From NCBI RefSeq assembly GCF_019977395.1, contig NZ_AP024660.1, forward strand, positions 2,976,001 through 3,040,000: a stretch of 64,000 nucleotides of DNA, in the 5' to 3' direction. The DNA is from Arthrobacter sp. NicSoilC5. GTDB lineage: Bacteria > Actinomycetota > Actinomycetes > Actinomycetales > Micrococcaceae. The notes beneath the pieces are model-generated. The model was not told the DNA's origin. It worked only from the letters and a program-made list of their open reading frames with translations, and ran no database searches. Position numbers and translations under genes: made by a program. Below, in pieces: positions 1-64,000 of this stretch (positions are counted from its first letter, which is position 1; each line of letters opens with the position of its first letter).

Positions 1-1582
1 CAACCGCCCGGTCAGCATCCTGGTTGCCGGACCGGAGAACACCGAGCAGGTTGCGCAGAGCGCCCGCGAAGTGGCCACCGGCGAACGTCCCGGAACGGTG
101 CAGGTCCTGGACCTCGGCGTGACCGAGGACGCCACCTACCTCATTACCAACCACACGTCGGCCGCCGACCTCCTGGACCTGGTGGTGGCCCCCAATCCTC
201 CCTACGTGGAGCCGTTCTTCACGGACACCCTGGGCAGCGAAATCTTCGGACAGGCGCGGTCGCACGAGCCCGAACCATACGACGAGGAAGACCACGTCGA
301 GGCGGGCTACATCAGCTACGCCGACTCTCACCCCAACCAGGTTGATCCCTACCGCTCTGCCCCGGACCGGCCTGCTCCTGCCCGGTCGGCTCCTGCCGTC
401 CCGCCCAGGCCTCCGGTCCGGCCCGCCGCCCAGCAGCCGGCTTCCACCGGCCGCACTGGCGCCGCTGCCGCCGGTGCGGGCGCTGCCGCGGCAGCTGCTG
501 GTGCCGCGGCTGCTGGTGCCGCGGCTGCTAGTGCCGCGGCCCCCGCGTCGAAGACGGGGACTGGCTCCTCTCGGACTGATCCCAATGCCACCGCCGCGCA
601 GCCTGTTGCGCACAATGCTGCAACCTCGTCGGAGCGTTCAGCCTCCGCAGAGGCGGATACGGGCCCGAACGATACCGCTGCTGTGGCCCACACTGCGGCA
701 GGTGCCCAGCCTTCCGCCGGGGACCGCAAGCCCAAGGTGTCCCTCTGGTCCAATGACGACTACGCCCAGGCGGGGGACCAGGACCCCTACGAGGACACAG
801 ACGATGCTCCGGAGGAACCCCGCCCGGTCAGGAGCAAGTCGGCGCTCTTCGCCCGCGCCGCAGCACCCGCTGCCGCCGGTGTGTCGTTCGCTGACCGGGA
901 CGACTACAACGATGACCGTGATGAGTCTGAAAACCAGCCCCGGTCGATGCGCTGGCTCGTTGGGGGCCTGCTGGCTGTAGTGCTCATCGCAGGCCTGATC
1001 TTCGCCGTGACCAACCTGGGAAGCCTCTTCACGTCGGAGCCGCAGGCCAAGCCGACGGCTGCTCCTGTTACCAGTGGCGCCCCGCAGAACTCTGCACCGG
1101 CAACGCAGGCAGCCCCGTCCGCGCCGCCGGTGGTCCCGCCGGCCATCGAAAGTGTCACCCGCCAGGGGAACTTTGATTTCGCCGCGACCTTCGACGGAGA
1201 CCTGGTCAAGGCATATGACGGCAACGCCGCCAGCTACTGGTCGGACATGGAGTTCGCAACGGAGAACTGGGGTGGCCTGGCCCCCCAGGGCGTCCCGCTG
1301 GTTGTGAAGTTGAAGGGCACTGCCACCATCTCTTCCATCACGCTCTCCCAGCTCGGGGGATCGGGCGGCAACATCACCGTTTACACCAACGACAAGCCTT
1401 CCATGGACGGCGCCAAGGCAGTCGGGACGAACAGCTTCACGTCCACTGACTTGAACATGCCCCTCCCGGAACCCGTCCAGGCGCAGTACGTCATCGTATC
1501 GATCAATGCACTGCCCAAACTTGCGGCGCCCAAGACCCGGTACGGCTACGGTCTCCGGCTCGCCGAAATCAAGGTCCAGTAG
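1..1582 (+). CDS. Membrane protein with C-terminal discoidin-like domain (5' end outside window)
   Basis: The reading frame is open from base 2, so the true start lies upstream; the GTG at 71 is probably internal. In order: a folded N-terminal part up to about base 285, a long Pro/Ala/Ser-rich and acidic linker, one hydrophobic segment encoded at about 952-1020 ([19 protein letters not shown]), then an extracellular part with a low-complexity stalk and a beta-rich C-terminal domain (about 1140-1579) resembling F5/8-type or NPCBM jelly-roll modules. In actinobacteria the gene here usually follows murJ, and mycobacterial MviN carries a similar pseudokinase-TM-jelly-roll extension. By analogy this could be a separate pseudokinase-like partner of the lipid II flippase; the kinase-like part is not visible. 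Function uncertain. Confidence 0.6.
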
Positions 1583-1711
1583 CGCTTAGTCGCAATAGTG
1601 CACCCCTGGTGCTGGAATCCATTCCCCAGCAGCAGGGAATGTACTCTACAAAGAGCGCCCTGCGACGGCTGGACCTCTGTCTCCTGCGATGGCCCACGGT
1701 GTCCGGGCGCT

Positions 1712-1737
1712 GGAATATTCAGCACCCGGACACAGTT
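1712..1737 (+). promoter_or_regulatory. SigR/SigH-type disulfide-stress promoter upstream of trxB
   Basis: GGAAT at 1712-1716 is followed after exactly 18 bases by GTT at 1735-1737. This is the GGAAT-N18-GTT consensus known for the Streptomyces SigR and mycobacterial SigH regulons, in which trxBA is a classic target. The elements lie 61-86 bp upstream of the trxB start. The match is seen directly; activity is inferred. Confidence 0.7.
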
Positions 1738-1797
1738 GTGCCATGTGGCCGGCCTCCACCGGGAGGCGAGTCGAACAAGGAAGAGGTTCACGGTCCA

Positions 1798-2754
1798 GTG
1801 ACCATCGAAGAGAAGACGGCGTCGGACGTTCGCGACGTCATTATTGTGGGCTCAGGTCCGGCGGGCTACACGGCCGCCGTCTACACAGCCAGGGCAAACC
1901 TCAAGCCTTTGCTGCTGGCTGGTTCGGTAACCGCCGGCGGCGAACTGATGAACACCACGGACGTGGAGAATTATCCCGGGTTCCCGGAAGGCATCATGGG
2001 CCCGGACCTGATGGAAAACTTCGAGAAGCAGGCGGCACGGTTCGGGACGGAGATCCAGTTCGAGGATGTAACTGCCCTTGAGCTCGACGGCCCCGTCAAG
2101 ACGGTCACCATCGCTACGGGGGAGACCTTCAAGGCAAAGGCTGTCATCCTCTCCACCGGCTCTGCGTACCGGGAATTGGGCCTGCCCAATGAGAAGCGGC
2201 TCTCGGGCCACGGTGTGAGCTGGTGCGCAACCTGTGACGGTTTCTTCTTCAAGGATCAGGACATCGCTGTCATCGGCGGCGGCGACTCCGCCATGGAAGA
2301 GGCGCTGTTCCTCACCAAGTTCGCGAAATCAGTAACGGTTGTCCACCGCCGTGACTCGCTGAAGGCATCGAAGATCATGGCCGACCGTGCACTCGCCCAC
2401 GAAAAGATCAACTTCGTCTGGAACAGCACCGTCGATGACGTCCTGGGAACCGAGAAAGTGACCGGTCTTCGGCTGAAGAACCTCCTGGACGCCTCCGTGT
2501 CCGATCTTCCCGTCACCGGTGTATTTGTTGCCATCGGCAATGACCCCCGCACTGACCTCGTCAAGGGCGTTCTGGATCTGACCCCGGAGGGAACCATTGC
2601 CGTGGACGGGAGGAGCTCCCGCACCAGTCTCCCGGGTGTCTTCGCTGCCGGTGACGTTGTGGACCCCACCTACCGCCAGGCGATTACCGCCTCGGGTTCG
2701 GGATGTGTTGCGGCCATCGATGTTGAGCACTACCTGGCAGACCTGCCCGCATAA
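1798..2754 (+). CDS. trxB: Thioredoxin-disulfide reductase
   Basis: NADPH-dependent flavoenzyme that reduces thioredoxin in the cytoplasm. The GTG at 1798 is chosen because the purine-rich AAGGAAGAGG ends about 11 bases upstream and it gives 318 residues, the usual size; the frame extends further upstream without family similarity. Visible motifs are the FAD-binding [10 protein letters not shown] near the N-terminus, the redox-active CATC (Cys143 and Cys146), the NADPH-binding [10 protein letters not shown] with the following [10 protein letters not shown], and the C-terminal FAD motif [12 protein letters not shown]. It is followed 36 bp later by trxA, so the two form the thioredoxin operon, preceded by a SigR-like promoter at 1712-1737. 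Confidence 0.97.
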
Positions 2755-2790
2755 TCCGCGCCACTGTTATTCGAAGAGAAAGATAAGGTT

Positions 2791-3117
2791 ATGAGCAACG
2801 CAAAAGATGTGACTGACGCAAGTTTCGGCACCGATGTCCTGTCCGCCGATAAGCCGGTAATTGTTGATTTCTGGGCCGAATGGTGCGGTCCCTGCCGCAA
2901 GCTCGGACCAATTCTGGATGAAATTTCAGTGGAATACGGCGAAAAGGTTAACGTCGTCAAGGTCAACGTCGACGACAACCCCGCCATTGCTGCCCAGTAC
3001 GGAATCACTTCCATTCCGGCCGTCTACCTATTCCAGGGCGGCGAAGTGAAGAACACCGTTATCGGTGCCAAGCCGAAGCAGTTCTTCGAGAAGGAATTCT
3101 CTGACGTTCTGTCCTAG
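2791..3117 (+). CDS. trxA: Thioredoxin
   Basis: Small dithiol oxidoreductase of 108 residues, the canonical length. The active site WCGPC is at residues 31-35, preceded by the usual DFWAEWCGPCRK context, and the cis-proline motif SIPAVYLF follows at about residue 72. An AAGG ribosome-binding site precedes the ATG. It is reduced by the TrxB encoded immediately upstream and is probably cotranscribed with it. A strong intrinsic terminator follows at 3156. Confidence 0.98.
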   Translation: MSNAKDVTDASFGTDVLSADKPVIVDFWAEWCGPCRKLGPILDEISVEYGEKVNVVKVNVDDNPAIAAQYGITSIPAVYLFQGGEVKNTVIGAKPKQFFEKEFSDVLS

Positions 3118-3155
3118 TATCGGGGGACCCTGCGGGTTTAGCCGGGGTCTAACTG

Positions 3156-3192
3156 AAAGTGGCCATCGCCTTCGGGTGGTGGCCACTTTTTT
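3156..3192 (+). terminator. Rho-independent terminator of trxBA
   Basis: The stem arms AAAGTGGCCA and TGGCCACTTT enclose a TTCG-capped inner stem and are followed by a T run (CTTTTTTG). It lies 39 bp after the trxA stop. Confidence 0.88.
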
Positions 3193-3300
3193 GCCTGTGC
3201 TCCGGAGATCTGGAGCTCTGGAGTCATGGTGGTAGACATGAGACGTGTGTGCAGGTGTGCGGATGGTCCGAAGCCTGCGCCTGGGTGCCCGTTGCCGGTA

Positions 3301-3316
3301 CGTTTCACGTGAAACA
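3301..3316. other. parS site 1
   Basis: Perfect 14-bp core GTTTCACGTGAAAC. In the 16-bp consensus TGTTTCACGTGAAACA the first outer base is C and the last is A. Confidence 0.93.
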
Positions 3317-3631
3317 CGGCCAATCGACGCGGAACTCGTTTCCACACACGTGCCGATTCACTACCACTGAGGCATTAAGGCTTATGCCGAGCTGTGATGT
3401 ACGTAGGCCGCCCGGTCAGCATATGGCGCCTGCTGACCGTTTTTGGATGAGCGCATCTGCTCGCATCGGTAGCGGAGTGCGCATGTAGATCGACGTTATG
3501 GAAAATGCATCAAGTGCGTCTGCGAAGCGATATGCCAGGACGTCGGGGGATGACCCCAGCTTGGAGCACCCACCACCGTCGAAGGCCGATGGTAAGTCTT
3601 AGCTATGAACCCTTGATGACGCTTGGAGCCC

Positions 3632-3647
3632 TGTTTCACGTGAAACA
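3632..3647. other. parS site 2
   Basis: Perfect 16-bp match to the universal bacterial parS TGTTTCACGTGAAACA. Confidence 0.96.
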
Positions 3648-4414
3648 TGCAGCGCTCAGCGCCCCAATCTAGCCCGCTAGGTGTCGGGGCGCACTCATCA
3701 CTTTGCCCCTCGGAGTATGTCACCATTCAGCGGAAGCAGCCTACGGGAAGGCTGCACCTCGGGCCGCGGCTCGGCCGGAACAAAGCTGGCCCATCTTCGA
3801 CAGGTATCCGCCTGGTCGTCCGGATGCAAATATCCATTGTCCAGCGTGCTTCCTGCGCCATTGCAGAAAGCAGGTACCCGCATCGGAGACGCATATATCA
3901 GAGTCGAAGGTATAGGGACCTGGATGCTGGCCTTCTGCGTCGGCCACAGGACGAGCGCCGAGCAGGGAACCCGCAGCCGCCTACATCCATGTTGGATGTG
4001 GCTGGACAGCACGTGCACAGGCGGGCGAACCTGGTAGCTTGGGCGCGCGTGTTTTGGGGTTGCGTACAAAAGATGCTGCAGCACACCATCGCGACGATAG
4101 GTCACCATAGTTTGAGGATCACCGTGCGTATAGCGGGTACCAAAAGCGTCTACCGGGTACAAGACGCTTAGCCGCACGGATCCGTAGAGGTTGGCGCGGC
4201 GCGGGTCATGAATGCGGGCGACTCAGTAACGCGCGCGCCAGCCAGGGCCACGCTTGGGGGTATGGCGTGGCCACCATTGAAGCGTGGTGAACGATCTGAA
4301 AGCCCACGTGCCCTTCGGTGGACGCCCGATGTCCACTCACAGATTCAGAAGCAACTCAATCACGCGTTTAGGAACTCCGACGGAGTCTCGCCTGCCATCC
4401 AGCTACTCCTGAGC

Positions 4415-4430
4415 TGTTTCACGTGAAACA
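4415..4430. other. parS site 3
   Basis: Perfect 16-bp parS. It is paired with site 4, whose centre lies 36 bp downstream. Confidence 0.96.
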
Positions 4431-4450
4431 ATCCCTGGCGACGGCCGGCA

Positions 4451-4466
4451 TGTTTCACGTGAAACG
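4451..4466. other. parS site 4
   Basis: Perfect 14-bp core; the last of the 16 bases is G. The centre-to-centre distance to site 3 is 36 bp. Confidence 0.94.
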
Positions 4467-5075
4467 GCGGCCCAGAATACTGAGCGCGCAGCTATGTGGC
4501 GGGTCGAATATGGACTCTGCGGCTGCTTCGTCATTCTACTCGAGAGAGAGGGGGACCGCGCCGACATTCGGGAGAGGGCAGCGATTGGTATCGCAGCCGA
4601 CAGGCGGAACAGTTGACGTTCCGGATAACAGGGAACCGCCGCTATCCAGCTGGCAGCTAGCCTGTATCCGGTGGCCCGGGTACGGTGGTCGGTGTGGAAG
4701 GATGGAGCGCCCGCAGCCTCTGGAGGCTAGGGCCCACGAAGCACGTGTCATATTCAAATAGGACCGCCATCACAGCGGGTTCTGGGCTCCGGAACGTCGG
4801 CTCCTCGCGCTTGAGTGTCCGCCACTGGACTCTGCTGTCCCATGCAAGGTTGTAGGGGGGGGCTGGGTGAGGACCTGCCGCCTGTACTGAAAATGCATCC
4901 AGGCAGACAAATACGCTGCCGCTCGAAGCACTCAGCTCAGACCGTTACGCCTCTCAGGGCCACGCTAAGGCCAAGCGGACTTACGGACTGCCCGCGAAAG
5001 ACGGGGCTGAATACTGCAGCTGTCCGCTGACTCCGTCACTGGCACCATACCCATAAGCGGCAAGGGACTGTGATT

Positions 5076-5131
5076 TTATCCACACTGTTATCCACAACAT
5101 AGCGCCTCAGTAATCCACACACTTATCCACA
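5076..5131 (+). other. DnaA-box cluster within the parS region
   Basis: Three perfect TTATCCACA boxes at 5076-5084, 5088-5096 and 5123-5131, plus a one-mismatch box (TAATCCACA) at 5111-5119, all in the same orientation. A further perfect box is at 5468-5476. No replication gene adjoins them; dnaA is about 9 kb away. DnaA titration or coupling of DnaA to ParB/ParA is a plausible role. Confidence 0.7.
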
Positions 5132-5332
5132 GGCCCGCGGCGCTTTCGAGTCTGCGTCCACTGGAGCTAGTGTGGGGCCCGTGGCCGGCATGACCCATAC
5201 TGAGGTCTTGTCGTGTGAGCCCATCGACGTGACACGCTATCCGTGGGGCCCTTGGCCCCGCATCCAGGGTACCTCCGTAACCAATTTGAGTAGTCTATAC
5301 ATCGTCGACCCGCACGTATGGTCAGCCCCAGC

Positions 5333-5348
5333 GGTTTCACGTGAAACA
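5333..5348. other. parS site 5
   Basis: Perfect 14-bp core; the first of the 16 bases is G, the last A. It lies about 200 bp from the local DnaA-box cluster. Confidence 0.93.
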
Positions 5349-6134
5349 TCCGCGAGCACATGCGGCGTCACTGGTTCCACGGCCCTAGTCGTGCGGTCGT
5401 GACCAACCCTCTGCGGCACTCCCAGGGGTTAGTCCCGGCGCAATGCTGGCGCGTGATATCCCCAACGTTATCCACAGGGATATCCACCGGGCATTTGCCC
5501 TTCTCGTTAGGGCAGGAGCAGATTCTGCTGCCCTGGCCCGGACGGCCAGAAATGGGAGTGCTGCCTGGAAGACTCCCGCCCGCTGGTGACTCCAGTCGAA
5601 GACAGGTCCCTCCCAGGCGACGGGCAGGAACTCATACGCAGACCGGGGGGACTGCACGTCTGCAGGGGCCGCCCGCCTACCCGCGCGCGTGGCTGGACTG
5701 CTGCAGGCTCACCACCGACAACCAGCTATACCGCATCCCTGGGACTGCAGGACGCCTCATGGGGAGGATCACCGCGTGACAGGAAATGGAACCGTCCGAC
5801 TGGACCGGTAAAACGCGTAGCGGCTCTCCCCGGATGTCAGGTACGGAGCCTCAGCAGTACACAGCCGGTCACTCAGGGAGCTCGACATTCCCCTCGGTAG
5901 CGGGCTACGTTCCTGAGCGCAGTGCCGAAGTGCCAATGGCACCGGCGATGCGCACCAGTTGGTGGGATTATTGTCGCAGACTGCAGAACAACACCATGGA
6001 GAGGGCGGGAAAAAGGAGACCGCGCGCAAAGTGTGGGGCTTCCTACCTATCGGCGGTCAGCATACCGGGAAGTGCCACATTACCGGGACAGAGAAAGCTC
6101 CAAGGTGAGTCGATCCCTCAGCGCCTCAGCGCGG

Positions 6135-6182
6135 CTACGCAGCAACGCAGCAACGCAGCAACGCAGCAACGCAGCAACGCAG
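6135..6182. repeat. 8-bp tandem repeat, six units
   Basis: Five perfect copies of CAACGCAG at 6143-6182 preceded by a variant copy CTACGCAG at 6135-6142. It lies in non-coding sequence, and the copy number probably varies between strains by slippage. Confidence 0.9.
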
Positions 6183-6451
6183 ATAAACCGACGTCGCCGC
6201 GGCTAGGAGCCCAGACAGTCACCGGGCCACGGAGTGTAGAGGCATGACTATTGTCGCTCCCGGCCGATACTAGGTGCCTCTGGCCTGAGACTAACTGACT
6301 AGAGGCTCCATTACTCGGAGGACTGCAGGCGTGCTGACGCCCCTTGACGCCTGATGGGCTTTTGTAGACGGGGGAGTCCGCCTGCACTGCCCCCTCTCTG
6401 CCCTGGTTACTGCTAGCTAGTTGTCTCTCCTAGCGGAGCGCCTGCACCGCT

Positions 6452-6467
6452 TGTTTCACGTGAAACG
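6452..6467. other. parS site 6
   Basis: Perfect 14-bp core, first base T, last base G. Confidence 0.94.
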
Positions 6468-6683
6468 CTTGCAAGCCCTAGAATCGGGGTCTAGGCGGTA
6501 ATGATGCACAGGCATCACGACCCGGTTGGGATGCATCTGATTGTCTACTTCAGACGTGGACATCTGAGGTGGGTCCTCGTCGGTGCATGGCAGATAAGGT
6601 TTGCCGAGCCTCTTGAGGCCACCCCACGCCCGGCCGCCAGTATCGGGCGGCATCCGCCCACGGCTGACAGCAATGCGGTGCAA

Positions 6684-6699
6684 GGTTTCACGTGAAACG
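6684..6699. other. parS site 7
   Basis: Perfect 14-bp core with G at both outer positions. It forms a closely spaced pair with site 8, centres 41 bp apart. Confidence 0.92.
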
Positions 6700-6724
6700 T
6701 CCACGCTCACCACGGGTCTCTGTA

Positions 6725-6740
6725 TGTTTCACGTGAAACC
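6725..6740. other. parS site 8
   Basis: Perfect 14-bp core, first base T, last base C. Confidence 0.93.
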
Positions 6741-7417
6741 GGCACAGCTCCGGCCAGCATAAGCTCTTCCCTCGAACGTCCGCGCCCCTTTGCCGAGCGA
6801 AAGTCCCCCAAAGCCGCGTCGTCTTCTCGAAGGATCGGCAAAGGCTGGGTACCAGCGGATACGTAGAGTAGACCAGCCGGAAACTACGAAAGCGCATTAT
6901 GGGGCAGCGCACGCTGCCTCGCCGGGGGCGAGCGGCACGGCGAGACGGCTGGTAGTGGTAGAAGATACAGCATTCTGACGCCACTGAATGCGGGGACTCC
7001 TTCGATGTTGTGGCCGCATCAGCGCGGCTTATGGGCCGCCAGGGTGCTCATCCCGCTCATTCCCGTATGCAGTACGGATCAACAGGAGATGACAGGTGCA
7101 GCGCACCAGGAGATAGCGTATAAAGCCGGCTGTAGGCGCCAACTCACGGCATGAGCGACCCCAGACCATGTCCTGCCCGCGGAGTGGCGTGTACTTGGGC
7201 GATCACGACCCGTGCCTACAGCCGCTCAAGTCGGCGCCAAACGTCGCCGCTTCTCCTAGGCGACTGCAATGTCCGTTGTACAACACACTTTGCCCCCCAC
7301 TACTGGGCAGCAAAAGGGCCCACAGTGTCGCTCTAGATACGGCAAACGCCTCGTATTTGGGGGTGCCAGCACCAGTACGGCTGGGTCAGACGACTTCGGT
7401 AGTTCTGGCCTACCAGG

Positions 7418-7433
7418 AGTTTCACGTTAAACG
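7418..7433. other. parS-like site 9 (one core mismatch)
   Basis: Core GTTTCACGTTAAAC differs from parS at a single position (G to T in the right half). Probably a weaker ParB site. Confidence 0.65.
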
Positions 7434-7808
7434 TAGACGCGGGGCGTTGACGCGGTGAAACGCAATCCCCGCTGGGATCCTGCACGCTTGGTGGAACCGC
7501 AGAAACGCGGTCGGAGCCTTCATGAACCGCTCCCTGGCTGCGCAGCTTGCGGCGAAACAGTCCTCGACCAGAATTTCTTCAGACTCTCATTCCAAACTCT
7601 TCCGACGGGGAGCGCGCGGGCTGCTCCACGCCTACCGGCCATCCGAACCCGGTGCGCTGACCGCCGTGCCTGACGCAGTCTCCCTCTCCGACGCGGACAA
7701 GGTACAACGAAACCACAAGACGCCGGTAAGGGTCGCAGGTATGAGCATCTCCACCTAACAGCCGGCCGTTGGGTGGGCTGGATAAGCTCCTAGGCCACCT
7801 AAGACAAA

Positions 7809-7839
7809 AAAGGCCCGATTCACAAAGAATCGGGCCTTT
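7809..7839 (-). terminator. Rho-independent terminator of parB
   Basis: 13-bp perfect arms, AAAGGCCCGATTC (7809-7821) and GAATCGGGCCTTT (7827-7839), with a 5-base loop. Read leftward, the stem is followed by a T-rich run. It sits 9 bp after the parB stop and closes the rpmH-to-parB gene series. Confidence 0.9.
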
Positions 7840-7847
7840 CTCAGGGA

Positions 7848-9122
7848 TTAGTTACTGGAACCCGGCGCCAGGACGTCCATGATCCGGTTCAAGTCCTCAA
7901 CGCTGGCAAACTCGATACTGACCTTGCCTTTCCTGACGCCCAGCGAGATCTTGACGTTGGTGTCAAGACGGTCGGAGAGCGAGGATGCAAGATAGTCCAG
8001 CCGCTCGTGCCTCGCACCGGGGCGCGGAATGTTGTTCTTGGGAGGCTTGGCAGGATCCTGGTAGAGGGTCACTGCTTCCTCTGTTGCCCTGACGGACATC
8101 CCTTCCGCCACGATCTTCTGGGCCAGCCGTTCCATGGCTGCTGCATCCGGAAGCGACAGAAGGGCTCTGGCATGGCCTGCGGAAAGCACACCGGCGGCCA
8201 CGCGGCGCTGCACCAGAGGGGGCAGCTTGAGGAGGCGAAGCGTATTGGACACCTGGGGCCGGGAACGGCCGATACGGTCGGCCAGCTGCTCGTGGGTGGT
8301 GCCGAAGTCCTCCAGGAGCTGCTGGTAAGCCGCCGCCTCTTCAAGGGGGTTCAGCTGACTGCGGTGCAGGTTCTCGAGCAGGGCATCCCGCAAGAGGTCG
8401 TCATCCGTTGTGTCACGGATGATCGCGGGAATGGTTTCCAGCCCTGCTGCCTGCACAGCACGCCACCGGCGCTCACCCATGACGAGCTCATAGGGTTCGC
8501 TACCGTCTTCGGTTGAAGTACGGACAACAATTGGCTGCAGGACGCCGATTTCCCGCACGGAATGAACCAGCTCCGCCATATCGTCTTCATCAAAGACGCT
8601 TCGGGGCTGTTTCCGGTTGGGATGGATATCAGCAACGGGGATTTCCGCGAAACGGGCGCCGGGAACCTCCACGAGTTCGACACCGGAGTCCGCTGGACTC
8701 GTTACCCCGGCAGCAGCAGATGCTTCCATTGAAGGGCCAGGTTCAGCGGCTGCCTTCACCTCAGGGTTGGGCACGGGCGCCTTTTTGGCGGGAGCCCTTT
8801 TCGTTGGAGCGGTAGCCGCAGCTGAAGCTGCCTCCGTCTTTCCGTCTTCACTGACCTTGGCCCCAGTGGACTTGGCAGCCGCCGGCCTGGCTGAGGACCG
8901 GTTGCCCGAACCCGCGGAATCCTTTGCCTGGGTCTTGGCAGCAGCGGGCGCGGCAGGCGTCGCAGGTTGCTCCAACGGTTCAGTCTTCTTCCGGCCCTCG
9001 GGGAAGAAGAGATCCACGGGCCGGGACACCGCCCCACCGTTACCGGAGGACCCATTGGCTGCGGCGGAACTAGGAATCAGCGCGCCAAGACCGCGGCCTA
9101 GGCCCCGTCGCTTCTCGCTCAT
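7848..9122 (-). CDS. parB: Chromosome-partitioning protein ParB
   Basis: CTP-dependent DNA clamp that loads at parS and spreads. The 424 residues begin with the conserved ParA-stimulating peptide [13 protein letters not shown], followed by a long Ala/Lys/Pro-rich low-complexity stretch to about residue 150 that makes the protein longer than most homologues. The ParB/Srx CTP-binding domain starts at about 157, with GERRWRA at about 214-220. The parS-reading helix-turn-helix lies at about 274-295 ([20 protein letters not shown]). The C-terminal dimerisation domain ends in [11 protein letters not shown]. It lies directly downstream of parA and faces the nine parS sites to its left. Confidence 0.97.
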
Positions 9123-9187
9123 GGGTAAATCCCTCCAGTGGTAGACCCAGGACCAGCCTGGCTCCGTGCGTTGCGGTATTGAAGATT

Positions 9188-10270
9188 CTAGCGTTCGGCT
9201 ATTTCAGCAGCGGCTTCCAAGTAGGACAGTGCACCACTTGAGGAAGGGTCGTACGTCATGACGGTCTGCTGGTAGCTGGGGGCCTCGGAGATCCGCACAG
9301 ACCGCGGCACGACGGCCGAAAGCACCTGCTCGGGGAAGTGCTGGCGCACCTCGGCGGCTACCTGTGCAGCGAGGTTTGTGCGGCCGTCGTACATGGTCAG
9401 CAGGATGGTGGAAACAACAAGATCTGCATTGAGGTGCTTCTGGATCATCTCAATGTTCTTGAGGAGCTGGCTGAGGCCTTCCAACGCGTAATACTCGCAC
9501 TGGATGGGGATCAGTACCTCGTTGGCCGCACAAAAAGCGTTGACGGTCAGCAGGCCCAGGCTCGGCGGGCAGTCGATGAAGACGTAGTCCAGGCGCTCTT
9601 CGCCGTTCTTCTCGCGCACCTTCGCGTAGACGTCGATGGCCCGCCGCAAACGCTGTTCGCGGGCCACGAGCGACACCAGTTCAATTTCCGCACCGGCAAG
9701 GTGGATGGTGGCCGGCGCACAGATGAGCTTTCCGATGTCCGGGCACGGGGCAACAACATCAGCCAGCGGGACGTCATTGATCAGTACGTCGTAGATGCTG
9801 TCCACGTCTGCGTGGTGTTCGATCCCCAAGGCAGTGGAAGCATTGCCCTGCGGATCGATATCGATGACCAGGACGTTGAGTCCGGCAGCAGCCAGCGCGG
9901 CGGCAATGTTCACGGTGGTGGTGGTTTTGCCCACACCGCCCTTTTGGTTGGACACCGTAAAGATCCGGGTCTTCTCAGGGCGCGGGAGCTTTCGTCCCAT
10001 CAGGCGCTCACGGCGCTTCGTCTCGTGGGCAAGCTCGCGGGCGATGGGGCTCGAGTCGTCAATGGCGTCAATGACGTTGGAACGACCGCCGGGGGTTGTT
10101 TCACGTGAAACCGCGCTAGCGGACGTGGGCGAGGCAACCGTCTTAGGGTGATTACCACCCCGACCCGGAGCCATGGCGGTGCCCGCCAGTCCTGACCCAG
10201 CGACAGAACGTGCCGACCCCAAGGACACAAACGGCGGGATCCGTTGTGCGGAGGCTTCACTACTGGTCAC
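9188..10270 (-). CDS. parA: Chromosome-partitioning ATPase ParA
   Basis: Nucleoid-bound ATPase that drives segregation of ParB-parS complexes. The ATPase core starts near residue 97 ([17 protein letters not shown]), with the deviant Walker A motif KGGVGKTTT at about 107-115. [15 protein letters not shown] carries the Walker A' Asp, and [19 protein letters not shown] follows. The start is taken as the GTG at 10270, giving 360 residues with a disordered N-terminal extension of about 95. A later start would give a shorter protein, but the parS inside the extension (VSRET codons) suggests this part is conserved at DNA level. It is followed 65 bp later by parB. Confidence 0.95.
10097..10112. other. 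parS site 10, inside parA
   Basis: Perfect 14-bp core, first base T, last base C. It falls in the N-terminal coding region of parA, where it encodes VSRET. It is the nearest parS to dnaA, about 3.9 kb away. Confidence 0.95.
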
Positions 10271-10359
10271 TGGGGCACACTCACTCTCGTTCAGCCAATT
10301 TTGCTGCCGTTGTCTAGCCTAACTGCTCGCACCTGCTGACAGCCGTCAGCGGGCCCGCG

Positions 10360-11010
10360 TTAGGACTTCTTTTGGGACTTGTTCACCACGATGCGGACCA
10401 CCGTGGTGGGCTCTTCCAGCAGGTTGTCACCCACCGTCAGCACCGAGGTCTCCACACCACCCAGCTTCCGGATGGTCTTTGCCGCCTTCTCGATCTCTTC
10501 GCCGGCGCTGCGGCCCTTGATGGCCACCACTTCACCGCGCCCTCCCAACAGGGGAATGGTAAGGCCGGCGAGGTTGGTCAATGCCGATACGGCGCGGGCG
10601 GTCACAACGTCGGCCTCCACGTGACCCACGGCCAGCTCGGCCCGGGTACGCATCACCGTGACATTGTCCAGGCCGAGGTCATCAACCACTTCCTGGAGCC
10701 AGATCACCCGGCGCTCCAGCGGTTCGATGAGGGTCAGCTCAAGGTCGGGACGCGCGATCGCAAGGCAAAGGCCAGGCAGTCCTGCGCCGCTTCCGACGTC
10801 GGCCACATGGCTCCCGTGGGCGATCTCGCTTTCAATGACCGCGCAATTAAGCACGTGGCGGCTCCACAGCCTGGGAACCTCGCGCGGGCCGATCAGGCCC
10901 CGTTCCGTCCCGGACGTAGCGAGGTGCTCAACGTACCGCTTGGCCAGCTCGAGGCGGTCGCCGAAGATCTTCTCAGCAGCGCGAAGCTCTGCTGCCGTGA
11001 TGTCAACCAT
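10360..11010 (-). CDS. rsmG: 16S rRNA (guanine527-N7)-methyltransferase
   Basis: SAM-dependent methyltransferase that modifies G527 of 16S rRNA; loss gives low-level streptomycin resistance in several bacteria. The 216 residues match the family. The SAM-binding motif ADVGSGAGLPGLCLAIARPD is at about 70-89, and the conserved RAELAVGHVEADVVTARAV segment follows in the second half of the Rossmann fold. It sits in the usual place between jag and parA. Confidence 0.95.
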   Translation of the reverse strand: MVDITAAELRAAEKIFGDRLELAKRYVEHLATSGTERGLIGPREVPRLWSRHVLNCAVIESEIAHGSHVADVGSGAGLPGLCLAIARPDLELTLIEPLERRVIWLQEVVDDLGLDNVTVMRTRAELAVGHVEADVVTARAVSALTNLAGLTIPLLGGRGEVVAIKGRSAGEEIEKAAKTIRKLGGVETSVLTVGDNLLEEPTTVVRIVVNKSQKKS

Positions 11011-11030
11011 AACTATTGGGTCAGCATTCT

Positions 11031-11594
11031 CTAGTCTGCGGAAACAACAATGTGGCGTCCGGCGCCTTCGCCCTCGGACTCGCTGACCAGGCCGAGATCG
11101 GCAACGGCGTCGTGCACGATCTTGCGTTCGTAGGCGCTCATCGGCTCAAGGGCCACCGACTTGCCGGTTTCCTTCACGGAAGCCGCGGCCTCTTCGGCGA
11201 TCTTCTGCAAATGCCCGGTACGTTCCTGCCGGTAGCCGTTGATGTCCAGGACAAGCCGCGAACGGTTCTCCGTTGCGGACAGCACTGCCAGGCGGGTGAG
11301 CTCCTGCAAAGCTTCCAGGACTTCACCGTCCTCGCCAACCAGGCCTTCCAGCCCCTCGGCCTCATCCTCGGCGACGATGGAGATGTAGGTCCGTCCGTTG
11401 CGGACCTCGATGTCGATGTCGCCGTCGATGTCGGCAATGTCCAGCAGCTCTTCCAGGTAATCGGCAGCCACGTCGCCCTCTTCTTCGAGGCGACTTGCGG
11501 TGGAGCCCTTGGGGGACGAACCATCCTGGCCCACGGACACGTCCTGATCTTCGATTTCTTCAGTAAAGGCGTGTTCGGTGCTCTCAGCTGACAT
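11031..11594 (-). CDS. khpB: Jag/KhpB-type RNA-binding protein (KH-R3H)
   Basis: 187-residue RNA-binding protein with an acidic N-terminus, a KH-like domain (YLEELLDIADIDGDIDIEV through GLVGEDGEVLEALQEL) and a C-terminal R3H domain (SYERKIVH-type sequence MSAYERKIVHDAVADL). KhpB proteins act with KhpA in post-transcriptional control of cell division and wall growth in Gram-positives. Its ATG overlaps the yidC stop (TAATG), indicating translational coupling within the yidC-jag-rsmG series. Confidence 0.92.
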   Translation of the reverse strand: MSAESTEHAFTEEIEDQDVSVGQDGSSPKGSTASRLEEEGDVAADYLEELLDIADIDGDIDIEVRNGRTYISIVAEDEAEGLEGLVGEDGEVLEALQELTRLAVLSATENRSRLVLDINGYRQERTGHLQKIAEEAAASVKETGKSVALEPMSAYERKIVHDAVADLGLVSESEGEGAGRHIVVSAD

Positions 11595-12565
11595 TACTTC
11601 TTCTTCCTGTTCTTGCGCTGGGGCTGGACGCGCTGCGCCTTGATCTCAACTGCGGCCGCCGCTGCGGCGTCCGCTGCTTCATCCCGCTTCCCGCTGAGGA
11701 CGGACAGGGCCGGCAGGCCCTTGGCGGCACGGCGTTCGGCGAGGGCCTTGGCTGCGGGGGATCCCGGCGTCGGCATGCGGCGGATGACGAAGAACTGCTG
11801 GCCCATGGTCCAAAGGTTGGTGGTGGTCCAGTAGATCAGCACACCGATGGGGAAGTTGATGCCACCCACGCCGAAGACGAGAGGCAGGATATACAGCATC
11901 ATCTTCTGCTGGCGCATGAACGGGCTGGCCATGGCTTCTTCAGACATGTTCTTGGCCATGATCTGCTTCTGGGTGATGAACTGCGAGGCCGTCATGGCAA
12001 TGATCATCACGATGGAGAGCACCACGACGGCGACCTGGCCGCTGCCGCCCCCGCCGTGCAGCAGGGAAGCGGACAGCGGAGCACCAAAAATGCTTGACGC
12101 ATCGAACTCGACTACCTGCTCGTGGCTCATGGCCCCGATGCCGGCGCCCTGGTCCTTGGCGGCGGAAATACCGGAGAGCACCTGGAACAGGGCAAAGAAG
12201 AACGGCATCTGGATCAGCATGGGCAGGCACGCCGAGAACGGGTTGGTCCCGTGCTTCTTGTACATGGCCATCTGTTCCTGGGCCATCGCCTGGCGGGACA
12301 GCTGGTCAGTCTTGCCCTTGTACTTGTCCTGGAGCTTCTTCAGGTCCGGCTGCAGCAACTGCATGCCGCGCTGGGCCTTGATCTGCTTGACGAATACCGG
12401 GATCAGTGCGGCACGGATCACCAGCACCAGTCCGATGATGGACAGTGTCCACGTCCAGCCGTTCGCGGCGGGCATCCCGATGGCGCTCAGGCCATCGTGG
12501 AATCCAATCATGATGATGGAAACCAGCCACTTGAACGGGGCCATGATTGTTCCAAAGAAGTCCAT
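11594..12565 (-). CDS. yidC: Membrane protein insertase YidC
   Basis: Oxa1-family insertase of 323 residues that integrates membrane proteins with or without Sec. The N-terminal membrane segment comes just after MDFFGTIMAPFKWLVSIIMIG, then a conserved cytoplasmic hairpin (KQIKAQRGMQLLQPDLKKLQ), then further hydrophobic segments (CLPMLIQMPFFFALFQ, FPIGVLIYWTTTNLWTM). The C-terminus is Lys-rich and ends in RKNRKKK, typical of ribosome-contacting tails. It lacks the large periplasmic domain of proteobacterial YidC, as expected for an actinobacterium. Confidence 0.96.
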   Translation of the reverse strand: MDFFGTIMAPFKWLVSIIMIGFHDGLSAIGMPAANGWTWTLSIIGLVLVIRAALIPVFVKQIKAQRGMQLLQPDLKKLQDKYKGKTDQLSRQAMAQEQMAMYKKHGTNPFSACLPMLIQMPFFFALFQVLSGISAAKDQGAGIGAMSHEQVVEFDASSIFGAPLSASLLHGGGGSGQVAVVVLSIVMIIAMTASQFITQKQIMAKNMSEEAMASPFMRQQKMMLYILPLVFGVGGINFPIGVLIYWTTTNLWTMGQQFFVIRRMPTPGSPAAKALAERRAAKGLPALSVLSGKRDEAADAAAAAAVEIKAQRVQPQRKNRKKK

Positions 12566-12580
12566 ACTTATCCCTATTCG

Positions 12581-12973
12581 TCAGGCCGCACTGCGGCCTT
12601 CTTCATCAGTCCGAGCAACCAGGTACCTGTCCGGATTGTTCAGCACAACAATTGTGGGGGTCTGGCCTGGAGGCCATTCCCGGCCGCCGGCGGGGACGTG
12701 GTCCACTCCACCGGCGTTCCATGGGTGGCAGTGGCCAAGCCGGCGCGCGGCAAGCCAGCTTCCCTTGACCGCGCCGTGGACGGTGACCGCTTCAAGGGCA
12801 TAGGCCGAGCATGAAGGGAAGAACCGGCAGACCGGACCGTACAAGGGAGAAACCACCTTGCGGTAGGCCATCAGCAGAAGGATGAGGATGTTCCGGGGCA
12901 GGTTCCAGAGGAACTTCCCGACGGCGGCAAACACTGTGCAGAGACGGGCGACGACGGCGGTGGCGTTAGGCAC
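12581..12973 (-). CDS. yidD: Membrane protein insertion efficiency factor YidD
   Basis: Small peripheral membrane protein of 130 residues, slightly longer than usual. The family signature is complete: LLMAYRKVVSPLYGPVCRFFPSCSAYALEAV with the conserved cysteines, then HGAVKGSWLAARRLGHCHPWNAGGVDHVP. The reading frame overlaps the end of rnpA by 8 bp. The Pro- and acid-containing C-terminal tail extends beyond the conserved part. Confidence 0.94.
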   Translation of the reverse strand: MPNATAVVARLCTVFAAVGKFLWNLPRNILILLLMAYRKVVSPLYGPVCRFFPSCSAYALEAVTVHGAVKGSWLAARRLGHCHPWNAGGVDHVPAGGREWPPGQTPTIVVLNNPDRYLVARTDEEGRSAA

Positions 12974-13376
12974 GCGGTGTCCCCTCCTGTGTTGTACCGG
13001 CTGAACCCCTGGCAGCAGCCCGCGAAGGGCGGCCGGCCAGCCGGTTCAGCGTAGATTCCAGTGCAGCGTTGTAGTCCGACAGCAGCTGGTCCCAGCTGGC
13101 GGAAGCGGACGCAGGAAGCGCCCGCACCACGATAGCGAGTCCTGTGCCGTGCTCGCGCAACGAGGCAGCACCCGCTTCTCTCAGTCTCCTCTTAACGAGG
13201 TTCCTGACCACAGCGTTCCCTACACTCTTGGAAACAATGAACCCGATCCGGCTGGGTTCGTCGGCAGCAATGGCTGCCGCATATAACACTACGTTCCGGC
13301 GCCCATTGCGGACACCGGAACGTACAGTTGTTGAAAAATCAGTTGAGGTCCTCAGGCGGTTGCGGGTGGCCAGCAC
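12966..13376 (-). CDS. rnpA: Ribonuclease P protein component
   Basis: Protein subunit of RNase P, which trims tRNA 5' leaders. The 136 residues start with GTG at 13376. Visible are the N-terminal RLRTSTDFSTTVRSG and the RNR-type basic signature VGNAVVRNLVKRRLREA. It lies 40 bp after rpmH and overlaps yidD at its 3' end, the standard rpmH-rnpA-yidD order. The C-terminal tail is longer and basic. Confidence 0.95.
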   Translation of the reverse strand: MLATRNRLRTSTDFSTTVRSGVRNGRRNVVLYAAAIAADEPSRIGFIVSKSVGNAVVRNLVKRRLREAGAASLREHGTGLAIVVRALPASASASWDQLLSDYNAALESTLNRLAGRPSRAAARGSAGTTQEGTPRA

Positions 13377-13416
13377 CTTAAACTCGCAAAGGGATGTCTA
13401 CCGATAAGCCAGTTAT

Positions 13417-13554
13417 TTAGGCCGACAGTTCGGTGCGGCCCTTGCCACGACGGGCTGCCAGGATGGCACGGCCGGCACGGGTACGCATACGAAGGCGGAA
13501 GCCGTGCTTCTTGGCTCGACGGCGGTTATTCGGCTGAAAAGTCCGCTTGCTCAC
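13417..13554 (-). CDS. rpmH: 50S ribosomal protein L34
   Basis: A 45-residue very basic protein starting with GTG at 13554 ([20 protein letters not shown]...) and ending TELSA. A GGAG ribosome-binding site is about ten bases upstream. The sequence is a full-length, unmistakable L34. It is the first gene of the leftward series leading through rnpA and yidC to parB, and starts 470 bp from dnaA across the left part of the origin. Confidence 0.98.
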
Positions 13555-14024
13555 GTTAGTTACTCCAGTGGATCAAAGGTGCGCCCACCCGATCAGTAAT
13601 GGGGAAGAACTGGCCGACGCTAAGTTTTGTATATGCACGCTTCCCCCGGCTGCTCCAGGCGCGTTGCGCTTGGATGTTCAGATGGGGCCAAAAAGCGGAC
13701 ACAAAGGACTTCACAACGTTAGGGCAATCTGCAAGCCCGAGTCAAACCGGGGCGGCCCATCACGGCTGTCCCCAGCTGTTCCTAACTATCCCCAACAGCC
13801 TGTGGATGAAGTGGCTCACAGGGGTGCTTCCGGAACCACAACCGTGTAATTATCCACAGCCGGATAGCCAGCTATCTTCTAGGCTTTTCATCCCCTAGAG
13901 TGTCCCAGTAGCCGATTATCCACGGACTGTGCATAACCCTGTGGATTAAGCTGGGCCAGCACCCTGGTTCCGGACTTGGGGCTGCAGGCAATGCAGGCAT
14001 AGCAAGTTTTGAGGGAACCGATTG
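13555..14024. other. oriC: rpmH-dnaA intergenic region, left part of oriC
   Basis: 470 bp with divergent promoters and DnaA boxes: TTATCCACA at 13850-13858, TTATCCACG at 13916-13924, TGTGCATAA at 13928-13936, TGTGGATTA at 13940-13948, and a weaker TGTGGATGA at 13801-13809. The tight group at 13916-13948 lies about 80 bp before dnaA and probably serves autoregulation as well as origin function. Confidence 0.8.
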
Positions 14025-15446
14025 ATGACAGTAGACGAAGCCAACCACGCCAATACTGTCGGAAGTTCCTGGCGCCGGGTTGTCAGCCTGCTGGAACAGG
14101 ACCACCGCGTAACACCGCGCCAGCGTGGCTTTGTCATCCTCGCCCAGGCGCAGGGCCTCATTGGTTCCACGCTCCTGGTCGCCGTACCCAACGAACTCAC
14201 CCGCGAGGTGCTCCAGACCCAGGTCAAGGAAGCCCTCGACGATGCACTGCACAATGTCTTCTCCGAAGACATCCGCTGCGCCATCGATGTGGACACCGAT
14301 CTGGTCCCCCTCCACGAGGAACCCGAACCCATCGTCGAGCCGGCTTTCGCACCGGACCAGGTCATCGAGCAGAAACCGCAGCCCATGCTGCCCAGCACCT
14401 CGCACGAATTCGGCCGGCTGAACCCCAAGTACGTCTTTGACACCTTCGTGATTGGTTCCTCGAACCGTTTCGCCCACGCTGCCGCCGTTGCTGTTGCCGA
14501 AGCACCTGCCAAGGCATACAACCCGCTCTTCATCTATGGTGACTCCGGTCTGGGCAAGACCCACCTCCTGCACGCCATCGGCCACTACGCCCGGCGCCTG
14601 TACAGCGGGATCCGCGTCCGATACGTAAATTCCGAAGAGTTCACCAACGACTTCATTAACTCCATCCGTGATGATGAGGGCACGAGCTTCAAGACGACCT
14701 ACCGCAATGTGGACGTCCTGCTGATCGATGACATCCAGTTCCTGGCCGGCAAGGACCGGACGCTGGAGGAGTTCTTCCACACCTTCAATGCCCTGCACAA
14801 CAACAACAAGCAGGTGGTCATCACCTCGGACCAGCCGCCCAAGCTGCTGGCCGGCTTCGAGGACCGCATGAAGTCGCGTTTTGAGTGGGGCCTGCTGACG
14901 GACATCCAGCCGCCGGAACTTGAGACCCGAATCGCCATCCTCCGCAAGAAGGCGCTCAGCGAGGGCCTGTCGGCGCCGGATGATGCCCTCGAGTACATCG
15001 CATCCAAGATCTCCAGCAACATCCGCGAGCTTGAAGGTGCACTGATCAGGGTGACGGCGTTCGCCAGCCTGAACCGCCAGCCGGTGGACGTGGCCCTTGC
15101 CGAGATGGTCCTGAAGGACCTGATTACCGACGACGGCGCCCAGGAGATCACGTCCGCCCAGATCCTCCAGCAGACAGCTGACTACTTCAAGCTCAGCATG
15201 GAGGAACTCTGCAGCAAATCCCGGACCCGGACGCTGGTGACCGCACGCCAGATCGCCATGTACCTCTGCCGGGAGCTGACGGACATGTCACTTCCCAAGA
15301 TCGGCCAGGAACTCGGCGGCCGCGACCACACCACCGTCATCCATGCCGACCGGAAGATCCGCGAGCTGATGGCGGAGCGCCGTGTGATCTACAACCAGGT
15401 GACCGAGCTGACCAACCGGATCAAACAGCAACAGCGCGACTCCTGA
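14025..15446 (+). CDS. dnaA: Chromosomal replication initiator protein DnaA
   Basis: AAA+ initiator that binds DnaA boxes and opens oriC. The ATG at 14025 is preferred over the TTG three bases earlier because GAGGGA at 14011-14016 gives ideal spacing; the product has 473 residues. Domain I (about 1-90) is followed by a shortish linker. Walker [12 protein letters not shown] is at about 172 and Walker [13 protein letters not shown] at about 232. Domain IV carries the DnaA signature [15 protein letters not shown] at about 430. The linker domain II is much shorter than in Streptomyces. Confidence 0.98.
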
Positions 15447-15983
15447 ATCCACACCGCGCCCGGCACTCTATACCTTATTAACAGGGGCATGTGGATAAGC
15501 CTGTGGATACTTAAGGGGACAAGCGCGGTTAATGGGCTTAAAACCCTTAAGCCGTCTGTGGATCGTTAAAAATGGCCCTTTGCGTTGTCCCCATCCACAC
15601 CCTGTTTAAAACCCACTAACGCACAGCGGGTGAACAGGGCTTAAGCGCGGAACCACGCGGCAGGACCGGGTTATCCACAGTTTCCACAGCAGTTATTAAC
15701 ACTACTAATCCCAAAAAATTGAAATCCCTCACACAACAAGAACGATCCGCGCATCCGACACAGGGGGCCTGCCGGCCCCCGGCGGACTGGACCGGACCCT
15801 GGGGGATGGGTTAATCCCCGATCTTCCGGCTAAGCTGTCAGCAGCGCTCCCATCCCTGGGTTTTCGTGTGGTTTCCGTTTTCGCGGACCATGCACCAGCC
15901 GGGGTGCGCCCAACTTCTTCCGGAGTTTCCTGCGAAATTCCCGGGTTTCACATGGCAGCAGCAATGAAAGGCGGCACCCTTCC
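15447..15983. other. oriC: Origin of replication (dnaA-dnaN intergenic region)
   Basis: 537 bp without a gene. DnaA boxes: TGTGGATAA 15490-15498, TGTGGATAC 15502-15510, TGTGGATCG 15557-15565, TTATCCACA 15671-15679 and GTTTCCACA 15680-15688. An AT-rich stretch at about 15688-15735 (ATTAACACTACTAATCCC and an A run) directly beside the last two boxes is the best candidate for the unwinding element. Repeated TTAA-containing motifs occur between 15510 and 15650. The position between dnaA and dnaN is standard for actinobacterial oriC. Confidence 0.88.
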
Positions 15984-17108
15984 GTGAAGTTCAGAGTCGA
16001 TCGGGACGTCCTGGCAGAAGCCGTCACCTGGACAGCCCGGTCGTTGTCTCCGCGGCCGCCCGTGCCCGTCCTCTCCGGCCTGCTTTTGAAGGCTGAAGCA
16101 GGAACCGTCAGCCTTTCGAGCTTCGACTACGAGACTTCGGCGCGGCTCGAAATCACCGCAGACATCAGGGATGAAGGCACCATCCTGGTATCCGGCCGGC
16201 TGCTCGCGGACATCTGCCGCAGCCTGCCCTCTGCTCCCGTGGACGTGGAAACCGACGGCAACAAGGTCACGCTCACTTGCCGTCGAAGCAGCTTCCATCT
16301 CGCGACCATGCCTGAAGCCGAATACCCGCCCCTGCCGTCCCTGCCGGCCATCAGCGGAACCGTCCCGGGAGATGCTTTTGCCCAGGCCGTCTCACAGGTC
16401 ATCATCGCGGCAAGCAAGGACGACACTCTCCCCATCCTCACGGGTGTGCGAATGGAGATCGAGGACGATCTGATCACGCTGCTGGCCACCGACCGTTACC
16501 GGCTCGCCATGCGCGAAGTTCCGTGGAAGCCGGTCACGCCAGGCATCTCCACCAGCGCCCTGGTCAAGGCCAAAACCCTCAACGAGGTAGCCAAAACGCT
16601 TGGTAACAGCGGCGACATCAACCTCGCCCTGTCCGACGACGACAGCCGGCTCATCGGCTTCGAAAGCGGGGGGCGCACCACCACGTCACTGCTGGTGGAC
16701 GGGGACTACCCCAAGATCCGCTCTCTGTTCCCCGAGTCCACCCCCATCCACGCCACCGTCCAGACCCAGGAGCTCGTTGAAGCTGTCCGCCGTGTATCCC
16801 TCGTGGCAGAGCGCAACACTCCGGTCAGGCTTGCCTTCACCGCGGGGCTGCTGAACCTCGATGCCGGCACCGGTGAGGACGCCCAGGCATCGGAAGAACT
16901 CGAAGCCCAGCTGTCCGGTGATGACATCACGGTCGCTTTCAACCCGCATTACCTGATCGAGGGACTCAGCGTCATCGAGACCAGGTTTGTCCGGTTCTCC
17001 TTCACCACAGCTCCCAAGCCCGCCATGATCACGGCCCAGGCGGACGCAGACGGCGAAGACCAGGATGACTACCGCTACCTGGTGATGCCGGTCCGGCTTC
17101 CCAACTAG
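15984..17108 (+). CDS. dnaN: DNA polymerase III sliding clamp (beta subunit)
   Basis: Ring-shaped processivity factor of 374 residues, starting with GTG at 15984 behind AAAGGCGG. It has the three-repeat clamp fold. Recognisable segments are ARSLSPRPPVPVLSGLLLKA near the N-terminus, LPILTGVRMEI in the second domain, ATDRYRLAMRE, and the C-terminal YRYLVMPVRLPN closing strand. It is transcribed with or after dnaA across the origin and followed by gnd and recF. Confidence 0.97.
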   Translation: MKFRVDRDVLAEAVTWTARSLSPRPPVPVLSGLLLKAEAGTVSLSSFDYETSARLEITADIRDEGTILVSGRLLADICRSLPSAPVDVETDGNKVTLTCRRSSFHLATMPEAEYPPLPSLPAISGTVPGDAFAQAVSQVIIAASKDDTLPILTGVRMEIEDDLITLLATDRYRLAMREVPWKPVTPGISTSALVKAKTLNEVAKTLGNSGDINLALSDDDSRLIGFESGGRTTTSLLVDGDYPKIRSLFPESTPIHATVQTQELVEAVRRVSLVAERNTPVRLAFTAGLLNLDAGTGEDAQASEELEAQLSGDDITVAFNPHYLIEGLSVIETRFVRFSFTTAPKPAMITAQADADGEDQDDYRYLVMPVRLPN

Positions 17109-17217
17109 TTCCCATCGGCTCCCAGCCTTCGCAAGCTCAGGCCGGGCACCTCGCCGATGGGGCCCTACCCACCGCCAACCCCGTTCCTCCCACTTAGCGC
17201 AGAAAAGAGTTCCACTC

Positions 17218-18102
17218 ATGCACATTGGACTGATCGGCCTCGGCAAAATGGGGTTCAACATGCGTGAGCGCCTCCGCAAGGGAGGACTGGAAGTCACCGG
17301 TTACGACCGGAACCCGGACGTTACTGATGCTGCCAGCGTCGATGAGCTGATCGCCGCTGTACCGGCGCCCCGGATCATCTGGGTGATGGTGCCCTCGGGC
17401 CCCATCACGGACGCCGTCATCACTGAACTCAGCGAAAAGCTGGAAACCGGCGACCTTGTCATTGACGGCGGCAACTCCCGATTCACCGAGGACCAGAAGC
17501 ACGGCGAACTCCTCGCCGCCAAGGGAATCCGCTTCGCGGACTGCGGCGTGTCCGGCGGAGTCTGGGGCCTGCAGAACGGCTACGGACTCATGGCCGGCGG
17601 CGACGCCGCGGACATCGAACGTGCCCTGCCTGTCTTCGATGCGCTGCGTCCCGAAGGTGAAAGGGCGGACAGCTTTGTCCACGTCGGCGGCATCGGGGCA
17701 GGCCACTACGCCAAGATGGTCCACAACGGAATCGAATACGGCCTCATGCAGGCCTACGCCGAAGGCTACGAACTGCTCGCCGCCAAGGACATCGTCACCG
17801 ATCTCCCCGGCACGTTCAGGGCATGGCAAAAGGGAACGGTAGTCCGTTCATGGCTCCTTGACCTTATGGTGAAGGCCCTTGACGAAGATCCCGGTTTGGC
17901 CTCCATTGACGACTACGTGGAGGATTCCGGCGAAGGCCGGTGGACCGTGGAGGAAGCCATCGCCAACGCGGTCCCCGCCCCGGCCATCACCGCCGCGCTG
18001 TTCGCCCGGTTCGCATCCCGGGAAGACACCTCGCCCGCCATGAAGATGGTTTCCGCGCTGCGCCACCAATTCGGCGGCCACGCAACCCGCCCCGCCAAGT
18101 AG
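17218..18102 (+). CDS. gnd: 6-phosphogluconate dehydrogenase, decarboxylating (short type)
   Basis: Oxidative decarboxylation of 6-phosphogluconate to ribulose 5-phosphate. The 294 residues fit the short family (YqeC/GndA type), often NAD-dependent, rather than the 470-residue form. The Rossmann motif GLIGLGKMGFNM opens the protein, then DGGNSRFTEDQKH, SGGVWGLQNGYGLMAGG, and the catalytic region GAGHYAKMVHNGIEYG with the active-site Lys. Its location between dnaN and recF is a conserved actinobacterial arrangement. Confidence 0.95.
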   Translation: MHIGLIGLGKMGFNMRERLRKGGLEVTGYDRNPDVTDAASVDELIAAVPAPRIIWVMVPSGPITDAVITELSEKLETGDLVIDGGNSRFTEDQKHGELLAAKGIRFADCGVSGGVWGLQNGYGLMAGGDAADIERALPVFDALRPEGERADSFVHVGGIGAGHYAKMVHNGIEYGLMQAYAEGYELLAAKDIVTDLPGTFRAWQKGTVVRSWLLDLMVKALDEDPGLASIDDYVEDSGEGRWTVEEAIANAVPAPAITAALFARFASREDTSPAMKMVSALRHQFGGHATRPAK

Positions 18103-18147
18103 CACCCACCGGGGACCAGCAGAGTTCCCAGAATTGCCGAAAACCGC

Positions 18148-19353
18148 GTGTATCTGGAACACCTTTCCCTGACCGACTTCCGCAGTTACGCCCAGGTTGA
18201 CCTCACCCTGGGACCGGGCGTCACCGTCCTGGTAGGTTACAACGGCATCGGCAAGACCAACCTGATGGAGGCCATCGGGTACCTGGCCACGCTCAGTTCC
18301 CACCGGGTCAGCTCGGACGCGCCCCTGCTCAGGTTCGGGACGGAACGTGCCCTGGTCCGCGCGCGGCTGGTCCGGGGCACGCAGACCACGGTCCTTGAGC
18401 TGGAGATCAACGCCGGCCGCGCCAACCGGGGACGCATCAACCGCAGCAACCCGGTCCGGGCCCGCGACATACTCGGCATCTGCCAGACAGTCCTGTTTGC
18501 CCCCGAGGACCTGGCACTGGTCAAGGGGGATCCATCAAACCGGCGCCGCTTCCTGGACGAGTTGCTGGCAAGCCTTATCCCGCACCACGCTGCCACCCGC
18601 AGCGACTATGACCGGGTCTTGAAACAACGCAACGCCCTGCTCAAATCGGCCCGCGCCGGCAGGTTCACCACAGCACACGAATCCACCCTGGACGTGTGGG
18701 ACCAGCACATGGCCCGGGCGGGCGCGGAGTTGCTGCACGCGCGCCTGGAACTGGTTGAACGGCTCCGCCCGCACCTTGCCCGGGCCTATGCCCAACTCAC
18801 GGACGCGTCCAAGCCGGCGGATGCCACCTACCGGTCAACGCTCCAAAGCCAGATGGACGACGACGGCGTCCCGGCGGGAAGCGCGCAGCGCTCCCCAGCA
18901 GGAGGTACTGCAGACGGCCAGGATGATCTCCGGCTTCTCTCCGTGGAACAGCTCACCGAACGCTACGTGCAGGCATTCGCTGAATCCCGCAAGAAAGAAC
19001 TGGAACGGGGCATATCCCTGGTTGGCCCGCACCGCGACGAACTGGAGCTCATGCTCGGGCAGGCACCCGCCAAGGGATACGCGTCGCATGGGGAGACCTG
19101 GTCCATGTGCCTGTCCCTCCGGCTGGCCTCGTACTACGTGATGCTTGACGACGCCCGGACCGGAGGTTCTGCTCCCATCCTCATCCTGGACGACGTCTTT
19201 GCCGAACTGGACGTCCAGCGGCGGCGTAAACTGGCGGCAATAGTCTCCGGCGCGGAACAGGTCCTGGTGACCGCCGCCGTCGACGCCGATATTCCGGAAG
19301 AACTGTCCGGGCGGCGGGTGAAGGTCATCCCGGGAGGTATCGATGAGCAGTGA
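18148..19353 (+). CDS. recF: DNA replication and repair protein RecF
   Basis: SMC-like ATPase of 401 residues that assists RecA loading at gaps. Walker A GYNGIGKTNLMEAIGYL is at about 31, the signature-like region LVGPHRDELEL lies in the last third, and Walker B with D-loop ILDDVFAELDVQRRRKL is near the C-terminus. An internal stretch around residues 230-260 (DDDGVPAGSAQRSPAGGTADG) is a low-complexity insert. The start is GTG. The stop overlaps the next gene by 11 bp, so the two are cotranslated. Confidence 0.96.
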   Translation: MYLEHLSLTDFRSYAQVDLTLGPGVTVLVGYNGIGKTNLMEAIGYLATLSSHRVSSDAPLLRFGTERALVRARLVRGTQTTVLELEINAGRANRGRINRSNPVRARDILGICQTVLFAPEDLALVKGDPSNRRRFLDELLASLIPHHAATRSDYDRVLKQRNALLKSARAGRFTTAHESTLDVWDQHMARAGAELLHARLELVERLRPHLARAYAQLTDASKPADATYRSTLQSQMDDDGVPAGSAQRSPAGGTADGQDDLRLLSVEQLTERYVQAFAESRKKELERGISLVGPHRDELELMLGQAPAKGYASHGETWSMCLSLRLASYYVMLDDARTGGSAPILILDDVFAELDVQRRRKLAAIVSGAEQVLVTAAVDADIPEELSGRRVKVIPGGIDEQ

Positions 19354-19897
19354 CCAGGGCGGCGGGCTCCAGCCCGGCCGCGAGCCTGACGACATCGATG
19401 CGCCGCAGGCGGCGCTGAACCGGATGCGGGAAGCCGCGGCAGCACGCGGCGAAGTCCGGCGGAAAGTTGCACGGCCCGGTTCCGCAAAGGCTAAAGGCAG
19501 TATCCGGGACACCCGCGGCTTCAGCCAGTTCCACGCCACCGGCCGGGACCCGTTGGGCCTGGGGAAGGTGGTAGGACGGCTGGTGGCGGAGCGGGGCTGG
19601 ACCTCACCTGTGGCTGTCGGCTCGGTCATGGCGGAGTGGTCCACGCTGGTGGGGCCGGAAATCTCTGCCCACTGCACCCCGGAAAGCTTCACCGACACCA
19701 CCCTGCACGTGCGGTGCGATTCCACTGCCTGGGCCACCCAACTCCGTCTCCTGAGCAGCAGCCTGCTCGACAAATTCCGCCGTGAACTGGGAGACGGGGT
19801 GGTCACCAGCATCCAGGTGCTGGGACCCTCCGCACCAAGCTGGCGCAAGGGCGGACGCAGTGTCAACGGCCGTGGTCCGCGGGACACGTACGGATAG
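19343..19897 (+). CDS. dciA: DciA-type helicase-loader protein (DUF721)
   Basis: 184-residue protein with a disordered N-terminus rich in Ala and Arg and a C-terminal DUF721 domain (LVAERGWTSPVAVGSVMAEW to LRLLSSSLLDKFRRELG). DciA is the ancestral bacterial replicative-helicase operator and is typically encoded next to recF and gyrB in actinobacteria. The ATG lies inside the recF 3' end. Confidence 0.9.
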   Translation: MSSDQGGGLQPGREPDDIDAPQAALNRMREAAAARGEVRRKVARPGSAKAKGSIRDTRGFSQFHATGRDPLGLGKVVGRLVAERGWTSPVAVGSVMAEWSTLVGPEISAHCTPESFTDTTLHVRCDSTAWATQLRLLSSSLLDKFRRELGDGVVTSIQVLGPSAPSWRKGGRSVNGRGPRDTYG

Positions 19898-20275
19898 GTC
19901 AGGACGGCAGCTCTTGAAACTGCGCGCAACGGCGTGTAGGGCGCTGTAAGGACCGCAGCGTGTATAGGCACCCGGAGGGCGTACCGCTGGGCCGCCCTAG
20001 GCGTGGCCAAGAGCCTCGCACAGCCATATTCAGTGGCGCTGAAGGCCCCGGAATGCGGGGATATGTCCTGGTTCACGGTAGAATTGATGCAGATAACTGG
20101 GCGCGGATGAAACGTTGACTTCAGTCCGTTCTGCGCGCGCTCTCCGCGCGCGGGGCGCGGACCACCAACCGTCAGCAGGTCACCGGCGCCATAAGTTTGT
20201 GCCTGTTGGCGGGTGGCTTTTCCCTGGGAAAGGCACCGGCCGGCCATCATCGAGAACAGAGGAGTCGCAGCGCCT
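19898..20275 (+). other. dciA-gyrB intergenic region
   Basis: 378 bp holding the presumed gyrB promoter. A TAGAAT hexamer at 20079-20084 is the best -10 candidate, without a convincing -35. GC-rich inverted repeats of GCGCGC type occur at about 20138-20165. No small gene with a credible ribosome-binding site is visible. Confidence 0.4.
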
Positions 20276-22363
20276 GTGGCTAACGACAATACAGATATTC
20301 TGGCAGCAGATACAGCAGTCGAGGATGGCCGCACCCCTGATACTCCACCCACGGCAGCCACGCCAAGGGAATACGGCGCCAGTGACATCACCGTGCTGGA
20401 GGGCCTTGAAGCTGTCCGCAAGCGTCCGGGCATGTACATCGGCTCCACCGGACCCCGTGGCCTGCACCACCTGGTCTACGAAGTGGTGGACAACTCGGTG
20501 GATGAGGCGCTGGCCGGTTACTGCAGCCATATCGAGATCGTCCTGCAGGCCGATGGCGGCGTGAAAGTGGTCGATGACGGCCGCGGCATTCCGGTGGATA
20601 TGCACCCCACGGAACACAAACCCACCGTCGAGGTGGTCATGACCATCCTGCACGCGGGCGGCAAGTTCGGCGGCGGCGGATACGCCGTTTCCGGTGGCCT
20701 GCACGGCGTGGGCATCTCGGTGGTCAACGCACTGTCCAGCCGCGTGGATACCGAAGTGCGCCGCCAGGGGCACGTGTGGCGGATGTCCTTCGCTGACGGC
20801 GGCAAGCCGCAGGGCAGCCTGGTCCAGGGCGAAGAGACGGACGCCACCGGCACCACCCAGACCTTCTACCCGGACCCCGCGATCTTCGAAACCACCGAGT
20901 TCGATTTCGAAACGCTGCGCGCCCGCTTCCAGCAGATGGCTTTCCTGAACAAGGGACTGCGGATCACCCTGACGGATGAGCGCGCGCCAGCCGGGGACGA
21001 CGCCGACGGCGACCTGGACCTTGACGACCTCAGCACCGAGGGTGAAGTCAGCGCCGAACACCGCACCGTGGTGTACCAATACAACGAAGGCCTGCTGGAC
21101 TACGTCAGGCACCTGAACTCGGGCAAAAAGGTTGAGGTGGTCCACGAGGACGTCATCGCCTTTGAAACCGAGGACACCGAGCGCAAGATCGCCCTGGAAA
21201 TGGCCATGCAGTGGACCAGCGCCTATTCCGAAAGCGTCCACACCTACGCCAACACCATCAACACCCATGAGGGTGGCACGCACGAAGAAGGCTTCCGCGC
21301 TGCCATGACCTCCCTTATCAACCGGTATGCCCGCGAAAAAGGCATTATCAAGGAGAAAGACGACAACCTCACGGGCGACGACATCCGCGAGGGCCTCACC
21401 GCAGTCATCTCGGTCAAGCTGGCCGAGCCCCAGTTCGAGGGCCAGACCAAGACCAAGCTCGGCAACTCCGAGGTCAAGGGCTTCGTCCAGCGCGTGGTCA
21501 CCGACGGGCTGGGCGACTGGCTGGAGCGCAACCCCGGCCCCGCCCGCGACGTGATCCGCAAAGCGATTTCCGCCGCGCAGGCCAGGATGGCTGCGCGCAA
21601 GGCCCGCGACAATGCCCGGCGCAAGAGCCCGCTGGAGTCCTTTGGCATGCCCGGCAAGCTTTCGGACTGTTCCTCAAAGGACCCGGAAAAGTGCGAGGTC
21701 TACATCGTGGAGGGTGACTCGGCCGGTGGTTCCGCCAAGCGCGGCCGCAACCCCGAGACCCAGGCCATCCTTCCCCTCCGCGGCAAGATCCTCAATGTGG
21801 AGCGCGCACGCCTGGACAAGGCCCTGGGCAACGCAGAAGTGCAGTCCATGATCACTGCCTTCGGTACCGGCATCGGCGAGGACTTCGACCTGGCCAAGCT
21901 GCGGTACCACAAGATCGTGCTCATGGCAGATGCCGACGTGGACGGCCAGCACATCACTACGCTGCTGATGACCCTGCTGTTCCGTTACATGCGGCCCCTG
22001 ATCGAGAACGGCTACGTGTACCTGGCCCAGCCCCCGCTGTACCGGATCAAGTGGTCCAACGCCCCGCATGACTACGTGTACAGCGACCGCGAACGCGACG
22101 CCAAGCTCGTGTCGGGCCAGGCCGCCGGGCGCCGCATCCCCAAGGACAACGGCATCCAGCGCTACAAGGGCCTTGGCGAGATGGACTACACCGAGCTGTG
22201 GGACACCACCATGGACCCCGACCACCGCACCCTGCTGCAGGTGACCATGGACGACGCCCTGGCTGCCGACCAGATCTTCTCCGTCCTCATGGGCGAAGAC
22301 GTCGAATCCCGCCGCAACTTCATCCAGCAGAACGCCAAGGACGTCCGGTTCCTGGACATCTAA
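20276..22363 (+). CDS. gyrB: DNA gyrase subunit B
   Basis: ATPase subunit of gyrase, 695 residues from the GTG at 20276; GAGGAG at 20258-20263 supports this start over an upstream one. GHKL ATPase motifs are [22 protein letters not shown] and [15 protein letters not shown]. The TOPRIM domain carries [20 protein letters not shown] and the metal-binding DADVDGQHI. The QRYKGLGEM signature precedes the C-terminus. An acidic insert (about residues 235-260, [17 protein letters not shown]) separates conserved blocks. It is followed 55 bp later by gyrA. Confidence 0.98.
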
Positions 22364-22418
22364 GGATCCGCTCCAAAGTATTCGGAACCAGACATATACC
22401 TGAAACGGAAAATAACTA

Positions 22419-25097
22419 ATGAGCGACGAAATCCCCGAGAACTCCGCCCCTGAGGGCGGAACTCCGGACACCGTTCTTGAAGGCGACGTGCTGATCGACC
22501 GCGTGGAACAGGTGGACCTGCAGACGGAAATGCAGCGGTCCTACCTGGACTACGCCATGGCCGTCATCGTGGGCCGTGCCCTTCCCGACGTCCGCGATGG
22601 CCTCAAGCCCGTGCACCGCCGCGTGCTGTACGCGATGTTCGACGGCGGTTACCGCCCCGACCGGTCCTTCAACAAGTGCGCCCGCGTGGTGGGCGAGGTC
22701 ATGGGCCAGTACCACCCCCACGGCGACACTGCGATCTACGACGCCCTGGTGCGCCTCATCCAGGACTGGACCATGCGCTACCCGCTGGCGCTGGGGCAGG
22801 GAAACTTCGGATCCCCCGGCAACGACGGCGCTGCCGCACCGCGGTATACCGAAACCAAGATGGCGCCGCTGGCCATGGAAATGGTCCGGGACATCGACGA
22901 GGAGACCGTCGATTTCCAGGACAACTATGACGGCAAAAACCAGGAACCCACCATCCTGCCGGCCAGGTTCCCCAACCTGCTGGTCAACGGTTCTTCAGGT
23001 ATCGCCGTGGGCATGGCTACCAACATCCCGCCGCACAACCTCCGGGAAGTAGCCGACGGCGTGCAGTGGTACCTCTCCAACCCGGGTGCCACGCGCGAGG
23101 AACTCCTCGAGGAATTGCTGGTGCGGGTCAAGGGCCCGGATTTCCCCACCGGAGCCACCATCCTTGGCCACAAGGGCATCGAAGACGCCTACCGCACCGG
23201 CCGCGGATCGGTCACTATGCGCGCAGTAGTTGCCGTGGAGGAACTGCAGGGCCGCACGTGCCTGGTGGTCACCGAACTTCCGTACCAGGCCAACCCGGAC
23301 AACCTGGCCATCAAGATCGCCGAACTGGTCAAGGACGGCAAGATCCAGGGCATTGCCGACCTCCGGGATGAAACGTCCGGACGCACCGGCCAGCGCCTGG
23401 TGATCGTGCTGAAGCGCGACGCCGTGCCCAAGGTGGTGCTGAACAACCTCTACAAGCACACCGAGCTGCAGAGCAACTTCTCCGCCAACATGCTGGCCAT
23501 CGTGGACGGCGTGCCCCGGACACTGAGCCTTGATGCGTTCATCCGCCACTGGGTCACGCACCAGATGGACGTTATCGCCCGCCGCACCCGGTACCGCCTG
23601 CGCAAGGCGGAGGAAGAAGCCCACATCCTTCGGGCCCTCCTCAAGGCGCTGGACATGCTGGACGAGGTCATTGCCCTCATCCGCGCTTCCAGCACCACCG
23701 AGGCCGCACGGGACGGGCTGATGGAGCTGCTGGACATTGATGAGCTGCAGGCCCGGGCCATCCTGGACATGCAGCTGCGCCGCCTGGCCGCCCTGGAACG
23801 CCAGCGGATCCAGGAGAAGCACGCAGAACTCGAAGCCCTGATTACCGAATACAAGGAAATCCTGGGGTCGGAGCAGCGCCAGCGCGAGATCATCAGCACT
23901 GAGCTGGGCGAGATCGTGGACAAGCACGGCGATGACCGGCGCACCAGGATCCTCATGGGCTACGACGGCGACATGTCCATGGAGGACCTCATCCCCGAAG
24001 AGGAGATGGTGGTCACCATCACCCGCGGCGGCTACGTCAAGCGCACCCGCAGCGACAACTACCGGTCGCAGCAGCGCGGCGGCAAGGGCATCAAGGGGGC
24101 CCAGCTGCGTGGTGACGATGTGGTGGAGCACTTCTTCGTCACCACCACCCACCACTGGCTGCTGTTCTTCACCAACCTGGGCCGGGTCTACCGCGCCAAG
24201 GCGTACGAGCTGATGGAAGCGGGCAGGGACGCCAAGGGCCAGCACGTTGCCAACCTGATGGCATTCCAGCCCGACGAACACATCGCCCAGGTGCTGGACC
24301 TCAAGGACTACCAGCAGGCGCCGTACCTGGTGCTCGCCACCAAGAGGGGCCTGGTGAAGAAGACCAGGCTGGAGGACTACGACACGAACCGTTCGGCAGG
24401 CGTGATCGCGATCAACCTGCGTGACGGCGACGAACTGGTCTCCGCCCAGCTTGTCTCGGAAACCGACGACCTCTTCCTGGTGTCCCGCAAGGGCCAGTCC
24501 ATCCGCTTCACCGCCACCGATGACGCACTGCGCCCCATGGGACGTGCCACATCCGGCGTTACCGGCATGAAGTTCCGCGAGGACGACGAACTGCTGGCCG
24601 CGGACGTGGTCACCGACGGTTCGTTCGTGTTCATCGTGACCGAAGGCGGGTACGCCAAGCGCACGGCGGTGGAGGAATACCGCCTGCAGGGCCGTGGCGG
24701 ACTGGGTATCAAGGTCGGCAAATACCAGGAAGAGCGCGGCCACCTCGTGGGTGCACTGATCGTCCAGGAAGAAGATGAAGTCCTCGTGGTCATGGAAGGC
24801 GGCAAGGTTGTCCGTTCCTCCGTTGCCGGGGTTCCTGCCAAGGGCCGCGACACCATGGGCGTCATCTTCGCCAAACCGGACAAGAATGACCGGATTATCG
24901 AGGTGGCGCGCAACAGCGAACGCGGTCTTGAGGACGAGGAATCCGCCGGGGATGACGTAACGTTGGCTGAAGATGGCGGGACCGCTGGGGAATCCGCCGC
25001 GCCAGCAATGGCAGAAGAATCACCGGCCGTTGAGTCAGAGGACGCCTCGGGCGACGCTGAGCCGAACGAAGACAACACGGAGGTAACGAGTGAGTAA
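22419..25097 (+). CDS. gyrA: DNA gyrase subunit A
   Basis: DNA-cleaving subunit of gyrase, 892 residues. The catalytic tyrosine is Tyr143 in AAAPRYTET. The quinolone-resistance region reads [14 protein letters not shown], with Thr at the position of E. coli Ser83 and Asp at Asp87. The C-terminal beta-pinwheel starts with the GyrA box QQRGGKG near residue 551 and contains repeated blades (GYVKRT, GLVKKT, GYAKRT). The protein ends in an acidic, Ala/Glu-rich tail of about 55 residues. The stop overlaps the next gene. Confidence 0.98.
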
Positions 25098-25740
25098 TTC
25101 CGACTCATTTCCCAAGCCGAACAGTACTGTTCCCGACGGGAACCGGCCTTCAGCGGCACCCCGCGTGAACGCCCCCGTTCGTCCGCAGCAGCGCCCCGGT
25201 GCGCCGGCCGGCGCTCCGGGCCAGCGCCCCGCCGTCCCTGGCCAGCGGCCGCAGCAGGGCGACCGCCCCGTGCAGCCCGGCCAGCGCCCCTTCCAGGGCC
25301 AGCCCGGACAGCGTCCTGCACAGGGCGCCTCCAGTCAGGGAACCCCTGGCCTGGTGAAGCCGGCGCCGAAGGCAAAGGTCCGCCGGGCCCGGCTCCTGAT
25401 CAGCAAGGTGGACCCGTGGTCCGTCCTGAAGATGGCATTCCTGCTGTCCGTGGCACTGGGGATCGTGACTGTGGTGGCCGCCATTGTCCTGTGGACGGTC
25501 CTGGACCTCACCGGGATCTTTGACCAGGTGGACAGCCTGCTGGGCACGCTCGCCGGCTCGGAAAGCGGCGGCTTCGAGCTGAAGAAGGTGGCTTCGCTGG
25601 GCCAGGTTGCGTCGTTCGCCACCATCATTGCCGTGGTCAACGTGGTCCTGCTGACGGCACTGTCCATGCTTTCCGCTGTCCTCTACAACATCTCCGCCAC
25701 CCTGGTGGGCGGCATTGGCGTGACCCTCACCGACGATTAG
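25090..25740 (+). CDS. DUF3566 family membrane protein
   Basis: 216 residues, starting with a GTG that overlaps the gyrA stop by 8 bp. The first 95 residues are Pro/Gln/Arg-rich with repeated PGQRP-type units. The conserved DUF3566 part follows: a basic patch ([19 protein letters not shown]) and two transmembrane segments ([19 protein letters not shown] and [20 protein letters not shown]), ending [10 protein letters not shown]. In actinobacteria this gene regularly follows gyrA; its role is not well established, though a link to division-site or envelope organisation has been suggested for the family. Confidence 0.92.
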
Positions 25741-25774
25741 GAAGCCATTTTCGCCGGGCCCGCACCGGTGAAAA

Positions 25775-25795
25775 GGCCCGATTTGAGATCGGGCC
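25775..25795. terminator. Inverted repeat after DUF3566, possible terminator
   Basis: Arms GGCCCGAT and ATCGGGCC with a TTGAG loop. There is no T run on the plus side; on the minus side it is followed by TTTT. It resembles the parB terminator stem. Terminator activity for gyrBA-DUF3566 is uncertain. Confidence 0.5.
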
Positions 25796-25838
25796 GGGGT
25801 GTGCTGTAAAGTCATGTCTCGGCCCGATGAGGGATTGA

Positions 25839-25912
25839 GGGCGTATAGCTCAGGCGGTTAGAGCGCTTCGCTGATAACGAAGAGGTCCCAGGTTCAAGTC
25901 CTGGTACGCCCA
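25839..25912 (+). tRNA. tRNA-Ile (GAT)
   Basis: 74 bases. Acceptor arms GGGCGTA and TACGCCC, anticodon loop CTGATAA with GAT, T arm GGTTCAAGTCC. CCA is not encoded. The gyrA-side tRNA-Ile/tRNA-Ala pair is conserved in actinobacteria. Confidence 0.97.
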
Positions 25913-25983
25913 CGGAACTTGTGCAGGTTTCAAACGGAGGTTTGGTCCGGAGTTATCCGGTACCGGATCGGAACGGGGAGCAT

Positions 25984-26100
25984 GTGAAGAAGTTGCTTGT
26001 ACTGGCAGCGGCAATCGCAGGCTTCCTGGTCTACCGGAAGGCACAGGAATCCGAAGCCCGGAAAACAGTCTGGAGCAAGTCAACCGATACGGTGGACTAG
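25984..26100 (+). CDS. DLW-39-type small membrane peptide
   Basis: A 38-residue peptide starting with GTG (MKKLLVLAAAIAGFLVYRKA then a charged tail ending DTVD). One N-terminal hydrophobic helix begins after two lysines. GGGGAG lies just upstream, with short spacing. Position between tRNA-Ile and tRNA-Ala, length and sequence match the actinobacterial DLW-39 family; the name-giving DLW motif reads TVW here. Function unknown. Confidence 0.75.
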   Translation: MKKLLVLAAAIAGFLVYRKAQESEARKTVWSKSTDTVD

Positions 26101-26172
26101 GCCGGACACCCGCTCCGGGAGCCTGTCAAGGGCTCCCTGGTTCTAGGGTATGATGGACGGGTTGCTTCTTAT

Positions 26173-26248
26173 GGGGGCATGGCGCAATTGGTAGCGCACC
26201 TGCTTTGCAAGCAGGGGGTTCGGGGTTCGAGTCCCCGTGCCTCCACCA
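26173..26248 (+). tRNA. tRNA-Ala (TGC)
   Basis: Acceptor arms GGGGGCA and TGCCTCC (one G-T pair), anticodon loop TTTGCAA with TGC, T arm GGGTTCGAGTCCC, and an encoded CCA at 26246-26248. Confidence 0.97.
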
Positions 26249-26253
26249 TAAGG

Positions 26254-26290
26254 AAGTCCCGGTCAGCGGAAACGCCGGCCGGGACTTTTT
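26254..26290 (+). terminator. Rho-independent terminator after tRNA-Ala
   Basis: Arms AAGTCCCGG and CCGGGACTT with an inner GCG-GAAA-CGC hairpin, followed by TTT. Confidence 0.85.
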
Positions 26291-26331
26291 GCTTTCCATC
26301 TGCGCAATGAACCAGTACCAAGGGGGCGGCA

Positions 26332-27288
26332 TTGAACTTCTTCTTCGCGGCACTGGGAGTCCTGGGCGTTGCATCATCCGGGCCCTTGATCGCGGCCACG
26401 CTCGGCGCCACAAGTGTCAGCGCCCTTGCCATCGCCTTCTGGCGCAACGCCATCGGCGCGGCCGTCATGGCCTCCCCCACCCTGGTCCGGGAACCCGGCC
26501 AGTTCCGCAGGATCAGCCGCAGCGAGTTCCGCTGGTCGATGCTGGCAGCCGTCGCGCTTGCCCTGCACTTCGCCTGCTTCATCACATCCCTCCAGCTGAC
26601 ATCCGTAGCAGCCGCCACCGCCCTGGTCTGCCTGCAGTCAGCCTGGATTGCCGTCTTCCAGCTCTTCCGCGGCATCCGCCACCGCTGGCAGGTCCTGGCG
26701 GGGCTGGGAATCGCCTTTGGCGGGGTCGTGGCGATCACCGGCTTCGACATGGGCTCTTCCCCGCAGGCCCTCACGGGAGACCTGCTGGCGATGGCTGGCG
26801 GCGCCCTTGCCGGCCTTTACACGCTCGCGGGTGGCAAGGCACGGCAGAGCATGACAACAGGAACCTACACCACGCTCTGCTACGGAATGTGCGCCGCTCT
26901 CGTGGCCGTCCTTGCCTTGTTCGCGGGCCAGCCCCTGGCGGGGTTTGAGCCGGCCGGGTGGCTGGGCATCGCAGCAATCACCGTCTGTGCCCAACTGGTG
27001 GGCCACACCGCCTTCAACCACCTGCTGGCCACCATGAGCCCCCTCATCGTCTCCATGATCATCCTCCTGGAAATCCCGGGGGCAGCGCTGTTGGCAGCCG
27101 TGTTCCTGCACGAGACGCTGCCCGCAGGAACTTACGCCGGGCTCGGCCTGATCCTGGCGGGACTCGCCGTCGTGGTCCTCGGTCAGAGGAACAGCAGGGG
27201 CCAGGGGAATGGCAGCCGGGGCAGCCGTGGAACGGCACCGCAGGAGGAACCGCCGTCGGACCGCCTGGCCGGGTTGGGAACTGACTGA
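26332..27288 (+). CDS. EamA/DMT family transporter
   Basis: 318-residue integral membrane protein with about ten hydrophobic segments in two EamA repeats of five. The TTG at 26332 is chosen because AGGGGG lies seven bases upstream; starting later would cut into the first helix. Segments such as VAAATALVCLQSAWIAVFQL and PLIVSMIILLEIPGAALLAA are typical. The hydrophilic C-terminal tail (about 40 residues, Gly/Arg/Ser-rich) is cytoplasmic. The exported substrate cannot be told from sequence; small metabolites or amino acids are usual. It converges with the next gene, leaving 3 bp. Confidence 0.88.
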   Translation: MNFFFAALGVLGVASSGPLIAATLGATSVSALAIAFWRNAIGAAVMASPTLVREPGQFRRISRSEFRWSMLAAVALALHFACFITSLQLTSVAAATALVCLQSAWIAVFQLFRGIRHRWQVLAGLGIAFGGVVAITGFDMGSSPQALTGDLLAMAGGALAGLYTLAGGKARQSMTTGTYTTLCYGMCAALVAVLALFAGQPLAGFEPAGWLGIAAITVCAQLVGHTAFNHLLATMSPLIVSMIILLEIPGAALLAAVFLHETLPAGTYAGLGLILAGLAVVVLGQRNSRGQGNGSRGSRGTAPQEEPPSDRLAGLGTD

Positions 27289-27291
27289 GCG

Positions 27292-28167
27292 CTACTGACC
27301 GCCGCGGCGGACCGGCTGGGCCGTGTTGACGGTGTGGATGGCCCTGAGGAGCTTGGCCGGAAAGTACACCGAGAAGAAAACCACCATGGGGGCCTTCAGC
27401 GCCATCTTCCTGACGTTGTGGGCTTTGTAGGTCCGGTCGAACCGGGTGACGTAGTAGCGGTAGTCCCGCGGTGAATCCTCAAGCCGCCGCGCGGACATCC
27501 CGGACACCATCTGCGGCCAGTAGCGCACCGGCAGTTCATGGTCGGCCAGGTGCAGGGACAGGTCGATGTCCTCGTGCATCTCGTCCTTCTCGTCCCGGCA
27601 GGTCTCTGAACGGATGGTCTCCCAGGCCGTGGCCCGCAGGGCCATGTTGGAGCCGAACAGGAAATGGTACTGGTGCTTGGCCAGCTTCAGCATGAGCTGG
27701 CGCATCTTGTCGTCCGCCTTGAGTCCGAACCGGCGCATCGGCATGTCGTAGTAGACCACCGGGCCGGTGGCAGCCTGGACCGACTGGTCAGCGAAGGCCT
27801 TCTGCACCTGTTCAACCCAGTCGGGTTCGACAATGGAATCAGCGTCAATCCGCCCCAGGATGTCCCCGGTGGCACTGTCCAGCCCGAAGTTCCTGGTGGG
27901 GATGAGTCCCTGTTCCCGGTCCTGGCTCAGGAGGATGATGGGGCTTTCCGGATACTCGAGCTGCATCTGGCGCACAATGTCAGCGGTCCGGTCCTTCGAA
28001 AGGTTGTCCACCACGATGATCTCGTGGGCGGGAACGGACTGGTAGATCGCAGCTATCAGGCACTGCCTGATCACGCTCTCCTCGTTGTACGCCGGGATGA
28101 CGATTGACACGCGGAGCTGTACGGCTGCGTCGTTCACGGCATCCCCAGAGGATCGATTGGCTGACAT
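27292..28167 (-). CDS. Family 2 glycosyltransferase
   Basis: About 291 residues from the ATG at 28167; an in-frame start at 28221 would add 18 residues but has no better ribosome-binding site. The GT-A fold is clear: VSIVIPAYNEESVIRQCL at the start, VVDNLSKDRT, and DADSIVEPDWV with the metal-binding DxD. The C-terminal half contains HEDIDLSLHL, matching the catalytic-base region, and a weak hydrophobic stretch near the end. The substrate is unknown; a cell-wall polysaccharide or glycolipid is likely. Confidence 0.85.
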   Translation of the reverse strand: MSANRSSGDAVNDAAVQLRVSIVIPAYNEESVIRQCLIAAIYQSVPAHEIIVVDNLSKDRTADIVRQMQLEYPESPIILLSQDREQGLIPTRNFGLDSATGDILGRIDADSIVEPDWVEQVQKAFADQSVQAATGPVVYYDMPMRRFGLKADDKMRQLMLKLAKHQYHFLFGSNMALRATAWETIRSETCRDEKDEMHEDIDLSLHLADHELPVRYWPQMVSGMSARRLEDSPRDYRYYVTRFDRTYKAHNVRKMALKAPMVVFFSVYFPAKLLRAIHTVNTAQPVRRGGQ

Positions 28168-28216
28168 CACTTCAAATCTAGCATCCGCGAAAGATGCCTC
28201 CGCGGACGGGAAGAGA

Positions 28217-28258
28217 CACAAAAAGGGGGCCCGCCGTCAAACGGAGCCCCCTTGTGTG
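28217..28258 (-). terminator. Rho-independent terminator (leftward)
   Basis: GGGGGC and GCCCCC arms extended by complementary CACAA/TTGTG ends. Read leftward the stem is followed by TTTTTGTG. It closes the gene at 28270-29211. Confidence 0.8.
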
Positions 28259-28269
28259 AATGGCGAAGA

Positions 28270-29211
28270 TCAGGCCTGGCTGCTGCCCTTGTCTTCATCG
28301 GCAACCGTCTTGGCGCCGCCTTCGGTGTCGTCGGCAACGTGCTTGGCCTTGTCGGCGGCATCGGCTGACTTATCAGCGACCGTCCCAGCTGCGTCCCCGG
28401 CCTTGTCCGCGGCAGCACCGGCCGCGGATGCGGCTGCGGAAGTGCCCTTGTCGGCGGCGTCGGCAGTGGTTGCCTTGACGTCGCTGACGGTAGTGGCCGG
28501 AACGGGTGCCGGGGTGGGGGTGACCGGCGAGGGGGTCTTCCAGGGGTCCTCGACCGGCTTGGACGCCTTCCATGCGGCGACGCCCGCTGCAACCGCTGCG
28601 GCCACCACACCGAATATCAGCCAGCCACGCTTCTTGGGCTTCTCCGGCTGGGCAAGCTGCACGTCCATTGCGCGGCTTGCCCCTGCCGCGGCTGCTTTCA
28701 GCTGCGTGCCGGTGGCCTGGGCCTGCTCCTGGAGGGCGTGGATGATTCCCACGTCCCCAAGCTTCTGCGCCACTGCGTCAACCCGTGCCGGGGTGTTTTC
28801 CAGGGTGCGGTGAACGGCGCCGGACGCCACGCCAATCTGGTCCGAGAGCTTAGGCAGGTACTCCACCACTACCCGGTCCCGGGCGTTCAGGACCACCGGG
28901 GTGGCCTTGTCCAGGGCCTCGTGCAGCCTGGGCGATGCGCCTTCAACCACGTCATTGATCTTCGGGGCCAAATGGGCCAGTCCGTCCTGGATCCGGGGAG
29001 TCACTGTGGCAACGCCGTCGGCCAGGCTGTGGGCCGCCGTCTTCAGGCCTTCCTGGATCTTGGGAGATGCGCTGTCCAGGCCCTGCTGCAGCCGGGGAAC
29101 AGCCCAGTCCACGGCAGCTTCCACCCGGGGGGCCGCCCAATCCTTGGCGTTTTCCACCGCACTGGTGACCGACTGCTCAAGGTCACGGGCAATACGATCC
29201 GATTTCTTCAC
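28270..29211 (-). CDS. Membrane-anchored protein with amphipathic repeats
   Basis: 313 residues, no enzymatic signature. Residues 1-170 are a series of near-repeats built on an A-P-R/K pattern (AAPRVEAAVDWAVPRLQQGL, ASPKIQEGLKTAAHSLADG, VTPRIQDGLAHLAPKINDV and so on), predicted to be long amphipathic helices. A transmembrane helix follows at about residue 200 (GWLIFGVVAAAVAAGVAAW), then an Ala/Asp/Lys-rich tail with LEA-like KAGDAAGTVADKSADAADK repeats. Possibly a membrane-stress or envelope-scaffold protein. It lies alone between two terminators or promoters. Confidence 0.75.
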   Translation of the reverse strand: MKKSDRIARDLEQSVTSAVENAKDWAAPRVEAAVDWAVPRLQQGLDSASPKIQEGLKTAAHSLADGVATVTPRIQDGLAHLAPKINDVVEGASPRLHEALDKATPVVLNARDRVVVEYLPKLSDQIGVASGAVHRTLENTPARVDAVAQKLGDVGIIHALQEQAQATGTQLKAAAAGASRAMDVQLAQPEKPKKRGWLIFGVVAAAVAAGVAAWKASKPVEDPWKTPSPVTPTPAPVPATTVSDVKATTADAADKGTSAAASAAGAAADKAGDAAGTVADKSADAADKAKHVADDTEGGAKTVADEDKGSSQA

Positions 29212-29365
29212 AACTACCTCCCGATTAATGTGACGGTTCTGTCGCTAGCCTACGTGCCCAGATCACCTCGGGCTATTCACTCTGCGGATTTTAGGGGGAT
29301 TTCACCCAGCGCGGAACTGCCCCCGCAGCCGTGGCTGCCCAGAACCGGCATGGGAGAATCAACCT

Positions 29366-29911
29366 ATGACTGCCATCGCAACTGCAAAAGCAACCATCCA
29401 CACCAGCCTCGGCGACATCGTGGTTAACCTCTTCGGCAACCACGCGCCCAAGACGGTCAAGAACTTCGTGGGCCTTTCCACCGGCGAGCAGGCCTGGACC
29501 CACCCGGAAACCGGCGAGGACAAGACCGGCACGCCGCTTTACAACGGAACCATCTTCCACCGCATCATCAAGGACTTCATGATCCAGGCCGGCGATCCCC
29601 TGGGCCGTGGAACCGGTGGCCCCGGCTACCGCTTTGACGACGAGATCCACCCTGAACTGAGCTTCAACCAGCCCTACAAGCTGGCCATGGCCAACGCCGG
29701 CATCCAGATGGGCAAGGGCACCAACGGTTCACAGTTCTTCATCACCACCATTCCCACGGACTGGCTCCAGGGCAAGCACACCATCTTCGGTGAAGTGGCT
29801 GACGAGGAGTCCAAGAAGGTCGTAGACGCCATCGAGGGTGTCCGCACCGGCATGGGTGACCGCCCGGTCGAGGACGTCACCATCAACAGCATCGACATCG
29901 AACAGCTGTAA
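29366..29911 (+). CDS. ppiA: Cyclophilin-type peptidyl-prolyl cis-trans isomerase
   Basis: 181 residues, no signal peptide, so cytoplasmic. Cyclophilin signatures are complete: TPLYNGTIFHRIIKDFMIQAGDP carries the catalytic FHR, then GSQFFITTIPTDWLQGKHTIFGEV, which contains the QFFI motif and the conserved Trp of the cyclosporin site. It is encoded 9 bp before the rhomboid gene, so they are likely cotranscribed, as in other actinobacteria. Confidence 0.95.
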   Translation: MTAIATAKATIHTSLGDIVVNLFGNHAPKTVKNFVGLSTGEQAWTHPETGEDKTGTPLYNGTIFHRIIKDFMIQAGDPLGRGTGGPGYRFDDEIHPELSFNQPYKLAMANAGIQMGKGTNGSQFFITTIPTDWLQGKHTIFGEVADEESKKVVDAIEGVRTGMGDRPVEDVTINSIDIEQL

Positions 29912-29920
29912 CGCCCCACC

Positions 29921-30799
29921 ATGAGTTACGGAATTCCGTCGGCTGAGCCGTCCGCCCAGGTTCCGGTATGCCCCCGGCACCCGGACCGGCCGTCCTATGT
30001 GCGCTGCCAGCGCTGCGGGCGCCCCGCCTGCCCGGACTGCCAGCGGGCGGCCGCCGTCGGATTCCAATGCGTTGACTGCGTCAACGAGACACGACGTACG
30101 ACGCCGGAAGTACGGAGCGTCTACGGCGGTGCCGTTGCCACTGGCAAACCTTTGGTGACGTACGGCATCATTGCAGCCTGCGTTGTGGTCTACGCACTGC
30201 AGATGCTTATTCCGGGGGACTGGGTATACAAACAGTTCGCGTATAACAACATCTTTGCCGCACCCCAGTACGGCGCGTTTGAGCCGTGGCGGATGGTGAC
30301 CTCGGCCTTCCTCCATTCCCCGGATTCGCTGCTGCACATTCTCCTGAACATGTATACGCTGTGGATTTTCGGCCAGGCCCTGGAGCCCATCCTTGGCCGG
30401 GTCCGCTTCCTGGCGCTGTACCTTATCTCCGCCTTTGGTGGTTCAGTGGGCTACCTGCTGATGAACCCCGTGCTGGTGCCAGGGCAGGGCCTGGTGGGGC
30501 TGGTGGGCGCCTCCGGTGCCATCTTCGGCCTCTTCGGCGCCATGCTGCTGGTCCAACGGCAGCGCGGCGGGGACACACGGCAACTGTGGGTCCTTATTGC
30601 CATCAACGGCGTCATCGGCTTCCTGATTCCGCATATCGCCTGGCAGGCCCACCTGGGCGGGCTCATCACCGGCGGCCTCTGCGCCGCGGTTCTTGCCTAC
30701 ACGCCCCGGGGACGCCGCCAGGGCCTGCTCCAGGCATTGGGACTGGCCGCCGTTTTTGCGCTGCTTGTAGCCGCGAGCTGGGTCCGCGTGACGCTTTAG
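29921..30799 (+). CDS. Rhomboid family intramembrane serine protease with N-terminal zinc ribbon
   Basis: 292 residues. The N-terminal B-box-like zinc-binding stretch (residues 13-50) has paired cysteines and a histidine: CPRHPDRPSYVRCQRCGRPACPDC, then CVDC. Then come six or so transmembrane segments with the catalytic serine in GASGAIFGLFG, the conserved HILLNMYTLWIFG with Asn in the second helix, and the catalytic histidine in WQAHLGGLITG. Substrates are unknown. A terminator follows at 30825. Confidence 0.93.
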   Translation: MSYGIPSAEPSAQVPVCPRHPDRPSYVRCQRCGRPACPDCQRAAAVGFQCVDCVNETRRTTPEVRSVYGGAVATGKPLVTYGIIAACVVVYALQMLIPGDWVYKQFAYNNIFAAPQYGAFEPWRMVTSAFLHSPDSLLHILLNMYTLWIFGQALEPILGRVRFLALYLISAFGGSVGYLLMNPVLVPGQGLVGLVGASGAIFGLFGAMLLVQRQRGGDTRQLWVLIAINGVIGFLIPHIAWQAHLGGLITGGLCAAVLAYTPRGRRQGLLQALGLAAVFALLVAASWVRVTL

Positions 30800-30824
30800 C
30801 CGCCACATATCCACGACCAACCGG

Positions 30825-30857
30825 AATGCCCCCGTCACCCTTGGTGACGGGGGCATT
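30825..30857 (+). terminator. Rho-independent terminator of ppiA-rhomboid
   Basis: 15-bp perfect arms (AATGCCCCCGTCACC and its complement) with a 3-base loop, followed by CGTGTTTT. Confidence 0.85.
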
Positions 30858-31343
30858 CGTGTTTTCCACAGCGCTTTTCCACAGTGTTGGTAACTTACAT
30901 AGCTGTAGTTCAGGTGCTGGATCGGCCCGTCCCGGCCCTTTGCGGCTTATGCCGGGGCAACAGCCGGGCGCTTCTCCACAGTTGTGGATAACCTGTGGGG
31001 ATATTGCTGTGCGTAAGTGGATAAGAGGCACTTTCCGGGCACCTCTGTGGAAAAACCGACCCATGGGATGTCCGACGAACCGCTCTGCCGACGTTCGCGG
31101 CGGGTTATCGACATCGGTATCCACACTGTTAATAAGTCACAATGCTGTTGTTCGCAGTCCCGCGCGACCCGCAGCAGTAAGGGCAGGGCCGGCCAGGGGC
31201 ACCGATTTCCACGCGGTTTCCCACAGCTGTGGATAACTTGTGGGTATCGCATTGTTGGTAAGTGGATAAACACCAGAGGGTCGCGCTCTGGCCGCCTGCC
31301 TATGATGGTTGCCTGCCAAGCCGCCCAACCGACAAGGACACCC
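30858..31343. other. DnaA-box-rich intergenic region
   Basis: 486 bp without a gene. Boxes matching TTATCCACA or its close variants: TTTTCCACA 30862-30870 and 30875-30883, TGTGGATAA 30983-30991 and 31228-31236, AGTGGATAA 31016-31024 and 31261-31269, TGTGGAAAA 31046-31054, TTATCGACA 31105-31113, GTATCCACA 31117-31125. Several nearby sequences differ by two bases. The density equals or exceeds that of oriC, and orientation is mixed. It is about 16 kb from dnaA. A DnaA-titrating or reactivating locus is a reasonable guess. Confidence 0.75.
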
Positions 31344-31811
31344 GTGACTGCCACTGAGCACCTGTATCTGGATAAACAGCATCCGGCCCTGTGGAGGGCG
31401 ATCAGCGGCCTGGGCCTGAAGGTGCAGGAAGCGGCAGAAGAGGCTGGGATCGGGAGGGGCCTGTTGGAACTGCTCAACGTGCGGATTTCCCAGATCAATG
31501 GCTGCGCCTATTGCCTGGATCTTCACGTGCGGAAGGCCGGCGAGGAGGGAGAAAGTGCGCAGCGGCTGGCGGTGTTGCCTGCCTGGCGTGAGACCGCCCT
31601 GTTCACGGACCAGGAGCGGGCCGCGCTGGCCTTGGTGGAAAGCATCACCGAACTCCCGGATGAGCGGTCAAGGGAGCACGCGGAGGCTTACGCGCGGGAG
31701 CGGCTCAGCGCCGACGCGTTTTCGGCCGTGAGTTGGCTTGCCGTGACCATGAACGCATTTAACAGGGTGTCCATCACCAGCCACCACCCGGTCCGGCGGA
31801 CACGCCCGTAG
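31344..31811 (+). CDS. Carboxymuconolactone decarboxylase/AhpD-like protein
   Basis: 155 residues from the GTG at 31344, supported by AAGGA at 31334-31338; the open frame runs further upstream through DnaA boxes and is not coding there. The AhpD-type redox motif is in NGCAYCLDLHVRKAG, giving CxxC with the downstream His, the signature of peroxidase-like alkylhydroperoxidase D-fold proteins. LLELLNVRISQINGCAYC and LALVESITELPD are typical of the family. It may reduce peroxides or act on small thiols. DnaA boxes lie on both sides. Confidence 0.88.
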   Translation: MTATEHLYLDKQHPALWRAISGLGLKVQEAAEEAGIGRGLLELLNVRISQINGCAYCLDLHVRKAGEEGESAQRLAVLPAWRETALFTDQERAALALVESITELPDERSREHAEAYARERLSADAFSAVSWLAVTMNAFNRVSITSHHPVRRTRP

Positions 31812-31858
31812 TCTCCAGCGCCGGCCCGTCGGGATGTGTCCCCTTCAGGCTCCTGAAC

Positions 31859-31985
31859 TTATCCACAGGTATTCCACACTGTTAATAACCACATCTTCTC
31901 GGCAGGTTTTGGCGGAAGGGTGCTGCACAGGGATGCTGGCGCCTTCTACAGGACCCCTGGGGAAGGTTGTCCACAGTGTGGATAA
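31859..31985. other. Second DnaA-box group downstream of the AhpD-like gene
   Basis: TTATCCACA 31859-31867, TTGTCCACA 31967-31975 (the form preferred in high-GC actinobacteria) and TGTGGATAA 31977-31985 in inverted arrangement. It lies in the 214-bp interval before tag. Confidence 0.72.
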
Positions 31986-32025
31986 CCTTCCCAACAGTTG
32001 GGGATAACGGGCGGCGGTAGGGTCT

Positions 32026-32616
32026 TTAGGCCTGCATGGACCAAATTCCGGAGGAGCCGCGGCGGTGGCTGTCCAGCAGATGGGTGTCCACTATTCCCAC
32101 GGCTTCCATCAAGGCGAACATGGTGGTGGGACCCACAAAGGAGAAGCCCCGTTTCCGGAGCGCCTTGGACAGGGCCACCGATTCCGCCGACTGCGTGGGG
32201 ACATCGGCGGCCACCGCGGGCTCCGGGGTGCTGGCCGGGCGGAAGCTCCAAACAAAGTCCACCAGTCCGCCGTCGTTGCGAAGTTCCAGGGTGGCCTGCG
32301 CATTCTTGACCGCGGCAAGGATTTTGAGCCGGTTCCTGATGATTCCCGGATCCTGCATCAGCCGTTCCACGTCCTCGCCGCTGAACAAGGCCACCTGTTC
32401 GGGGTCGAAGCCGGCAAAGGCGGCACGGAAGGCAGGGCGCTTGCGCAGGATGGTGGCCCAGGAAAGACCTGCCTGGAAGCCCTCCAGGCAGATGCGCTCG
32501 TACATGCCCTGCTCGTCAGTGACGGGCAGTCCCCATTCCTGGTCGTAATAGTCGCGCATGAGCGGATCCGTGGCGGCCCAGGCAGGACGGGCCAGGCCAT
32601 CCTCGCCAACGATCAC
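32026..32616 (-). CDS. tag: DNA-3-methyladenine glycosylase I
   Basis: Excises 3-methyladenine from alkylated DNA. The 196-residue frame from the GTG at 32616 shows RPAWAATDPLMRDYYDQEWGLPV, ICLEGFQAGLSWATILRKRPAFRAAF, and the C-terminal FVGPTTMFALMEAVGIVDTHLLDSH with zinc-binding residues. The good AAGGAG lies 27 bases upstream of that GTG and is ideally spaced to a CTG at 32637, so a non-standard CTG start adding seven residues is possible. Confidence 0.93.
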   Translation of the reverse strand: MIVGEDGLARPAWAATDPLMRDYYDQEWGLPVTDEQGMYERICLEGFQAGLSWATILRKRPAFRAAFAGFDPEQVALFSGEDVERLMQDPGIIRNRLKILAAVKNAQATLELRNDGGLVDFVWSFRPASTPEPAVAADVPTQSAESVALSKALRKRGFSFVGPTTMFALMEAVGIVDTHLLDSHRRGSSGIWSMQA

Positions 32617-32671
32617 TCCGCTGGACTCGGGAGCCAGTGTGGTTCTCCTTGGAACAGTTCCGCGGCGGGCG

Positions 32672-32923
32672 CTACGAGCGCCAGCGGGTGGTCATCAGGA
32701 ACCCGACGATGGCGATGCCAAAGCCTGCCACGATGTTCCAGGACTGCCAGGCCTGGACCGGGAAGCGTCCCTCGCTGATGTAGAAGGTGATGATCCAGAA
32801 GAGGCCGATGATCATGAGGCCGAACATGACCGGCTTGAACCACACGGGGTTGGGCTTGTACGCCTGCGGGGATGCCGGCTGGGCGGTGCTGGCGGTCTTC
32901 CTGCGAGGCTTTGACTCGGGCAC
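32672..32923 (-). CDS. crgA: Cell division protein CrgA
   Basis: 83 residues with two transmembrane helices (PVMFGLMIIGLFWIITFYI and SWNIVAGFGIAIVGFLMTT) and a short basic N-terminus. The YKPNPVWFKPVMFGLMIIG region and the C-terminal TTRWR are family hallmarks. In mycobacteria and Streptomyces CrgA binds FtsZ and septal wall synthases. It sits close to pabA and the pknAB cluster, as usual. Confidence 0.95.
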   Translation of the reverse strand: MPESKPRRKTASTAQPASPQAYKPNPVWFKPVMFGLMIIGLFWIITFYISEGRFPVQAWQSWNIVAGFGIAIVGFLMTTRWRS

Positions 32924-33096
32924 TGGCTCTCCTTGGCGGGCTGGGCAAGCTCGGCGGCCCGGGCTTGGTATCCTGCAAGAAGGAAATTGCCAGCGGTCTG
33001 CGCGATCTTGGTCAAATCTGGATTCTTACTAGCAGCCAATTCTAGCCGCAGTTGATGGGCACCCGGTGCCCAGGGTGAATGCCCGGAGGGGAACGC

Positions 33097-33891
33097 GTGG
33101 TATTGCAGGAGAAGGCGGAGCCCGCCACTGCGCCCGCGCGCCGTCGTGCCCTCCTCACTGGCACCATCTCGGTGCTCGGCGAGCTGCTGATTACTGCCGG
33201 CGTCATCCTCCTGCTCTTTGTCGCGTGGCAGCTGTGGTGGACCAACGTGGAATCCGATGCCAAGCAGAGCCAGGTCATCAAGGAATTCGCCCAGGACCTG
33301 GGCAGTGCCGCTCCCGCCACGGCCGCCCCGGCCCCCGCGGCGCCCCCTGCCGCCGGCGAGGATTTTGGCAAACCCGTGGTGGGTACCGCTCCCGGCCACG
33401 CCGGCACCATCGGCATCATGTACATCCCCCGGTTCGGCCCCACCTATACGCGTCCCATCGTCCAGGGGACCAGCCAGGACGTCCTGGATACGCTGGGCCT
33501 GGGGCACTACAGCAATACGGCAATGCCCGGTGCGGTGGGCAACTTTGCCGTCGCAGGGCACCGGCAGACGCACGGGGCCGTGCTGGACAACATCCACACG
33601 CTGGTGCCCGGCGACAAGATCTACGTGCAAACCAAGGACGGTTACTACGTCTACGTCTTCCGGAACAACCAGATCGTGATGCCCTCCCGAACTGACGTCC
33701 TGGAACCTGTCCCCACCCAGCCGGGCGTCGCGCCCAGCGAAAGCTACCTCACCATGACCAGCTGCAACCCGCGCTTCGGCGCGGAAGAACGCATCATCGC
33801 CTACGCCCTGCTTGACAGTTGGCGGCCGGCAGCCGCAGGGCCGCCTGCTGAGATCGCGGCGCAGGTTGCAGCAGCCACCGGAAGGAGCTGA
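33097..33891 (+). CDS. srtE: Class E sortase
   Basis: 264 residues from the GTG at 33097, chosen because GGAGGGGA sits six bases upstream. A cytoplasmic basic N-terminus is followed by a membrane helix (LLITAGVILLLFVAWQLWW), a Pro/Ala linker, and the sortase beta-barrel. The catalytic His is in AGHRQTHG (about residue 155), the Cys in TMTSCNPRFG (about 223) and the Arg in EERIIAYA. Class E enzymes of high-GC actinobacteria anchor LAXTG proteins to peptidoglycan. It is followed 2 bp later by a small membrane gene. Confidence 0.94.
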   Translation: MVLQEKAEPATAPARRRALLTGTISVLGELLITAGVILLLFVAWQLWWTNVESDAKQSQVIKEFAQDLGSAAPATAAPAPAAPPAAGEDFGKPVVGTAPGHAGTIGIMYIPRFGPTYTRPIVQGTSQDVLDTLGLGHYSNTAMPGAVGNFAVAGHRQTHGAVLDNIHTLVPGDKIYVQTKDGYYVYVFRNNQIVMPSRTDVLEPVPTQPGVAPSESYLTMTSCNPRFGAEERIIAYALLDSWRPAAAGPPAEIAAQVAAATGRS

Positions 33892-33893
33892 CC

Positions 33894-34064
33894 GTGTACG
33901 CCTGGATTTTCCGCCACCTTCCCGGGCCGCTCTGGCTCAGGATCATCATCTCGCTGGCACTGATCTTCGTGGCCCTGGTCCTGATGGTCCAGTTCCTTTT
34001 CCCCTGGATGTCCCACTTCACCCAATTCACCGACTCAACGATTGGTTCCGCAGACCAGCCATGA
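33894..34064 (+). CDS. Small membrane peptide between sortase E and pabA
   Basis: A 56-residue protein starting with GTG at 33894 behind GGAAGGAG. One hydrophobic helix (IIISLALIFVALVLMVQFLF) is followed by PWMSHFTQF. The stop overlaps the pabA start (ATGA), so translation of pabA is likely coupled. Similar short proteins seem to occupy this spot in related genera; the function is unknown. Confidence 0.8.
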   Translation: MYAWIFRHLPGPLWLRIIISLALIFVALVLMVQFLFPWMSHFTQFTDSTIGSADQP

Positions 34065-34702
34065 CCACAACCAAGATCCTTGTAGTGGATAACTACGACA
34101 GCTTCGTCTACACCCTGGTGGGCTACCTCCAGGAACTCGGTGCCGAGACCACGGTGGTCCGGAACGATGACGTCACCCTGGCCGAGGCCATCGAGCTTGC
34201 CAGTACCCGGGACGGCGTCCTCATTTCCCCCGGTCCCGGAAATCCTGCGGAGGCGGGTGTCTGCATCGAGCTGATCAAGTGGTGCGGTGAGAACAGCGTT
34301 CCCATGTTCGGCGTGTGCCTGGGACATCAGGCCCTGGCAGAGGCCTTCGGCGGCAAGGTGACCCACGCCCCCGAGCTCATGCACGGCAAGACGTCCCAGG
34401 TGGAGCACAGCGGCACCAGCGTGTTCGCCGGGCTCCCCTCCCCCGTCACTGCCACCCGCTACCACTCGCTGGCGGCGGTCCGGGAGTCCATTCCCGAGGT
34501 CCTGGAAGTGACGGCGCAGACCGCGTCCGGCGTAGTCATGGGGCTGCAGCACCGGACTGCACCGTTGTGCGGGGTGCAGTTCCATCCTGAATCGGTCCTC
34601 ACCGAAGGCGGATACCAGATGCTCGGCAACTGGCTGGAGTCGCTGGGCATGAAGGGCGCGGCCGCGCGGGCTGCGAAGCTGAGCCCGCTGATCCAGCACT
34701 AG
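34061..34702 (+). CDS. pabA: Aminodeoxychorismate/anthranilate synthase glutamine amidotransferase subunit
   Basis: 213 residues from the ATG at 34061. Class I glutamine amidotransferase: VDNYDSFVYTLVGYLQELG opening, SPGPGNP, nucleophile Cys86 in FGVCLGHQAL, and the catalytic His/Glu in FHPESVLTEGG. It supplies ammonia for para-aminobenzoate (folate) or anthranilate synthesis. No pabB or trpE neighbour is present. Its place between the sortase and pknB is the conserved actinobacterial context, where it is usually called trpG or pabA. Confidence 0.92.
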   Translation: MTTTKILVVDNYDSFVYTLVGYLQELGAETTVVRNDDVTLAEAIELASTRDGVLISPGPGNPAEAGVCIELIKWCGENSVPMFGVCLGHQALAEAFGGKVTHAPELMHGKTSQVEHSGTSVFAGLPSPVTATRYHSLAAVRESIPEVLEVTAQTASGVVMGLQHRTAPLCGVQFHPESVLTEGGYQMLGNWLESLGMKGAAARAAKLSPLIQH

Positions 34703-34706
34703 CAGG

Positions 34707-34728
34707 GCCCGGCCCCGCCAGGCCGGGC
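34707..34728. terminator. GC-rich inverted repeat between pabA and pknB
   Basis: Arms GCCCGGCC and GGCCGGGC between the two convergent stop codons. No T run follows on either side, so terminator function is only possible. Confidence 0.4.
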
Positions 34729-34729
34729 G

Positions 34730-36727
34730 TCAGCCCTTCCTGGTGGGCTTCGGCGTCGGCGTTGCTGTCGGCGTGGGGGTTTCCGTGGGCGCCGGCGGGG
34801 GCGGCGGCGGAGCCTTGGCCACCACGATGGTGATGGTCTTTCCCTGGTCGACGGCGGCGTTGACGGGGTCGCTCTGGTCAGTGACCCGGCCGGGCTCCAC
34901 CTGCGAGTTTTCCGCCTCGACCACTGAAGCGACCAGGCCACGGTCCTTCAGGGCGGCCTCGGCCTCTTCACGGGTCATGCCGCGCAGTTCGGGGACAACC
35001 ACCTTGCCGGTGGAGACGATGAGCTCCACGCTGGTGCCGACGCCGACGCTTTGCCCCGGCGCCGGGTTGGAGGTGATGACGATCCCGGCGGGGACAGTGG
35101 CACTGTTGGCGGTGGTGGTTGACGGAGCGCCAACCAGCCCCACCTGGCGGAGGATGTCCCGTGCCGCTGCCTCGGTCTTGCCGGGGAGGCTGTCCGGGAT
35201 CTTGACCGAGCTGGGGCCGTCGGAGACGTTGAGGATTACGTCGGCCCCCGGATCCAGGAAACCGCCGGCCGCGGGATCCGTCCCGATGGCGGTCCCCTTG
35301 GGCACCGTGTCGTTAGCCGACCTGGCGATCCTGGGGCGAAGGCCCGCGTTGTACAGCTCCTGGAGCGCAGCGGTTTCCGTCATGGACGCCACCGATGGGA
35401 TGGCTACCTTGGGAGGAGCGGGAGCTGGACGGTTCACCGTTTGGTACAGCCACAGCCCGCCCCCCGCGAGAATCAACAGGGTGAAGATCACCAGGGTGGC
35501 AATCCAGGCACGACGGCGGGACTTCTGGCGGGCGGTCCGCTCGCGTTCGGGAGCGAGGCCGAGCGGGAGCGGGCCGGCCCCGTAGGCATCCGCACCGTAC
35601 CCATCCGGCCCGTGCCCATCCGAATCGTGCCCATCCGCCAGCTCCAGCGGAACCGCGGAACCGCCGTCGTCATGGAACAGGCTGGTGGCAGCCAGCCGCC
35701 CCGTGGGCGCGTCGTCAAGGAAGCCTGCCCCCGCAGCAGCAAATGCCTCGGTGGGCGGAGCCGCCTGGGGTACGTGGTCATTCGGATCGGTGGGTGCCTC
35801 GGACGCCGGCACGGCCGGGACGGCCACTCCGGCCTTTGCAGCGCGCAGGGCACGCCGGAAAGCGGCCGCATCCTGGAACCGGTCCGCGCGGTTCTTCTGC
35901 AGCGCCTTGGCGAGGACCGTGTCCAGCGCCGGTGACACCTCGGGGTTGAGGCTGCTGGCCGGGTCCGGGATTTCGCGGACGTGCTGGTAGGCCACGGAAA
36001 CCGGGCTGTCCCCGACGAACGGCGGCCGCGAAGTCAGCATTTCGTAGAGCAGGCACGCGGCGGAATAGAGATCGCTGCGCGCGTCGACGGTTTCGCCCCG
36101 GGCCTGTTCCGGCGAGAGGTACTGGGCCGTTCCCACCACTGCCTGGGTCTGGGTCATGGTGGCGGAGGAATCGGCGATGGCCCGGGCAATGCCGAAGTCC
36201 ATCACCTTCACGGAGTTGGTGCCCGGGCAGTACATCACGTTGGCAGGCTTGATGTCCCGGTGCACAATCCCGGCCTTGTGGCTGTATTCGAGGGCTCCCA
36301 GGACGCCCAGGCAATAGTCGATCGCCTGGCTGATGGTGACCTCGTTGCCGCGGATCAGTTCGCGCAGGGTCCTGCCCTCCACGTACTCCATGACGATGTA
36401 CGGCACCCGTACGTCCTCGGCGGAGCCGTCGTGGACCACGTGCTCCCCGGTGTCGAAAATCGCCACGATGGAGGGGTGGTTGAGGGCGGCCACCGCCTGA
36501 GCTTCACGTTTGAACCGTGCCTGGAACTGCGGATCGCGGGCCATGTCGGGCCGCAGCAGCTTGATGGCGACTGTCCTGCCCAGGCGGGTGTCGGTGCCCC
36601 TGTAGACGTCCGCCATGCCGCCGCGGCCAATGAGGTTACCCAGCTCGTAGCGCCCGTTCAGGACACGCCGGTTATCCACCGGCAGGCTGTCCTCCCGGTG
36701 CAACGGTGTGCGTGGTGACTCATTCAC
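34730..36727 (-). CDS. pknB: Serine/threonine protein kinase PknB with three PASTA domains
   Basis: 665 residues. The kinase domain (about 25-290) shows GRGGMADVYRG, the catalytic loop IVHRDIKPANV and DFGIARA. After a juxtamembrane linker, a transmembrane helix lies at about 405-430 (WIATLVIFTLLILAGGGLWLY). The extracellular part has three PASTA repeats, each with a conserved P-G-x-S/T pattern (for example VVPELRGMTREEAEAALKD), then a Pro/Thr tail. PASTA kinases sense muropeptides or lipid II and adjust wall synthesis and division. Last gene of the leftward operon, 15 bp after pknA. Confidence 0.95.
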   Translation of the reverse strand: MNESPRTPLHREDSLPVDNRRVLNGRYELGNLIGRGGMADVYRGTDTRLGRTVAIKLLRPDMARDPQFQARFKREAQAVAALNHPSIVAIFDTGEHVVHDGSAEDVRVPYIVMEYVEGRTLRELIRGNEVTISQAIDYCLGVLGALEYSHKAGIVHRDIKPANVMYCPGTNSVKVMDFGIARAIADSSATMTQTQAVVGTAQYLSPEQARGETVDARSDLYSAACLLYEMLTSRPPFVGDSPVSVAYQHVREIPDPASSLNPEVSPALDTVLAKALQKNRADRFQDAAAFRRALRAAKAGVAVPAVPASEAPTDPNDHVPQAAPPTEAFAAAGAGFLDDAPTGRLAATSLFHDDGGSAVPLELADGHDSDGHGPDGYGADAYGAGPLPLGLAPERERTARQKSRRRAWIATLVIFTLLILAGGGLWLYQTVNRPAPAPPKVAIPSVASMTETAALQELYNAGLRPRIARSANDTVPKGTAIGTDPAAGGFLDPGADVILNVSDGPSSVKIPDSLPGKTEAAARDILRQVGLVGAPSTTTANSATVPAGIVITSNPAPGQSVGVGTSVELIVSTGKVVVPELRGMTREEAEAALKDRGLVASVVEAENSQVEPGRVTDQSDPVNAAVDQGKTITIVVAKAPPPPPPAPTETPTPTATPTPKPTRKG

Positions 36728-36742
36728 TGGTGGTCCCGACGG

Positions 36743-38473
36743 TCAGGGTGCGCAGGTTGGGGGTACTCCCGGCGTCTGGCCGGCCGCACAGGTTGCCAGG
36801 GGCGAGATGGGCGTCGGTCCCGCCACCGGGGACGAGGACGTGGGGGCAGGGCTTGGCGCCGCCGTGGTGGGCGCGGGGCTGGGAGCCGTGGCGTAGATGA
36901 CGGTGATGAGTGAACCCTTGGGCACCGTCCCGGTGGGGTTGAGCTCCAGCACAGTACCAGGCGTCTCGGTGCTGCTCTCCTGCGGAAGGACAGTCACCTG
37001 GAGTCCCAGGCCCGCCAGGGCGGACTGGACCTGGCGGTAGTCCTTGCCGAGGTACGCGGCCGGTATCACGTTGACCGTGGCCTGGGTGGGCTGCGTGGTG
37101 GGTGTGGGCGTCGGCGTGCTGCGCGTCTGCGTGGGCGTGGCCGAGGCGCTGGTCCGCGTGGGCGTCGCGGACGACGGCGGTGCGCTGCTGGCGGTGGCGC
37201 TGGTGCTGGGGTTGCCGGCCGGTGAGAAGAGCCCCACCTGGTTCAGGAGGAAGCCCACCAGGGCGAAGAGGAGCAGGAGGATCAGGGCAACCAAGGGCCA
37301 GGTCCACGGGCTGCGTCCCTTGCGCCGGGGCTCGTCGGAGGGCGCGTCGTCGTACGTTTCCTCCTCCTGGTCCCAGTTCCGCTCGGCAGCCAATGCGTTG
37401 GCGCGGGCCAGCGGCCCCTGCGCACGCTCCGCGCCATCGGCTGATGCGCCGTGGGCGCTGGCAGCCATACCAGCCGCAGCGCCTGCCGCGGCTGCGCCCA
37501 TCACCGGGAGGGCGGATGTGGCGGTGGGTGCCGAGTCACGCTGTGTGCCGATGACGCCCGTGGGGGCCGTGGCCGTGTCAACGGGTGCGGTGATGGGGCC
37601 GGTATCGGCGTCGAAAAGAAGCATGCCGGGCACCGCGGCACGGGCAGCGCCCACATCCCCGTTACGGATGGCTTCCGCAGCTTCGGCGAGCTTGATGGCA
37701 TTCGCCGGGCGGTCCTTGGGGTCCTTGGCCAGCATGGACATCAGGAGCGCGCGGACCGGCGTGGGCAGGCTCTCCGGGAGGGGCGGCGGGGCGTCGTTCA
37801 CCTGGGCCAGGGCAATGGCGATCTGCGATTCGCCGGAGAACGGGCGGTGGCCGCTGAGGCACTCGTATCCAATGACGCCCAGTGAGTAGATGTCCGACGA
37901 ACCGGTTGCGGTCTGGCCCGTTGCCTGTTCGGGCGCCAGGTACTGCGCGGTACCCATGACCTGCCCGGTCTGGGTGAGGGGCACCTGGTCGGCGAGGCGG
38001 GCGATGCCGAAGTCGGTGACCTTGACCCGCCCGTCAGGGGTGATCAGGAGGTTGCCAGGCTTGACGTCGCGGTGGACAAGGCCCTGGGCGTGCGCAACGG
38101 CCAAGGCGCGGGCGGTCTGCGCGATGATCGACAGCGTACGGTCGGGCGAGAGCACCTGCTCGTGTTCGATGATGCTGCTCAGCGGCTGCCCCGGAACCAG
38201 TTCCATGACCAGGTAGGCTGAGCCCTCTTCTTCGCCGTAGTCGAAGACGTTGGCGATCCCCACGTGGTTCAGGAGTGCGGTGTGGCGGGCCTCGGCGCGG
38301 AAGCGCTGGAGGAATCCCGGGTCGCCGGTGTACTCCTCCTTCAGCACCTTGATGGCGACGATGCGGCCCAGGACGAGGTCTTTGGCCTTCCAGACTTCCC
38401 CCATGCCGCCGATCGCAATCCGCGTGGTCAGCTGGAATCTGCCGCCGAGGGTGATTCCCGTTGTAGGCCTCAC
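36743..38473 (-). CDS. pknA: Serine/threonine protein kinase PknA-type with one PASTA domain
   Basis: 576 residues starting with a GTG that overlaps the pbpA stop by 4 bp. The kinase domain has [27 protein letters not shown] and [10 protein letters not shown] transmembrane helix is at about 400 ([19 protein letters not shown]), followed by a long Ser/Thr/Pro stretch, one PASTA-like domain ([20 protein letters not shown]) and another Pro/Thr-rich tail. Mycobacterial PknA lacks an extracellular PASTA domain, so this protein is a longer variant. Confidence 0.93.
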
Positions 38474-39930
38474 TTATTCAACACCGCCTCAAAAATCTTC
38501 TTCGCGTTAGGACTGGTCAGCTTTGCTCCCGCGTAGATGTCTACGCCTTCCATGACGATCGTGACGCTGACCTTGGGATTGTCAGCGGGGGCGAACCCGG
38601 TGAACCACGAGTTGTTGGTTCCGTTGCCGAGCTCGGCGGTGCCGGTCTTGCCAGCGACCTGCACGCCGGGCACCGCAGCACTCTTGGCGATACCGTCCGT
38701 CACCACGCTGGTCATCCATTCGGTGATTTGCTTGGCGATCTCCGGGCTGGTGGACGTCCTGAGCTGGGCCGGCTGTGGCTCGTCAATAACGCGCAGATCA
38801 GGGGACCGCAGCGTTTTGACCAGGCTGGGCGCCATCTGGACGCCGCCGTTCGCGATGGCGTTCGTCATCATGTTCACCTGCAGCGGCGTCACCCGGACAT
38901 CCTTCTGGCCGATGGCGGACTGGGCCAGGCCCGGCGCGTCCAGCTTGTCGGGGAACCCGTTCCCCGTTGCGTGGCCAAGCTTCAGCTGGTTTCCAACGTC
39001 CTCGCCGAACCCGAACTTCTTGTACTGGGCGGCAATGGCGTCACGGCCAAGATCCAGGGCGATGCTGGCGAACGGCGTGTTGCAGGACTGCTGCAGGGCG
39101 AAGACGAACCCCGCGGTGTCCCTGGTGTAGCAGTTGCCGCCGGCGTAGTTGGGAAGCTTGTACTGGATGCCGTCGAAAGGCATCTCGGCGGGGTTGGGCA
39201 GGACGCTGTCCTTGTTGTACTTCCCCGATGCCAGGGCCGCGGCAGTGTCCACCAGTTTGAAGACCGATCCCGGTGCGAGCAGCTCGCCGGTGGGGCCGCT
39301 GACGTTCTGGTTCAGGTTGATGCCGGGGACCTTCACCAGTTCGTTCATGTTGGCGCCTTCGGCGGCGGCATCCTGCGTGGCGGCGAGGTTCGGATTGTAG
39401 GACGGCTTGGATGCCATGGCCAGGATGGCACCGGTCTTGGGGTTGGTGACCACGATCGAGCCGCGCTGGCCGTCCGGGATCAGGCTGTAGGCGAGCTGCT
39501 GGATCTGGGGGTCGATGGTCAGTTCCACCGAGGCGCCCTTGGGCTGGTTGCCCAGGAAGAGCTGGCCCACCCGGTCAAGGAAAAGCTGGTCCGAGTTGCC
39601 TGCCAGTTCGGCGCCCATGGCCTGTTCAAGGCCCGTGGCCCCGTAGTTCTTCGAGAAGTAGCCGGTGATCCCGGCATACAGCTCCGGCTGGGGGTAGGTG
39701 CGCTGGAACTTGCAGGTCTCCGAACCGGTCTCCACGGACTCGGCCACGGGGGTGCCGCCGACGATGATGGCGCCGCGGTCGTTGCAGTAGTTCTGGAGAA
39801 TGGCGCGCTGGTTCAGCGGATTGGTCTTGAGGTCGTCGGCGCCCACCACCTGCACAAAGCTGATGGCGCCGAAGAGCAGCGCGAACATGGCCACTGCGGC
39901 TACCCACGAGTGTCGGATTGCCTGGTTCAT
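38470..39930 (-). CDS. pbpA: Penicillin-binding protein 2 family transpeptidase
   Basis: 486 residues. A membrane anchor at the N-terminus ([21 protein letters not shown]) is followed by a dimerisation domain and the transpeptidase domain with SxxK in PGSVFK, SxN in QQSCNTP and KTG in [10 protein letters not shown]. It partners the SEDS protein encoded just upstream, overlapping it by 4 bp; together they polymerise and crosslink peptidoglycan. Confidence 0.95.
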
Positions 39931-41315
39931 ACCTGCTTCACCGCCTCGGTTGGAGTGTCAATGCCGGTTGCCGCCGCCGCGCCGGCGGGCGGGAGTGGAG
40001 TGGTGTCCACGGGTCCACGGGCGGCGTGCGAAATCATCAGGAGCAGTCCCACGATGATCCAGTTGGCCAGGAGGGACGATCCGCCGGCTGCGAGGAAGGG
40101 CGTGGTGAGCCCGGTCAACGGAATGAGCCGGGTGACGCCGCCGATGACCACGAAGCACTGGAGGGCGACCGCGAAGGACAGGCCGCAGGCGAGGAGTTTG
40201 CCGAACGCGTCCCGGGTGCCCAGGGCGGCACGGAAGCCACGGGTGATGAACAGCAGGTACAGCAGGACCACGGCGAACAAGCCGATCAGCCCCAGTTCCT
40301 CGCCCAGGGAGGCGATGATCATGTCGCTGTTGGCGAAAGGAACGAGGTCCGGACGCCCCTGGCCAAGGCCCGTGCCCACCAGTCCGCCGTTGGCCATGCC
40401 GAACAGGCCTTCGATGACCTGCCGGCTGCCGTTCTCATAGACGTCGGGGGAGAAGGCGTTGAGCCAGCCGTAGACGCGCTGCTGGACGTGGGCGAACACC
40501 TGGGCCGCCACGAAACCGCCACCGATGATCAGGGCCAGCCCGATCACCACCCAGCTGATCCGGCTGGTGGCCACGTAGATCATGACGATGAACAGGCCGA
40601 AGAACAACAGGGAGGAGCCCAGGTCGCGCTGGAAGATGAGCACGCCAATGCTGACGAGCCACGCGGTGATCATGGGACCCATGTCCTTGAACCGCGGAAA
40701 CTGCATGGGGCCGATCTTGCGGCCGGCGAGCAGGATGAGGTCGCGGTTGGAGGACAGATACCCGGCGAAGAATATGGCCAGCGTAATCTTGGCGACTTCG
40801 CCCGGCTGGAACGTCATGGGACCGACCCTGATCCACACCCGCGCACCCAGGATTTCACCGGCGCTGATTCCCGGGACAAGCGGCAGGATCAGCAACAGGG
40901 CCGAGGCTGCCAGCGAGATAAAGGTAAACCGGCGCAGGATGCGGTGGTCCTTGAGGAAGAAGACCACGGCGATGGCCACTGCCATGGCAATGAGGGTCCA
41001 CCGGAGCTGGTTGTTGCCGGTGTCCTCGCCGGGAGCATCAAGCCGGTGGATCATTGCCAGACCCAGGCCGTTGAGGGCGACAACGATCGGAAGTATTACT
41101 GGATCGGCATATTTAGCGCGGAACCGCAGGACGCCGTGGAACACCAGGGCGGCCACTGCCAGCAGGCTGGACTGAAACCAGAAATCCGAGTCGAAAGCCT
41201 TCTCCTGATCCACGCCCACCATCATGTTGGCGCCGATGCCGACGGCAAGGGCCAGCAACAGCAACGCAAGTTCCACGTTGCGGCGAGGCTTGGGCATGGT
41301 GCTTACCTGGCTCAT
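39927..41315 (-). CDS. rodA: SEDS-family peptidoglycan glycosyltransferase (FtsW/RodA)
   Basis: 462 residues from the ATG at 41315, which overlaps the pstP stop (ATGA); a longer open frame upstream lies within pstP and is not real. At least ten hydrophobic segments. Conserved SEDS features are visible: AGEILGARVWIRVGPMTFQPGEVAKI with the catalytic-loop region and QRDLGSSLLFFGLF. In this cluster it is usually called rodA or ftsW-like. It forms a polymerase pair with PbpA. Confidence 0.95.
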   Translation of the reverse strand: MSQVSTMPKPRRNVELALLLLALAVGIGANMMVGVDQEKAFDSDFWFQSSLLAVAALVFHGVLRFRAKYADPVILPIVVALNGLGLAMIHRLDAPGEDTGNNQLRWTLIAMAVAIAVVFFLKDHRILRRFTFISLAASALLLILPLVPGISAGEILGARVWIRVGPMTFQPGEVAKITLAIFFAGYLSSNRDLILLAGRKIGPMQFPRFKDMGPMITAWLVSIGVLIFQRDLGSSLLFFGLFIVMIYVATSRISWVVIGLALIIGGGFVAAQVFAHVQQRVYGWLNAFSPDVYENGSRQVIEGLFGMANGGLVGTGLGQGRPDLVPFANSDMIIASLGEELGLIGLFAVVLLYLLFITRGFRAALGTRDAFGKLLACGLSFAVALQCFVVIGGVTRLIPLTGLTTPFLAAGGSSLLANWIIVGLLLMISHAARGPVDTTPLPPAGAAAATGIDTPTEAVKQV

Positions 41316-43021
41316 TTGGCCGCCTCGCAGGTGATGGTGGGAGTGGGTGAGGGTGACGGTGCGGACGGCGCCGCGGCAGGAGCGGACGCATCCGGTGCCG
41401 GTGGCGGCGCCGCCGCACTGGCAGGGGCCGCACTGTTGGAGGGTGCCGGGGCACTGGCGGACGCGGAAGGCTTGGGGCACTCTTCCTCGGGCGAAGTTGT
41501 TCCGGTGAGCTCCAGGTTCTTGACGATCCGCTGGGCGTCGTAGAGGTCATTGGCAGGCACCGTCTGCCGCACGCGCTGCTGCGAGAACGGCGGGAGGGAG
41601 TCCATGCGGATATCCGTCACTGCTTCCAGGGAGGAAAGCTGGATGGGACCCAGCCGCTGCGACACCCCGTTGTAGATGGCCACGCGGGAGTCGAACTCGC
41701 CCACGTAGTAGCGGGTCTGCGTCCACGCGTAACCAAGCCAGAGGCCAACGGCCACCACTACCAGGACGGCGGCCGCGATGGACCAGGTCAACCAGCGGCG
41801 GGGACGCAGTGGCGGCAAGGCGTCTTCCCCGTCTGCCGGTTCCGCCTTGTGCGTCAGGAGCGTTGCGGCCCGCCGGGCCACGGTACGGCCGGCGACGGTG
41901 GGGATGGAACCGGACTCCGCGGCAGCAGCAGCGGCGCCCACCAGTTCATGCGGGCGGGAGGCCAGCTCTTCGCGCAGGACCTCGGCGGAGAGGTGTTCCC
42001 CAAGGTGGGGGTCGGTGCCGCCGGAGTCGGCCGGGCTGGCGTCGCCGTCCTTGGCGCCGGCGCCGTCTGCCGGTTCCTTGGCAGGCCCGGAACCTGGCTT
42101 GGGAGCCCCGGCTTCCGAACTGGCCGCCTCCTTGCCATCGGCCGGCACGGCGGCAGGAGCCTGGGCCGCGGGGGAAGCATCCGCCGCGGCAGCGGGCTTG
42201 CTGCCCTGGACCGGCGGGACAATTTCGACGGCTGCCGTGCTGACGTCGTCGGGCGTTTCCTCCACGATGTCCACCATGACCACGGTGACGTTGTCCGGGG
42301 AACCGGCCTCAAGGGTCAGTTCAACAAGGGTTTCGGCGCACTCATGCAGGTTGTGGGTTTCGCGGACAGTCCGCTCCACCGCATGCGCGGCCACATAGTT
42401 CAGTCCATCCGAGCACAGCAGCCAGCGGTCCCCGGGCCGGGCGTCCAGGGTGTCCAGGTCCAGCTCGGGGCTGGCATCGACGTCACCCAGGACGCGCATG
42501 AGGACGTTCTTGTGCGGGTGCGTTTCCGCTTCCTCAGGCCGCAGCCGGCCTTCGTCGATGAGCCGCTGGACGAAGGTGTGGTCCACGCTGACCTGCTTGA
42601 ATTCACCGTCGCGGAGCCGGTAGGCGCGTGAGTCGCCGATGTGGGCGAAATGCAGTTTGTCGTCCGCCAGCAGCAGCGCAGTGACGGTGGTGCCCATACC
42701 CGCGAGCTTCGGGTTGATGTGCACCAGTTCAGAGAGCAGGGAGTTGGCAGTTTGGATCTCATCGGCCAGCACGGTCCCGGCGTCCTCGCCGTGGTCCGGG
42801 CTGTCCAGGTGGATCATGTCCAGGACGGTGGCGGCTGAGGCAACATCGCCGCCCGCGTGGCCGCCCATGCCATCCGCGACCACTGCGAGATGGCGGCCGG
42901 CGTAAGCGGAATCGTCGTTCTTGGAACGGATCCGGCCCACGTCCGACCGCGCGGCGAAGCGCATGATGAGGGGCCGCTGAGCCGGACTGGAGCCGGTTGC
43001 GGGGTTTTCAGCCTCGGCCAC
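41312..43021 (-). CDS. pstP: PP2C-family serine/threonine protein phosphatase
   Basis: 569 residues, starting with GTG. The PP2C domain (about 18-255) carries SDVGRIRSKNDDSAY, the metal-binding DGMGGHAGGD, GDSRAYRL, LLCSDGLN and DNVTVVMVD. After an Ala/Pro linker there is a transmembrane helix at about 405-428 (WSIAAAVLVVVAVGLWLGYAW) and an extracellular region ending in a Pro/Ser/Ala-rich tail. It dephosphorylates PknA/PknB and their targets such as the FHA proteins encoded beside it. Confidence 0.95.
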   Translation of the reverse strand: MAEAENPATGSSPAQRPLIMRFAARSDVGRIRSKNDDSAYAGRHLAVVADGMGGHAGGDVASAATVLDMIHLDSPDHGEDAGTVLADEIQTANSLLSELVHINPKLAGMGTTVTALLLADDKLHFAHIGDSRAYRLRDGEFKQVSVDHTFVQRLIDEGRLRPEEAETHPHKNVLMRVLGDVDASPELDLDTLDARPGDRWLLCSDGLNYVAAHAVERTVRETHNLHECAETLVELTLEAGSPDNVTVVMVDIVEETPDDVSTAAVEIVPPVQGSKPAAAADASPAAQAPAAVPADGKEAASSEAGAPKPGSGPAKEPADGAGAKDGDASPADSGGTDPHLGEHLSAEVLREELASRPHELVGAAAAAAESGSIPTVAGRTVARRAATLLTHKAEPADGEDALPPLRPRRWLTWSIAAAVLVVVAVGLWLGYAWTQTRYYVGEFDSRVAIYNGVSQRLGPIQLSSLEAVTDIRMDSLPPFSQQRVRQTVPANDLYDAQRIVKNLELTGTTSPEEECPKPSASASAPAPSNSAAPASAAAPPPAPDASAPAAAPSAPSPSPTPTITCEAAK

Positions 43022-43023
43022 AG

Positions 43024-43506
43024 TTACGGCCTCAATTCAATGACCGTCTTGCCGATTCTCACGGGTACCCCTGGCTCGACAGGCAGGGCACGGGTAAGTT
43101 GCTGGTCTCCCAGATAGGTTCCGTTGGTGGAACCAAGATCTTCAATGAACCAGCGGCTGCCCTGCGGAAAGAGCCTGGCATGGCGGCCGGAGGCGTAATC
43201 GTCCTCAAGGACCAGGGTGGCTTCCTGGGCGCGTCCCAGCAGGATGGGGCTCGCTGCCAGGGGCACGGTCCGGCCCTTGAGCGGACCTTCGAGCACCACC
43301 AGCTGCCGGGCCTGCTGTTTCACGGGCTGCGGCGGAGCTTCGGCCAGTTCGGGGTTTCGCCGGATCTGGCGGGCCGTGGGTGCACCGGCCGCAGCCTTGC
43401 GGCCCAGCATCAGGTCCCGGCGCATGGCGGAGACGATGCTGAAGATCAGGACCCAGAGGAGCAGCAGGAAGCCGAACCGCAGCGCGGTGATGGTGAGGTC
43501 GCTCAT
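43024..43506 (-). CDS. fhaB: FHA-domain protein FhaB-type
   Basis: 160 residues. An N-terminal membrane helix (FGFLLLLWVLIFSIVSAM) is followed by a short basic linker and an FHA domain with ILLGRAQEATLVLEDDYASGRHARLF and DLGSTNGTYLGDQ, the phosphothreonine-binding loops. In mycobacteria the homologue (FipA/FhaB) binds phosphorylated partners of the growth machinery. Its start overlaps the fhaA stop by 4 bp. Confidence 0.94.
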   Translation of the reverse strand: MSDLTITALRFGFLLLLWVLIFSIVSAMRRDLMLGRKAAAGAPTARQIRRNPELAEAPPQPVKQQARQLVVLEGPLKGRTVPLAASPILLGRAQEATLVLEDDYASGRHARLFPQGSRWFIEDLGSTNGTYLGDQQLTRALPVEPGVPVRIGKTVIELRP

Positions 43507-44246
43507 GCGTGGCCACCCTGGTTGGCAGGAAGCAGGCGGAAGATGATCTTTGTCCGTCCCATCGTGATGGTGGAGCCGTCTGTGAGTTCGGTGCTTCCGG
43601 AAACCTTTTGGCCGTTGACGTAGCTGCCATTGGTGGATCCCAGGTCCACGGCGCTGGTGACACCGTTGGCCGTGCGGATCTCCAGGTGGCGCCGGGATAC
43701 GCCCGTGTCTTCGATGTGGATGTCCGCCTCTGAGGACCGGCCCAGGATGATGGACGGGGCGTTGAGCGAATAGCGCTGGCCGTCAATGTCCAGCACCGGC
43801 TGGAGCCTGACAGGCTGCCGGCTCGGGGCCGCCGGAACGTTGGGCTGGGGCTTTGGCTGGGCGGCGGATCCCTGGGATTTTTCGGTGGAGGAGGCTATTT
43901 CGAAATCCCCGGCGCGGAGTTCGGAATCGCGCCGGAACGAAATGCGGACGGGGCCCTGGAGGGTGTAGCCCTGGCTGCGGACGTGGTTGATGACCACGTC
44001 GCAGAGTTCTTCGGCCAGCGGCGTGCCCCATTCCTGTGCGCGGCCAAAGTCATCGTCACTGAGCTGGACGTCGAAGACGTTGGGTACCAGCGTGCGTCCG
44101 GCCGCCACGGTGAGGGCTTTGTGGTCCACCTCGCGGCGGAGCCGGCTGGCGATCTCAACGGGCTCAACCTGCGCTTTGGAACCGGTGGAGAAGACGCCGC
44201 GGACGGCCTTTTCAATGCCACGTTCAACCTTGTCCAGCAGACCCAT
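43503..44246 (-). CDS. fhaA: FhaA-type protein (DUF3662 and FHA domains)
   Basis: 247 residues from the ATG at 44246, with AAGGAGAAG immediately upstream. The N-terminal DUF3662 domain (MGLLDKVERGIEKAVRGVF, LRREVDHKALTVAAGRTLVPN) is followed by a short linker and a C-terminal FHA domain with IILGRSSEADIHIEDTGVSRRHLEI and DLGSTNGSYVNGQ. Mycobacterial FhaA binds phosphorylated MviN and PbpA-cluster proteins. First gene of the leftward operon. Confidence 0.94.
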   Translation of the reverse strand: MGLLDKVERGIEKAVRGVFSTGSKAQVEPVEIASRLRREVDHKALTVAAGRTLVPNVFDVQLSDDDFGRAQEWGTPLAEELCDVVINHVRSQGYTLQGPVRISFRRDSELRAGDFEIASSTEKSQGSAAQPKPQPNVPAAPSRQPVRLQPVLDIDGQRYSLNAPSIILGRSSEADIHIEDTGVSRRHLEIRTANGVTSAVDLGSTNGSYVNGQKVSGSTELTDGSTITMGRTKIIFRLLPANQGGHA

Positions 44247-44641
44247 GGTTCTTCTCCTTTCCCCCCGGCTCCGGGGCAGTAGTTGTTGCTGGCCAGCACC
44301 TGCAGGGCAGTCCATCGTTGCGCGGTGATGCCCGCGGGCAGTGGCCACTCCTACATCCGATACTAATGGCCAGCCCTGCGAATGACCTTAATCCACAACG
44401 GCCGGGCGCCGGCAAAAGTTCGGATGCGTGACTGCTCCGGGCTGTGGCGGCGGAGAATCCGGGGCGCGGCTGATTACCCAGTGATGCCTGCTTTTGCGCG
44501 GTTTTTAGCCTGTCGTAGAGGGCCGCGGGAGGGCGGACGGGGGCCAATTGGTAATTTGCGGCATCTGTCCGTTATGCTTGATCTCGCTGCTTTTACGAGG
44601 CGCGGCACGGGAAACCAGTCCGGCTGAGTGGAGGAAGTTGC
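44247..44641. other. fhaA-tRNA-Leu divergent intergenic region
   Basis: 395 bp holding the promoters of the fhaA operon (leftward; TAGTAT on the minus strand near 44362 is a -10 candidate) and of tRNA-Leu (TTGGTA near 44548 with TTATGC near 44572). No credible gene or repeat is visible. Confidence 0.4.
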
Positions 44642-44724
44642 GCGCGAGTGGCGGAACGGCAGACGCGCTGGCTTCAGGTGCCAGTGTCCGAAAGGGCGTG
44701 GGGGTTCAAATCCCCCCTCGCGCA
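44642..44724 (+). tRNA. tRNA-Leu (CAG)
   Basis: 83 bases, class II with a long variable arm. Acceptor arms GCGCGAG and CTCGCGC, anticodon loop TTCAGGT with CAG, T arm GGGGTTCAAATCCCC. CCA not encoded. Confidence 0.96.
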
Positions 44725-44733
44725 CGCAAATGG

Positions 44734-44764
44734 AAGAGCCCCGGTCTTGGACCGGGGCTCTTTT
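44734..44764 (+). terminator. Rho-independent terminator of tRNA-Leu
   Basis: Arms AAGAGCCCCGGTC and GACCGGGGCTCTT with a short loop, followed by TT and GCG. Confidence 0.87.
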
Positions 44765-44880
44765 GCGTTTCCCCATGGATCAGCGGTTCTGAAGGACTGC
44801 ACCCGTGCACGGACTTCGCACCCGCGCGTTCCAGGGTGGTTCGTCCGGTGGCGGGTGCGTTGAGCGCCTGGCCGGCGGCG

Positions 44881-45600
44881 CTAACGGACGGGCCCCTGGC
44901 TGGACGGGCGCGCCGAAGCCTTGAACCGGCGTCGTGAGTTGGCCAAGTGGCTGCGCATGGCTGCCGCCGCGGCAGCCTCGTCACGGTCGGCGATCGCCTC
45001 CAGGATGGACCGGTGCTCCTGGACCACCTGGTCAAAATGGTCCCGGGCGTAATGCTCGACGCCGGTCATCAGGCGGGTGCGGGGCATGGCAATCATGGTC
45101 TGGCCCAGGGCCGCCAGGCAGTCCGAGTAATAGGGGTTGCCGGATGCTGCGGCCACGGCCCGGTGGAACTCGAAGTCCGATTTCATGGCATGGGCAGGAT
45201 GGCCCGCGCTTCCGGTGAAGGCGTCCAGCGCCGTACTGGCGGCGCGCAGTTGCCGGTCCGTGTGGTTCCGGGCGGCCAGGGCCGCAGCCTCCGTCTCCAC
45301 GCCCATGCGGAAGGCCAGCAGGTGCAGCCGGTCCTCTGTAGTGGCCACGGGGCGGACTCCGGGCACTGCCAGCGGCCCTTCCGCGGGCGGAGTAAGGGCG
45401 AAGCTGCCGCGGCCGCGCTCGGTTTCGACGAGGCCCTCCGCCTGCAGCCGGGTGAGGGCGGCCCGCACCACAGTGCGGCTGACGCCGAAGTCGCTGATGA
45501 GCGTGTTCTCGCTGGGCAGCTTCTCGCCCGGCTGGATCACGCCGTCCACGATGCGGTTGCGGAGGTCAGCGGCAAGGTCCGCGGTGAGGTTCCGGCTCAT
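44881..45600 (-). CDS. FadR-subfamily GntR transcriptional regulator
   Basis: 239 residues: an N-terminal winged helix (LRNRIVDGVIQPGEKLPSENTLISDFGVSRTVVRAALTRL) and an all-helical FCD ligand-binding domain with the metal-binding pattern including HRAVAAASGN and the HRSILEAI motif. FCD regulators usually respond to sugar acids or other carboxylates. It lies 23 bp downstream of the enolase-superfamily gene on the same strand, so it probably controls that operon through the palindrome at 46805. Confidence 0.93.
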   Translation of the reverse strand: MSRNLTADLAADLRNRIVDGVIQPGEKLPSENTLISDFGVSRTVVRAALTRLQAEGLVETERGRGSFALTPPAEGPLAVPGVRPVATTEDRLHLLAFRMGVETEAAALAARNHTDRQLRAASTALDAFTGSAGHPAHAMKSDFEFHRAVAAASGNPYYSDCLAALGQTMIAMPRTRLMTGVEHYARDHFDQVVQEHRSILEAIADRDEAAAAAAMRSHLANSRRRFKASARPSSQGPVR

Positions 45601-45623
45601 GGCTCAAGGGTACGGCGTCGGGG

Positions 45624-46751
45624 TTACGCGCCGAACTCAACGCTCTCGGTGGTCCAGGCCCGTGCCTGGTCGCTCAGTGTGACGCCCAGGCCTGGGCGGT
45701 CGGGGACGATCATCCGGCCGTCCTTGGTTTCCAGGCGCTCGTTGAATAAGGGGTCCAGCCAGTCGAAGTGCTCCACCCAGGGCTCGCGCGGATAGGCAGC
45801 AGCGAGGTGGAGATGGATCTCCATGGCGAAATGCGGGGCAAGTCCCAGTCCGCGCTCGTCCGCAAGGGCGGCGAGGCGGAGGAATTGGGTGATGCCGCCG
45901 ACGCGAGGGGCATCGGGCTGGATGATGTCGCAGCCGTTCGCGGCAATGAGGCCCTTGTGCTCGGCCACGGAGGCAAGCATTTCGCCGGTGGCAATAGGGG
46001 TGTCCAGGACCTGCGCCAGGTGGGCGTGGCCTTCGAAGTCGTAGGCGTCCAGCGGCTCTTCAATCCAGACAAGGTCGAATTCCTCGAGGCGGCGGCCCAT
46101 GCGCAGGGCGGTGGCGCGGTCCCACTGCTGGTTGGCGTCCACCATGAGCGGAACGTCAGGGCCGATGTGGTCCCGGATTCCGGCAACGCGGCGCAGGTCT
46201 TCCTTGCTGTCCGGCAGGCCTACTTTGATCTTGATGCCGCCGATGCCCTCCTCGATCGATTGGGTGGCGCGTGCTTTGACCTCCTCCAGCGTGGCGTTCA
46301 GGAAGCCGCCGGAGGTGTTGTAGGTCCGCACGGAGTCGCGGTAGGAGCCAAGGAGTTTGGCCAGCGGCAGTCCGGCGCGCTTGGCCTTGAGATCGTACAA
46401 AGCGATGTCGACGGCGGCGAGGGCCTGGGTGGCGACGCCGGACCGTCCCACGGACGCGCCTGCCCACAGGAGCTTGGTGTAGATCCTGGCGATGTCGTTG
46501 GGGTCCTCGCCGATGAGGCCTTCGGCAACTTCCTTGGCGTGCGCGTACTGGGCCGGCCCTCCGGCACGCTTGGAGTAGCTGAAGCCGATCCCTGAATGGC
46601 CCAGTTCGGTGGTGATCTCGGCGAACAGGAAGACCACCTCGGTCATGGGCTTCTGCCGGCCGGTGAAGACCTTGGCGTCGCTGATGGGAACGGTGAGGGG
46701 AAGCCTGGCGGTGGACAGCCTGACGTGCCGGATGAAGTCGACGGTGCTCAT
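45624..46751 (-). CDS. Enolase-superfamily sugar-acid dehydratase (mandelate racemase group)
   Basis: 375 residues, the usual length. Catalytic features: KxK in GGIKIKVG, metal ligands in VDANQQW, IEEPLDAYDFEGH and TGEMLAS, and the His of the His-Asp dyad in APHFAMEIHLH. Overall sequence is most like L-talarate/galactarate dehydratases of the MR subgroup, so a role in hexarate breakdown is likely; the exact substrate is not certain. It is transcribed with the FadR-type regulator downstream and diverges from the oxidoreductase at 46904. Confidence 0.87.
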   Translation of the reverse strand: MSTVDFIRHVRLSTARLPLTVPISDAKVFTGRQKPMTEVVFLFAEITTELGHSGIGFSYSKRAGGPAQYAHAKEVAEGLIGEDPNDIARIYTKLLWAGASVGRSGVATQALAAVDIALYDLKAKRAGLPLAKLLGSYRDSVRTYNTSGGFLNATLEEVKARATQSIEEGIGGIKIKVGLPDSKEDLRRVAGIRDHIGPDVPLMVDANQQWDRATALRMGRRLEEFDLVWIEEPLDAYDFEGHAHLAQVLDTPIATGEMLASVAEHKGLIAANGCDIIQPDAPRVGGITQFLRLAALADERGLGLAPHFAMEIHLHLAAAYPREPWVEHFDWLDPLFNERLETKDGRMIVPDRPGLGVTLSDQARAWTTESVEFGA

Positions 46752-46804
46752 TTAATCTCCTAGGGCGGGGCGGGCTCCTTCGCCCACCCTCTTAGGATAT
46801 AAGT

Positions 46805-46829
46805 CACATACTTGTATTACAAGTATGTG
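46805..46829. promoter_or_regulatory. FadR-type operator palindrome
   Basis: Perfect 11-bp arms CACATACTTGT and ACAAGTATGTG around ATT. The centre TTGTATTACAA fits the FadR-subfamily consensus TNGTNNNACNA. It lies 54 bp upstream of the dehydratase gene and 75 bp upstream of the divergent oxidoreductase start. A TATAAG sequence directly beside it may be a -10 element. Confidence 0.82.
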
Positions 46830-46903
46830 AGGCCGTCCGTGCGATGCGCCACTTACGGTGCACGGCCGGAATAGCTGCAGGCCAGGAGGCTGTTGACGCA
46901 GGC

Positions 46904-47833
46904 ATGAAGGCGATTACTTACAGCAAATACGGCAGCCCCGACGTCCTTGAGCTCACCGAGCAGCCCATGCCGAAGGTGGGACCCGGAATGGTCCTGGTCA
47001 AGGTCAAGGCGGCTTCGGTAAACCCTGTGGACTGGAAGATCATGGCCGGCTACCTGGATGCTGCGATGGACCTGCAGTTCCCGGCGGTCCCGGGATGGGA
47101 CGTGGCGGGCGTGGTGGAATCCGTGGGAATCGATTCCCAGCAGTTCAAGCCCGGGGACGAAGTCATTTCCTACGGCCGCAAGGATTATGTCCACGGCGGC
47201 AGCTTCGCCGAATACATTGCCCTTCCTGAAAGGCTCCTGGCCCGAAAGCCCGCCACTCTCGAATGGAACGAGTCCGCAGGGCTCCCGTTGGCCGGATTGA
47301 CTGCCTACCAGGTCCTGAACCGCCTTGGCCTCGCGTCCGGCGAGACCGTGCTGATCCACGGCGGGGCCGGCGGCGTGGGATCCCTGGGCATCCAGATCGC
47401 TGTGGCCCTGGGCGCCCATGTCATTGCGACGGCGTCGGAAAAGAACCACGATTTCCTCCGGTCCCTGGGCGCGCAGCCCATCACCTACGGTGACGGCCTT
47501 GCCGACCGGGTCCGGTCCCTCCGCCCGGACGGTGTTGAGGTGGTTGCCGATTTTGTCGGCGGCAATCTTGAGGCCACCCTCGCGGTGCTTGCCGACGGCG
47601 GCAGGCACGCCTCCATCGCCGACAGTGACGTGGAGGAACATGGCGGAACCTGGATGTGGGTAAGCCCTGTGGGCGCCCAACTCCGGGAGCTCGCGGACCT
47701 GGTGGACAAGAGGAAGATGCGGGTGGAGGTCGCCGAGGTATTCCCGCTGGACCGGGCCGCCGATGCATTCCGGCTCAACATGGCCGGGCATACCCGCGGC
47801 AAGATTGTTGTGGCAGTGGACCAAACTCCCTGA
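46904..47833 (+). CDS. Quinone oxidoreductase-like zinc-independent MDR protein
   Basis: 309 residues from the ATG at 46904 (MKAITYSKYGSPDVLELTE); a longer open frame has no family similarity upstream. AGGAGG lies 17 bases before the ATG, a little far, so the true start could differ by a few codons. The GroES-like domain is followed by a Rossmann fold with HGGAGGVGSLGIQIAVALGAHV. No structural zinc cysteines are seen, as in NADPH:quinone reductases. It could belong to the FadR-controlled unit or be independent; the substrate is unknown. Confidence 0.88.
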   Translation: MKAITYSKYGSPDVLELTEQPMPKVGPGMVLVKVKAASVNPVDWKIMAGYLDAAMDLQFPAVPGWDVAGVVESVGIDSQQFKPGDEVISYGRKDYVHGGSFAEYIALPERLLARKPATLEWNESAGLPLAGLTAYQVLNRLGLASGETVLIHGGAGGVGSLGIQIAVALGAHVIATASEKNHDFLRSLGAQPITYGDGLADRVRSLRPDGVEVVADFVGGNLEATLAVLADGGRHASIADSDVEEHGGTWMWVSPVGAQLRELADLVDKRKMRVEVAEVFPLDRAADAFRLNMAGHTRGKIVVAVDQTP

Positions 47834-47848
47834 GGTCCGTGAGGGCCG

Positions 47849-48559
47849 CTAGGCCCTGATGGCTCCGAAACCGGCAATCAGGGCCTCGAGCCCAAGCTGG
47901 AAGGCGGTATCGGCCGGGCGACCACGGTCCTGCCCGGCCGGCCCGTCCTGCCCGTGGGCCGAACTCCGCACGGCCGCGGTGAAATGCGGCGTGGATTCCG
48001 CCATGGAGCCGGAATCGAAGATGTCCTCCGGTGCCGTGACGTCGTACGCAGAGCCGAAAATAAACGACTCCAGCGCCACGATGGCGGGAACAATGCGCTC
48101 CCGGGGGAACCCGGCGTCGAAAAACCCCTTGCTGACGGTTTCGTACATGGCAAGGGTCTGGGGGGCGTCCGTCACCGGCAGGACTGCGATAACGGGAATG
48201 AGCGGGGTATGTTCGGCGAAGACATCCCGGTAGCTCCACGCCCAGGTGCGGACGGCGTCTTCCCAGCTGCCGCCCCCGAAACCTGAGACGTCCACCAGTG
48301 ACATCAGGTGGTCCTCCACCAGGAGCAGTACGTCCTGTTTTGATTTCACATGGTTATAAAGGGCGGAAGGTGCCACGTCGAGCACCTTGGCCAGCGCCGC
48401 CATGGTCAGGCCGTCATAACCTTTCCGGCTCACCAGTTCCAGGGCGGCTGCCGTGATCCCCGCCTTGTCCAGCACTGCAGCCGACGGCCGGCCTGCCCGC
48501 CTCCTCTGTGCGCCGCCGTTGCTGGCGGAGCGCCCCTGTGCGGCTGATACTGCCGGCAT
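47849..48559 (-). CDS. TetR-family transcriptional regulator, putative polyamine regulator
   Basis: 236 residues from the ATG at 48559, supported by AAAGGG upstream. The HTH domain reads ITAAALELVSRKGYDGLTMAALAKVLDVAPSALYNHVKSK. The C-terminal domain (LPVTDAPQTLAMYETV, LESFIFGSAYD) resembles the TetR_C class common in actinobacteria. It diverges from putrescine oxidase, and the intergenic region contains a perfect 23-bp palindrome that reappears at the agmatine deiminase start. The regulator-operator link is inference. Confidence 0.88.
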   Translation of the reverse strand: MPAVSAAQGRSASNGGAQRRRAGRPSAAVLDKAGITAAALELVSRKGYDGLTMAALAKVLDVAPSALYNHVKSKQDVLLLVEDHLMSLVDVSGFGGGSWEDAVRTWAWSYRDVFAEHTPLIPVIAVLPVTDAPQTLAMYETVSKGFFDAGFPRERIVPAIVALESFIFGSAYDVTAPEDIFDSGSMAESTPHFTAAVRSSAHGQDGPAGQDRGRPADTAFQLGLEALIAGFGAIRA

Positions 48560-48626
48560 TGCTGCCCTTTCGTCGGTGTCCCCTGCATTATTCCATCCAG
48601 CACTTCCGCTCCCGGCAGGCACCGGC

Positions 48627-48660
48627 TATAGTTCTAGCTAAATGAATGGCATTCATTTAG
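48627..48660. promoter_or_regulatory. puo promoter and TetR-type operator 1
   Basis: TATAGT at 48627-48632 is a -10 candidate. Immediately downstream is a perfect palindrome, arms CTAAATGAATG (48638-48648) and CATTCATTTAG (48650-48660) around a single G. A bound repressor would block puo initiation and probably tetR as well. Confidence 0.8.
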
Positions 48661-48697
48661 TGGTCCCCGTCACCAAGGGGGCCGCAGAGAGGACATC

Positions 48698-50089
48698 ATG
48701 CTGAACCTGAACCGCGACGTCGTGGTCGTTGGAGCCGGGCCGTCCGGACTCACCGCCGCCCGTGAACTGAAGAAGGCCGGCCTCACCGTCGCCGTGCTTG
48801 AGGCCCGCGACCGGGTGGGCGGCCGCACCTGGACCGACACCGTTGATGGGGCCATGCTCGAAATCGGCGGCCAGTGGGTCTCGCCGGACCAGACCGCCCT
48901 CCTGGACCTGCTCCAGGAACTGGGCCTGGAGACCTACCCGCGCTACCGCGACGGGGAGTCCATCTACATCGGCGCCGACGGCTCACCCGTGCGCTACACC
49001 GGAGACACCTTTCCGGTGGACCCGGACACCGCCGTCGAAATGGACCGCCTGGTGGCGCTGCTGGACGGACTCGCCGCGGAGATTGGACCGACCGAACCCT
49101 GGGCGCACCCCAAAGCGCGTGAACTGGACACCATCTCCTTCCACCACTGGCTGCGGCAGAACTCGGCCAATGAGGAAGCCTGCAGGAACATCGGCCTGTT
49201 CATCGCCGGCGGCATGCTCACCAAGCCCGCGCACTCCTTCTCCGCCCTGCAGGCCGTCCTGATGGCCGCCTCGGCCGGCTCCTTCACCCACCTGACGGAC
49301 GAGGACTTCATCCTGGACCGCCGCGTGGTGGGTGGAATGCAGCAGGTCTCGCTGCTGCAGGCGCAGGAACTGGGGGAGGACGTGGTCCTTGGCTCCCCGG
49401 TCCGCACCATCAACTGGGAGCCGGATGCCGACGGCGGCCACCGCGTCACCGTTGAATCCGACCGGGCCACGGTGAACGCCCGGTTCGTCATCATGGCCGT
49501 GCCGCCCAACCTCTACTCCCGTGTCTCCTTCAGTCCGCCGCTGCCGCGCCGCCAGCATCAGATGCACCAGCACCAGTCCCTGGGCCTGGTCATCAAGGTG
49601 CACGCCGTCTACAGCACCCCGTTCTGGCGGGACAAGGGACTTTCCGGGACCTGTTTCGGGGCAGACGCCCTGGTCCAGGAGGTGTACGACAACACCAACC
49701 ATGGCGATGCCCGTGGCACGCTGGTGGGCTTCGTCTCCGATGAGAAGGCCGACGCCGTTTTCGAGTTGAGTGCCGAAGAGCGCAGGAAGGCGATCCTTGA
49801 CTCGATCGCCGGTTACCTGGGCGCGGAAGCCCTGGCGCCGGAGGTCTACTACGAGTCCGATTGGGGCTCTGAGGAGTGGACCCGCGGCGCCTATGCCTCC
49901 AGCTATGACCTGGGCGGACTCCACCGCTACGGCAAGGACCAGCACGCCCCCGTCGGCCCCATCTACTGGTCCTCATCCGATCTCGCCGCTGAAGGCTACC
50001 AGCATGTGGACGGCGCCATCCGCATGGGCCGCATCACCGCGGCGCGCATCGCGGAAGTTGCCAAGGTTCCCGTGGCATCCGGCTGGTAA
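48698..50089 (+). CDS. puo: Putrescine oxidase (flavin amine oxidase)
   Basis: 463 residues. FAD-dependent oxidation of putrescine to 4-aminobutanal, ammonia and hydrogen peroxide. The dinucleotide motif VVVGAGPSGLTAARELKKAG opens the protein, then GGRTWTDTVDGAMLEIGGQW, FIAGGMLTKPAHSFSALQAV, QHQMHQHQSLGLVIKVHAVY and ESDWGSEEWTRGAYASS. These blocks resemble, almost word for word, what I recall of Rhodococcus and Kocuria putrescine oxidases. GAGAGGA lies just before the ATG. It diverges from the TetR gene with an operator between. Confidence 0.92.
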   Translation: MLNLNRDVVVVGAGPSGLTAARELKKAGLTVAVLEARDRVGGRTWTDTVDGAMLEIGGQWVSPDQTALLDLLQELGLETYPRYRDGESIYIGADGSPVRYTGDTFPVDPDTAVEMDRLVALLDGLAAEIGPTEPWAHPKARELDTISFHHWLRQNSANEEACRNIGLFIAGGMLTKPAHSFSALQAVLMAASAGSFTHLTDEDFILDRRVVGGMQQVSLLQAQELGEDVVLGSPVRTINWEPDADGGHRVTVESDRATVNARFVIMAVPPNLYSRVSFSPPLPRRQHQMHQHQSLGLVIKVHAVYSTPFWRDKGLSGTCFGADALVQEVYDNTNHGDARGTLVGFVSDEKADAVFELSAEERRKAILDSIAGYLGAEALAPEVYYESDWGSEEWTRGAYASSYDLGGLHRYGKDQHAPVGPIYWSSSDLAAEGYQHVDGAIRMGRITAARIAEVAKVPVASGW

Positions 50090-50090
50090 A

Positions 50091-50102
50091 TAAGCATGCT
50101 TA
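50091..50102. promoter_or_regulatory. MarR-type operator candidate upstream of the stress-protein gene
   Basis: 12-bp perfect palindrome TAAGCATGCTTA, followed by CTAATAG. The identical 12-mer occurs at 56079-56090 just before a MarR gene. It starts directly after the puo stop and 55 bp before the next ATG. Confidence 0.7.
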
Positions 50103-50156
50103 CTAATAGGCTGGCGACGGGGAGCGTCCCCGACTTTTCGACGAACGAGGTGAGGC

Positions 50157-50639
50157 ATGACTGACGCCCAGAGCATCAGCAAGGTTACGGAGATCATCAA
50201 CGATTCCAAGATCGGAATGGTCACCACCATCAACGAAGCAGGCGCCCTCGTCAGCCGGCCGCTGGCGGTCCAGGAGGTCAAGGACGACGGCGACATGTGG
50301 TTCTTCACGGGCCTTGGCACCTCGCAGGTAGCGCACGTCCAGGCCGACCCGCGCGTCAACGTCGCCTTTGGCAAGAAGACCGAATGGGTGTCCGTTGCCG
50401 GAACCGCGGAAGTGGTCACGGACCGGGCCAAGATCCACGAGATGTGGAACCAGGTTGTTGAAGCATGGTTCCCGGACGGTCCGGACACGCCCGAGGTGTG
50501 CCTGCTGCGGGTCGATTCGGATTCCGCCGAGTACTGGACCAGCCCGGGCGGCACCGCTGCCACGGTGCTTCAGTGGGTGAAGTCAAAAGTCACCAACAGT
50601 CGGATGAGCGTCGGCGAAAGCGGCACTGTGGAGCTGTAG
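50157..50639 (+). CDS. Pyridoxamine 5'-phosphate oxidase-like general stress protein
   Basis: 160 residues with the split-barrel flavin-binding fold: KVTEIINDSKIGMVTTINEAGALVSRPLAVQEV and DMWFFTGLGTSQVAHVQADPRVNVAF. It matches the general stress protein 26 type, which binds FMN or FAD and whose role in stress is not well defined. Good GAGGTGAGG ribosome-binding site. The upstream palindrome suggests control by the MarR regulator at 56153. Confidence 0.88.
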   Translation: MTDAQSISKVTEIINDSKIGMVTTINEAGALVSRPLAVQEVKDDGDMWFFTGLGTSQVAHVQADPRVNVAFGKKTEWVSVAGTAEVVTDRAKIHEMWNQVVEAWFPDGPDTPEVCLLRVDSDSAEYWTSPGGTAATVLQWVKSKVTNSRMSVGESGTVEL

Positions 50640-50667
50640 CGCAGGCTGTTGACTGGGGGCGGGGCGG

Positions 50668-51276
50668 CTACTGCTGCTCCGCCCCTTTCAATGCCTCCAG
50701 GACTGCAGGCAGCAGCACGTCATTGCGGCCCCACACAGGATCCAGGATCTCCACATACCAGGAATCCGCGAGCAGGAGGGCCAGCGCATCGTTGGTCTCC
50801 CCGGCCCAGTCCTGGATCTGGGCCTCCTCCACGGGGTTCTCGCTGGAGCCGAGGACCGTGGTGATCTCTGCTCCGGCCAGGGTCACGGGAATGGCGGCGC
50901 TGCTTGCCTCGCCGGGAGCGTGGACTACCGTCACCAGCTCCGTGCGGGTGGAAAGTGCCAGCAGGCCCCGCGCAGTTTCGGCGCTGCAGAAGCCGGTGAC
51001 GTACTGCCGCTGCGCCGCCCCATCAGCCAGGATGCCCGGCTGGGACTCCTTCGTGAACAGCCCGCTGCGGTTCAACTCTGCCAACGGCGCGGCCAGTGGC
51101 TCCGTCTCGGCGTCGAACGCCGCAGCGAAGTGGCCCGGCTGGTACGAACTCCCGCCTTCCAGCCACCGTGCCGTCAGCTCACCGGCGGCCTCCAGCGTGG
51201 TGGCTTGCCGCCAGACCCCGCGGTCCTCCAGCAGCCGGCCGTACTCGTCGTGGACAGGCAGTTCCTCAGGCTTCAT
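50668..51276 (-). CDS. Hypothetical protein
   Basis: 202 residues, soluble, acidic, no signal peptide or membrane helix. The middle reads FCSAETARGLLALSTRTELVTVV and the end is WYVEILDPVWGRNDVLLPAVLEAL. A weak memory links it to small Streptomyces-type DUF families, but I cannot assign one with confidence. A credible gene by composition and frame; converges with the preceding gene. Confidence 0.7.
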   Translation of the reverse strand: MKPEELPVHDEYGRLLEDRGVWRQATTLEAAGELTARWLEGGSSYQPGHFAAAFDAETEPLAAPLAELNRSGLFTKESQPGILADGAAQRQYVTGFCSAETARGLLALSTRTELVTVVHAPGEASSAAIPVTLAGAEITTVLGSSENPVEEAQIQDWAGETNDALALLLADSWYVEILDPVWGRNDVLLPAVLEALKGAEQQ

Positions 51277-51336
51277 CTTGGGATGCTATCGCCGGGCCTC
51301 CGCGCCGATCCAACCTCTTCGACACAGCAGTTAACT

Positions 51337-51963
51337 TCAGCCGGCCTGCTTCATTGGCATGGCCGCCGGAATTCCCGCCGCCCGTTCCGCTGCTGCGAGC
51401 GATGCAGCCAGGCTTCCGACGGCGTCCGGGTAGCCCTTGTGCGTGGCGGTCCGCAGTTGGTCCGCGGTCCGCATGGCCTTGATCAGTGCCGACGTTTCCG
51501 GCAGCCGCACGTCGGTCAGTGCCGGGTAGTCGATGCTGCAGCCGGGATCCAGTTCGTAGCGCCGCCAGCGGACTATGAGCTCATCATGCTGTATCCGGGC
51601 GGCCTGATGCGCGGAGAGCTGCTCCCGGTATTCACGCCGGGCGGCGCGCCACGCCAGGAACTTTGGGCTGCCCCGGTAGGCCGCAAGGCCCGAGGCCGCA
51701 GCTGCCCCGGCCAGCACCAGCCCCGCCCAGGGAGAAACCAGGGCCGGGATCAGAAGGGCCGGAAGCGCCACGCAGGAACCGAGGAACAGATCCCAAAACA
51801 GCTGGTCAGGAGCCTCCGGTGCGCGTCCTGCGGGTGCCAGGGACCGTCGTCGTACAACGAAAACCGTGGCGGCGACGCTGGCAACCAGCACGGCACCGCA
51901 CAGCAGGACCACCCCCGCACCTTGAAGCAGTCCCTGGGTCAAGGACTCCGCCACGACTGACAT
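51337..51963 (-). CDS. Hypothetical membrane protein
   Basis: 208 residues from the ATG at 51963, supported by GGGAGGTG upstream. N-terminal hydrophobic segment (LLQGAGVVLLCGAVLVASVAATVFVV) and a second pair around residues 65-95 (ALPALLIPALVSPWAGLVLAG), then a charged cytoplasmic part with LDPGCSIDYPALTDVRLPET and a helical C-terminus. The C-terminal half resembles cytoplasmic parts of uncharacterised actinobacterial membrane proteins. Function unknown. Confidence 0.75.
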   Translation of the reverse strand: MSVVAESLTQGLLQGAGVVLLCGAVLVASVAATVFVVRRRSLAPAGRAPEAPDQLFWDLFLGSCVALPALLIPALVSPWAGLVLAGAAAASGLAAYRGSPKFLAWRAARREYREQLSAHQAARIQHDELIVRWRRYELDPGCSIDYPALTDVRLPETSALIKAMRTADQLRTATHKGYPDAVGSLAASLAAAERAAGIPAAMPMKQAG

Positions 51964-52125
51964 CCTGCACCTCCCGCGCCCGTCATTCCCCACAAAGACT
52001 TGGCCCCGGCCGGAAAGCCCGGGCTGGTCCTTCCATTGGACCGTCTTCCAGGCACAGCGTCAATGGCTGCAAAATGCGGAGGCAGGCACTCCAAAGGGCG
52101 CCATGATGGGCGGTAGCGTGGGACC

Positions 52126-52506
52126 ATGCGACTCAAAATGTGCAGCATCCACGTCCAGGACCCCGCGGCCGCCCACGCCTTCTACACCGGCACGCTCGGC
52201 TTTGACACCCTCATGGCCATGCCGGAGTACAACCTGTACATCATCAAGGATCCGGGGGCGGCCGACAGTTCGGTGGGGCTGCTCCTGGAGCCCAGCGACA
52301 ACCCGATCGGCGCCAGCTACATGAACGCCGTGCGTGAGGCCGGCCTCCCCGCCATCGTTTTCGGGGTACCCGATGTCCAGGCAGAATATGACCGCCTGTC
52401 GGCCGCCGGGGTCAGCTTCAAGACTCCGCCCACCACGGACTCATTTGGGACCAGCGCCGTGTTCGACGACGGCTGCGGCAACTACATCCAGATCCACCAG
52501 GACTGA
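52126..52506 (+). CDS. VOC-family (glyoxalase/bleomycin resistance fold) protein
   Basis: 126 residues with two beta-alpha-beta-beta-beta modules. Opens with RLKMCSIHVQDPAAAHAFYTGTLGFDTL and ends VFDDGCGNYIQIHQD, with the Glu/His positions partly replaced by Gln and His. Such proteins range from dioxygenases to isomerases to drug-binding proteins; the specific role is unknown. Confidence 0.87.
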   Translation: MRLKMCSIHVQDPAAAHAFYTGTLGFDTLMAMPEYNLYIIKDPGAADSSVGLLLEPSDNPIGASYMNAVREAGLPAIVFGVPDVQAEYDRLSAAGVSFKTPPTTDSFGTSAVFDDGCGNYIQIHQD

Positions 52507-52521
52507 CGGACCGGGATGCAA

Positions 52522-52578
52522 CAGAAGCTTGTCCGCGCATCCGGACGCTGAGGCTCCGGACGGGCGAACAAGCTTCTG
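52522..52578. terminator. Long inverted repeat between convergent genes
   Basis: 11-bp perfect arms CAGAAGCTTGT and ACAAGCTTCTG, 35 bases apart with an inner TCCGGACGCTGAGGCTCCGGA hairpin. It lies between the VOC gene and DUF5997. There is no T run; possibly a bidirectional terminator. Confidence 0.5.
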
Positions 52579-52596
52579 AAAGGGCGGCGGTGCAGG

Positions 52597-52998
52597 CTAA
52601 GCCTGGGCGCGGTCCTTCTTTGCCTGCTTCTTCGCGGCCTCGTCCTTGACCCGCTGGGCCTCGGCACGGACTGCAGCGTGCGTGGCGCGTTCGGTGACGA
52701 GCCACTGCGGGGGAGCCTGCAGCAGCGCGGTGATCTCCGCCGTCGTGAGCGCTTCTTCCACGCCGCCGCGTGCCAGGCCGCTGATGGACACGTTCAGCTT
52801 CTGGGCCACCACGGGGCGGGGGTGCGGCCCATTGCGGCGGAGTTCGGCAAGCCATTCCGGCGGGTTGGCCTGGAGTTCGGCGAACTCCTCACGGGTAATG
52901 GTTGAATCCTGGAACTCCTGCGGGGTGGCCGGCAGGTAGATGCCAAGTTTCTTGGCAACGGTGGCCGGCTTCATGGACTGGGAGTTTGCAGAGGTCAT
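52597..52998 (-). CDS. DUF5997 family protein
   Basis: 133 residues, cytoplasmic. The N-terminal part reads MKPATVAKKLGIYLPATPQEF and ITREEFAELQANPPEWLAEL, the middle RPVVAQKLNVSISGLARGG, and the tail is Lys/Ala-rich helical. Members of this family are commonly encoded head-to-head with a LysR-type substrate-binding protein, exactly as here. Function unknown. Confidence 0.82.
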   Translation of the reverse strand: MTSANSQSMKPATVAKKLGIYLPATPQEFQDSTITREEFAELQANPPEWLAELRRNGPHPRPVVAQKLNVSISGLARGGVEEALTTAEITALLQAPPQWLVTERATHAAVRAEAQRVKDEAAKKQAKKDRAQA

Positions 52999-53035
52999 GC
53001 TTCAAGGGTATCCGGGCGGCGGGTACTGTGAAGAC

Positions 53036-53782
53036 GTGCCCGCCGACAATGCCCCCATGCCTGATGCCCAGCCCGCCCCCGACGAGGCGGCGCCGCGGGT
53101 GCTGCGCGTCGCGTATGTGGCAGGGGTGACGCCGGGAAAGTGGATCCGCCGCTGGGAAGAGCGGATGCCCCATATTCCCCTTGAAGCATTCATGATCGAC
53201 GACGGCGTGCAGCGCCAGGTGCTGGATGGCGGCCGGGCTGACATGGCCTTCGTCCGCCTTCCGATTGACCGGGACGGCCTCAGCGTCATCCCGCTCTACG
53301 AGGAACAACCCGTGGTGGTTGCCCCCAAGGGCCACGAGATCTCAGTGTTCGAGGAAGTGGCCCTTGCCGACCTTGCCCAGGAGTCCTTCCTCGATGCTGC
53401 TGCCTTAGGCGGCCCGGAGACGGCGCTCCAGGTGGTGGCCTCCGGGGCCGGGCTGCTGGTCCTCCCAATGTCAGTGGCGCGCCACTTCAACGTCAAAGAC
53501 ACCGTGGCGCGCAGGCTCACCGGGGCGGAGGAGAGCGAAATCGCCCTGGCCTGGCCCGCGGAGGCCACGGACGACGTGCTGGAGGAATTCATTGGCGTGG
53601 TGCGCGGCCGCACCGCCCAGAGCTCCCGCCAGCCCTCCGCCCAGCCGCAAAAGGTGAAGAAGGAACCCAAACCGGACCGCCGCGGCACCGGAACCAAAAA
53701 AGCGCCCAAGGTGGCCCAGCGCTATGCCCCCAACCCTGACAAGGGCCGCGGCAAGGGATCGCGGAAGAAGGGCAAGCGCTAG
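53036..53782 (+). CDS. LysR-type substrate-binding domain protein lacking the HTH
   Basis: 248 residues from the GTG at 53036. It contains only the LysR effector domain (RVAYVAGVTPGKWIRRWEER to DVLEEFIGVV), with no N-terminal DNA-binding helix. The C-terminal 50 residues are strongly basic (KVKKEPKPDRRGTGTKKAPK and GKGSRKKGKR). It is 37 bp from the divergent DUF5997 gene, so very short or no leaders are expected. It may have become a small-molecule sensor bound to nucleic acid via the basic tail. Confidence 0.82.
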   Translation: MPADNAPMPDAQPAPDEAAPRVLRVAYVAGVTPGKWIRRWEERMPHIPLEAFMIDDGVQRQVLDGGRADMAFVRLPIDRDGLSVIPLYEEQPVVVAPKGHEISVFEEVALADLAQESFLDAAALGGPETALQVVASGAGLLVLPMSVARHFNVKDTVARRLTGAEESEIALAWPAEATDDVLEEFIGVVRGRTAQSSRQPSAQPQKVKKEPKPDRRGTGTKKAPKVAQRYAPNPDKGRGKGSRKKGKR

Positions 53783-53826
53783 CCCCCATGAGCCCACCAG
53801 GCACCTGGTTGTTGACCGGATAACAG

Positions 53827-53859
53827 AAAGCCGGCCCCGCATGATGCGGAGCCGGCTTT
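53827..53859. terminator. Inverted repeat, probable bidirectional terminator
   Basis: Near-perfect 16-bp arms AAAGCCGGCCCCGCAT and ATGCGGAGCCGGCTTT (one mismatch) between convergent genes. Confidence 0.7.
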
Positions 53860-53886
53860 GCTGCAGTCCGTCGCTGCCCGCGCGGA

Positions 53887-54549
53887 CTAGGTGTTTTGGA
53901 TGGTGTCTTTGGCGTCGGTTGCGCGGTCTTTGACGTCGGTGGCTGCGTATTGGCCTTCGGTTTTGACGTTTTGGGCGGCGTCGGTGGCGGTGGCCTTGAC
54001 GTTTTCCATGGCTTCCTGGGCGGGTTCCTTGAGGTCCTGGGCCATGGTTTTGGCGGCGTCGGTGACCTGGGTTGCCAGGGGCTGGGCTGCGGTTTTGAGT
54101 TGGTCCGCGGCTTCGCGTTCTTTGTCGCTGGCCGGGATCAGGGAGGAGATCAGCATGCCGGCGCCGAAGGCGATGAGGCCGGCGGCCAGGGGGTTGCCGG
54201 CGGTTTTGGCTTTGACCTGGTCCGGGGCGTGGGAGACGGCCTGGCCGGCGTCGGAGAGTTTCGCGGAGACGGTGTCTGTGGCCTGGTGCAGGTTGTCGCC
54301 TGCGGTGTGCATGGCGTTGGTGGTGTGCCCGGCTCCGGTGGCGGTGGTGTCGTGGACTTTGGTGCCGGCGGTGTCTGCTGCTCCCATGATTTTCTCCTTC
54401 ACCCCGGTCACGGCGTCGCGGACCTTGTCGGTTTGGCGGTGGACGATGTTGGACGGGGTGACTTTGTCGGCCACGGCGTCCACGTTGGTGCCCAGGCGTG
54501 CCCGGGTGGCTTCTATGTCTGCGCGGATGACGTCAGGGTTGTCGCTCAT
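53887..54549 (-). CDS. DUF3618 domain protein
   Basis: 220 residues. The N-terminal DUF3618 motif is MSDNPDVIRADIEATRARLGTNVDAVADKV. The rest is Ala/Thr/Lys-rich with LEA-like helices, and a short hydrophobic stretch AAGLIAFGAGMLISSLIP near residue 125 that probably inserts in the membrane. DUF3618 proteins go with phage-holin-type and LEA-like neighbours in actinobacteria. Its start overlaps the holin-family stop by 4 bp. Base composition is strikingly uniform, with repeated GTC/GGT triplets on the plus strand. Confidence 0.88.
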   Translation of the reverse strand: MSDNPDVIRADIEATRARLGTNVDAVADKVTPSNIVHRQTDKVRDAVTGVKEKIMGAADTAGTKVHDTTATGAGHTTNAMHTAGDNLHQATDTVSAKLSDAGQAVSHAPDQVKAKTAGNPLAAGLIAFGAGMLISSLIPASDKEREAADQLKTAAQPLATQVTDAAKTMAQDLKEPAQEAMENVKATATDAAQNVKTEGQYAATDVKDRATDAKDTIQNT

Positions 54550-54980
54550 CGGTTTACCTCACCTGGTTTTAGGGTTGGGGGAATTTCTGAGAGGGTTTCG
54601 CCGGTTTGGGGCAGGCCTTTGATCTGTTTGAGTTCCTTGCGGCCGGTGGAGGCCAGGACGGCGGCGATGATGGCCCAGATGACGGCGACGATCAGTGCGG
54701 CCCAGCCCAGGGCCATGATGGCGCCCAGGGCCCACATCAGGGCCAGGGAGAGGAAGAGCAGGACGAAGTGTCCGCCGATCCCGGCGCCGGCGAGCATGCC
54801 GGCGCCTTTGCCTGCGCGGGAGGTGGATTGTTTGAGTTCGGCTTTGGCCAGTTCCACTTCCTGGCGCATCAGGGTGGACAGGTCACGGGTCACGTCCCCG
54901 AGCAGGTCACCGAGTGAGGCGTTGTCCGCTTTCACGTGCGCCGCGCTGGGCGGCGGCTCCGGAATCTGGCTACTCATCAC
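54546..54980 (-). CDS. Phage holin-like superfamily III membrane protein (DUF1469 type)
   Basis: 144 residues: an amphipathic N-terminus (SLGDLLGDVTRDLSTLMRQEVELAKAEL) followed by two transmembrane helices (AGIGGHFVLLFLSLALMWALG and MALGWAALIVAVIWAIIAAVL). This is the Pfam holin_E family that, despite the name, is common outside phages in stress-type operons with DUF3618. Overlaps both neighbours by 4 bp. Confidence 0.88.
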   Translation of the reverse strand: MMSSQIPEPPPSAAHVKADNASLGDLLGDVTRDLSTLMRQEVELAKAELKQSTSRAGKGAGMLAGAGIGGHFVLLFLSLALMWALGAIMALGWAALIVAVIWAIIAAVLASTGRKELKQIKGLPQTGETLSEIPPTLKPGEVNR

Positions 54981-55876
54981 AGACCACCCGTGCCGTGCCG
55001 GCCGGTGCCCGGGGTACCTTCAGTGCCGAACGTCCCGTCGCCGGAGTACACGCCGTTTTCGGCGCGGTAGGGGTCGTCCTCGAAGCGAAGCGGAGTCTCT
55101 TCGGGTGTTCCCGAAGGCAGGGTGCTGGTGGACACCGGGGTGGCACTGCCCACTACCGGCTCAGCAAAGAGGTCGTCGGTGCCTGCGGCATAAACGGTCT
55201 CCTGGCGAAGCGGCGCTGCCGGGGCTGGCTGCGCGGCGCGGTGCTGGCCTGAACCCTGGGCCGTATTGGAACCTGCAGCCTGTCCCGATGTTTCGGGTGC
55301 ACCTGCGGTGAGTCCGCGGGTGAGGCGTCCGGCGAGGACGCCGGCGCCGGCGGCGAGGAGCAGGAAGGTTCCGGGGCGGTTGCGGGCGAACCGCTGGACC
55401 TCGTTCAGGAGGTCGCCCGGCTCCCGGTTTTCCAGCCAGGTGGCCATGGAGGAGGTGCGTTCTGCGGCCTGGCGGACCAGGTCGCCGGCCATGCCCTGCT
55501 GGTCCGGGGCGTTGGCCATGCTGTGCAGCTGGGTGGAGATGTTGCGGATGCCTTCCGCGGCCTTCTGCTGCTGGGTGCCCGCCTGGCTGGTGAGGCCGGA
55601 CTTTGCCTGGTGCAGCAGGTCCTGCGCATTGGCCTTCGCATCATGCGCCACGTTCGCGGCTTCTTCCTTCGCCGTCTGAGCCACATTCTGTGCGGCGGAT
55701 GCGGCCTCGCCGGCAACGTTGGATGCCTGCTCCCTGGCTGCCTGGGTCTTGGAGGTGTCACCCAAAGTGGTGGGGTAGGAGGCCTGCCGGGGAGCTGCCT
55801 CCGTTGCGCCGTACGGATCGGCGATGGCCGGATCGTCAGCGGTGTGCGGGGTCTGGGGCCATTGGTTCTCTGTCAT
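54977..55876 (-). CDS. LEA-like membrane-associated protein
   Basis: 299 residues. Residues 40-130 are an Ala/Gln/Lys-rich amphipathic helix region (AREQASNVAGEAASAAQNVA, VAHDAKANAQDLLHQAKSG), then a segment like those in DUF3618-linked proteins (MATWLENREPGDLLNEVQRF), a hydrophobic helix (GTFLLLAAGAGVLAGRL) and a disordered acidic tail. First gene of a three-gene overlapping operon, with MarR-type repeats upstream. Probably protects or remodels the envelope under stress; the function is not established. Confidence 0.78.
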   Translation of the reverse strand: MTENQWPQTPHTADDPAIADPYGATEAAPRQASYPTTLGDTSKTQAAREQASNVAGEAASAAQNVAQTAKEEAANVAHDAKANAQDLLHQAKSGLTSQAGTQQQKAAEGIRNISTQLHSMANAPDQQGMAGDLVRQAAERTSSMATWLENREPGDLLNEVQRFARNRPGTFLLLAAGAGVLAGRLTRGLTAGAPETSGQAAGSNTAQGSGQHRAAQPAPAAPLRQETVYAAGTDDLFAEPVVGSATPVSTSTLPSGTPEETPLRFEDDPYRAENGVYSGDGTFGTEGTPGTGRHGTGGL

Positions 55877-55933
55877 CTTCGCTCTCTTTCAGAAAGGGTT
55901 AGCTGGCGATCAAGAACCAGCAATGCTGGCGAG

Positions 55934-56090
55934 TTAGTAAGCAAGGTTACTAATTAGATACTAAGCACACTTCCCATTTGGATTGCAAGGGGCAGTGCTG
56001 CAGTTTCGAAGTCCCGGGGCCGCCCGGCGATGCGGTTAAGTTGCCGCTGGATAGTAAGCCTACTTGCGAATATGTTGCTAAGCATGCTTA
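55934..56090. promoter_or_regulatory. Cluster of MarR-type operators between divergent genes
   Basis: Three related elements: perfect 7-bp arms TTAGTAA and TTACTAA spaced by GCAAGG at 55934-55953; a partial copy ATAGTAAGCCTACTTGC at 56051-56067; and the perfect palindrome TAAGCATGCTTA at 56079-56090. A half-copy TACTAAGCACACTT lies at 55959-55972. They sit between the envelope operon (leftward from 55876) and marR (rightward from 56153). Confidence 0.78.
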
Positions 56091-56152
56091 TTGTAGTGGT
56101 GTAGCGACGCAGGGTGACCAGCACTTCGCCACCTACAGGAAGGCCGCGGCCG

Positions 56153-56686
56153 ATGACCAGCAATCTCGATCCCGACGCCCGGAGCAGCTACCGCCTGATC
56201 ACTTTGGCGGCCCGGCTCATCCAGCGGCGCCAGGACGATGCACTGGCCCCCCTTGGCCTCACCCGTGCCGCAGTTATTGCACTGGAAGGCCTGACGGGGG
56301 GCCCACTGAACCAGGAACAGCTTGCCGATGCGATCAGGGTCCAGAGCCAAACACTGGGCCGGGTCCTGACCCGGCTTGAGGGCACAGGACTCATCACCAG
56401 GACCCGGCACGCCTCGGACCGCCGCCAGCTGAAAGTGGAGCTGACGGACGCCGGCGTTGCCGCCGTCGAAGCGGCGCGCCAAGCGGAGATCAACGCCTAT
56501 CCGGACGATCCGGACATCGGGTGGAAGGAACTCCGGGAGGAACTCACCAAGTTTGTCCGTGCCGTCCCACTCAACCGCGAAAGCGGCGTGGTTCCGTTTG
56601 CTCCGCCGGAACACCGGGGCGGACACCGTCCCCAGACCGGGCGGGCAGCCGGAATCCGTGGCTGGGAACAGCCACACCAGAACTGA
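56153..56686 (+). CDS. MarR-family transcriptional regulator
   Basis: 177 residues from the ATG at 56153, supported by AGGAAGG upstream. Winged helix: LTRAAVIALEGLTGGPLNQEQLADAIRVQSQTLGRVLTRLEGTGLI with the wing TRHASDRRQLKVELTDAG. The C-terminal tail of about 40 residues (AP/PEHRGGHRPQ) extends beyond the usual MarR length. It is expected to bind the palindromes upstream of itself and of the divergent operon, and likely the one at 50091. Ligand unknown. Confidence 0.9.
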   Translation: MTSNLDPDARSSYRLITLAARLIQRRQDDALAPLGLTRAAVIALEGLTGGPLNQEQLADAIRVQSQTLGRVLTRLEGTGLITRTRHASDRRQLKVELTDAGVAAVEAARQAEINAYPDDPDIGWKELREELTKFVRAVPLNRESGVVPFAPPEHRGGHRPQTGRAAGIRGWEQPHQN

Positions 56687-56752
56687 CAGGGCTGCGGGCG
56701 TCTTGCCATGCCCCGTGCGTGGGGTTGGGCAGCACCGGACAGGCAGCAGGGC

Positions 56753-57889
56753 TTACGACGACGGGACGTCCGGTCCCGAGGACCAGCGCAGCAGTGCCGC
56801 GATATGCACGCCCTTGGGCAGGACCGGTCCCGGAACCAGGAGAACGCGGGCGTCGGTGAGGGCGGCTGCGCGAAGCAGCGCCGCCGGGGCCGGCACTTCT
56901 CCCAGGATGCGGGCAGCCAGGGCTTCTTCCCGGGCTGTGGCAACCCACGGTTCGGCGTCCAGGGCCAGCAGGGTCCGTCCGGACAGGGCGGCATCATCAA
57001 AGATCAGGACGTCCGCCTGTGCCTGCTGGAGTGCATGCACCACCGCTCCGATGCCATGGGCTGCCTCGGGATTGGCCTGGCCCTCCTGGACGGCCAGCCT
57101 GTCCATGACAGCCTGCTGCTCCTCCGCCCACAGCTCAGCAACGTGCTGGTTGACGTGGTCCTCCAGGTTGGCGCTGCCAGCCCCGGCGGTGTGGGTGTGG
57201 GACTCCACCTCCGACACCAAAGCCCTGCCGGCTTCGGAGAGGTTGTCCTTGACCAGGCCCCTGGCACGGATGTCGCCGGCCAGCACGATGAGCCGGGCGC
57301 CGCTGGCGTTGGCCACCCTGTCGATTTCGCCTGCCACTTCGTCCGCGTTACGGCGCCAGACGTCTTCGGTGTGGTGCTGGAACCGCAATTCAGACCAACC
57401 CCCGCCATGGAACTTGTGCACGTGTTCGGATTCTCCCTCCACGTCCTGTACGAAGGCGGGAATCCTGGCTCCGGCCCGGTACAGCCGGATTTCACCGTGC
57501 TCCCGGCTTACTTCCGCCACAACGTAGGCAAGGTCTTCGGGCCGGTGCTTGACCAGCGGCAGCAGGTCCGGGACGGGCTCCACTGCGAGCCGCTCCGGCA
57601 TGACGGGATCGCCGGGAAGCACCTCATTGACTACGGCCTTCCCTGCGTGGACCAGGACGAAGCGTGCCACGGGGGAGGGGATCCCGGCGGCCGGCTGGAG
57701 GGCCTGCTCCATTGCCTCGACATCGGCGGAGGTTGCCCCCTGCGCTTCAAGCCGGGCGCGGGTATTTCCGGCCCTGACATCCCCGGCTTCAAGGGTGTCC
57801 ACTGTTCCGGTTCCCGCGTCCACGTAGGCCGTGCACCACGGGCCGGGAGTGCGGTAGAGATCGGCATATTTCTGCAGGTTCGTGGTCAT
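56753..57889 (-). CDS. Vms1/eRF1-like release-factor-family protein (baeRF2, Rv2629 type)
   Basis: 378 residues. The order is N-terminal domain, central eRF1-like domain and C-terminal alpha/beta domain, matching the bacterial archaeo-eukaryotic release factor family. Typical text: FVQDVEGESEHVHKFHGGGWSELRFQHHTEDVWRRNADEVAGEI, ARLIVLAGDIRARGLVKDNL and ADVLIFDDAAL. M. tuberculosis Rv2629 is the usual reference; the group is proposed to act on stalled ribosomes or in ribosome hibernation. No hibernation factor neighbours it here. The GGQ-like region reads HKFHGGGW. Confidence 0.85.
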   Translation of the reverse strand: MTTNLQKYADLYRTPGPWCTAYVDAGTGTVDTLEAGDVRAGNTRARLEAQGATSADVEAMEQALQPAAGIPSPVARFVLVHAGKAVVNEVLPGDPVMPERLAVEPVPDLLPLVKHRPEDLAYVVAEVSREHGEIRLYRAGARIPAFVQDVEGESEHVHKFHGGGWSELRFQHHTEDVWRRNADEVAGEIDRVANASGARLIVLAGDIRARGLVKDNLSEAGRALVSEVESHTHTAGAGSANLEDHVNQHVAELWAEEQQAVMDRLAVQEGQANPEAAHGIGAVVHALQQAQADVLIFDDAALSGRTLLALDAEPWVATAREEALAARILGEVPAPAALLRAAALTDARVLLVPGPVLPKGVHIAALLRWSSGPDVPSS

Positions 57890-58047
57890 TTTTCCTCCTC
57901 CCCGATGCGGGGGCCCGAGGTGGTTTTGCCGCGTTCCGCCATGACGATCTCCTTCGCGCGTGGCGTACTGCCACAGGCTTACTGGTTCGTCATTTCACCG
58001 TAGCAGCGGTGATCCGGGCGCTGAAGGGCCTTCCGGCCCCTTGCCGG

Positions 58048-58383
58048 TCAGCCGCGGCAGGCGTCCTGCAGGGCCCGGACTGAGTCTGCCGGCACCTGGT
58101 CCCCGGCCTCCGCAATCCGGCCCAGAGGCGTCGTGATCTCTGCAGGAACCCCTGCCGTCCGCGCGGCCGACACCAAGCCCGCCAAAGCCTGGCGGTCTTC
58201 GGCGCTGACCAGGCCGTCCTGGACCACTGCGCAGATTTGCCGGTTGACTTCCTGCGCGGCGGCCGAGGCCGCCCTGGAAGCGGCGTCGCTTGCCGCGGTG
58301 CCTGCGGCTTCCCCCACGGCGCCGCACCCCGTCAGCAGCAGGGCGGCGGCAAGGGCAGTGGCGGCGACGGGGCGAAGAGTCAT
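58048..58383 (-). CDS. Putative lipoprotein
   Basis: 111 residues from the ATG at 58383. Signal peptide with lipobox LLLTGC (Cys about residue 20), then a short Ala-rich helical segment (AAGTAASDAASRAASAAAQE) and a small C-terminal part (ICAVVQDGLVSAEDRQAL...VRALQDACRG) with two cysteines that may pair. Starts 22 bp after the alditol oxidase stop, so possibly cotranscribed. Function unknown. Confidence 0.78.
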   Translation of the reverse strand: MTLRPVAATALAAALLLTGCGAVGEAAGTAASDAASRAASAAAQEVNRQICAVVQDGLVSAEDRQALAGLVSAARTAGVPAEITTPLGRIAEAGDQVPADSVRALQDACRG

Positions 58384-58405
58384 GCCTCCAGCGTACCGGC
58401 GGCCT

Positions 58406-59677
58406 CTACCGGCGTGCCGGTACCCCGAGGATGCTGTCCAGCAGGGCGTTGCGGAACTTGCCCTCGGGGTCATGGCCGGCCGCAAAGGCCCGGAAATCGG
58501 CGAAGCGCGGGTACAGCGCCTCCCAGTCATAGCCCTCCGGCGTGAACAGCTTGCCCCAGTGCGGGCGGGCACCGAAGGGCCGCAGGGCTTCCTCAAGGAC
58601 CGGGAGGAAGCCTTCCACCTCAGGCTGCAGCGGTTTCCACGTGAAGTGCAGCGCAGCGCTTTGCTGCCGGTAGAACGGGCTGAGCCAGAATTCGTCGGCG
58701 GCGCCGGTGCGGATTTCCGAGACGAACAGCAGCGGGGCAAGGTCTTCGGCCAGCGCGCGGACTGCCTGGAGGGCAGCGGGGGCGTGCTCCAGGGGAAGGA
58801 TGAACTCGCTCTGGAGTTCGTCTCCGTTGCTTGGGGTGAACTCGTGCCGGAAGTGCGGGAGCCGGTCCAGCCACAGCCCGGGTTCGTCCAACTGCGCCGT
58901 GCAGTTCTCCGCTGACATGTCCGGCAGGGGGTGCCGGGGATGCAGCGCGGCGGTTGCCCCGAAGAGGTTTGGAAGCGGCTCCTCCCCGTCGAGCGCTTTG
59001 AGCCATACCTGGTTGATGCTGCTGCCCGCGTAGTCCGTAAAGAGGCTCACGCTGTAGGCGCTGGACACGATTCCGGCGAAATCTCCCAGGGCGTTGTCCC
59101 ACGGCAGGTCCTCCAGAACCCGCTGGCGCATCCTGAAGCTGGGCCGCACCGCCAGTTCCAGCCCGGTGACAATGCCCAGGGCCCCGATGCCCACCACGCT
59201 TGCCAGGAACTCGTCGCCGTCCTCCCGGGTCAGCGTGACCTGCTCTCCGGAGGCCCGGACCAGGTCGATGGATTCCACGGCACCGGCGAGGGCCGGGTTG
59301 TTCACACCGGACCCGTGCGTGCCGGTCTGCACCGCGCCTGCCACCGAGATGTGCGGCAGCGAGGCAAGGTTGTGGATGGCGACGCCGGCATCCTCAAGCG
59401 TCCGGCAGAGCGCCCCGTAACTCACGCCGCCGCTGACGCGCACTGTTCCGCGGCCGGAATCCAGCTCCACCTGCTGCGGCAGCGCATCGAGCAGCACGTG
59501 CACGCCGTCGGTGTCTCCCACCCGGTTGAACGAGTGCCGGGACCCCAGGGCCTTGATCCGCGGCGAAGCGGCCACGATGGATGCCAGTTCCGCTACTGAT
59601 TCCGGCCGACTGACATCCGCGGAGGAGTATTCGAGGTTTCCTGCCCAGTTCTTCATCGAGTGGCTTTCGCTTGGCAT
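58406..59677 (-). CDS. aldO: Alditol oxidase (vanillyl-alcohol-oxidase family flavoenzyme)
   Basis: 423 residues from the ATG at 59677, with GGGAGGAAA upstream; an open frame extending further overlaps the amidase and is not real. FAD domain: NWAGNLEYSS, IKALGSRHSFNRVGDTDG, SLPHISVAGAVQTGTHGSG with the His of the covalent flavin link. The C-terminal domain resembles D-arabinono-lactone oxidase type (FTPSNGDELQSEFILPLEHA, FGARPHWGKLFTPEGYDW). Closely similar to Streptomyces AldO, which oxidises xylitol and sorbitol at C1. Preceded by a LacI-type operator. Confidence 0.92.
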   Translation of the reverse strand: MPSESHSMKNWAGNLEYSSADVSRPESVAELASIVAASPRIKALGSRHSFNRVGDTDGVHVLLDALPQQVELDSGRGTVRVSGGVSYGALCRTLEDAGVAIHNLASLPHISVAGAVQTGTHGSGVNNPALAGAVESIDLVRASGEQVTLTREDGDEFLASVVGIGALGIVTGLELAVRPSFRMRQRVLEDLPWDNALGDFAGIVSSAYSVSLFTDYAGSSINQVWLKALDGEEPLPNLFGATAALHPRHPLPDMSAENCTAQLDEPGLWLDRLPHFRHEFTPSNGDELQSEFILPLEHAPAALQAVRALAEDLAPLLFVSEIRTGAADEFWLSPFYRQQSAALHFTWKPLQPEVEGFLPVLEEALRPFGARPHWGKLFTPEGYDWEALYPRFADFRAFAAGHDPEGKFRNALLDSILGVPARR

Positions 59678-59691
59678 CGGTTTCCTCCCAC

Positions 59692-59705
59692 TGTCAGCGC
59701 TAACA
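59692..59705. promoter_or_regulatory. LacI-type operator upstream of aldO
   Basis: TGTCAGCGCTAACA, a 14-bp palindrome with one mismatched pair and central CG, fits LacI-family sites of the TGTTAGCGCTAACA type. It lies 15 bp upstream of the aldO start. No LacI gene is in the window. Confidence 0.75.
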
Positions 59706-59822
59706 ATCGAGCCTGTCAAGGCGCTTCCGCTGTGTGGGCGGGGATGTCCCGTGGCCGTGATCCGCCTGCCCGCGGGCAGTCCGGGGCAGTCCCGCAGGCA
59801 GGCGGACACCAACGCCGTCCAG

Positions 59823-61610
59823 TCAGGAGCTTCTTTCGTTGCGGGGTGTGGTGGTGCGGGGTGTGGTGGTGCGGGGCGGGGGCATGCGGCGGCTCCCGGT
59901 TGCTTCGATGGCCGCGGCCAGCCGGAGCAGGCCGGTATCGCTGTAGGCTTTGCCGGCGATGGTGAGGCCCACCGGCATGGCGATGTCCGCCGCGATGCCC
60001 ATGGGAACCGTGACCGTGGGGATGCCAAGGTGCCGGGGGACCAGGTTCCCGTTGGCCACCCATACGCCGTTGCGCCAGGCGGCGTCCGCCGAGGCCGGGT
60101 TGGTGTCCGCGTCCGCCGGGGCAACATCGGCCGCCGCCGGGAACACCACGGCGTCCAGGCCCAGCCGGTCCATCCATTCCTCCAGGTCCACCCGGCGGGT
60201 TTCCTCCAGCCCTGCCAGGCCCGCGGGCAGGTGCGGAATGTCGGCCAGGACGGGCACGCCGTGCCCGCGGATCCAGCCGGGATAGTCGCTGATGTCGTCA
60301 TCGAAGCCGTCGTAGCGGTCCGGAAGCGCCCCGTCCGGGGCCGGGAAGATGGCGGAACCGTCGACGTCGGCAAGGCGGTTCAGCTGCGGGTCCCCGTTGG
60401 CCTCCAGGAAGTCATTCCACGCCCAGGCCGACAGGTCCACGATTTCCCGCCGCAGGTATTCCGGGGACACCAGCCCCCGGGTGGCGATGGTGGGCGCGCC
60501 GGGCCGGTCGCCTTCGTAGTTGGAGACCACGGGGAAGTCCACCTCCACCACGTCGGCGCCTGCGGCTTCGAGGTCGCGGCGGGCCGCGTTCCACAGCTCC
60601 ATGATGGATGCGCGGGTTTCGATCCGCTGCCCTGTGGACCCGCCGATGCCTGGCGCTTCGGCAGTGCCGGCCTCCGGGTCCGCGTTGATGTACATCCGCG
60701 GCACGCCCAGCCGCTTCCCGGCGAGTACGCCTGCCGCCGCGGCGGCGTCCGGAACGGCGAGGTCAAGGTACGACGCCGGCCGGACGGTGGATGCCTTGGG
60801 CACCGGGATCCAGGGCTGGACACGCCAGAAGTCGCCGCGTGGCTCGGCGTCGTCCGCCACCACCACGTCCAGGACCTCCAGCAGGTCCGTCATAGTGCGG
60901 GTGTGCGGAACCACGACATCCATGGTGGGCACCAGGGGCCAGTTCCCACGCACGGAGATGACGCCGCGGGAGGGTGTATAGGCGCACAGGGCGTTGTTCG
61001 ATGCCGGGGCCCGGCCTGAGGACCACGTTTCCTCCGCCAGTCCGAAGGCTGCGAAGCTCGCCGCAGTGGCCGTGCCGGACCCGTTGGATGACCCGGAGGC
61101 AAAGGCGGCCGGGAGGAAATCGGCGTTGTAAGGGCTCTCCGCCCGCCCATATACTCCGCGTTGCATACCTCCGTTGGCCATGGGCGGCATGTTGGTCAGC
61201 CCGATCAGGACGGCGCCCCCGGCCCGCAGCCGTTCGATGGTAAAGGCGTCGCGCTGTGCCACCAGGTCCTTGAACGCGGGTGAACCGGCAGCCACGGTAA
61301 GGCCTTTGACCTGGTAGCTGTCCTTTGCGGTGTAGGGGACGCCGTCCAGGGGGCCCAGCGTGAAACCGGCGGCACGGCGGCGGTCCGACTCCTGCGCCTC
61401 GGCGATGGCCTCGGGGTTCATCACGACGAGCGAGTTCAAACATATTCCTGATGAGTCATATTTCTCGACGCGCGCCAAATAGAGTCGGACCAGGTCTTCG
61501 GAAGTGACCACCCCCGCGTCAAGGGCTGCCCGGAGCCGGCCAATGCCGGCCTCCACCACGTCGAAAGTCGCCCCAGCGGCCAACTGTTGAGTGGCCTGTG
61601 CCTGCTTCAT
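59823..61610 (-). CDS. Amidase-signature family hydrolase, possible N-carbamoylputrescine hydrolase
   Basis: 595 residues. Amidase-signature elements: catalytic Lys in PYTAKDSYQVKG, Ser-rich motif ASGSSNGSGTATAASF and EETWSSGRAPASNNAL supplying the cis-Ser and nucleophile. The C-terminal tail has short TTTPR repeats. The start overlaps the aguA stop by 4 bp, so it is translationally coupled to agmatine deiminase. The pathway needs removal of the carbamoyl group next, a step usually done by nitrilase-type AguB, which is absent here. Substrate assignment is inference only. Confidence 0.85.
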   Translation of the reverse strand: MKQAQATQQLAAGATFDVVEAGIGRLRAALDAGVVTSEDLVRLYLARVEKYDSSGICLNSLVVMNPEAIAEAQESDRRRAAGFTLGPLDGVPYTAKDSYQVKGLTVAAGSPAFKDLVAQRDAFTIERLRAGGAVLIGLTNMPPMANGGMQRGVYGRAESPYNADFLPAAFASGSSNGSGTATAASFAAFGLAEETWSSGRAPASNNALCAYTPSRGVISVRGNWPLVPTMDVVVPHTRTMTDLLEVLDVVVADDAEPRGDFWRVQPWIPVPKASTVRPASYLDLAVPDAAAAAGVLAGKRLGVPRMYINADPEAGTAEAPGIGGSTGQRIETRASIMELWNAARRDLEAAGADVVEVDFPVVSNYEGDRPGAPTIATRGLVSPEYLRREIVDLSAWAWNDFLEANGDPQLNRLADVDGSAIFPAPDGALPDRYDGFDDDISDYPGWIRGHGVPVLADIPHLPAGLAGLEETRRVDLEEWMDRLGLDAVVFPAAADVAPADADTNPASADAAWRNGVWVANGNLVPRHLGIPTVTVPMGIAADIAMPVGLTIAGKAYSDTGLLRLAAAIEATGSRRMPPPRTTTPRTTTPRNERSS

Positions 61611-62710
61611 GCTGCATCGCCTTCGCGCCGGGCCGGCTGCTGCTGGGTGATGCAGTGGATGCCGCCGCCGAAGGCGAAGATGTCCCGGGCATCCACCAGT
61701 TCCACCGTGCGTCCGGGGTAGGCGCGCTCCAGGATGCCGGCGGCGATGGTGTCATTCGGATCGTTGAACCCGCAGAGCACCACCACGTTGTTGGCCACGT
61801 AGTGGTTGATGTAGGACCAGTCCACCCAGCCCTCTTCATCCCTGAGCGTGGTGGGGGCTGGAACGTCGATGATGCGCAGCGGCCGGCCCTGGGCGTCCAA
61901 CTGCCCGGCAAGGACTGCCTTCAGCTGCAGATAGACGGCGTGGTCCGGGTGGGCGGGATCATCCTGGCGGTGGAGCAGGATGGTTCCCGGGCCGGCAAAG
62001 GCGGCCACGATGTCCACATGGCCGCGGGTGCCGAACTCGTCATAGTCCCGGGTGAGCCCGCGGGGAAGCCAGATGGTCTTGGTGGTGCCCAGGGCTGCAT
62101 GGATTTCCGCCTCGACGGACTCTTTGGTGGCGCCGGGGTTTCGGCCGGGATCGAGCTGCACCGTTTCGGTCAGCAGCACCGTGCCTTCACCGTCCACATG
62201 GAATCCGCCGCCTTCGTTCACCAGGGAGCTTCGCCTGACTGGCACATTGGTGCCGGCTGCCACGCTCCGGGCTACGTCCTGGTCCTTGGCCCAGGCAGCC
62301 CAGTCCTGTGCGCCCCAGCCATTGAAGATCCAGTCAACTGCGGCGAGTGAACCGTCCGCCGCATGAACGAACGTGGGGCCGCTGTCCCGCAGCCAGGCGT
62401 CGTCCAGCGGAACGGCCAGAACGTCGATGCCCTGGCCGAGCCATTCCCGCGCGGCGGTGGCATCGCGCGGATCGGCGACGACCGTAACGGGCTCGTACCG
62501 TGCGATGGTCCGGGCCACCTTGGTCCAGGCGGCCCGCGCACGGTCCAGGGTGGAGCTTCCCACCGGCCCGAAGGTCTCGTTTGGCGGCGGAAAGGCCATC
62601 CAGGTCCGCTGGTGGGCGTCCCACTCGGCGGGCATGCGGGACGCGGTACTGACGGCCGCGTGGCCAGGGGCGGCGCTGCCACCGACTGCTGTCGAATAAA
62701 TGAATGCCAT
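61607..62710 (-). CDS. aguA: Agmatine deiminase
   Basis: 367 residues; agmatine + water -> N-carbamoylputrescine + ammonia. Porphyromonas-type peptidylarginine-deiminase fold: MPAEWDAHQRTWMAFPPPNETF, DAWLRDSGPTFV, NEGGGFHVDGEGTVLLTE, RGHVDIVAAFAGPG and the catalytic Cys in FGGGIHCITQQQP. The ATG at 62710 has no ribosome-binding site and lies inside a palindrome; an internal ATG at 62635 would give a 342-residue protein starting at MPAEW. A well-placed promoter suggests a leaderless mRNA starting at 62710. Confidence 0.93.
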   Translation of the reverse strand: MAFIYSTAVGGSAAPGHAAVSTASRMPAEWDAHQRTWMAFPPPNETFGPVGSSTLDRARAAWTKVARTIARYEPVTVVADPRDATAAREWLGQGIDVLAVPLDDAWLRDSGPTFVHAADGSLAAVDWIFNGWGAQDWAAWAKDQDVARSVAAGTNVPVRRSSLVNEGGGFHVDGEGTVLLTETVQLDPGRNPGATKESVEAEIHAALGTTKTIWLPRGLTRDYDEFGTRGHVDIVAAFAGPGTILLHRQDDPAHPDHAVYLQLKAVLAGQLDAQGRPLRIIDVPAPTTLRDEEGWVDWSYINHYVANNVVVLCGFNDPNDTIAAGILERAYPGRTVELVDARDIFAFGGGIHCITQQQPARREGDAA

Positions 62711-62745
62711 TCATTTATTATGGGGACGGCGCCGTGCGCACGCAA
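62695..62745 (-). promoter_or_regulatory. aguA promoter and TetR-type operator 2
   Basis: Leftward -35 TTGCGT (62740-62745), 17-base spacer, -10 CATAAT (62717-62722), then six bases to the ATG. A perfect palindrome, arms AATAAATGAATG and CATTCATTTATT around one C, covers 62695-62719, thus the -10, the start point and the first codons. Its inner 21 bases match operator 1 at 48638 except for the central base. Confidence 0.82.
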
Positions 62746-62752
62746 GGGTTTT

Positions 62753-63469
62753 TCAAACCTGGCGCGTAGTGGTCCGGTCGACGGCCGCCAGGATGGCGCG
62801 TGCCAGTTGCTCCGGTTTGGTGAACTGCGGCCAGTGCCCGGTGGGCAGGTCGATGTACTCGACATCCCGGACCTTGGCCAGTTCCGCGACGAACGGATGC
62901 CCCGCTGCGATCCATTCCCGGATCATGGCGGACGGGAACTCGCAGGCGATCACGGTGGCGGGGACTTCGTAGCGGCGCTCGTCATGCAGCTGCTGCTTGC
63001 CGTACGCCACGCCCCGGGGCTCCGGAACGGCACGGTCACGGAAGGCCTGGCGAAGCCCCTCATCGAGATCCACCAGGTCGGCATCGTCAAAGTCCTCCCA
63101 GGGAGGCAGGGGGACGTCATCCCCAACGGCCGGCAGTTCGTCATTGATGACACCGCCTTCACCGAGCGGTCCGCTGTCCACGTACACGGCACGCGCCACC
63201 TTGTCCGGCCGCGCATCCACCGCGCCGTGGATGATGGCACCGCCACCGGAATGGCCCACCAGGACCACCTTGCCGGGGAGGCCGTCCAGGAACTCCACCA
63301 CCGTGTCGATGTGGTCCTGCAGATTGATGCCCGATCTGGCGGCGTCCACGGATTCCTTCCCCGGGAGGGTGAGGGGGTGGGTCCGGTGCCCTGCTGCCTC
63401 CAGGGCAGGGGTCACCTCCTCCCAGGATGAGGCGTCCAACCAGAAACCGGGAACCAGGATGATGTCCAT
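62753..63469 (-). CDS. Alpha/beta hydrolase
   Basis: 238 residues. MDIILVPGFWLDASSWEEV opening with the oxyanion-hole region, nucleophile in LVGHSGGGAIIHGAV, and the catalytic His in LPTGHWPQFTKPEQLA. Typical of short esterase-like members without a clear substrate. Its stop is about 40 bp before the aguA start, so the aguA promoter overlaps the end of this gene. A separate transcription unit is likely. Confidence 0.87.
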   Translation of the reverse strand: MDIILVPGFWLDASSWEEVTPALEAAGHRTHPLTLPGKESVDAARSGINLQDHIDTVVEFLDGLPGKVVLVGHSGGGAIIHGAVDARPDKVARAVYVDSGPLGEGGVINDELPAVGDDVPLPPWEDFDDADLVDLDEGLRQAFRDRAVPEPRGVAYGKQQLHDERRYEVPATVIACEFPSAMIREWIAAGHPFVAELAKVRDVEYIDLPTGHWPQFTKPEQLARAILAAVDRTTTRQV

Positions 63470-63509
63470 GACCGAACCCTACTCCCCGCCCCCACGCCGG
63501 AATACGGTC

Positions 63510-64000
63510 CTACCGCTTCGGCTTGCGGTCCTTCCCCGCGGTCCGGCCTTGGCGTTCCGTGGCCTCGCGTTCCGCCCAGCGCTGCGATTTTCCGGCGGAC
63601 ACCACCTTCTGGTGCCACTCCCGGTGGTAGGCGCGCTGGGCGGCGACGTCGGAGCGGCGGGCCAGCGCGGCCAGTTCGCGCTGCATCTTCAGGTACGAGT
63701 TCCAGCGCCGTTCCTCCAGGACGCCGCCATCAATCGCTTCCCGCACCGCGCAGCCGGGCTCACCGCCGTGGGCGCAGTCCGCGAAGCGGCAGCCGGCGGC
63801 CAGTTCCTCCACGTCGCCGAACATCCCGCCCAGGCCTTCGCCGGCGTCGAACAGCCCGAAACCCCGTACACCGGGCGTGTCCATCAGCACCGTGCCGTTG
63901 GACAGGGGTACCAGCTCGCGGGCGGTGGTGGTGTGCTTGCCCTTGAAATCCCCGGACCGCACCTCCCCGGTCTGCTGGACCTCGCGGCCCACCAGCGCAT
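63510..64000 (-). CDS. rsgA: Ribosome small subunit-dependent GTPase A (5' part outside window)
   Basis: The frame is open to the window edge; 163 C-terminal residues are visible. G-domain remnants: ALVGREVQQTGEVRSGDFKGKHTTTARELV, the GKHTTT typical of circularly permuted RsgA GTPases, and DTPGVRGFGLFDA. The zinc-binding tail has CRFADCAHGGEPGC, then a long basic C-terminal helix ending GKDRKPKR. RsgA assists late 30S assembly. Confidence 0.92.
   Translation of the reverse strand, partial: ALVGREVQQTGEVRSGDFKGKHTTTARELVPLSNGTVLMDTPGVRGFGLFDAGEGLGGMFGDVEELAAGCRFADCAHGGEPGCAVREAIDGGVLEERRWNSYLKMQRELAALARRSDVAAQRAYHREWHQKVVSAGKSQRWAEREATERQGRTAGKDRKPKR

Follow-up and report, generated by a model that had tools for sequence, protein, structure and literature searches.

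The window analyzed here, a 64,000-nucleotide stretch of an Arthrobacter genome, carries a putrescine oxidase gene (puo) divergent from a TetR-family regulator gene (tetR) and, about 14 kb away, an agmatine deiminase family gene (aguA). This arrangement raises the question of whether the two catabolic genes answer to one operator and one regulator. A sequence-only reading had proposed that they do, based on two near-identical palindromes with perfect arms of 11–12 bp, and both palindromes were located exactly where it had placed them (Table 1). Operator 1, CTAAATGAATG-G-CATTCATTTAG, lies in the gap between tetR and puo, and operator 2, AATAAATGAATG-C-CATTCATTTATT, spans the start of aguA. They share the core AAATGAATG-N-CATTCATTT, which is exact at positions 48640-48658 and 62698-62716, and their 9-bp arms are identical. 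No further copy of the core within 3 mismatches was found in the 64-kb window, and 100 dinucleotide-preserving shuffles of the window gave 0 matches at the same tolerance.

Table 1. Positions of the regulator, enzyme genes, operators and predicted promoter elements in the window.
Feature	Position	Strand	Evidence and remarks
TetR-family regulator ("PuoR", our own label), proposed repressor	47849..48622	-	Pfam TetR_N and TetR_C_1; true start codon uncertain
puo -35-like hexamer TTCCGC	48604..48609	+	Predicted, weak; 17 bp before the -10, score tied with 16- and 18-bp spacings
puo -10-like hexamer TATAGT	48627..48632	+	Predicted by scoring script
Operator 1	48638..48660	.	Palindrome, 11-bp arms, tetR-puo gap; AAATGAA/TTCATTT invariant in 80/80 named relatives
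puo, putrescine oxidase	48698..50089	+	PDB 3RHA 881.7 bits, PDB 2YG3 721.7 bits
FAD-linked lactone-oxidase-like gene, 3' of aguY	58406..59533	-	Pfam ALO; several relatives have it close to aguY
aguY, amidase-signature N-carbamoylputrescine amidohydrolase homologue	59823..61610	-	4-bp overlap with aguA
aguA, agmatine deiminase family	61607..62710	-	PF04371 E 7.9e-105; best PDB match 3H7C
Operator 2	62695..62719	.	Palindrome, 12-bp arms, over aguA promoter and start
aguA -10-like hexamer CATAAT	62717..62722	-	Predicted; abuts the operator core directly
aguA -35-like hexamer TTGCGT	62740..62745	-	Predicted by scoring script

A search of the whole genome (a single contig of 4,691,366 bases) returned exactly one additional place within 3 mismatches of the core, ATATGAATGGCGTTCATTT at G000:C1:3822549-3822567, which differs from it at 2 positions. 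The reversed pattern, used as a control, gave 0 matches within 3 mismatches in the whole genome. Under a base-composition model with independent bases at the GC content of the window (0.649), the expected numbers of chance matches per genome are 1.4e-6 for the exact core, 0.0036 within 2 mismatches and 0.08 within 3 mismatches. A relaxed pattern, AAATGAA-N5-TTCATTT with 2 mismatches allowed, recovered the same three sites again, and its reversed control produced three chance matches. Since this control was as rich as the search itself, weaker sites are indistinguishable from background at this tolerance, and we claim no weaker operators in this genome, to which the relaxed search added none.

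The third site is located approximately 39 bp upstream of a 518-aa open reading frame for an APC permease (AA_permease_2) and approximately 784 kb from the aguA site. Thus, both sites of the split regulon suggested for the window are real, and a third member lies outside it. The expectation that the motif occurs at polyamine genes only holds for 3/3 sites in this genome, provided that the permease carries amines, as we infer. A ferritin/Dps-like gene is divergent from the permease gene at a distance of 165 bp and shares the gap in several relatives. The operator is kept in loci where no dps homologue was found (L043, L057, L063, L067), and the dps-like gene was therefore left out of the regulon. 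No tie to the motif was found for the neighbouring Zn-dehydrogenase, PNPOx-like and talarate dehydratase genes. In some relatives, a second palindrome lies 53-54 bp from the permease-side operator; it is degenerate in the genome studied here and was not counted as a part of the system.

The operators lie close to the predicted promoters of the genes they precede. The operator core begins 0 bp after the predicted -10 hexamer at aguA, 0 bp after it at the permease gene and 7 bp after it at puo. The best-scoring -35/-10 pair includes a spacing of 17 bp at all three sites; at aguA no other spacing scores as well, and at puo and the permease gene others score equally. Among 80 named relatives (described below), 79 display a TA[TC][AT][GA]T hexamer starting 12-14 bp ahead of the puo operator core. 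With the operator touching or closely following the predicted -10 hexamer, a bound repressor would be placed on the likely transcription start. At aguA, the ATG of the longest open reading frame falls within operator 2, about where transcription would begin, and thus a leaderless aguA message is possible.

The motif was found within 2 mismatches in 36 of 37 genomes of the genus, including the one studied here (0 in the control), and in none of the 22 genomes drawn from the order's other families (control also 0). The only genome of the genus with no site within 2 mismatches, G032, contains AguB. Across the window and 80 retrieved loci (L034-L093, L198-L217, including two 100-base placeholders), we classified all 69 sites with at most 2 mismatches; the loci represent a part of the places listed in the genus-wide and family-wide motif searches plus some places around aguY genes. 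The sites were located in front of puo/tetR (31), aguB-aguA2-permease sets (13, two of which are second copies in the same promoter), the permease gene (9), aguA (8), other APC permease genes (3), a set of MFS transporter, amidohydrolase, aguA and aguY genes (3) and aguA2-permease (1); the other APC permeases presumably resemble PuuP. Two copies of the second permease-side palindrome (L049, L215) are among the 69. Thus, 68 of the 69 classified sites in the genus front puo/tetR, agu genes or transporters, as the sequence-only reading had predicted for polyamine genes, the exception being a site between convergent genes (G002, L041). These assignments were made after over-long query starts had been trimmed; with untrimmed queries, 7/69 sites had no assigned gene and 5/69 only dps.

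The tetR-puo gap was also inspected in the best 80 of 331 named loci from the TetR alignment, which belong to Arthrobacter, Pseudarthrobacter, Paenarthrobacter and one Micrococcaceae record. All 80 have a divergent puo gene and the operator in the gap, and these loci contained no further sequence matching the relaxed motif with up to 2 mismatches. The 14 arm bases (7 per arm) are invariant in 80/80 gaps, while the centre and much of the flank vary. Such a pattern could in principle reflect a DNA-bending or transcript element, or chance, and the aguA-side copy does overlap a predicted coding sequence that would constrain its letters. However, chance is excluded by the counts given above (0 in the window shuffles, and 0.08 expected per genome within 3 mismatches against three places), seven positions per arm are fixed next to flanks that are largely variable, and the sites go together with the TetR gene and with predicted promoters rather than with a coding frame. 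We consider these other causes highly improbable, and conclude that the operator is real and conserved and that the regulon is probable.

The protein encoded next to puo contains both TetR domains above the gathering scores (PF00440, 41.1 bits; PF02909, 38.1 bits), and the segment SALYNH is invariant across 16 aligned homologues. Its closest solved structure by sequence is PDB 2G7G (Rha04620; E 2.1e-31), deposited as a putative transcriptional regulator without a stated function and presumably a Rhodococcus-type protein. The arrangement is that of a TetR-type regulator, with palindromic operators over the predicted promoters of the proposed target genes and one of them beside the regulator's own gene. 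When the genome was searched with this protein, no other close member was found; the next four matches were partial and 25-39% identical.

The regulator and the operator also co-occur across the family. A TetR homologue (E <= 1e-25) was identified in 178 of 245 family genomes and 26 of 32 genera, and the relaxed operator within 1 mismatch in 167 of 245 genomes and 27 of 32 genera, with a control that was positive in a few. Taking the two draws of 245 as the same genomes, since their handles agree, and with shared ancestry uncorrected, both were found in 161 genomes, TetR only in 17, the operator only in 6 and neither in 61. Six of the 17 genomes with TetR only have weak TetR matches only (E 5e-33 to 5e-31), and when all eight weak matches are dropped the numbers change to 159, 11, 8 and 67, respectively. 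The surroundings of TetR homologues were compared in 40 family loci (L128-L167), which were selected to cover a range of genera and include some paralogues. A divergent puo gene is present in 33/40, and all 33 gaps contain the relaxed motif, with 0 mismatches in 23, 1 in 5, 2 in 4 and 3 in one. In the other seven loci, tetR and puo are otherwise arranged (L128, L156) or there is no puo gene nearby (L133, L141, L148, L149, L164). In a class-wide draw, a TetR homologue (E <= 1e-22) was present in 32 of 296 genomes, and the 27 new class loci examined included two, from two more families, that retain a divergent tetR-puo pair, the motif having no mismatch in one and a single mismatch in the other (L298, L299).

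The proposal that the TetR protein adjacent to puo binds both window sites agrees with its being the only close subgroup member found in the genome and with its co-occurrence with the operator throughout the family. It does not extend to all relatives. In three genomes (G021, G025 and G010; loci L071, L073 and L204), a second regulator gene, TetR2, lies immediately upstream of the agu-side operator with the same orientation, so that operators of this class may belong to another protein, and in L147 TetR2 and TetR are side by side. In three genomes of one other family (L314, L322, L324), the related palindrome AAACGAA-N5-TTCGTTT is found between aguB and a divergent TetR2-type gene. The puo-side TetR might accordingly control only itself and puo, with a different TetR protein reading the same palindrome at aguA-aguY and the permease gene. 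However, a search of the present genome with TetR2 returned the puo-side TetR as the best match (31%, E 5.5e-19), followed by one partial 32% match, and operators 1 and 2 have the same 9-bp arms. Such a division of labour is thus improbable in this genome, where we infer that the puo-side TetR is the natural candidate to bind all of the operators.

The sequence-only reading had linked the encoded products in a chain from agmatine over N-carbamoylputrescine to putrescine and 4-aminobutanal. Homology supports its first and last steps. As for the putrescine oxidase pathway known from Arthrobacter/Rhodococcus, solved putrescine oxidases are by far the nearest structures to the puo product: 3RHA and 2YG3 are both named putrescine oxidase, and the best match with another name scores 256.7 bits. 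Along its full length, AguA matches the agmatine deiminase in PDB 3H7C with 230 bits over residues 25-361, and the alignment includes the C-terminal segment IHCITQQQPA, the cysteine of which we take to be catalytic. The score of AguA is below the NCBIfam TIGR03380 cut-off for agmatine deiminases (282.3 vs 381.8), as is that of AguA2 of a relative (287.0), and thus agmatine is the probable, rather than certain, substrate.

The middle enzyme was missed in that chain. The gene overlapping aguA is, by homology, an AguY-type N-carbamoylputrescine amidohydrolase, with 1037 bits to NF005127 (cut-off 575) and 862 bits to PDB 6TE4 (Tse8), a protein that has been placed inside the AguY family as having evolved from AguY (PMC12283126). 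This enzyme type is not new: AguY was described in 2025 as an N-carbamoylputrescine amidohydrolase that is non-homologous to AguB and adjoins aguA in Proteobacteria and Actinomycetota, two AguY proteins other than the present one having been shown to possess the activity (Li et al. 2025, PMC12283126). As in that AguA-AguY pathway (PMC12283126), aguA is followed here directly by a large amidase-signature protein in the place of AguB. No close AguB was found in the genome (best match 35%, E 4.1e-18). Of the 15 loci fetched for aguY (L198-L204, L206-L213), 14 have an AguA homologue directly beside the AguY-type gene, and the exception, L208, carries a second AguY-type paralogue of G357 that is 58% identical. 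Among 101 genomes of the genus, and taking the two draws as the same genomes, AguY-type proteins (E <= 1e-60; G351 counted although its AguY is in fragments) were present in 48 and AguB (E <= 1e-40) in 33, with both in only 1 genome vs approximately 16 expected, shared ancestry uncorrected. In this one genome, G010, aguA2 reads as two pieces. The pairing with aguA and the near-exclusive distribution suggest that AguY stands in for AguB. Eleven loci of the genus contain an aguA2-aguY pair but lack any operator matching the relaxed motif with up to 2 mismatches, which suggests that operator control of aguY is not general. It is uncertain whether the lactone-oxidase-like gene is part of the aguA-aguY transcript, from which it would be separated by a gap of approximately 290 bp to aguY.

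We propose, and consider very likely, that a TetR repressor, probably relieved by putrescine, controls the uptake and catabolism of agmatine and putrescine through three operators. The proposal builds on the computed sites, the predicted promoter geometry, homology-based gene identities, conservation and co-occurrence; the dimeric state of TetR, its binding, the repression, the inducer and the substrate and direction of the permease are suggested by these. A TetR dimer would bind TAAATGAA-N5-TTCATTTA and occupy the tetR/puo gap, the aguA-aguY promoter and the APC permease promoter. Once bound, it would block RNA polymerase at the transcription start, as suggested by the position of each operator at or just past the predicted -10. 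A rise in substrate, most likely putrescine, would release TetR, and the importer, AguA, AguY and Puo would then be produced jointly, with the Puo product 4-aminobutanal feeding the GABA route.

The signal may be considered separately from the binding. AguR of Pseudomonas aeruginosa, a TetR-family repressor, is reported to control the aguBA operon by binding between the -35 and -10 elements and to be released by agmatine (PMC4287709). By analogy, and since the candidate regulon includes the agmatine steps, agmatine or N-carbamoylputrescine could be the inducer here and putrescine have no role in release, which would be compatible with the binding proposed above. However, tetR-puo and its operator persist in three genomes that have neither an AguY nor an AguB match (G018, G024, G031), which points to putrescine rather than agmatine. 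We thus regard an inducer from the agmatine steps as rather unlikely and putrescine as the more economical guess. The system also differs from AguR in its layout, as the regulator is encoded beside puo and approximately 13 kb from aguA, three separate places are proposed as targets instead of the aguBA operon, and the operators are at or after the predicted -10 rather than between the -35 and the -10.

In agreement with the sequence-only reading, for which no description of the operator was known, we found none in the open PubMed Central literature (subscription papers are largely outside it), nor a description of a TetR regulator of puo. The main text of the AguA-AguY paper makes no mention of TetR, Arthrobacter or putrescine oxidase, neither the operator nor a link to puo or the permease was found in its available part, and one of its figure legends names a LysR-type regulator (PMC12283126). 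Arthrobacter sp. Rue61a is reported to grow on putrescine and agmatine, the latter serving as carbon and nitrogen source, despite an agmatine route scored "incomplete", and in the available part of that account no regulator or operator for the putrescine oxidase pathway was found (PMC3534580). The operator with its probable regulon may thus be new, while TetR repressors of catabolic regulons are well known as a kind.

The genes of the proposed regulon are less scattered in some relatives. Nine of the 40 family loci contain agu genes within approximately 12 kb of tetR and puo, either as aguB-aguA2 (L128, L132, L143, L156) or as aguA with or without aguY (L130, L142, L147, L151, L155). This suggests that the split arrangement in the window is secondary, and the 14-kb split and the distant permease gene plausibly represent a single cluster whose parts have become scattered and remain joined by the operator. 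Depending on the species, this palindrome lies in front of aguB-aguA2-permease or of aguA-aguY. A broader view, for which we see even chances, is that of a family-wide agmatine/putrescine regulon under TetR, in which the non-homologous middle enzyme has been swapped under the same operator, some genomes have a TetR paralogue that uses these sites jointly or in competition, and putrescine is the signal. If this is true, the operator outlives the enzymes, and putrescine is the meeting point of all branches.

For the Arthrobacter group and its family, these results provide a precise and testable candidate regulator and operator for amine catabolism, and the operator predicts which transporters may carry such amines. 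They also lend independent comparative support to the newly described AguY assignment. AguY is a candidate for the step that would explain growth on agmatine in Rue61a, the strain in which the pathway was scored incomplete. Finally, the presence of either AguB or AguY behind the same palindrome suggests that the regulon was kept in place while one enzyme was replaced.

In three loci from another actinobacterial family (L314, L322 and L324), aguB is divergent from a gene of the TetR2 type, the second TetR type, distinct from the regulator beside puo. A related palindrome, AAACGAA-N5-TTCGTTT, separates the two genes in each of these loci. The arrangement suggests a wider TetR subfamily serving agmatine genes.

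A weaker second palindrome was observed on the dps side of the permease-side operator, at a near-constant spacing of 53–54 bp (L038, L045, L049, L061 and other loci from relatives), and is degenerate in the NicSoilC5 genome itself. The two palindromes perhaps constitute a tandem operator. Among the 69 operator-like sites classified in the window and the fetched same-genus loci, only one lacked a plausible target, a site with two mismatches flanked by two convergent genes in G002 (L041:8081-8099).

A separate palindrome in the window sequence, located between a dehydratase gene and a divergent Zn-dehydrogenase gene, is a candidate operator of a sugar-acid regulon.

Features at the candidate sugar-acid operator
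Feature	Window position	Basis
Perfect palindrome CACATACTTGTA-T-TACAAGTATGTG	46805-46829	
Talarate/galactarate dehydratase gene	45624-46751	
GntR-like regulator ORF	44881-45600	reading of sequence

Among 101 genomes of the genus, G010 was the sole one having AguB together with AguY. Its aguA2 reads as two overlapping pieces (L205:6648-7663); the AguB pathway there is perhaps decaying. The AguY-type protein scored 1037 bits against NCBIfam NF005127 (PRK06565), which is named only "amidase"; given this match, a functional name could be assigned to the model.
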